IMG/VR virus record: IMGVR_UViG_3300023116_000294 | Coordinates: 1-26,150 of that record | Source of the DNA: a virus | Direction: 5' to 3' (one strand) | Length of the DNA stretch: 26,150 nucleotides | Shown: positions 1 through 26,150 of the stretch, one piece after another | Position numbering within the stretch: the first letter of the stretch is position 1 | How the letters are laid out: each line of letters begins with the position of its first letter | The notes under the pieces: model-generated | The model's input: the letters and a program-made list of their open reading frames with translations, nothing else | Database searches by the model: none | What the model was told of the DNA's origin: nothing | Translations under genes and position numbers: made by a program

Positions 1-2
1 TC

Positions 3-3000
3 TACATGTACTCACCTGAAACTGAGTCTGTAGATTATGATGTACAGATCGACTTGTATCAATATGTTCTTGACGAATCATATAATCTACACCAATATCT
101 CTGTAATTTCCCAACTGGGCAAACTAATGTAATTGAAACGGATGTTCCTCACATTTTTGATGTTCCTGGAAGTGAGCAGCATGTACAGGAAATCTTCTTT
201 AGAACGTTTGGTACAAATTCGGATCTTCCACAACTTCCTGGTGGAACTGCTGTTGATACCAATCGATTCTACTATGCTAGGTATGTAACTGAGAAAACTT
301 TCTCCGTCTTTGAAACTAAGTCAGCTGCTGTAGCTGGTTCTCCTAGCATCACATTTAGCAATGGATTTGGTCAAAACTTCTATGTCTTTGCTAATAAGCG
401 TGAGTCTCCAGTTCTATTTGATCCTACTAGAGATGATAGTGCTTTACAAGCAGATAATCAGGAAACAACTACAGGTCAGTGGTATATTCAAGTAACTGAT
501 GATTTTGATCCTGCTACTAATATTATCGCTAGAATGAATCAGATCGGTCAAGATCTTAAGGATGCTCGTTCTAAGAATACTACTTTTGAAAGATTAACGG
601 ATGATAGAAGTGCTTTAGATAGAATTTATCGTTTACGTTATGTTATTCCTAAGTTTGCCGATGGTGTACGTGATCCCCTTAATGGATTTGTTCTCAAGGC
701 GAGAACTGACTCTACTAGAAGACTTGTTCCACAAAGAATTGTATTAAAACCTGCTCAATCGGGTATTCCTAATGCTGCTTTGTTTGAAATTCAAATTCCA
801 CTACTTTCTGGAGGAACAGTATCTCAACAACTTGGTATTCCTACTACTGATCCTAGCTACAACACTAATTTTACATATGATCCTTACAACAGCACATCAG
901 TCAAGCAGATTACTTCTGACAAGACAGATTCTAAGGTAGCGTTTAGCGTTCAATCTGCTAGAATTAATGATGATGGATATCTAGAACTAGTTGCTTTTGA
1001 TCATACAATTACTGATGATGCTGTAAGAAATGAACAGTTCATCACCGTTAAGATTACTGCTCCTCAAGGTCCTGGTAGTGGACAGTTTAGAGTTAATACA
1101 TCGGAAAATAACGATCTAAACAAGATTTTCTGGAACGGATTTGCTAGTGGTTCTGGTTACGTTCAAGGTTACTTTAACCCTGATGGAACAGATGATCACT
1201 ATCTCATCCTCAAAGAATTGGAAGAGAACAACGAAGAAAGAGAAACAGTTGAGTACAACCCTGTTGTTGCTACAACTCTTTATCAACCTGTTCTAGATGC
1301 TGATAATGATCCAGTATATGACTCTAACGGTAACCAGGAACTAATCTATGCTAAATTGCTTGCTAAGCAGGATAGTGTTGGTTCACCTAACTTCTCTAAG
1401 TCCAAGTCACTCAAGGAAGATTATCTCTATAGCGATAAGGAAACCAACGTCTTCACTTTAACCCCTGGTGACATCATTAGAGACGATGACAACAATCCTT
1501 ATGAGATTGCTTCTGTTACTGATCTTGGTGAAATTGAAGATACATTCTATATCTTTGATGTTGAAGAGATCAAGCGTCGTATTCCTAACCAGCAGGAAGG
1601 TATTTACTATCTAACTTGTGTTAAGGGTAACATCTCTCCATATCCTACTGGTGCTGGTGTTGGTACAAACTTCCGTAACTTCAAGTTCTCTCAACCAATC
1701 GGTCAACTTTATCCTCTTGACTACAAGAACGATCCACTGTGGTTCCAGGTACGTCCAGATGGTACTAGAGATACAACAATTCTTGATACTCCATCTACTG
1801 TTTGTGCTGCCGATAACTTCATTCATGGTCTTGTTACTACAAACGACTATAAGAACAGCACAACCAAGGAAGTTGTCGAAGAACTTATTAAGAACCCTGC
1901 TCTTAGCAGATATGATTATGTAACTAATAAGATTGAAGCTCAAGATGGTAACGCTGCTTCTGGTTCAGAAGATCGTTTGATTCCTATCGCTGGTGATTCT
2001 CCATTCCCAACAGAACAGCGACTATACGTCGAACTACGTCGTCCTTCGATTGCTAGATCTGGTAACCACACGTTTGAATACCTTGGTTTCGGTCCTGGTA
2101 ACTACTCAACTGGTTTCCCACTCCGTCAGGAAGTTGTTCTAGAAGACATTCAGGACTTCTATGCTCAGGCGAAGCGTGAAGACGGCGGTATCGTCTTCTA
2201 CACGGGTCTAAACTCCAACGGTGACCTCTATATCGGTAACCGTAAGATCAACGCTATTACAGGCGAAGAGACATTCCTTGAGAGAGCAGAACTACTATCA
2301 TCCGATGATGATGGTGAGGACGTTGGCGGTCTTGTTACTACCTTCGAACTTCCTGTTGCTTTTGAGCAGGAAATTACGGTTGATGGCGATGCTCTATTCA
2401 ACAATCCAGTAACAATTAACGTTGATGAAGATGAACCAAACGCCTTCACTGTTGTTTCTAATGTTGACTCTTTTGCTGGCGGTGACGTTACTCTAGACAG
2501 TGCTTCTTGGAATAGAAGCACAATTGCTTCTGAAGGTAATGTAGTTATTCATCAGAACCAAGTATTCTCTGCTATCTTTAGATTGAACCCAAGAGGTAAT
2601 TCTGCCCTTGCTGGTCAGGATTATAGCATCAGAACTCACGTTGGTGCTTCTCCATATAATCCAACTAACGCTACGCCAAATCAAACAAATAGCAATTTAG
2701 GTATTTCTGTTTCTTATGGCACCGCCGCTCCAACTGCTGGTGACGTTCTTCTCAAGGGTTCTGAAGTTGGTAAGACAGGATCACTTGGTTGGATCTTTGC
2801 TAACTTCTACACTCCAATCACTGCCAACATTGATAATATCATGGCAATGGGTGGCAATGTAGTTAGATTTAACATGGCGTCTGGTCAAACTACTGCCGAT
2901 CTTACTGTTGGTCAAACAGTTGTGAAGATTGAAGGAGTTGGCGATACTACTGAGGGAACGAGATTTATTAGCATTAATGGTCTTAGAACTGTTTATGCTA

Positions 3001-6000
3001 AAGATACATCATGGTTTGAAGTTCTATCCCCAATTAACGTTAGCACAGCTTCTGCTGACACTCAAGGCGGTACTGCTATCGGAAACATTGGTAATACCGT
3101 AGTAATTTCTACTGGTGAGAACAAGTGGAAGGAAGTTGGTGTTTTAGGTGCTGAAGCACTTAGAACAAATACCGAAGTTAACGGTCAATATGCTCTTGGT
3201 ATTAACACCCTTGCTAGAACAGCACACAGTGATTATACAGAAGGATTTGTCTCTGCTGCTACAACTCCAAGAGCAAATCTTGACGTTGTTGGTAATGCTT
3301 TCATTAGCGGCAGAACATTAACGTCTACAAATTACAATGTTCACTCTACTTTAGCTGATAGAACATTCAATGATGTTGATAATGCTCTACTCATCGGCGG
3401 AGATTCTACTGCTCCTAATGATGAAGCAACTCTCCGTGTTGCTACAAGTAACGGTCTACAGGCAGATGGTAATGCCAGAATTCACTCTGGTGGTCGTTTA
3501 GGTCTCAATGTCGAAGAAACCGACATGAACCACACCTTGACGGTTGTTGGTGATATGAGATTGACCGAAAATGCTCTGTTCGAAGAGAATTTAGCAGTCA
3601 ATGGTGGTTCTTTAACAAGTACAAATAGTTCATTCTCGCTACTTTCGGGTAATGTAACTCAATTATCATTTGCTAGTGACGCTACTACAATTAACTTTGG
3701 TAATGCTCTAGGCAGCAGTGATACACAGACATTTAACCTTTCTACAAATGCTGGCAATCAGACGATTAATATCGGTACGTTTGCTCTTACTAGTGAACTG
3801 AATATCCACACTGGAACGTCTGGTATTCAATCTAAAGTTAATATCGGTACTATTCAGAATAATTCGACTGATAGTACTAGATATTCAGTTCTTCAGTTTG
3901 GTGGTGTATTCAACAAAGAATCTAACTCGCTAGATACGGGTTCTGTATTCAAGATTAAGAATAGATTTACTCAGGTTGATGGTGACACAACCTTCGGTAC
4001 TGGATTTACTACTGGTTCTGGACAAGTCAATTTACAAGCTAATACAGAAAGGGTGAACATGTTCACCTTGACTACAAGTAAGGTTTATTTTGGTACTTCT
4101 GCTTCTAGATTGTACATTGGTGCTGATGGTGGATTTACTCAAATCAATAACAGCTTGACTGTTAAGGCAGCAACTAGAATGGAGGGTGATGTAACACTCT
4201 CTGGTGGTCTAAACTCTGGTGAGTTCCAAGTAACTAGAGGTTCATTCTCCACCACTGCTCCTGCTCATGATCAAGGTGATATTGATGATGCTAACATTGA
4301 CCTCTTTACTAGACAGGATGTAGACAGAGCAATTGCTACCGATGGTAATCAACCATGGGGTGATGCTACTAACTATAAAGTTGGAACTCCTGTCGATGAA
4401 TACTATCTAACCTTCGATCTTCCTAGCACAACCGTCAACTTCCAAACTGGTGCTTATATCCTAATCGATCGCTCTAGACTTGCTATTGAAGATCCAACTA
4501 GATTCAGTGCTACTGGTGCTTCTGCTGGTAATCAACTTGTTAACTGTACTGATGTTACTTGGGTCAACCAATTAACTGGCGACCTTACTGATAACTTTGT
4601 TGAAATTCAAACAGATGGAGCAGTATTTGACCCTAGTCAAGACGCTCCCAACGCGGATTTCCCAAGTAATAAAGTTGCTAGGATTACCGCAATCACAGGC
4701 ACTACTATTACTCTTGATAGGACATTTGCTACTCTACCTAGCACGAGTCTCTCATTAATTGGTGGCGAATCTACACAAGGTGATGCTCCAGTTGGTGAAC
4801 AGTATAGCGAACTAGTTGAGATTCTAGAACTAACAAACCTGAACGCTATTGGTACTGACTCTCCACTTCAGATCAAGGTCAGAAGAGGTATGAACCAGCG
4901 TAATGAGGATGGTACTCTAATCACAGGAACTCCTGCTAATCAACCTGCTGGCACTCCAAATAGTGGTTATAAGTTCATTAGAGCTGACCACCCTGCCAAC
5001 ACTCCTCTTGTTAGATACAACCTTGCTGAAAATGTTAGCTACATTGAAGATGTTAATGGTTTACCAACAGCAACCAGCGGCACTAGTGCTGATGTTAACA
5101 CTGGTGACTTCTCTGGATCTATTGGTGTTGGTGACATCCTAAGATTCAGCGACACTGAACTTGCTATCATTACTGACATCAATACAACTTCACCTCAGAA
5201 GTTTGTAATTACTGATGGTAATGACACAACCCCTGTAATTCAATTTGAGGTTGATTCAACCAATGGCGATACCGTTGTCACTGGTAATCTTGAAGTTAAT
5301 AAGTCAATTACACTTGAAGGATCTACGGCAAACGATTCACAGAAACTAATCATTACTAATGGTTCTGGAACCACTACATTCTCGGTTGATTCTGCTGATG
5401 GCGATATCTGTTCACGTGGTGATCTCTGGATTGGTGGTGCTGATTGTGACCGTCTAAGAGTTGATGGTGACACTGGAGATACTACCTTACGTGGTGGTGA
5501 CTTCCTAATTAGTGGTGATGTTACAAGTAATCAAAAACTGTTTGTTAACAATAGCAGCGGTAACTTAACTCTTGCTGGTGTTGTTAACATCCAAGGTTCA
5601 GCAATGAACAACTTTGATGGTAGCATCAAACTAAATGGTGGTCAATTCCAGGTTAATAAAATTGATGATTCACCTGAATGGCAAGCATCTACTTCGTATG
5701 CTGATGGAGATACTGTCTATTACAGCACGAATATATACACTGTAAATACTGATGGAACCTCTGGTTCTACTCCTCCAACTCACAGCACTGGCACTCAAAC
5801 TATTGGTGGTATTTCATATACCTTCCTGAAGTTACGTGAACCAGAAGAACTCTTTGAGGTTGAAAGCGATGGTTCTATAAACTTCGCTGAACAAGAAGGA
5901 TTCTTTACACCTAAGGGTGCTAGAAAGTGGGAGTTTGTTGGTGCTGGTACTCAACTACATCAAGCAGAAAGCAATGTTAGTTACTTCGTTGCTCCTTCTG

Positions 6001-6308
6001 CTGATATGACTATCAAGTTACCATCCGAACCAGGAGTTGGTGATGTAATTAGAATCGTTGATGTTGGTGGTAATCTAACGTACAACATCTCTCTAAGAAT
6101 GAGAGCTCCTGACGGCGTTGCTATTCAAGGTGATAATACAAATGGCAATTCACCTGATCTATCTTCCACCGACTATGATGGTGGTGAATTGGTTGTACAA
6201 ACACCTCATGCTGCCTTTGGTTTAATTTATCTTGGCGGCACGAACTACGATGGAACATCTACTGGTGCTCCATCCTCAGCACTCGGTTGGTGGTTAATGG
6301 AGATCTAA
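3..6308 (+). CDS. Giant virion structural protein (baseplate/tail-fibre type), 5'-partial
   Basis: The frame is open from the left edge. The first ATG lies at base 6 with no visible ribosome site, so the gene very probably starts outside the window. At least 2100 residues are present, with no signal peptide or membrane segment. Residues 1-750 are mixed, Asp/Asn-rich and carry no motif I recognise. From about residue 1100 the protein is a long series of short beta repeats typical of phage fibres, alternating phrases such as LTVVGDMRL and GNLEVNKSITLEG; this suggests a trimeric beta-helix or beta-prism. Residues 1890-1945 look like a CBM5/12-type carbohydrate-binding module (W1892, then YADGDTVYY and IYTV). 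The C-terminus (ALGWWLMEI) is aromatic. It lies 7 nt upstream of a tail collar gene. Known: cyanomyoviruses encode very large tail proteins. Inferred: this is one of them, perhaps a baseplate-attached fibre. Composition differs strongly within the gene (see findings). Confidence 0.8.
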   Translation, partial: YMYSPETESVDYDVQIDLYQYVLDESYNLHQYLCNFPTGQTNVIETDVPHIFDVPGSEQHVQEIFFRTFGTNSDLPQLPGGTAVDTNRFYYARYVTEKTFSVFETKSAAVAGSPSITFSNGFGQNFYVFANKRESPVLFDPTRDDSALQADNQETTTGQWYIQVTDDFDPATNIIARMNQIGQDLKDARSKNTTFERLTDDRSALDRIYRLRYVIPKFADGVRDPLNGFVLKARTDSTRRLVPQRIVLKPAQSGIPNAALFEIQIPLLSGGTVSQQLGIPTTDPSYNTNFTYDPYNSTSVKQITSDKTDSKVAFSVQSARINDDGYLELVAFDHTITDDAVRNEQFITVKITAPQGPGSGQFRVNTSENNDLNKIFWNGFASGSGYVQGYFNPDGTDDHYLILKELEENNEERETVEYNPVVATTLYQPVLDADNDPVYDSNGNQELIYAKLLAKQDSVGSPNFSKSKSLKEDYLYSDKETNVFTLTPGDIIRDDDNNPYEIASVTDLGEIEDTFYIFDVEEIKRRIPNQQEGIYYLTCVKGNISPYPTGAGVGTNFRNFKFSQPIGQLYPLDYKNDPLWFQVRPDGTRDTTILDTPSTVCAADNFIHGLVTTNDYKNSTTKEVVEELIKNPALSRYDYVTNKIEAQDGNAASGSEDRLIPIAGDSPFPTEQRLYVELRRPSIARSGNHTFEYLGFGPGNYSTGFPLRQEVVLEDIQDFYAQAKREDGGIVFYTGLNSNGDLYIGNRKINAITGEETFLERAELLSSDDDGEDVGGLVTTFELPVAFEQEITVDGDALFNNPVTINVDEDEPNAFTVVSNVDSFAGGDVTLDSASWNRSTIASEGNVVIHQNQVFSAIFRLNPRGNSALAGQDYSIRTHVGASPYNPTNATPNQTNSNLGISVSYGTAAPTAGDVLLKGSEVGKTGSLGWIFANFYTPITANIDNIMAMGGNVVRFNMASGQTTADLTVGQTVVKIEGVGDTTEGTRFISINGLRTVYAKDTSWFEVLSPINVSTASADTQGGTAIGNIGNTVVISTGENKWKEVGVLGAEALRTNTEVNGQYALGINTLARTAHSDYTEGFVSAATTPRANLDVVGNAFISGRTLTSTNYNVHSTLADRTFNDVDNALLIGGDSTAPNDEATLRVATSNGLQADGNARIHSGGRLGLNVEETDMNHTLTVVGDMRLTENALFEENLAVNGGSLTSTNSSFSLLSGNVTQLSFASDATTINFGNALGSSDTQTFNLSTNAGNQTINIGTFALTSELNIHTGTSGIQSKVNIGTIQNNSTDSTRYSVLQFGGVFNKESNSLDTGSVFKIKNRFTQVDGDTTFGTGFTTGSGQVNLQANTERVNMFTLTTSKVYFGTSASRLYIGADGGFTQINNSLTVKAATRMEGDVTLSGGLNSGEFQVTRGSFSTTAPAHDQGDIDDANIDLFTRQDVDRAIATDGNQPWGDATNYKVGTPVDEYYLTFDLPSTTVNFQTGAYILIDRSRLAIEDPTRFSATGASAGNQLVNCTDVTWVNQLTGDLTDNFVEIQTDGAVFDPSQDAPNADFPSNKVARITAITGTTITLDRTFATLPSTSLSLIGGESTQGDAPVGEQYSELVEILELTNLNAIGTDSPLQIKVRRGMNQRNEDGTLITGTPANQPAGTPNSGYKFIRADHPANTPLVRYNLAENVSYIEDVNGLPTATSGTSADVNTGDFSGSIGVGDILRFSDTELAIITDINTTSPQKFVITDGNDTTPVIQFEVDSTNGDTVVTGNLEVNKSITLEGSTANDSQKLIITNGSGTTTFSVDSADGDICSRGDLWIGGADCDRLRVDGDTGDTTLRGGDFLISGDVTSNQKLFVNNSSGNLTLAGVVNIQGSAMNNFDGSIKLNGGQFQVNKIDDSPEWQASTSYADGDTVYYSTNIYTVNTDGTSGSTPPTHSTGTQTIGGISYTFLKLREPEELFEVESDGSINFAEQEGFFTPKGARKWEFVGAGTQLHQAESNVSYFVAPSADMTIKLPSEPGVGDVIRIVDVGGNLTYNISLRMRAPDGVAIQGDNTNGNSPDLSSTDYDGGELVVQTPHAAFGLIYLGGTNYDGTSTGAPSSALGWWLMEI
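5673..5840 (+). other. Carbohydrate-binding-like module (CBM5/12 type) in the giant protein
   Basis: Residues about 1890-1945 follow the pattern W-x5-Y-x-x-G-D-x-V-x-Y-x3-I-Y-x-V, then GTSGSTPPTHSTGTQ. The aromatic and GD spacing resembles chitin-binding type 3 (CBM5/12) modules. A related copy lies in the next gene (6613-6786). Sugar binding is inferred from the family resemblance only. Confidence 0.5.
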
Positions 6309-6315
6309 TCTAAAA

Positions 6316-8244
6316 ATGCCAGGATACGCTGTAACAAAAACACAAAGAGCCCTCCCTATTGGTTCAATGCAACCATGGGGAGGAGACCTATCGGACATTC
6401 CAGCAGGATGGTTGTTGTGTAATAATCAAGAACTAAATGCTGGCGATTATCCACTTTTAGCACGTGTACTTAGAGACACTTATGGTGGAACAAGTTTTCA
6501 AGGAACATTTCCAAATTACACAGGAACGTTCCGTTTACCCCCAATGAATGATAAGGCAGCTGCCGATATTTCTACAGGATATTTTGGACTATATTCTGGT
6601 AGCAATGTTGATGCTTGGAGTGCTGGTGCTACAGTTTATGATGGAGATATTATTGTCTCTAGTGGTAAGTATTATTTGGTTCAACTTATTTCCGCAACAG
6701 CTGCTTCTGGCACATTAGGAACAACTGCTCCCACTCATACATCAGGAACTCAAGCTAATTCTACTACTGTAAATTTAAAAGCAGAGACCATTGTTGCTGG
6801 CGCTGTTCCGTCTCCGATTGATAATCCAGCTGCTTTGAATATTGTTAAGGATTATATTGGTGATTCTATTGGTGGATTTGAACCAGGAGATTTGGGTCCT
6901 CCAAACGTACAAAATGCTTTAACTGATATTAGTTTAGAATATGTTCCAGATCCTAACGGTACTATTGTAGCAGTTTCTTCCACTGGAACTGCTCCCGATG
7001 TAGACACAGCTAAGGTTTATACAGTTTCTGGTGATGATGTTCAACCTAGTACTAATATAAATTCTGGAGATACTAGTTCTGGAACGGGCGCTGCTTTCTT
7101 GGTGGTAATTAATACCGATGGTACGTATTCTGTAGCAACAAAACAGAAAGGAGAAGGTTATGAAATTGGAGATCGATTAATAATTGAAGGTGATGTTTTT
7201 AGTACTGATGGTGGTGTAGCGACGACAAATGATTTAACAATTACTATCAATCAGATTGGAGATTCTTATTTCGAGGGTACTATTACTGGACAAAGTATTA
7301 TTAAAGGATTTGGTATTAAGGATGTGTATGTTATGCCTAGGAAACTAGGAAGATATCACATGGCACAGCACTTCCACGAGGGATTGTACGATACTCTTAA
7401 TTATAATGATGCTAACGATCGACCAGGAAACGGTGCTTGTGTATTTGCTACTCCTGACTTTACATTTGCCGACTTTGCTTCTAGACGTAATCCATGTCCA
7501 CCAGAACAACCTTTTGGTATTGGATGCCCAATTAATGTTCCTTTAGAACTATTTTGTAGTGCTAACCCAGGTGTTTATATTGGAAGTAATAAAACCCAAA
7601 TTACTAACATGCAAACATCTCCATTTACTGCTGGTCCTGGTAGATATGCCATCGCTATTGTTGGTGGTGGATTACCTTTAAAAGGATATATTCCTGCTGG
7701 TACAGCACAAGCTGGTCACGGTGTTGGAAAATCTTGGTTTGATGCTGGTGCTAGCGTTGGTGTTAAGAATTTAAGAGATGCTGCTAACAATACATCTGTT
7801 GGCAAAACTGCCAGTAAAACTGGAGATGCTGGTCAAAAATTGGCGTGGTTGAAGCAAGAAGGTGAATTTCATCCTGGATTTACTGTTCCTTTCTCCGATT
7901 CTTCTCAAGCAGTTGCTACAGCAAATGTCTTGAAAGTAATTGATAATAATGATGCTGGTGCAGTAGATCATGGACCATTTCCAGTGTTATTTAATCATGC
8001 TGCTACCGACTTTTTGAATGATACTGCCTCAAATAGTTTTGGAAGTGTTGATGTTATTGAATCTCACGATCATGATGGAACATTTTCTGTTCAATATGAT
8101 GGAACTAATCTCGATGTATCTGAACAAATACAGGTAAAAGCACAACCTCTAGTTACTCCAGACAATATTCCTAATGCTTTACAAATCAGATTTACTACTA
8201 GAGTGGCATCACTCACAATGACCAATCTCATCAGGGCTTATTAA
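6316..8244 (+). CDS. Tail collar domain protein, short tail fibre (gp12-like)
   Basis: The protein has 642 residues. It starts at ATG 6316, with GGAG about 13 nt upstream. Residues 14-75 form a phage tail collar domain: LPIGSMQPWGGDL, PAGWLLCNNQ, a YPLLARVL helix, then FRLPPMND. An inserted CBM-like module follows (residues 100-157, W101). Next comes a GSGY-type beta module (about 225-315, GEGYEIGD at 279-286). The C-terminal receptor-tip region has two His pairs, H352-F-H354 and H584-D-H586, then a beta-rich end (LTMTNLIRAY). Known: the T4 short tail fibre gp12 has a collar domain and a histidine-bound zinc in its tip. Inferred: this is an analogous irreversible-adsorption fibre with metal-bound tip residues. 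Cysteines cluster at about residues 375-420 (CPPEQPFGIGCPI). The next gene starts right after its stop. Confidence 0.85.
   Translation: MPGYAVTKTQRALPIGSMQPWGGDLSDIPAGWLLCNNQELNAGDYPLLARVLRDTYGGTSFQGTFPNYTGTFRLPPMNDKAAADISTGYFGLYSGSNVDAWSAGATVYDGDIIVSSGKYYLVQLISATAASGTLGTTAPTHTSGTQANSTTVNLKAETIVAGAVPSPIDNPAALNIVKDYIGDSIGGFEPGDLGPPNVQNALTDISLEYVPDPNGTIVAVSSTGTAPDVDTAKVYTVSGDDVQPSTNINSGDTSSGTGAAFLVVINTDGTYSVATKQKGEGYEIGDRLIIEGDVFSTDGGVATTNDLTITINQIGDSYFEGTITGQSIIKGFGIKDVYVMPRKLGRYHMAQHFHEGLYDTLNYNDANDRPGNGACVFATPDFTFADFASRRNPCPPEQPFGIGCPINVPLELFCSANPGVYIGSNKTQITNMQTSPFTAGPGRYAIAIVGGGLPLKGYIPAGTAQAGHGVGKSWFDAGASVGVKNLRDAANNTSVGKTASKTGDAGQKLAWLKQEGEFHPGFTVPFSDSSQAVATANVLKVIDNNDAGAVDHGPFPVLFNHAATDFLNDTASNSFGSVDVIESHDHDGTFSVQYDGTNLDVSEQIQVKAQPLVTPDNIPNALQIRFTTRVASLTMTNLIRAY
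6613..6786 (+). other. Carbohydrate-binding-like module inside the collar protein
   Basis: Residues about 100-157 repeat the module seen at 5673-5840: W101, VYDGDIIV, KYYLV, then GTTAPTHTSGTQ. It interrupts the region just after the collar domain, as an inserted module would. The two copies share layout and the (T/S)xxPTHxxGTQ end. Confidence 0.5.
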
Positions 8245-9156
8245 ATGGCACGCTACTACGTTAACGAAAAAGCTAGGTTTGGTGGTGTCGCTGGTACTAT
8301 CATTCCTTTTCCACAACAATTACCAGCAGGAAATACTCCTGACGCTGGTAATTGGAGAGCATATTTACCAGCAGGATTTTTAAGATGTGATGGTTCTGTA
8401 CTTAGTGCTTCCGAGTATCCTGTTCTAGCAGAAATTCTAGGGACAGGAGATAATTGTAAATTCCAAAAAGAGGGACAAGAACTATCATCCAATGAGTTTG
8501 CGTTACCTGATTTAGGATCTAAGTATATTTCTGGATCTGCTTCTTCTGGTACATTCTTGAATTCCAAGATCGAAAATACAGATTCTACTCAGGGATATAG
8601 AGTAGGTTCTGAGGTTGAGATCTCATCTTTGGTTGGTAGTACACAAACAATTACATACGGCGGTACTTTTGAGCTGGTTCCTTTTACAGCAAAAAGTTTC
8701 ATTGGTAATCCTCAGTTTAAAACTATTTCTTCTGATGGAAATACATTGAATGCTTTCCTTAGCGATCAAGCATTCCAGGCACATGGACATGATGCTACAA
8801 TTGGTGTTTTTAGTTATTTGGGAAACTGGTCGGATTCTATCTTTGTTAGTAATGACGGTGCTGCTTTAGGTGGTAACGATGCTCAAAACGAGGGATCTAA
8901 TAATCTAGTTCAGGTTCAACAACCAACAGGATCATCTGCTGTTGTTGCCCACTCACACCAAGTTCAATTTCCTAGTAGTGCTGATATTGCTGCTGCTAAT
9001 GAAATGACTTATCAGTTGTTAGAACCTGCTACTGGTGAAATTGAAATTGATCCTTTAGGACTAGAAACTACGGTTACTATCACCACAGAAAATATTTACA
9101 AGTTGGATGAAGCAACTCCTCCATACATTTTAGTAGAATACATTATCAAGTTCTGA
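8245..9156 (+). CDS. Tail collar domain protein, second copy
   Basis: The protein has 303 residues. ATG 8245 immediately follows the TAA of the previous gene, so translation is probably coupled. Residues 18-95 are a collar domain: GTIIPFPQQLPAG, then LPAGFLRCDGSVLSASEYPV, ending ALPDLGSKYISG. The C-terminal half carries two His pairs, H180-G-H182 and H236-S-H238, spaced as in the other two collar proteins of the window. The end (ILVEYIIKF) is a short hydrophobic strand typical of tail-fibre C-termini. It is about half the length of its upstream paralogue because it lacks the CBM-like and GSGY modules. The role is inferred to be a small fibre or collar component of the baseplate. The identity as a collar protein is solid; which fibre it forms is unknown. 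Confidence 0.85.
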   Translation: MARYYVNEKARFGGVAGTIIPFPQQLPAGNTPDAGNWRAYLPAGFLRCDGSVLSASEYPVLAEILGTGDNCKFQKEGQELSSNEFALPDLGSKYISGSASSGTFLNSKIENTDSTQGYRVGSEVEISSLVGSTQTITYGGTFELVPFTAKSFIGNPQFKTISSDGNTLNAFLSDQAFQAHGHDATIGVFSYLGNWSDSIFVSNDGAALGGNDAQNEGSNNLVQVQQPTGSSAVVAHSHQVQFPSSADIAAANEMTYQLLEPATGEIEIDPLGLETTVTITTENIYKLDEATPPYILVEYIIKF

Positions 9157-9157
9157 T

Positions 9158-10735
9158 ATGGCAGCAAAAGTAGTTTGTATATCTGTAGTTGACGAAGCGG
9201 ATACTTCCACTCATCTTAATAATAGAAATTCTGACTTTAATACTTTTAGAAGTACATATCCAAATAGAGAATTTTGGTTATTAAATCCACAACCATCATA
9301 TACCAGTCAATTAGGTCTTCCTAGTGCGTGGAATAGTGATCCTCTTACTTTTGGTCCTATTACTGTTAGTAGATTAGATAGTAAATATGGAACGTCAACA
9401 GTTCCACCAACTTCTGATTGGTTTACTATTACTGGATTAGATCAAGCAGAAGAAGGAAGTGTCGTATCATTAGCAGTTGATACTTCTGGTTCTACTGTTT
9501 TGGCTGATGTCCAAGATTCTTATAACCAGTTTATTTCTGATTGTAATGCTGCTGGATTTGTCTTAGTTGTTAATACCACTTTTGGTAACGAACGCTGGAT
9601 TGCTCCACATAATGTATCTGTTCCACCAAACACTTCTATTAGTGTATCTCCATCAACTATTTTAAGAAATGGTAGTGGAGCAACACTCTCTTGGACATCT
9701 GCTGGTGATATTTCAGAAAATGCTGATGGACTACCTAATATATCTGTTACTGGTGTCACAAATCCTGGTCTTTCTGGTAGTGTCACAGTTAATCCACAAA
9801 ATACCACAACATACGATATTACTGCCGAAGGTCCTGCTGGAGATTCAGGTGATAGTGTTACTTTAACAGTTGTAGATCTACCTAATATTTCTTCTTTTAC
9901 TGCTTCTCCTAATCCACAAACTAGCGGCACAGATGGAATTCCAAATTATAACACTACATTGAGTTGGTCGGCGTCATCTGATCTAACTATTACCAGTGCC
10001 ACAATCAGTTCTGGTACTTATTCTGCTTCTGTTCCAAATCCAAGTACTAGTGGATCTTTTGAGGTAACTAATTTACCTCAATCTGTAGCTGGTAGTGGTG
10101 GAGCTAGTAGAACATATACATTGACGTTGTGTCACTCGTTGGGATGTTCTACCGAAACAGTAACTGTAGAGGTTACTAATGATAATACACCATCTAATAC
10201 CTGGACTACGGAATTTACTGGGTTGGATCCAAATACTGAATATGCTAAAAATCTTGGGACTTTATCTGGCATTGACATGGTAACTAAAGTATCATGCCCT
10301 ACATCAGGTGTCTTTTTTGCTAATGGTGCTAATGGATCTTACGCTAATCCACAGTATTTTACTAATGGTCAAAACGTTTATATTAAAATGATAACATTAC
10401 GATTTAATCCCGATCTTAGTGGTTTGGGGGCAAATGATTTATTCGGAAAACCAAATCCCAAAACAGTTAGTATTACGGTTGGATCCCTAGACCCATTTGA
10501 TGTTACTTTTACTACTAGACCACCTAACATTGGAGAAACATTTAATTTTGATGGGGCGTCTGGTGAATATCCTTATGAAGATATTGATTTAATTACTAAT
10601 ACTCCTAGTGAATATGCTGTAACTCAAACTCTAAATATGGATGATATTGATGTTGACGTTGAGATAAGAACTGATGATCCAAACGTTGAAATTAAGATAA
10701 ACAACGAACCATGGCAAAGTATTCAGGAGATTTAA
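9158..10735 (+). CDS. Adhesin-like structural protein, paralogue 1 (vWA-like head)
   Basis: The protein has 525 residues and starts one base after the previous stop. Residues 1-150 form the head: a strand (VVCISVVDEAD), then VVSLAVDTSGSTV, in which D108-S110-S112 matches the DxSxS metal site (MIDAS) of von Willebrand A domains. It is followed by a helix and a strand (GFVLVVNTTF). Residues 150-244 and 245-343 are Ig-like; the second begins ASPNPQTSGTDGIPNYNT. Residues 344-450 are a complete copy of the beta domain that recurs in the 2232-aa fibre. Residues 454-525 resemble only its first half and end WQSIQEI. The part from 245 onward is shared with three following genes. Inferred: the stalk attaches to the virion and the head contacts the host or another tail protein. 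The vWA call is uncertain because most of that fold is not evident. Confidence 0.75.
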   Translation: MAAKVVCISVVDEADTSTHLNNRNSDFNTFRSTYPNREFWLLNPQPSYTSQLGLPSAWNSDPLTFGPITVSRLDSKYGTSTVPPTSDWFTITGLDQAEEGSVVSLAVDTSGSTVLADVQDSYNQFISDCNAAGFVLVVNTTFGNERWIAPHNVSVPPNTSISVSPSTILRNGSGATLSWTSAGDISENADGLPNISVTGVTNPGLSGSVTVNPQNTTTYDITAEGPAGDSGDSVTLTVVDLPNISSFTASPNPQTSGTDGIPNYNTTLSWSASSDLTITSATISSGTYSASVPNPSTSGSFEVTNLPQSVAGSGGASRTYTLTLCHSLGCSTETVTVEVTNDNTPSNTWTTEFTGLDPNTEYAKNLGTLSGIDMVTKVSCPTSGVFFANGANGSYANPQYFTNGQNVYIKMITLRFNPDLSGLGANDLFGKPNPKTVSITVGSLDPFDVTFTTRPPNIGETFNFDGASGEYPYEDIDLITNTPSEYAVTQTLNMDDIDVDVEIRTDDPNVEIKINNEPWQSIQEI

Positions 10736-11881
10736 ATGCCTACCGTAACATTTAATACATTTAGAGATGCTGGAGATCAAAACTACTTATGTTTTTCTGG
10801 TAGTTGTGTAGGTCCTAATACTGGAACTTCTTTTGTAGATAAACCTGCTGGCAGTACTAATGGTTATTCTACCCAGGGTAGTGGACCAGGATCTGTCGGT
10901 TATAGAATTAATAGTAGCACACAAATTGGTCTTGACGATAGACAAGGTGCTGGTGCTGATAATGATTATAATGATCTCATTGTAACAATTACTTCTGGTA
11001 ATGCGGAATTTCGTAGTAATGGATTGTATGTTTACTATGATCCTCCTGTAATTAGTGGGTTTTCTGCTTCTCCTAACCCACAAACTAGTGGTACTGATGG
11101 CATTCCAAATTATAACACTAGATTATCATGGGGATATCAAAATGCTACTTCATTAACTTTAACCAGCAGTGCTGGTGAGTCGTGGAATGTATTGGGTACA
11201 ACATCTCGTAATATTACTAATCTCCCTCAATCTACTGGTAGTGGAGCAACTAGGTCATACACACTAACAGCAAATAATCCTGATCGCCCAGCTGTTAGTG
11301 AGACAATTACAGTTACTGTATATAATGATAGAACTCCTTCTAATAGTTGGACCACATCTTTCACTGGATTAGAACCAAGTACTCAATACACTAGAAGGTT
11401 GGGCACATTATCTGGAATTGATATGACAATTAAAGTTGAAAGTTCTTCTAGTGGTGTATTTTTCTCTAATAGTTCTGGTGGTGGTTTTGCTAATCCAAAG
11501 TATTTTACTAATGGTCAATCTGTTTATGTAAGGACAACTTCGTTGCCTTTTAACACAAATACTAGTGGATTATCTTCTTCTGCTACTAGTGGAAAAACGA
11601 ATACTAAAACATTTTCTGTTAGTGTTGGAGGACTATCTTCTTTCAATGTCTCGTATACTACTAGAGCCCCAGTCATCAAAGAAACGTTTGACTATGACGG
11701 ATCCGCAGGACAATATCCTTTTGAAGATATTGATTTGATTTCTAATACTCCGACTGAATATGGATTAACACAAACCCTAAACATGGATGACATTGAAATT
11801 GATATGCCTATTGAAACTGATGATCCAAATGTACAAATCAAGATAAATAATGGTAGTTGGCGAAATATCCAAGAGATATAA
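10736..11881 (+). CDS. Adhesin-like structural protein, paralogue 2 (DUF4114-like head)
   Basis: The protein has 381 residues. ATG 10736 abuts the upstream stop and is served by AGGAG (10725-10729), which lies within the last codons of paralogue 1. The head (1-105) contains an acidic stretch, L66-D-D-R-Q-G-A-G-A-D-N-D-Y-N-D-L81. This resembles the 'ED..GsDxDyND' signature of DUF4114 and related secreted beta domains, and suggests calcium binding. The Ig-like stalk starts at about 106 (FSASPNPQTSGTDG). The complete beta domain spans 201-309 and the terminal half-domain 310-381 (TFDYDG to WRNIQEI). The stalk is closest to paralogue 4 at the C-terminal end. Function is inferred as for the other paralogues; the calcium-site suggestion rests on the Asp/Asn pattern alone. 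Confidence 0.75.
   Translation: MPTVTFNTFRDAGDQNYLCFSGSCVGPNTGTSFVDKPAGSTNGYSTQGSGPGSVGYRINSSTQIGLDDRQGAGADNDYNDLIVTITSGNAEFRSNGLYVYYDPPVISGFSASPNPQTSGTDGIPNYNTRLSWGYQNATSLTLTSSAGESWNVLGTTSRNITNLPQSTGSGATRSYTLTANNPDRPAVSETITVTVYNDRTPSNSWTTSFTGLEPSTQYTRRLGTLSGIDMTIKVESSSSGVFFSNSSGGGFANPKYFTNGQSVYVRTTSLPFNTNTSGLSSSATSGKTNTKTFSVSVGGLSSFNVSYTTRAPVIKETFDYDGSAGQYPFEDIDLISNTPTEYGLTQTLNMDDIEIDMPIETDDPNVQIKINNGSWRNIQEI
11842..11849 (+). promoter_or_regulatory. Possible T4-type late promoter (GATAAATA)
   Basis: GATAAATA matches the T4 late consensus TATAAATA except at the first base. It lies 36 nt before ATG 11886. It is inside the stalk codons for KINNG, so protein constraint alone could explain it. 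Confidence 0.25.
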
Positions 11882-11885
11882 AATT

Positions 11886-12203
11886 ATGGACGAAAAATAT
11901 ATTGGATTTTCTCAAGATGAAATTAGAGAAGATTTTAGAAAATTGATGGTGGCATCATCATCTCAAACCGTTTTATATGCTTTGTTTTTTGCTGAGGTTA
12001 GAAAAGACAGACGGTTATTAGATAAATTATTCGAACAAGTAAGATATGTCACTGAGAAATATCAGATGACACCATATAGTGTTATCAAGGACTTTGATAA
12101 TGGTCTTGAAAATAATTATACTGTAGATCCCCAACTGGTTTCTGACATTTACGAAGAAGCATTAGCAGAACTTGAAGCGGAGATGGGAGAAAATAATGCC
12201 TGA
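11886..12203 (+). CDS. Small conserved-looking protein, function unknown
   Basis: The protein has 105 residues. An in-frame ATG at 11850 would overlap the upstream gene by 32 bases, so I chose ATG 11886, 4 nt after that gene's stop and with AGAG 13 nt upstream. It is acidic and mostly helical in appearance: DEIREDFRKLMVAS, RRLLDKLFEQVRYV and a Glu-rich C-terminus (ALAELEAEMGENNA). It has no signal peptide, membrane segment or known motif. It overlaps the next gene by 8 bases, so the two are probably co-translated. Lying between two adhesin paralogues, it could assist their assembly or be a passenger gene. I do not recognise it. Confidence 0.75.
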   Translation: MDEKYIGFSQDEIREDFRKLMVASSSQTVLYALFFAEVRKDRRLLDKLFEQVRYVTEKYQMTPYSVIKDFDNGLENNYTVDPQLVSDIYEEALAELEAEMGENNA

Positions 12204-12372
12204 ATTTTCAAGATCTTTAGAAGTAGTTAAACAAGAAGCAAAAGAAAAAATGAAAATCTGCTTACAATGTGAGGAGATGAATAGAGCGATTAAAACATGT
12301 AAGCAATGTAATTGTTTTCTTCCTGCTAAAGTCCTTGTACCTGGATTACATTGCCCTCTAAACAAGTGGTGA
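12196..12372 (+). CDS. Small zinc-ribbon protein
   Basis: The protein has 58 residues. ATG 12196 overlaps the previous gene by 8 bases and has GGGAGA 6 nt upstream; the alternative ATG at 12172 lacks such a site. After a charged helix (SLEVVKQEAKEKM), it carries CLQCEEM, then CKQCNCFLPAKV, then GLHCPLNKW. This is two CxxC pairs plus extra Cys residues, ending CPxxxW. The CxxC...CxxCxC...K...CPxxKW layout is typical of small phage and bacterial zinc-ribbon proteins near tail genes. Metal binding is likely and its partner unknown. It ends 4 nt before the Cys-rich adhesin gene. Confidence 0.8.
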   Translation: MPEFSRSLEVVKQEAKEKMKICLQCEEMNRAIKTCKQCNCFLPAKVLVPGLHCPLNKW

Positions 12373-12376
12373 AAAG

Positions 12377-14065
12377 ATGTCATCAACTCCTGTATCAAAT
12401 ACATATACATCTGCTCAAAACGTTGACATTCCAGATAATCATGTCAATCTAACCATTACCGTTAATGGTGCTAGAGGTGGACAGGGTTATGGGGGTGGAT
12501 CTAGTAGAGCTGGTGGTAATGGTAGAAATGGTACATTCCAATATCTTTCTTCTTACAATTTCACTGCTAGATCTTTAATTCTAGCTCCTGGTGATAATGG
12601 TGGTAATGGTGGTGTATATGGTGGTGGATCTGGTGGAGATGGTCCACATGACGGAGGAAATGGTGGACCTGGGCAATGGTCATATCAGCAAGCATATAAC
12701 TGTGATCAAGGTAAAGGATATGCTAGAGATTGTGGTGGCAGTTGTGGATGTTGTAGTAACTGGTATTGTGGTGGTAGTCAGGGGAATGGGGATCCCTGTT
12801 GTGGTGGAGCACAAGGAACAGCAAATGAATGTTTTTGCTGTTATGAACCAAAAACTTGCTACAACACAATTTATGTAAATAGCGGTGGTGGTGGCGGTGG
12901 TGGATCATCTAGTGCTGTTTATGATACCACTGCTGGTGCCTATGTTGCTATTTCTGGTGGTGGAGGCGGAGGTGCTAGATCTCAGGGTACTGGAGCAGCT
13001 GCCGCTGATTGGACTTCTGTTAATGGAAATTTTTCTGGTAGCTCTGGTAGTAATGGTGGAAATGGTGGTCAGTCTGGTGGAACTGGTGGAGGAGGTGGTG
13101 GTGCTCCTGGCAATAGTTACAATAATTCTGCTGGATCAAAATACAACACACAACTAGTATCTTTATCTTCTTCTTCTCTAGGCAATACTCCAAGTATTGT
13201 TGTATCTTACGATTTACTTGTCCCTGAAGTAGAAATTAGCGCAAGTCCTAATCCACAAACTAGTGGATTAGATGGAGTACCAAATTACAATACAACTATA
13301 GATCTTACTCTTCAAAACTGGCAATATGCTGTTCTTACAGGTAATGGTATAAATCAAACTTACTATCCTGGCGATACCCTATCGTATACTGATAATAATC
13401 TGCCACAATCTGTGACAGGTAGTGATTCTCCTGCCACAGTTACATACACTGTAACGGCATATGCTGGATCTGAAAGTGTAACTGAAACTTTGATTGTAGA
13501 AGTTACTAATGATGAAGATCCTTCAACCACGAATTGGACTACCACATTTAGCAATTTAGAAAAAGAAACAGTATACTCGAAAAACATAGGTAAAATTGCT
13601 GGTGTTGATATGGTTATTGAAGTTTCGTGTGAAGACGATGCAGTTTTCTTTGCTAATGGTGAGAATGGATCTTATTCCAATCCACAATACTTTACCAATG
13701 GTCAAAACATTTATTTAAAAACAACAACTTTACCATACAACACTGACATATCTGAATTGTCTAGTGATGCTACATACGGCAAAACAAACACTAAAACTAT
13801 GGATGTTGTGATTGGAACTGATACTATCGCTGTTAATTTTGTTACTAGAGCTCCAGTTATCAAAGAAACGTTTGATTACGATGGACAACCAGCTGAGTAT
13901 CCTTATGAAGATATAGACCTAATTACTAATACCCCAGCATCATCTCTTGTGACACAAACTATAGAAATGGATGATATTGAAATTGATATGGAAATTAGGT
14001 CTGATGATCCAAACGTACAAATTAAAATTAATAATGGTGGATGGCAAAATATTCAAGAGATATAA
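12377..14065 (+). CDS. Adhesin-like structural protein, paralogue 3 (Gly- and Cys-rich head)
   Basis: The protein has 562 residues. Residues 1-280 form a glycine-rich head: an opening strand (VNLTITVNGARGGQGYGGG), repeated GGNGG and runs of seven glycines at 13 kb, in the style of phage receptor-binding tips with polyglycine helices. Residues 109-161 hold 12 cysteines, several as CC pairs (GCCSNWYC, DPCCGG, ECFCCYEP). The shared stalk follows: Ig-like from about 281 (ISASPNPQTSGLDGVPNYNT), the complete beta domain at 386-489, and the half-domain at 490-562 ending WQNIQEI. A second glycine-rich domain lies in the 2232-aa fibre. Inferred: a receptor-recognition adhesin. The Cys cluster suggests metal binding or disulfides formed after release. 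The head is unrelated in sequence to the heads of paralogues 1, 2 and 4. Confidence 0.8.
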   Translation: MSSTPVSNTYTSAQNVDIPDNHVNLTITVNGARGGQGYGGGSSRAGGNGRNGTFQYLSSYNFTARSLILAPGDNGGNGGVYGGGSGGDGPHDGGNGGPGQWSYQQAYNCDQGKGYARDCGGSCGCCSNWYCGGSQGNGDPCCGGAQGTANECFCCYEPKTCYNTIYVNSGGGGGGGSSSAVYDTTAGAYVAISGGGGGGARSQGTGAAAADWTSVNGNFSGSSGSNGGNGGQSGGTGGGGGGAPGNSYNNSAGSKYNTQLVSLSSSSLGNTPSIVVSYDLLVPEVEISASPNPQTSGLDGVPNYNTTIDLTLQNWQYAVLTGNGINQTYYPGDTLSYTDNNLPQSVTGSDSPATVTYTVTAYAGSESVTETLIVEVTNDEDPSTTNWTTTFSNLEKETVYSKNIGKIAGVDMVIEVSCEDDAVFFANGENGSYSNPQYFTNGQNIYLKTTTLPYNTDISELSSDATYGKTNTKTMDVVIGTDTIAVNFVTRAPVIKETFDYDGQPAEYPYEDIDLITNTPASSLVTQTIEMDDIEIDMEIRSDDPNVQIKINNGGWQNIQEI

Positions 14066-15304
14066 ATGACACAAGATTCTTCATTTACTAGCAGATCGCC
14101 AAACGACCAAGGTTACACGGGAACCAATAGTAATGGTGGGTGGTCATCATTCATGAATAACAATAATATTGGTGGTAGTGACAGTGGTACACCAACTAGA
14201 ACTTTTAGTTGGACTATTACTTTTAATAATTATGGCAGACAAACATTCGACACTGCCGTAGATGACTCGGGATCTGTATCTATTAGTGGATATGGAAGTC
14301 AGTTTGTTATGGGTGGTTATGGTGGTCAAACTTCTAAAACTACTAGTAGTTATATTCCTCCAGGAACTTATACACTAAGCGCCACTTCAGTTAATAGTGG
14401 TAGTGGTCCATGGGGTATAGCATTAGATTGGACTGGATTCGTTCCGCCACCACCAGCTGTAATTACTAGTTTTACCGCTAGTCCTGAAATTCAAACTAGT
14501 GGTACTGATGGCATTCCGAATTATAACACTACATTAAGTTGGAATATTACTAATGCCACGACTGCTATTTTAACAACTGATGGTGGTAGTGGTGATATCT
14601 GGAATGGTGTAGCTTTGTCTTTACCTAATGGTAGTCTACCAATTAATAATTTACCACAATCTAGTGGTAATGGAGCAAGTAGAACATACACAATAACTGC
14701 TACTAACGTAGCTGGTAACACAGTTACTGATTCAATTACAGTTGATGTATACAACGATAGAAATCCTTCTAATTCTTGGACTACATCATTTACTAATTTA
14801 GAACCAAATACATCATACGCTAAAAAACTAGGAACTTTGTCTGGCATTGATATGATAACAAAAGTGTCATGTCCTACATCTGGTGTCTTCTTTGCTAATG
14901 GTGCTAATGGATCCTATGCTAACCCACAGTATTTTAGTAATGGTCAAAATGTTTACATGAAAATGACAACATTACCATTTAATACTAATATTAGTGGTGT
15001 AACTGGAGATTTTGGTAAAACAAATACTAAAACAGTTAGTGTTACTGTTGGTGGTTTGAGTGCTTTTAATGTTTCTTATGTTACCAGAAAACCTAGGATA
15101 AGTGAGGATTTTGATTATGATGGAGCAGTAGGAACTTATCCTTTTGAAGATATTGATTTGATTTCTAATACTCCGAGTCAGTATGGATTGTCACAAACTC
15201 TAAACATGGATGATATTGAAATTGATATGGAGATTAAGGGTGATGATCCAAATTTACAGATCAAGATAAATAATGGTAGTTGGCAAAACATTAGAGAAAT
15301 TTAA
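14066..15304 (+). CDS. Adhesin-like structural protein, paralogue 4
   Basis: The protein has 412 residues. ATG 14066 follows the previous stop directly, with AAGAG (14055-14059) as a likely ribosome site. The head (1-132) looks like a single beta-sandwich: FSWTITFNNYGRQTFDTAVD, then SVSISGYGS, YIPPGTYTLSATSV and WGIALDWTGF. The layout is reminiscent of PA14-like or other ligand-binding sandwiches, but I cannot assign a family. The stalk is the common one: Ig-like 133-229, complete beta domain 238-340, half-domain 341-412 ending WQNIREI. Its middle section matches paralogue 1 almost exactly (SCPTSGVFFANGANGSYANP), while its last 70 residues match paralogue 2. This mosaic pattern suggests exchange between copies. 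Confidence 0.75.
   Translation: MTQDSSFTSRSPNDQGYTGTNSNGGWSSFMNNNNIGGSDSGTPTRTFSWTITFNNYGRQTFDTAVDDSGSVSISGYGSQFVMGGYGGQTSKTTSSYIPPGTYTLSATSVNSGSGPWGIALDWTGFVPPPPAVITSFTASPEIQTSGTDGIPNYNTTLSWNITNATTAILTTDGGSGDIWNGVALSLPNGSLPINNLPQSSGNGASRTYTITATNVAGNTVTDSITVDVYNDRNPSNSWTTSFTNLEPNTSYAKKLGTLSGIDMITKVSCPTSGVFFANGANGSYANPQYFSNGQNVYMKMTTLPFNTNISGVTGDFGKTNTKTVSVTVGGLSAFNVSYVTRKPRISEDFDYDGAVGTYPFEDIDLISNTPSQYGLSQTLNMDDIEIDMEIKGDDPNLQIKINNGSWQNIREI
15265..15272 (+). promoter_or_regulatory. Possible T4-type late promoter (GATAAATA)
   Basis: The same octamer as at 11842, 33 nt before ATG 15306 and again within the KINNG codons. Paralogues 1 and 3, which are followed by another paralogue, do not carry it. 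Confidence 0.25.
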
Positions 15305-15305
15305 C

Positions 15306-15518
15306 ATGGCAAGTAGAAGAGTAAAAACTGGATTATGGAGAATTTTCGTGCTTGTAAAGTCACAGCAGATTGGTGTGCTTGAAGAGTTTACAACTACTTA
15401 CAATGACGAAGTTGTCAACGTAGAAGGAATTGATAGATATATCAACCCAGGTGATGATCTCTCTGGTGAAGATGAGATTGTACAACTTATTGCTAACACA
15501 TATTTTGGTACGTTATGA
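15306..15518 (+). CDS. Small protein, function unknown
   Basis: The protein has 70 residues. I chose ATG 15306 (after the upstream stop at 15304) over an in-frame ATG at 15273 that lies inside paralogue 4. It has a basic start (MASRRVKTGLWR), a hydrophobic strand (IFVLV), then an acidic beta-like region (YINPGDDLSGEDEIVQLIA) ending YFGTL. The NPGDDL stretch faintly recalls the VSPGDNVQV start of the 2232-aa fibre, but this is too short to assert homology. Its stop overlaps the next start as ATGA (15515-15518), indicating translational coupling. It probably belongs to the same tail-protein operon. Confidence 0.7.
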   Translation: MASRRVKTGLWRIFVLVKSQQIGVLEEFTTTYNDEVVNVEGIDRYINPGDDLSGEDEIVQLIANTYFGTL

Positions 15519-15703
15519 GCGAAGTATTTCCTATTTTATACGACATGGAACCAGATGATATGTATAAATCTGGTAGATTTACTCCTGACATTACAGAACG
15601 ACAAGAAATTACGGCAGATAAACCGATTCAAGTTAGGATCAATGGCGGTCCATGGGTAAACGTTAGACCTAGTGACCTAAATAAATCTGAGGATAATACC
15701 TGA
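15515..15703 (+). CDS. Small protein resembling the stalk's terminal half-domain
   Basis: The protein has 62 residues. Its ATG overlaps the previous stop by ATGA. It contains PIQVRINGGPWVNVR, which matches the end of the paralogue stalks (DDPNVQIKINNGxWxNIxEI) in spacing and pattern. The preceding MYKSG and QEITAD fit the strand order of that half-domain. It could therefore be a free-standing version of the stalk terminus. It ends with a charged tail (SDLNKSEDNT) 10 nt before the 2232-aa fibre gene, whose first residues look like the missing second half of the same domain. The homology is my reading of short motifs and needs profile comparison. Confidence 0.65.
   Translation: MSEVFPILYDMEPDDMYKSGRFTPDITERQEITADKPIQVRINGGPWVNVRPSDLNKSEDNT
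15677..15683 (+). promoter_or_regulatory. Late promoter motif CTAAATA for the 2232-aa fibre gene
   Basis: CTAAATA, extended to CTAAATAAAT, lies 30 nt before ATG 15714. CTAAATA is a known late promoter element of T4-like cyanophages, related to T4 TATAAATA. It lies within the last codons of the 62-aa gene. Confidence 0.55.
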
Positions 15704-15713
15704 AGTATAGTCA

Positions 15714-18700
15714 ATGCCATATAGTAGCAATCCTGTGTACGTTAGTCCTGGGGATAACGTACAGGTAAGATATCCAACACCAGATACATGGAATACGCAG
15801 GTTACTGTAAATCTTCGTATTGGTACGGGACAGGATCCTGATGGTATTACTTTTGGTACAAAAATTCCTGATGCTACGCCAGCTGGATTTACTTTTACCG
15901 ATCAGCAAGGATATTTAAATGCTTATGATGGCAATAGCAATAATACCTTAACTGGTGGTAGAACAACTTTTGAAAGAGACACTACATATTATTCCAATTT
16001 AATCGAGATGTCGGGGTTTGAAGTCCCCATTGACGGTGCTATTTCTGCTGTATCTAACGGTCCTAAGAATAGCAATACGTCTAATACAACAGCAGAGTTT
16101 AGAATCTTTAGAGATGGATCTTTTGACTCTTGGAGAACTACTATTAGTGGTAATCTTGCTGAAGGTACAGGCGGCATTCAACCAGGAGATAAAATTCAGT
16201 TAAGGGTAACTACTCCTGATTGGTATATTACTTGGACTAGAGTTACATTTAGTGTAAATGAAACCACAACTGGTGGCGGTCTTGGTTCTGAATATACTGC
16301 TGCTGGTGTATCATCTTCTGCTATCTTAACAGGAACGTGGGATATTTCCACTAGACCACAGGATCAATCGATTCCTGCTAGTGAAATTAACTTCACTGAT
16401 CGTGTTGACATGGTTCCATACAGTGAAGGTGGACCTCAATATTATTATCATCGTGTTGATATTACTAACATTGATGACGATGCTGTACTAAGAGTATCAA
16501 CTACTGGTGTAGCGAGAGTAGTCAAGGTAGAGGGTGGTGGAAATGCTGCTGCTCCTACTAGTGGATATTCTACATCTTTAACAGGCGTTGTTCTTGGTGA
16601 TGATGTATTTGTTAGAATGCCTAATGGCACTAACTACACAGAAAAAGAAAGCGGATCAATAACAGTATTTGCCCAAGGTGGTGAGACATACACTAGAGGT
16701 AGTAATTCTTATGAGAACGTAGATGATGGTACAACATATGGATCTGGTACTTATGCTGTATCACAAACTCTTGGTAGCGTAACTGATAATTGGCAAATCT
16801 GGACAGAAGTAGATAGATATCCAGATGCTATTGCAGCAACACCCATCTTTACATATGGTATTAAGACAGAAATTGTTAGCGTAGGCGGAGTAGCAGTAAC
16901 AGGTTCTGGATTTAACTACACTGGTACATTTAGTACCACTACTAATGGATCTGGTGAGGGAATGAAGATTAAACTTCTTCCTGGTGGATCAAGTGGCACT
17001 TCATTTTCAACAATTAGTGAAGAAAACGGATATACTACAGCTTTCATTTCAGACCCAGGATATGACTATGTTGCTGGTGATATAGTCACAATTATTTCTC
17101 CTGGTGGTAGCAATGCTCAAATCAGAATTTTAGAGTATGAAAAGATTACAATCTCTAAAACTGTTGATGCCACATGTGAACCTGGATTTATGTACTTTGC
17201 CGACATGCCAGTGTCAGGTCTTGGTACAGAATATACAGACGGTGCTTATGATGACCTAGAATCTCCTTATACTAATCTACAGAATACAATCCTTGATGAT
17301 ACTGGGTCTTCTGTACAAAGTATCAATGCAAATTTGGATGGTCAATCCGTAAAAATCAGGGCAATTATTGATGGAACTGGTGGTGAAATTAGAAAAAATA
17401 ACACTGGAGCATGGACTGGATCTCAAATTACTGTTGAGAATGGCGATACAATTAATTTAAAACTTAACTCAAATAGTACATTTGGTGGTACGGCTACTGC
17501 TAAAGTTAGGATTATTGGTCCTACAGCAGGTAATCCTGACTTAGGTAACCCAACTGGGGGTCCATCCCCTGCTTCTAAGGCAGAAAAACAAACTACAATG
17601 ACTCTTACTACTAGATCTAGAAGAGTTATTCCATATCCTTTCCACGCTGAACCTGTTTTCCTTTCTAATCCTAATCAAGAGCACATTGCTGAAGTTGCTA
17701 TCGAAGGTTTAGACGTACAAACAAATGCTGAAATCGTTAATAATGGTGTAGGAGATTTGAGTACAAATGGATCAAACTGGTCTAATAGTGTTACAATTCA
17801 ACCAACTGATACTACGTTATATGTTAGAACCAATGCCGCTACTAATAGTGGAGGAGTGAAAGAATTAACGTACAGAATTTACAGAGATGGTCAGGAGGCA
17901 TATGATACGTTCAGAATTTACACCCGACTCTTTAACAATCTAGGATTTTTTGGATTTTTACAAGCAGATGGTGATGGTGCCAATACTTATCAGACATTAG
18001 AATTGCCATATTACGCTACACAAGATTTTTATGTAACACTAGTTGGCGCTGGTGGTGGTAGAGGTGGTGATGATGCTCCTAACTCTCAAGGTGCTGGTGG
18101 TGGTTCTGGTAACTTCCTTAGATTAAGGGTACAGAGAGATGATTTTCCAGATCAACCTGGATTCCCTGGTGTTACTGACGGTAGAGTTAGAGTATATGCT
18201 CCTGATAAAGGAGGAGACGGTCAAAGTTATATTCAAGGAGCTGGCGGTGGTGCTGGTGGATGGGGATATGCCATGGGTGGCGCTGGCGGAGATTCTGGTA
18301 ATGGAGATAAATCTGGTGCTGGTGGGGGCGGCGGCGGTGCTGCCGCTATTACAATGTTAGATGGAACTTTAATCGCTATGGCTGGCGGTGGTGGTGGCGG
18401 CGCTGGTGCTGGTAATGATACTGAAGTGCCACGTTCTGATGCTTTTGGTAACTGGGATGGTTATGGTTCTCTACAAACAACAACCACTGACATTAATTTG
18501 GGTGGTGATGATGCTCCTGATGCTACTGGTTCAGGCGCTGGTCCTGGCGGTGGTGGTGGTGGATATGATGGCACTGCTGGAACATTGTTTACCCAGAAAT
18601 TAGATGCTGATGGCAATGTTATTCAAACTACTGATTTAGATGCTAGGGGTGGACTTGGTGGCGGTGCTTATTATGATAGTACAAACACCGTTATTCTTGC

Positions 18701-21700
18701 TGGTACTACATTGGACGGTCTTGGTGCCCCTCCTGGACAATTTGGTAGAGTTATCATTGAATATGGACCACAGGATGTTACTCCAGACGATTTTGACTTT
18801 GATCAGGTAGATAGTGTTAACATTAATACTCAGGTTGTTTCTAGTAGAGCACTGATTCAAGGAATTACAGGTAAAGTGCCAATTCAATTATCTTCTCCTG
18901 GATTTACTGCTACTGCTAGAGTTTGTACTTCTGATACTGATGCTTCTTGTGGTGCTTGGGGTGCTACTCAAATTGGCAATAACGAGTATCTTCAATTAAG
19001 AGCAACAACTGGAACTTCATATAATACGCCATATGAAGTACAAGTTGAAGTTGGTGAAACAACATCCACGTGGGTTATTAACACTGGTCCACCACCAGAT
19101 ACTACAGTAAATTTCTTCCAGTTTACAGATGCTGAAGATGCTCCTTTGAGCACTTTAACTACTAGTGAGGTTGTTACTATTAGTGGTATTAATGTTCCTG
19201 TGGAAGTCACTGCTAGTGGTGGAGCTGAAATTAAAATCTATAATTCTGACAACACAGTAGATTTAGATTGGACATCTGGATCAACAGCAAATTATATCGA
19301 GAACAATCAGAAACTACAAATTAGAGTCACATCTTCTGCTGACTATAGTGATGATGTTGATGTTGTTGTGACAGTTGGTACTGGATCTAATTCCGAAGAT
19401 ATTTGGACGGTTACAACCTTGGATGAAATTGATACTGAACCAGAAGCATTTAGTTTCTTGGATGTTAGTAACGCTAACCCTAATACAACATACACAAGTA
19501 ATGTCAATGTTATCGAAGGATTGGGCGGTCCTACTTATTTCCAAATAGATTATGGTGATAATGATCAATCAGATTCATCAACTCCAGCGTTAGCCATTAT
19601 TCTCCTTGATGGTATCGAGCAACTCAATTCTTCTGGTGATCCACTAACTTATATTCAAGTAGAGAATAATGATCAGATCTCATTGAAATACACTACAACT
19701 GGTGTACTTGGAGAACCTAGAGAGTTTATCACTAGAACTGGTGGCACATATAATACAACAACTCAAGAAGTAGAAGGATCTACCGATTACCCAGTATATG
19801 AAACTGACTGGAAAGTAACAACTGCTGGATCATTTGTATCCAACCCAGCAGCATTTACCTTCCAAACAGTTCTAGCAAGTGGGGCTGGTGTTGACACTAA
19901 CTCAGTCGAAGTTCCCTCTATTTCTGGATTGGGACAAGTTACGCCAGTTGTCACCACAAATGGATTGAAAGTTTCTATTAATGGCGGCACTTTTAATCCT
20001 TCTAGTGGAGAGTATACAGTAAATAATGGTAATACTATTCAAGTACAGTTAGAATCTTCTGAAATTCCTGGATTCACTAGAACTGGATCTATTACTATTG
20101 GTAACTATACGACATCATTTACTGTACAAACTCCTGCTGCTGTACAGGACCCAATTAAGAGTCAGTGGTATAGTTCTATTCAACCAGTAAAATATCTTGT
20201 TGCTGGTGCTAATGCTGGAAGTCAAATCCGTTTTGATACTAAGTTTGATGGTCTTCCTATTGGATCTATGATTCCTGTATTCCAAGATGCTACACAATCT
20301 GATAATTGGGGAGACCTAGATGGCGAATTTACTTCTAGATTCCCTGGTATGTTGTACTGTGATGGTAGTTATGTCGAACCAGAAGATTATCCTATGCTCT
20401 TTGCTCTATTACAATATAGATACGGAGCAGAAGCAGTAACTGGTGAAACATTTACCACTACTTTATACGATGTCAATGGTAATATTCTTAAAGAAGATGG
20501 TGATGCTAAGATCTTAATGAGATTACCTGATCTTAGAAACAGATATCTTAAGGGAACTGGTGTTATTGATGGTACTCAATTATCATCTCCTGGACTAGCA
20601 CCTACATATCAACCAACCAAACTTGCTGGTGCCCCTGGTAATCAATCTCCTGGAGCATTTGGTGGTATGTGGTATGTTGATACCATTGGAGATCCTGGAT
20701 CTGGTGAACTTGAACAAGTACAAACACCTGCCGAAGGTTTACCAGCAAATGAATCTGATTACTTTGGTATTGCTCAGGTACAAACCACTGGTTATACTGA
20801 TGTCAGTGGTAACGTGGAATTCTTGGTATCTGGATCATGTGTAGCTCAAGTAAGCCTTAAGAAACAAAAAGTTTATGATGTTCCACTACACTTCCATGAA
20901 CTAGTTACTGGTCAGAAGGACCAGGGAGCATTCAAAGGTCGTGTTAACTGGGGTAGTGATGGTGGATTTAGATCTCCTGCTGCTAGTGCTAGTGAAACAT
21001 TTGTTGGTAAATTGAGTACCACATATGAATATGAAAGACAATATGGTTTTAACCAGTGGGGATATTTAACTAGAAACGACGTTTACGTTCCTGACAATAA
21101 TCTACCACGATCTGCTTACTGTCCTGGTAAATCTACAGAATGGTGGGATGGTAGTACAGAAGATTGGTCAGATCCATCAGGTTATCAAGGTATTTCAGAC
21201 ATTGGCAATCCGTCACCAAATCCTCAATTAGTACAACCTAATATGCTTGCCGTCGATGGAGCTATTTTAGGAGTTGATGTTACTTCTTCATCCACAACCT
21301 CAAGTGGTGGAACATATTCCCAGGTTGCTTCATCTGGTGGTGGTGGATCGGGAGCAACATTTACTGTAATACGAGGAACCACTGCTGCAACTACTGGAGG
21401 AGATATTCAAAATCTTAGCATTGGTAATGCTGTAGCTCCTGATGTGACCGAGCAAGTTGTTTATGAAGACATTACTGCTACTCCTGGCGCTAATGTGACT
21501 GGAACTGGTGCTGTGTTCGCTGTACTTATCAATACAAATAATACATATAGTGTACAAGCAACTACAGGTGGATCTGGATATAATGTTGGTGATACTCTCA
21601 CTATTCCTGGAACAACATTTGCTGATGATGGTGGTACAAATGGTGGTACAGATTCAAATGGCGATGTCATTGAAAATGCTGATGGTAGCGATCCTCCAGT

Positions 21701-22412
21701 TGAAGATGCAAATGGTAATGAAATTGTAGACGCGAATGGAGTTGCAGCACCAGATAATAGTATTACAATTACTGTTAGTGCTGTTGGACCTGCTAGTTCA
21801 GGAAATGTTGGAGAAGTAGTATCTGTTACTGTTAACTCAGGTGGATCTGGTTATACTAGTGGCGGTACAGTAACTCTTGCTGCTGGTAATGTTGGAGGAT
21901 CTGCTATTACTTTAACTATTAACTCAATTTCTTCTTCTGGTGCTTATGGAGAAATTAATAATTATATTGATGTTACTAACTCTCCTTGGCCAGGTAATGG
22001 ATCATCTGACTTTAATGGTGTTGTTGGTGCTTATAAACAGTTTACTAGTGTTGACATCCCAGAGAAACAAGCTACTATTAAAGGATATAATCCAGAGAGT
22101 AAATTGTTCCACACTCATTATGTTTCTCTATCAGCACCATTTGATGATGACGGAGAAATGTATAGTTACGGTAACTATGACACTTATGGAAACAAGAGTG
22201 CTGGTTTAAATACAAATGCTAGCACACATGGTCTTGAATCTGTTAATCTGGAATTCAATTCCATTGCTGATCTTGGTGTTCAAGTTCTTCCTGGTACATT
22301 TACATTGTCACAGACAAAACAACTTATCCCAACACCATCACTAACACCTCAAGATGAAGTAGCATTGATGTCTCCATACACTTGGACCAAGTGGTTGATT
22401 AAGGCATACTAA
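15714..22412 (+). CDS. Large tail fibre protein with repeated beta domains, Gly-rich and collar domains
   Basis: The protein has 2232 residues. A TAG just upstream in frame fixes ATG 15714. Residues 8-36 (VSPGDNVQVRY to VNLRIGTG) look like the second half of the beta domain. Complete copies follow at roughly 50-185, 210-390, 475-660 and 665-750, and four in tandem at 1023-1473. Their pattern is aSN.v.i.G, a W, then v.nGD.iqlR and W.vtT. Residues 770-1020 are a glycine-rich domain (LVGAGGGRGG to GRVIIEYG). A tail collar domain spans about 1513-1616 (LPIGSMIPVFQDA, FPGMLYCDGSYVEPEDYPML, LPDLRNRYLKGTG). H1726-F-H1728 and H2133-T-H2135 are paired metal-type histidines. Two GSGY modules lie at 1870-2075. 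It is likely the main receptor-binding or proximal fibre. It has its own late promoter motif, and a probable chaperone gene follows. Confidence 0.85.
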   Translation: MPYSSNPVYVSPGDNVQVRYPTPDTWNTQVTVNLRIGTGQDPDGITFGTKIPDATPAGFTFTDQQGYLNAYDGNSNNTLTGGRTTFERDTTYYSNLIEMSGFEVPIDGAISAVSNGPKNSNTSNTTAEFRIFRDGSFDSWRTTISGNLAEGTGGIQPGDKIQLRVTTPDWYITWTRVTFSVNETTTGGGLGSEYTAAGVSSSAILTGTWDISTRPQDQSIPASEINFTDRVDMVPYSEGGPQYYYHRVDITNIDDDAVLRVSTTGVARVVKVEGGGNAAAPTSGYSTSLTGVVLGDDVFVRMPNGTNYTEKESGSITVFAQGGETYTRGSNSYENVDDGTTYGSGTYAVSQTLGSVTDNWQIWTEVDRYPDAIAATPIFTYGIKTEIVSVGGVAVTGSGFNYTGTFSTTTNGSGEGMKIKLLPGGSSGTSFSTISEENGYTTAFISDPGYDYVAGDIVTIISPGGSNAQIRILEYEKITISKTVDATCEPGFMYFADMPVSGLGTEYTDGAYDDLESPYTNLQNTILDDTGSSVQSINANLDGQSVKIRAIIDGTGGEIRKNNTGAWTGSQITVENGDTINLKLNSNSTFGGTATAKVRIIGPTAGNPDLGNPTGGPSPASKAEKQTTMTLTTRSRRVIPYPFHAEPVFLSNPNQEHIAEVAIEGLDVQTNAEIVNNGVGDLSTNGSNWSNSVTIQPTDTTLYVRTNAATNSGGVKELTYRIYRDGQEAYDTFRIYTRLFNNLGFFGFLQADGDGANTYQTLELPYYATQDFYVTLVGAGGGRGGDDAPNSQGAGGGSGNFLRLRVQRDDFPDQPGFPGVTDGRVRVYAPDKGGDGQSYIQGAGGGAGGWGYAMGGAGGDSGNGDKSGAGGGGGGAAAITMLDGTLIAMAGGGGGGAGAGNDTEVPRSDAFGNWDGYGSLQTTTTDINLGGDDAPDATGSGAGPGGGGGGYDGTAGTLFTQKLDADGNVIQTTDLDARGGLGGGAYYDSTNTVILAGTTLDGLGAPPGQFGRVIIEYGPQDVTPDDFDFDQVDSVNINTQVVSSRALIQGITGKVPIQLSSPGFTATARVCTSDTDASCGAWGATQIGNNEYLQLRATTGTSYNTPYEVQVEVGETTSTWVINTGPPPDTTVNFFQFTDAEDAPLSTLTTSEVVTISGINVPVEVTASGGAEIKIYNSDNTVDLDWTSGSTANYIENNQKLQIRVTSSADYSDDVDVVVTVGTGSNSEDIWTVTTLDEIDTEPEAFSFLDVSNANPNTTYTSNVNVIEGLGGPTYFQIDYGDNDQSDSSTPALAIILLDGIEQLNSSGDPLTYIQVENNDQISLKYTTTGVLGEPREFITRTGGTYNTTTQEVEGSTDYPVYETDWKVTTAGSFVSNPAAFTFQTVLASGAGVDTNSVEVPSISGLGQVTPVVTTNGLKVSINGGTFNPSSGEYTVNNGNTIQVQLESSEIPGFTRTGSITIGNYTTSFTVQTPAAVQDPIKSQWYSSIQPVKYLVAGANAGSQIRFDTKFDGLPIGSMIPVFQDATQSDNWGDLDGEFTSRFPGMLYCDGSYVEPEDYPMLFALLQYRYGAEAVTGETFTTTLYDVNGNILKEDGDAKILMRLPDLRNRYLKGTGVIDGTQLSSPGLAPTYQPTKLAGAPGNQSPGAFGGMWYVDTIGDPGSGELEQVQTPAEGLPANESDYFGIAQVQTTGYTDVSGNVEFLVSGSCVAQVSLKKQKVYDVPLHFHELVTGQKDQGAFKGRVNWGSDGGFRSPAASASETFVGKLSTTYEYERQYGFNQWGYLTRNDVYVPDNNLPRSAYCPGKSTEWWDGSTEDWSDPSGYQGISDIGNPSPNPQLVQPNMLAVDGAILGVDVTSSSTTSSGGTYSQVASSGGGGSGATFTVIRGTTAATTGGDIQNLSIGNAVAPDVTEQVVYEDITATPGANVTGTGAVFAVLINTNNTYSVQATTGGSGYNVGDTLTIPGTTFADDGGTNGGTDSNGDVIENADGSDPPVEDANGNEIVDANGVAAPDNSITITVSAVGPASSGNVGEVVSVTVNSGGSGYTSGGTVTLAAGNVGGSAITLTINSISSSGAYGEINNYIDVTNSPWPGNGSSDFNGVVGAYKQFTSVDIPEKQATIKGYNPESKLFHTHYVSLSAPFDDDGEMYSYGNYDTYGNKSAGLNTNASTHGLESVNLEFNSIADLGVQVLPGTFTLSQTKQLIPTPSLTPQDEVALMSPYTWTKWLIKAY
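18779..20131 (+). repeat. Four tandem beta-domain repeats in the fibre protein
   Basis: The repeats are at about 18779-19084, 19109-19417, 19438-19822 and 19842-20131, each 97-128 codons. Recurring landmarks are P..F.F at the start, an SxxVxIxGI-type strand, then nnqkLQIRVTSS or its equivalent, and a W-x-V-x-T end (TWVINT, IWTVTT, DWKVTT, SFTVQT). They are diverged in DNA sequence, so the array is old. Confidence 0.7.
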
Positions 22413-22415
22413 ATA
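22409..22415 (+). promoter_or_regulatory. Late promoter motif CTAAATA upstream of the chaperone gene
   Basis: CTAAATA overlaps the TAA stop of the 2232-aa gene and lies 21 nt before ATG 22437, in a true intergenic gap. It is the same element as at 15677. Confidence 0.6.
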
Positions 22416-22436
22416 GTAAAAAGAATTCTGACAGAA

Positions 22437-23375
22437 ATGGCGTTCAATCCAGACGATTTTCAATTTGAATCTATTGCTCCTCCAGAGGAACATAAACCTA
22501 TTCTGGAGTGGAATGCTCTTGCTAGATTTATTGTCCTCAGAACAAGAGGAGAAAATAAAGAGTGGGAGTATTTTGCCGCTAAGTTAGATCCTGCTGTCAA
22601 TTCCAATCTTTTGACACATTGTCCAGACGAGTGGTCTAATGATAATGATCGAATTATTAATTTTGCCATTTATGAGGATGGTGAATATATTCTAGAAAAA
22701 GAAAAGCAAAAATTTGATTTTGCTACTAAGAAATCAAAATGGATTAGATATCAGTATAAGAATCTTCAACTAGATGAAGTAAAAGAACTATTTGAAGTTC
22801 TTAAGGCAGCTATTGAAGTTAATAAATTAGATCAAGAAGTAATTAGAACTAGAGAGATTGCTGATCTTGCTACATCAAATGAATATATTGTTGGTATTGA
22901 TGAGCAAATTAAGCAAACTAAAGAACTTTTATTAAACAAGAGTGATTGGTCACAGTTGGCAGATGCTCAAGAAACATATGCTGGAGAGGTTGATAATTGG
23001 ACTACCTACAGAGCATATCTTAGGGATAATATTAGATCGCCAGAAGATTTTGATGATATTCTGGACTACCTTGTTTGGGATGCTGATTTTAGATGGCCTA
23101 TTGATCCTGTTGCTTATCACAAATTAGATCCAGATGGCAATACTGAGTATCTAAGTGTACCAGAACACTTCAGTAAATCTATTACTGGTACTGGTAAATT
23201 TGCCAGTGAAGCAATATATGGTAGTGTTGAAGCTGCTGCTATCACTATGAAGTCAAGATTGAGGAATGGTGGTATTCCAGTCACACAAAGAATTTGGGAA
23301 AAAGTACAACAATACAATTTAAATGATGGTTTGGCAGGTGCTAACCTAGATAACTTAACTATTGTGGAGGAGTGA
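22437..23375 (+). CDS. Probable tail-fibre assembly chaperone-like protein
   Basis: The protein has 312 residues and is markedly AT-rich. The centre (169-200) reads SDWSQLADAQ, then VDNWTTYRAYLRDNI. This resembles the 'tDWtqlpDa...W..YRq.LRdi' signature of phage tail-fibre assembly and tail assembly chaperones. The helical stretch before it (LDEVKELFEVLKAAIEVNKLDQEVI) could be a coiled coil. The N-terminal 110 residues (ARFIVLRTRGENKEWEYFAAKL) and C-terminal 100 residues (FRWPIDPVAYHKL onward) are not recognised. Known: such chaperones are usually encoded directly downstream of the fibre they fold, as here. The protein is longer than usual for this group, so it may carry extra domains or be structural itself. 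The chaperone role is inference. Confidence 0.7.
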   Translation: MAFNPDDFQFESIAPPEEHKPILEWNALARFIVLRTRGENKEWEYFAAKLDPAVNSNLLTHCPDEWSNDNDRIINFAIYEDGEYILEKEKQKFDFATKKSKWIRYQYKNLQLDEVKELFEVLKAAIEVNKLDQEVIRTREIADLATSNEYIVGIDEQIKQTKELLLNKSDWSQLADAQETYAGEVDNWTTYRAYLRDNIRSPEDFDDILDYLVWDADFRWPIDPVAYHKLDPDGNTEYLSVPEHFSKSITGTGKFASEAIYGSVEAAAITMKSRLRNGGIPVTQRIWEKVQQYNLNDGLAGANLDNLTIVEE

Positions 23376-23376
23376 C

Positions 23377-23760
23377 ATGTTTGTATCTTGTAAAAACTTT
23401 ATGCAGTGGATTCAGAACTACACTGAAGCACTACAAACCACTGTTGTACTACTAAGAACTGTTGGTCCTGATGGTGTAGATGATGCTGCCAAAGCAAATC
23501 AAATCTACTCAGCATATTATCTGAACATGCAGTCAGAAAATCCTGCTATCTTTGACAAATTGTTGTACAACGAATTCACATTTGTGGAGTTTAGCGATGA
23601 AGAATCAGCACAAGACTTCTGTAGAGATAACTTCCCAAACGTTAAACCAGACGATACTGATTATTTCATTCAATACGTTATTTTTACTAATGGATTGTAT
23701 GGCGGAGGAAACGACGGCACTAACGGACTGAGAGAACCAGAACCAGAACCACTTCCATAA
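23377..23760 (+). CDS. Protein of unknown function, last gene of the tail operon
   Basis: The protein has 127 residues. ATG 23377 is preceded by GGAGGAG (23366-23372), the strongest ribosome site in the window, which decides against an in-frame TTG at 23362. It begins one base after the upstream stop. The N-terminus is helical (FMQWIQNYTEALQTTVVLLR), the centre acidic (FVEFSDEESAQDF), and the end low-complexity (YGGGNDGTNGL, then REPEPEPLP). I see no recognised domain. It is followed by a terminator, so it closes the transcription unit. It may be a small tail or assembly protein; nothing in the sequence proves that. Confidence 0.75.
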   Translation: MFVSCKNFMQWIQNYTEALQTTVVLLRTVGPDGVDDAAKANQIYSAYYLNMQSENPAIFDKLLYNEFTFVEFSDEESAQDFCRDNFPNVKPDDTDYFIQYVIFTNGLYGGGNDGTNGLREPEPEPLP

Positions 23761-23768
23761 CTGGCACG

Positions 23769-23793
23769 AACCGCCCACCACGGGCGGTTTTCT
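23769..23793 (+). terminator. Rho-independent terminator
   Basis: A perfect 8-bp stem, AACCGCCC (23769-23776) with GGGCGGTT (23782-23789), encloses a 5-base loop (ACCAC) and is followed by a short T run. It starts 9 nt after the last tail gene and is the only clear intrinsic terminator I found. Confidence 0.85.
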
Positions 23794-23801
23794 GCTATAA
23801 T
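23793..23801 (+). promoter_or_regulatory. Extended -10 promoter (host sigma70 type)
   Basis: TGCTATAAT is a consensus TATAAT with the TGn extension. No good -35 element is visible at the right distance; that position falls in the terminator stem, which an extended -10 promoter can tolerate. The expected transcript start is near 23808, giving a leader of about 19 nt with AAGG (23817-23820) before ATG 23827. It would drive the helicase, HNH and methyltransferase genes, probably early in infection. Confidence 0.65.
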
Positions 23802-23826
23802 TACAGGGTAGTCAGCAAGGCAGTCG

Positions 23827-25074
23827 ATGCTCACCCTTCGTCCTCACCAGCAGCGTGCTCTTGCTGCTCTTGAGAACAACACTCACGGTCAAGTCATTGT
23901 CCCCACTGGTGGTGGCAAGACTATCATTATGATCAAGGATGCTCAGCGTCGTCTGACTGCTGCTGCTACGCCACAGACTATTGTAGTGGTCGCCCCACGT
24001 ATTCTACTGGCAAACCAACTCTGTGATGAGTTCTGGTCTGCTTTCAATGGTGATGTTGATGCTGAGTTCTTCCACGTTCACAGTGGTGAGACTTCTTTCG
24101 GCAGCAGCACCAAAGTCCAGAAGATTCAATGTCACGATGCTGTCTGTAAGACTGCTGGTCTTCACCAAGTCATTTTCACCACTTACAATTCGCTCCGTCG
24201 TGTTGTAGAAGCAGGCATTGACATTGACTGTATCTATTACGATGAGGCACACAACTCTGTCCGTCGTGACTTCTTTGAGTCTGTGCTTAATGTTGATGCT
24301 AAGTCCTACTATTTTTTCACTGCCACTCCTAAGCACACCCATTCTCCTTATGGTCGTGGCATGAACAACAGCATGGTTTACGGTCCTATTCTTGAGACTG
24401 TTCCTGCTCCTGAGCTTGTCAACAACGGCAGCATTCTTGCTCCTGAGGTTGTATCCTACGAGGTTGACTTCGAACGAGTCAAGGGTAAGTTCTCTTACGA
24501 ATCTGACAAGGACACTCTCACCAATCTCATTAATGACATTGATGCTGATGGTAACAAGATCCTGATTGCTGCTCCTAGCAGCAAGATCATGTTCAACCTG
24601 CTCACTAAGACTAGTGTGCTTGACTTCTTTCATGACAAGGGTTACGATGTACTTCACATCACCAGCAAGTATGGTGCTTATGTGAACAAGACTAAGGTCA
24701 ACCGTGAGCAGTTCTTTGACACGTTCAATGCTTGGGGCAAAGATCCTAACCGTAAGTTCGTGATCTTCCACTACAGCATCCTGTCTGAAGGCATCAACGT
24801 TCACGGTCTAACACACTGTGTGTTCCTTCGTCAACTGGATGTCATCCAAATGGCACAAACTGTCGGTCGTGTTATCCGTCTTAACAAAGACGACGCTGCT
24901 GACATTGCTTGTGGTAAGATTACCCCAGGCAAGTTCGAGATGTATCGTAAGTCCACTGGCAAGGTCATCGTGCCTGTCTTCAAGAACTACGGTGCTCCCA
25001 CTATCAAACGCCTTCAAAACCTTGTCGATACTATTTTCGTCAAGGGTCTCCCCGCTGTTTCTGTCACTGTCTAA
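23827..25074 (+). CDS. Superfamily 2 DEAH-box helicase (type III restriction/UvsW-like)
   Basis: The protein has 415 residues. Motifs are in order: LRPHQQRAL at the start; Walker A P26-T-G-G-G-K-T32; APRILLANQL (Ia, about 55-64); FTTYNSL; DEAH at 139-142; TAT at 165-167; SEGINVHG (motif V, 320-327); and QTVGRVIR (motif VI, 344-351, arginine finger candidates R348 and R351). Both RecA-like lobes are therefore complete and an ATP-driven nucleic-acid translocase is expected. It resembles the ResIII/UvsW group, but it is shorter than T4 UvsW (587 aa) and its Walker A differs, so I do not name it uvsW. ATG 23827 has AAGG 6 nt upstream. The stop overlaps the HNH start (TAATG). Base composition and codon choice are more GC-rich than in the preceding genes. 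Confidence 0.85.
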   Translation: MLTLRPHQQRALAALENNTHGQVIVPTGGGKTIIMIKDAQRRLTAAATPQTIVVVAPRILLANQLCDEFWSAFNGDVDAEFFHVHSGETSFGSSTKVQKIQCHDAVCKTAGLHQVIFTTYNSLRRVVEAGIDIDCIYYDEAHNSVRRDFFESVLNVDAKSYYFFTATPKHTHSPYGRGMNNSMVYGPILETVPAPELVNNGSILAPEVVSYEVDFERVKGKFSYESDKDTLTNLINDIDADGNKILIAAPSSKIMFNLLTKTSVLDFFHDKGYDVLHITSKYGAYVNKTKVNREQFFDTFNAWGKDPNRKFVIFHYSILSEGINVHGLTHCVFLRQLDVIQMAQTVGRVIRLNKDDAADIACGKITPGKFEMYRKSTGKVIVPVFKNYGAPTIKRLQNLVDTIFVKGLPAVSVTV

Positions 25075-26066
25075 TGGAAAACCAAACACGTGTTATCGGT
25101 AATCAGATCCTTGACTGGCAACAGTGTCAGGGTCTGATTGCTAACAAAAAGACTCTGTTAATGGGTCGTCAATCTGTTCGTGATGCTATTGTAGTTGCTG
25201 AAACTACATGGGAAGAGGCAACAGAGTTCTATTATTCTCTTCCCACTGCTGATCGTGCCATGGTCCGTAAGTCTGGGCAGCAGGGTATCTGTGGTGATGG
25301 TGACAACATTCTGGGTTGGTATGACCCAGAGTCCAACAGTCTCACCAAGAATCCTACCCATGCCCGTGGCATTTCGATCTGCCAAGCATACCTCAATCAA
25401 GGTAGAAAGTGTGCCTACACTCACACTGGTCCTTACAACATTCTGGACTTTCAGGTAGAGCACATTGAGCCTAATGCTGGTGATCATCCAGACAATTGGT
25501 TCCTGGTAGTATACAATGTCAATGAAAATCGTAAGCAGTCTCGTATGACTGCTTTCATTCAACGCTGGGAGGATCGTGCTAAGAATGGTGAGCAAGAGTT
25601 CACCGATTGGTACAATGATCTCAAGAAAGCATCCGACAAGGGTCAACGTGTCAAGGTTAGCATTCTATCCATGACTGAAGATGACCTGAGGGATTATCTC
25701 TTCGAGTGTCCTGCTAAGTATGAGAAATATATGTGGAGAAACATTGGTATGTCATCTCTACAACCATTTCGTTTGACTAAAGCAGGTGTAGCACGTCCTG
25801 GTGGTAGTCAGGGCAACTACAAACCAGTTATGAATACCATTCTTCGTGAGTATCTTCTTGGTAGTAAGGAACTAGCACGACAGATCTTCCGTACTGTTCG
25901 TATTGGTGCTGCCAAATATGTTAATGGTGAGATCAACAACACTGACTATGTTAACATCATGTGTGAGTGTATTGAGTTGTCAAATCACCAGCACGTGAAG
26001 TATAATAGAGAGAAGTTCACTGCCCAAGTCCTCCGTAACACCTATTCATGGCCCCATCTAAAGTAA
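25074..26066 (+). CDS. HNH endonuclease
   Basis: The protein has 330 residues. The start overlaps the helicase stop by one base, so translation is coupled. The HNH core is C113-AYTHTGPYN, then E129-H130-I-E-P, D140-N141-W-F-L-V and N150-E-N152-R-K. This is the usual His, central Asn and final Asn (HNN) arrangement, with the 'NxxK'-type end of the beta-beta-alpha-metal fold. The 110 residues before it (TWEEATEFYYSLP, KSGQQGICGDGD) and 170 after it (MWRNIGMSSLQPFRL, then a helical C-terminus) are not recognised and may give DNA specificity or contact partners. Known: HNH proteins in phages are restriction-type nucleases, homing nucleases or packaging-related. The helicase before and methyltransferase after favour a restriction-like unit, but a free-standing homing endonuclease is possible. 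Confidence 0.85.
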   Translation: MENQTRVIGNQILDWQQCQGLIANKKTLLMGRQSVRDAIVVAETTWEEATEFYYSLPTADRAMVRKSGQQGICGDGDNILGWYDPESNSLTKNPTHARGISICQAYLNQGRKCAYTHTGPYNILDFQVEHIEPNAGDHPDNWFLVVYNVNENRKQSRMTAFIQRWEDRAKNGEQEFTDWYNDLKKASDKGQRVKVSILSMTEDDLRDYLFECPAKYEKYMWRNIGMSSLQPFRLTKAGVARPGGSQGNYKPVMNTILREYLLGSKELARQIFRTVRIGAAKYVNGEINNTDYVNIMCECIELSNHQHVKYNREKFTAQVLRNTYSWPHLK

Positions 26067-26150
26067 CAAACCATTCTCTCTACCGCTATGCTGGTGGGAA
26101 GAATCGTATGAAGAAGGATCTTATCAAGATTATTCGTGATGTCAACCCTG
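26048..26150 (+). CDS. D12-class adenine-N6 DNA methyltransferase (Dam-like), 3'-partial
   Basis: Only 34 residues are present before the window ends. ATG 26048 lies 19 bases inside the HNH gene, continuing the overlapping arrangement. The start reads SLYRYAGGKNRMKKDLIKII. The (F/Y/W)xGGK box followed by a basic/hydrophobic helix is the AdoMet-binding N-terminal motif of Dam/DpnIIA-type methyltransferases (compare WAGGK in E. coli Dam). The catalytic DPPY motif would lie beyond the edge and cannot be checked. The likely role is methylation of phage DNA at adenine in a short motif, either to evade host nucleases or to protect against the neighbouring HNH enzyme. Confidence 0.75.
   Translation, partial: MAPSKVTNHSLYRYAGGKNRMKKDLIKIIRDVNP

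Follow-up and report, generated by a model that had tools for sequence, protein, structure and literature searches.

The window analysed here, a stretch of 26,150 nt, is T4-like cyanophage DNA; besides the 2232-aa fibre and four adhesin paralogues, it encodes two tail-collar proteins, a large tail protein and small ORFs (Table 1). The large tail protein and the second tail-collar protein were named by position and by likeness to annotated relatives. The term 'adhesin' is taken from the initial annotation and denotes putative adhesins, on the grounds of their variable heads and their location beside the fibre genes. Protein searches with the window led to Synechococcus phages, and the fibre N-terminus was nearest to that of Sf-FR1 (43%). 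No near DNA match to positions 14000-22500 was found in the phage collection, which may omit the window's own or very near records. In a profile search the fibre matched PHROG 4924 at E 8e-93, and Pfam Collar was found at its residues 1544-1575 (25.1 bits, cut-off 24).

The initial annotation had proposed that a repeated beta domain of the fibre is split between proteins, the adhesins ending at a tryptophan-containing strand that closes the first half of the domain (half A), and the fibre starting with an orphan second half (half B). The ORFs and C-termini of the four window paralogues match this description, and the tryptophan of their half A lies six residues before the protein end. The 62-aa protein, said to end at the same strand, does carry the corresponding segment, RINGGPWVNVR (A match at ~15587-15673), but continues for 15 residues past its tryptophan. 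Equivalently placed ORFs of 57-59 aa with the same end are present in Sf-FR1 and relatives, which also have a small ORF at the position equivalent to the window's 15306..15518. Weak matches to PHROG 2155 were obtained with the last 44 aa of adhesin paralogue 3, at the extreme end of the family (E 0.012), and with the 62-aa ORF, again at the end (E 0.03). The late promoter motif that had been placed between the two halves does lie between A coding and B coding; its core CTAAATA, however, overlaps the coding sequence of the 62-aa ORF, sitting in the 3' end of this ORF, past its A half and 30 nt 5' of the fibre ATG.

Table 1. Features of the window around the split domain (positions are those of the window).
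Feature	Positions	Strand	Remarks
Adhesin paralogue 1	9158-10735	+	525 aa; ends INNEPWQSIQEI
Half A, C-terminus of adhesin paralogue 1	10598..10732	+	A profile 50.8 bits (profile seed member)
Adhesin paralogue 2	10736-11881	+	381 aa; ends INNGSWRNIQEI
Half A, C-terminus of adhesin paralogue 2	11744..11878	+	A profile 53.3 bits (profile seed member)
Adhesin paralogue 3	12377-14065	+	562 aa; ends INNGGWQNIQEI
Half A, C-terminus of adhesin paralogue 3	13928..14062	+	A profile 58.2 bits (profile seed member)
Adhesin paralogue 4	14066-15304	+	412 aa; ends INNGSWQNIREI
Half A, C-terminus of adhesin paralogue 4	15167..15301	+	A profile 64.8 bits (profile seed member)
Small ORF between adhesin paralogue 4 and 62-aa ORF	15306..15518	+	81 aa if the start is at 15273
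62-aa ORF, almost a free-standing half A	15515..15703	+	A profile 37.3 bits (profile seed member)
Late-promoter core CTAAATA	15677-15683	+	Between A coding and B coding; read from sequence
Tail fibre	15714..22412	+	2232 aa; PHROG 4924 'short tail fiber protein'; start MPYSSNPVYVSPGDNVQVRYPTPDTWNTQVTVNLRIGTG
Half B, orphan second half, fibre N-terminus	15720..15896	+	B profile 72 bits (profile seed member)
Intact repeat within the fibre	19161..19457	+	A-like 19161-19274, then B-like 19287-19457

Conservation of the split in related phages

We compared 16 regions of public phage records and the IMG/VR loci found by a query with the fibre N-terminus, which makes no selection on upstream content; several contigs are present twice. 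Matches of at least 30 bits for A and at least 40 bits for B were called strong. The split, confirmed for the window, is more than a chance pattern, being present also in all 14 named relatives compared and in the IMG/VR loci listed. In each of the 14, the gene before the fibre ends in A, and in these phages and the window the majority of the adhesins preceding the fibre likewise end in A. Thirteen of the 14 are without a small A protein before the fibre, and there the A of the last adhesin adjoins B. In the window's clade, a small, nearly free-standing A of 57-62 residues stands directly before the fibre in all 9 loci listed. The adhesins of Sf-FR1 have diverged, the first having ~60 residues beyond the W segment, and the adhesin ends of its clade carry an insert. 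In some phages a single protein is a concatenation of two to four adhesin units, every unit having an A of its own.

Among the loci listed, 229 of 231 fibres with an N-terminal B had an upstream gene ending in A, and the remaining two lie at contig edges, starting only 54 and 89 nt away from them. The A-B pairs that were usable among these loci (225) include 67 that are distinct at <85% identity. All 233 strong B matches listed were N-terminal, at most 30 residues from the upstream stop. Strong A matches ended at most 11 residues from a stop in 466 of the 526 cases listed; among the other 60, those internal ones that were listed are mostly located within concatenated adhesins. Relatives with fused halves, which the initial annotation had raised as a possibility, were found neither among the named relatives nor among the IMG/VR loci listed, and in none of the 526 listed cases was a strong A followed by B in the same ORF within 120 residues.

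The junctions were searched for the promoter core from 40 nt before the A stop up to the B start. TAAATA was present in 225 of 226 A-B junctions among the loci listed, and in 64 of 65 distinct ones. It occurred in 194 of 4425 random stretches of similar length (4.4%), and, where one A-bearing gene follows another, in 4 of 32 junctions.

We also considered co-variation of A and B. A partial Mantel analysis of 61 pairs gave a partial r(A,B|D2) of 0.21 and a partial r(A,D2|B) of 0.27; B is not separated from the neighbouring domain D2, and this result was counted neither way.

Homology and predicted fold of the two halves

The halves had been assigned to the repeat domain of the fibre, and this assignment is supported in the window's own fibre. 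In a search of 67 fibres, the A profile matched its residues 1150-1187 (iE 0.0012), and the B profile matched residues 1192-1248 (iE 1.1e-4), directly after the A match and in order. This intact repeat was not a profile seed; the scores of the window's and Sf-FR1's own halves, in contrast, are not independent, because those halves seeded the profiles. The fibre N-terminus of Sf-FR1 is homologous to half B of the window. Among the loci listed, internal matches at iE 0.01 were found in 55 of 67 distinct fibres for B and in 14 of 67 for A. The fibres of S-CAM4, ACG-2014j and Sf-FR1 also contain weak internal A matches (18 bits), which correspond to first halves of intact repeats.

Profile-profile comparison with the intact repeats D2, D3, D4 and D5 of relatives clearly related B to three of the four (94.9, 95.5, 92.1 and 21.9% probability, respectively), whereas A alone was related to them only weakly (3.2, 0.4, 0.6 and 19.4%). 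Homology of A alone to D2-D4 is unconvincing by this method (0.4-3.2%), and support for it came only from D5, the last repeat (19.4%), and from the intact repeat of the window fibre. The joined AB profile reached 70.6% against the last repeat D5, in a colinear match, as compared with 19-22% for either half alone; with three non-repeat stretches used as controls, joined AB gave at most 3.2% and B alone 6.0% at most. Since A alone is weak by profile, its relation to the repeats rests more on order and position, on the window repeat and on structure prediction. At the level of sequence, the split, its conservation and the homology of B to the repeats are established, and the homology of A more weakly so. 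Searches of PDB sequences gave just two Skp1 matches at chance level (E ~1) with the fibre N-terminal profile, and no match at E <= 0.01 with the window fibre.

Structure prediction was performed on a relative, the S-CAM4-type locus L017, read through its stops as a single chain in which a 15-residue linker connects the C-terminal 75 residues of the adhesin to residues 1-195 of the fibre. The alignment had 74 rows, and its A part comprised 20 joined and 16 A-only rows. In an earlier fold alignment, MAFFT had misplaced 25 of the 47 A-only rows on another part of the target, and these rows were dropped. AlphaFold2 gave block means of 90-96 for A residues 41-70 and 78 for residues 31-40, 49 for the linker and 84-95 for B. 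The model has strands at 36-38, 51-55, 60-63 and 69-71 in A, and at 109-115, 123-130 and 133-141 in B; the next, intact domain ends with strands at 240-246, 254-261 and 264-272. The last three strands of the A+B domain are laid out like those of the intact domain, as judged by order and length, the coordinates not being superposed. A and B are thus predicted to pack into one domain when present in one chain, an arrangement that itself favours contact.

As a control, we predicted the last 200 residues of the same adhesin without B (57 rows). Residues 1-130 stayed at 78-98, with 89-98 up to 130, and A (residues 161-200) dropped to 64, 67, 78 and 80 per ten residues, retaining just two short strands, while the adjoining adhesin domain folded. 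In this relative the C-terminus of the stalk is therefore not predicted to fold completely alone, since A loses confidence and strands without B. That A requires B, and that the two make up one domain, are predictions for the S-CAM4-type relative, and they favour the initial annotation's inference that one domain is completed in trans. Comparison of the model with known structures by Foldseek and VIA-align returned common Ig-like domains only, with middling scores. In VIA-align, 21 of the 50 rows listed place tandem Ig domains over both domains of the model. Examples are titin Z1Z2 (2f8v; Z 5.9, 163 aligned at rmsd 3.9, model 11-273) and SbsC domains 4-5 (4uid; Z 6.5, 144 aligned at rmsd 6.3, model 27-274), Z values of this size being middling. 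In the remaining 29 rows listed, including the top one, the match is to the intact second domain alone.

Copy number of the halves and probable exchange of adhesin heads

In 12 of 14 complete phage records we found one strong B and 2-6 strong A, the latter at the positions of adhesin genes; strong A numbered three in 10 complete phages, two in S-CAM4 and six in S-CAM3. A second strong B was absent from all 14 complete genomes. In the genome of Sf-FR1, a single strong B is accompanied by a weaker A (23 bits) located in its 58-aa ORF, and only this ORF and a fibre repeat passed the whole-genome A search. S-SCSM1 is without A and without an N-terminal B; its sole B-like match is internal, and the start of its fibre resembles, by eye, a full-length domain. 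In 46 longer contigs, which are fragments, possibly cut, partly near-duplicates and not independent, the number of A at E <= 1e-6 was three in 27, two in 7, one in 3, four in 5, five in 3 and six in 1. With counts ranging from 1 to 6, three A per genome cannot be taken as a strict rule. That a genome has B of a single kind but, in most cases, more than one A, as read from these sequences, agrees with a shared docking site.

A constant plug on exchanged heads would make A halves alike within genomes, and heads not. We analysed this in 37 adhesins from 12 phages, leaving out Sf-FR1, two near-duplicate phages and ORFs of at most 200 aa. The best match of the adhesin head (first 130 residues) was in its own genome in none of the 37 cases, some of the matches being weak. 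The best match of the A half (last 45 residues) was in its own genome in 23 of 37, as compared with 2.3 expected by chance, and in another genome in the other 14. Adhesin paralogue 4 of the window illustrates this: its head is 66% identical to an S-RIM44 adhesin, and its A half is 67-80% identical to those of the three other window adhesins and at most 49% identical to those of other phages (over at least 20 columns). Gene conversion or recent duplication of adhesin ends would likewise raise likeness within a genome.

A putative joint between adhesins and fibre

We consider it likely that a single domain is completed in trans by A together with B, and that exchangeable adhesins are mounted in this way on a single fibre. 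A seven-stranded Ig-like domain would be encoded as two pieces: the adhesins would end in its first part, half A, of about four strands, and the single fibre would start with its last part, half B, of three strands. During assembly, A and B would fold together, giving a non-covalent joint between the C-terminus of an adhesin and the N-terminus of the fibre, and heads could be swapped between phages with the joint unchanged. Since A is present on the adhesins of a genome whereas B is of one kind only, a number of adhesins would use one docking site; we infer such sharing, and the presence of an A-B complex in the virion. In the window's clade, the 62-aa protein may serve as an unattached A, closing off the docking site as a cap or filling it by default.

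The proposed joint was weighed against the possibility that A and B are truly one polypeptide, separated by a sequencing error or a frameshift or joined by programmed read-through. The halves are adjacent and ordered in the genome, as this would require, but it is hardly credible: no fusion was seen in the 231 loci listed (some of which share a contig), the promoter core is located within the gap, and, of the 226 gaps among the loci listed, 160 are out of frame and the other 66 each contain at least two in-frame stops. In addition, three loci have a whole ORF of ~200 aa, by eye a 2OG-Fe(II) oxygenase, between A and B, with both halves retained. The 66 in-frame gaps neither support nor exclude an old fission, in which the promoter would have cut a fibre gene that once carried the adhesin in cis, leaving half-domains that now fold alone or in homotrimers, without contact. 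The moderate AlphaFold2 confidence of A alone (64-80), its two remaining short strands and the lack of specificity in A-B co-variation would suit such a relic. We nevertheless regard it as unlikely, given that both halves are kept in 229 of the 231 loci listed (67 distinct pairs), that records hold 1-6 A, including those in concatenated adhesins, that strands of A are lost in the prediction without B, and that A halves are similar within genomes while the heads are dissimilar.

A different partner for A was also considered, with the A halves docking adhesins elsewhere, on the baseplate or another fibre, and B finding its complement within the fibre or in the 57-62-aa protein alone. The small A protein beside the fibre in the window's clade and the diverged adhesin ends of Sf-FR1 speak for this arrangement. 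However, none of the 14 complete genomes offers a second strong B, 13 of the 14 named relatives have the last adhesin's A next to B and no small A protein, and S-SCSM1, which is without A, has no N-terminal B. These observations make docking elsewhere quite improbable.

If the fibre is trimeric, each of its three B halves might receive its A from another adhesin, and a single fibre would then bear a mixed set of heads. We put this forward tentatively and hold it to be doubtful. A trimer with three B would account for the prevalence of three A (in 10 of the 13 complete phages that have A, and in 27 of 46 contigs), including the cases in which three adhesin units are concatenated in a chain of about 1560-1700 aa. 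A strict rule of three A is contradicted by the other counts, which range from 1 to 6, and by one chain of four units.

The proposed joint resembles several known systems. Chaperone-usher pilins are linked by donor-strand complementation, in which one subunit supplies the piece that is missing from the Ig-like domain of another, and the resulting joint is strong although non-covalent. A and B would likewise be an incomplete Ig-like domain completed non-covalently across subunits, but the cyanophage domain is split about 4+3, in contrast to 6+1 strands in the pilins. Furthermore, pilins use a single donor strand from an N-terminal extension, whereas in the cyanophages the donated piece, A, would be a C-terminal adhesin half-domain of about four strands, received by the N-terminal end of a fibre. 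No chaperone or usher partners were found in a Pfam scan of eight window proteins. Split CnaB2 (SpyTag/SpyCatcher) is also one Ig-like domain made as two polypeptides that reassemble; SpyTag, however, is engineered and covalent, whereas the cyanophage split is natural and conserved. The window fibre is like the T4 short tail fibre gp12 (PHROG 4924, Pfam Collar PF07484) in its collar domain and its match to PHROG 4924, and unlike gp12 in having an N-terminal half-domain followed by Ig-like repeats, with several adhesin genes directly upstream. In T-even phages, gp38 proteins, carried on gp37, are exchangeable, often Gly-rich receptor-binding proteins encoded next to the fibre. The cyanophage adhesins would be similarly exchangeable and have their genes next to the fibre, but their attachment would be by domain completion and at the fibre N-terminus.

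Among the open-access papers listed in our searches, no title described such a split between adhesin and fibre, and its novelty is provisional. One survey describes ten virion structural proteins, not necessarily those considered here, that have a similar distribution in nine cyanophage genomes and were suggested to be functionally linked (PMC3037559). In a coexistence experiment with S-PM2d, the mutated genes are reported to include some for short tail fibres (PMC9910659), which match the genes considered here only tentatively; this hints at a part for such proteins in adsorption.

The proposal would give a role to the conserved C-terminus of proteins that are mostly annotated merely as 'virion structural protein'. 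The split domain could also find use as a natural protein fastener. If completion in trans is true, it would answer how T4-like cyanophages of this group, which are viruses of marine cyanobacteria, mount and exchange several receptor-binding proteins, namely by fitting variable heads with an invariant half-domain plug that enters a single unchanging socket on the fibre. If the trimer reading were also true, the natural, conserved split-domain plug would serve quite generally as a rail on which exchangeable receptor-binding proteins are mounted.

Adhesins joined in one reading frame, and ORFs between the halves

In seven related cyanophage loci (L050, L051, L021, L082, L096, L007 and L016), a single ORF holds several adhesins, reaching, for example, 1558 aa in L051 and 1789 aa in L007. 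The units inside these concatenated adhesins retain their own half A (the first half of the Ig-like repeat), followed by a linker, and in none of the seven did we find half B (the second half of the repeat) after a strong half A match (30 bits or more). Half A and half B can also be parted by an additional ORF, as listed below.

ORFs of ~200 aa between half A and half B
Location	Resemblance by eye
L049:1372-2035	2OG-Fe(II) oxygenase-like
L214:3383-4001	2OG-Fe(II) oxygenase-like
L215:3380-4001	2OG-Fe(II) oxygenase-like

Adhesin heads, collar-type proteins and downstream ORFs

The head of the 525-aa adhesin (9158-10735) is related to an adhesin of cyanophage S-PM2 (50%), and its DTSGS stretch is reminiscent of a von Willebrand A MIDAS motif; a Pfam search of this protein returned no family. 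The 381-aa adhesin (10736-11881) gave weak DUF4114 and fn3 matches, under Pfam cut-offs.

The three collar-type proteins of the window (6316-8244, 8245-9156 and the fibre, 15714-22412) carry a similar C-terminal motif (LIRAY, YIIKF and WLIKAY), also seen in several relatives, which is perhaps a C-terminal element that they have in common.

By eye only, a helicase-like ORF (23827-25074) adjoins an ORF (25074-26066) with an HNH-endonuclease-like stretch, VEHIEPNAGDHPDNW.

Phages departing from the usual arrangement

In the Sf-FR1 clade, the first adhesin continues for ~60 additional residues past its W segment to an AKNI-like end (L001:6754-8142; similar ends in L227-L231), possibly a different docking end. 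The S-SCSM1 genome (L003) has no half A match, and its related fibre has an N-terminal domain that looks complete by eye. It is possible that S-SCSM1 represents an outgroup for the origin of the split.
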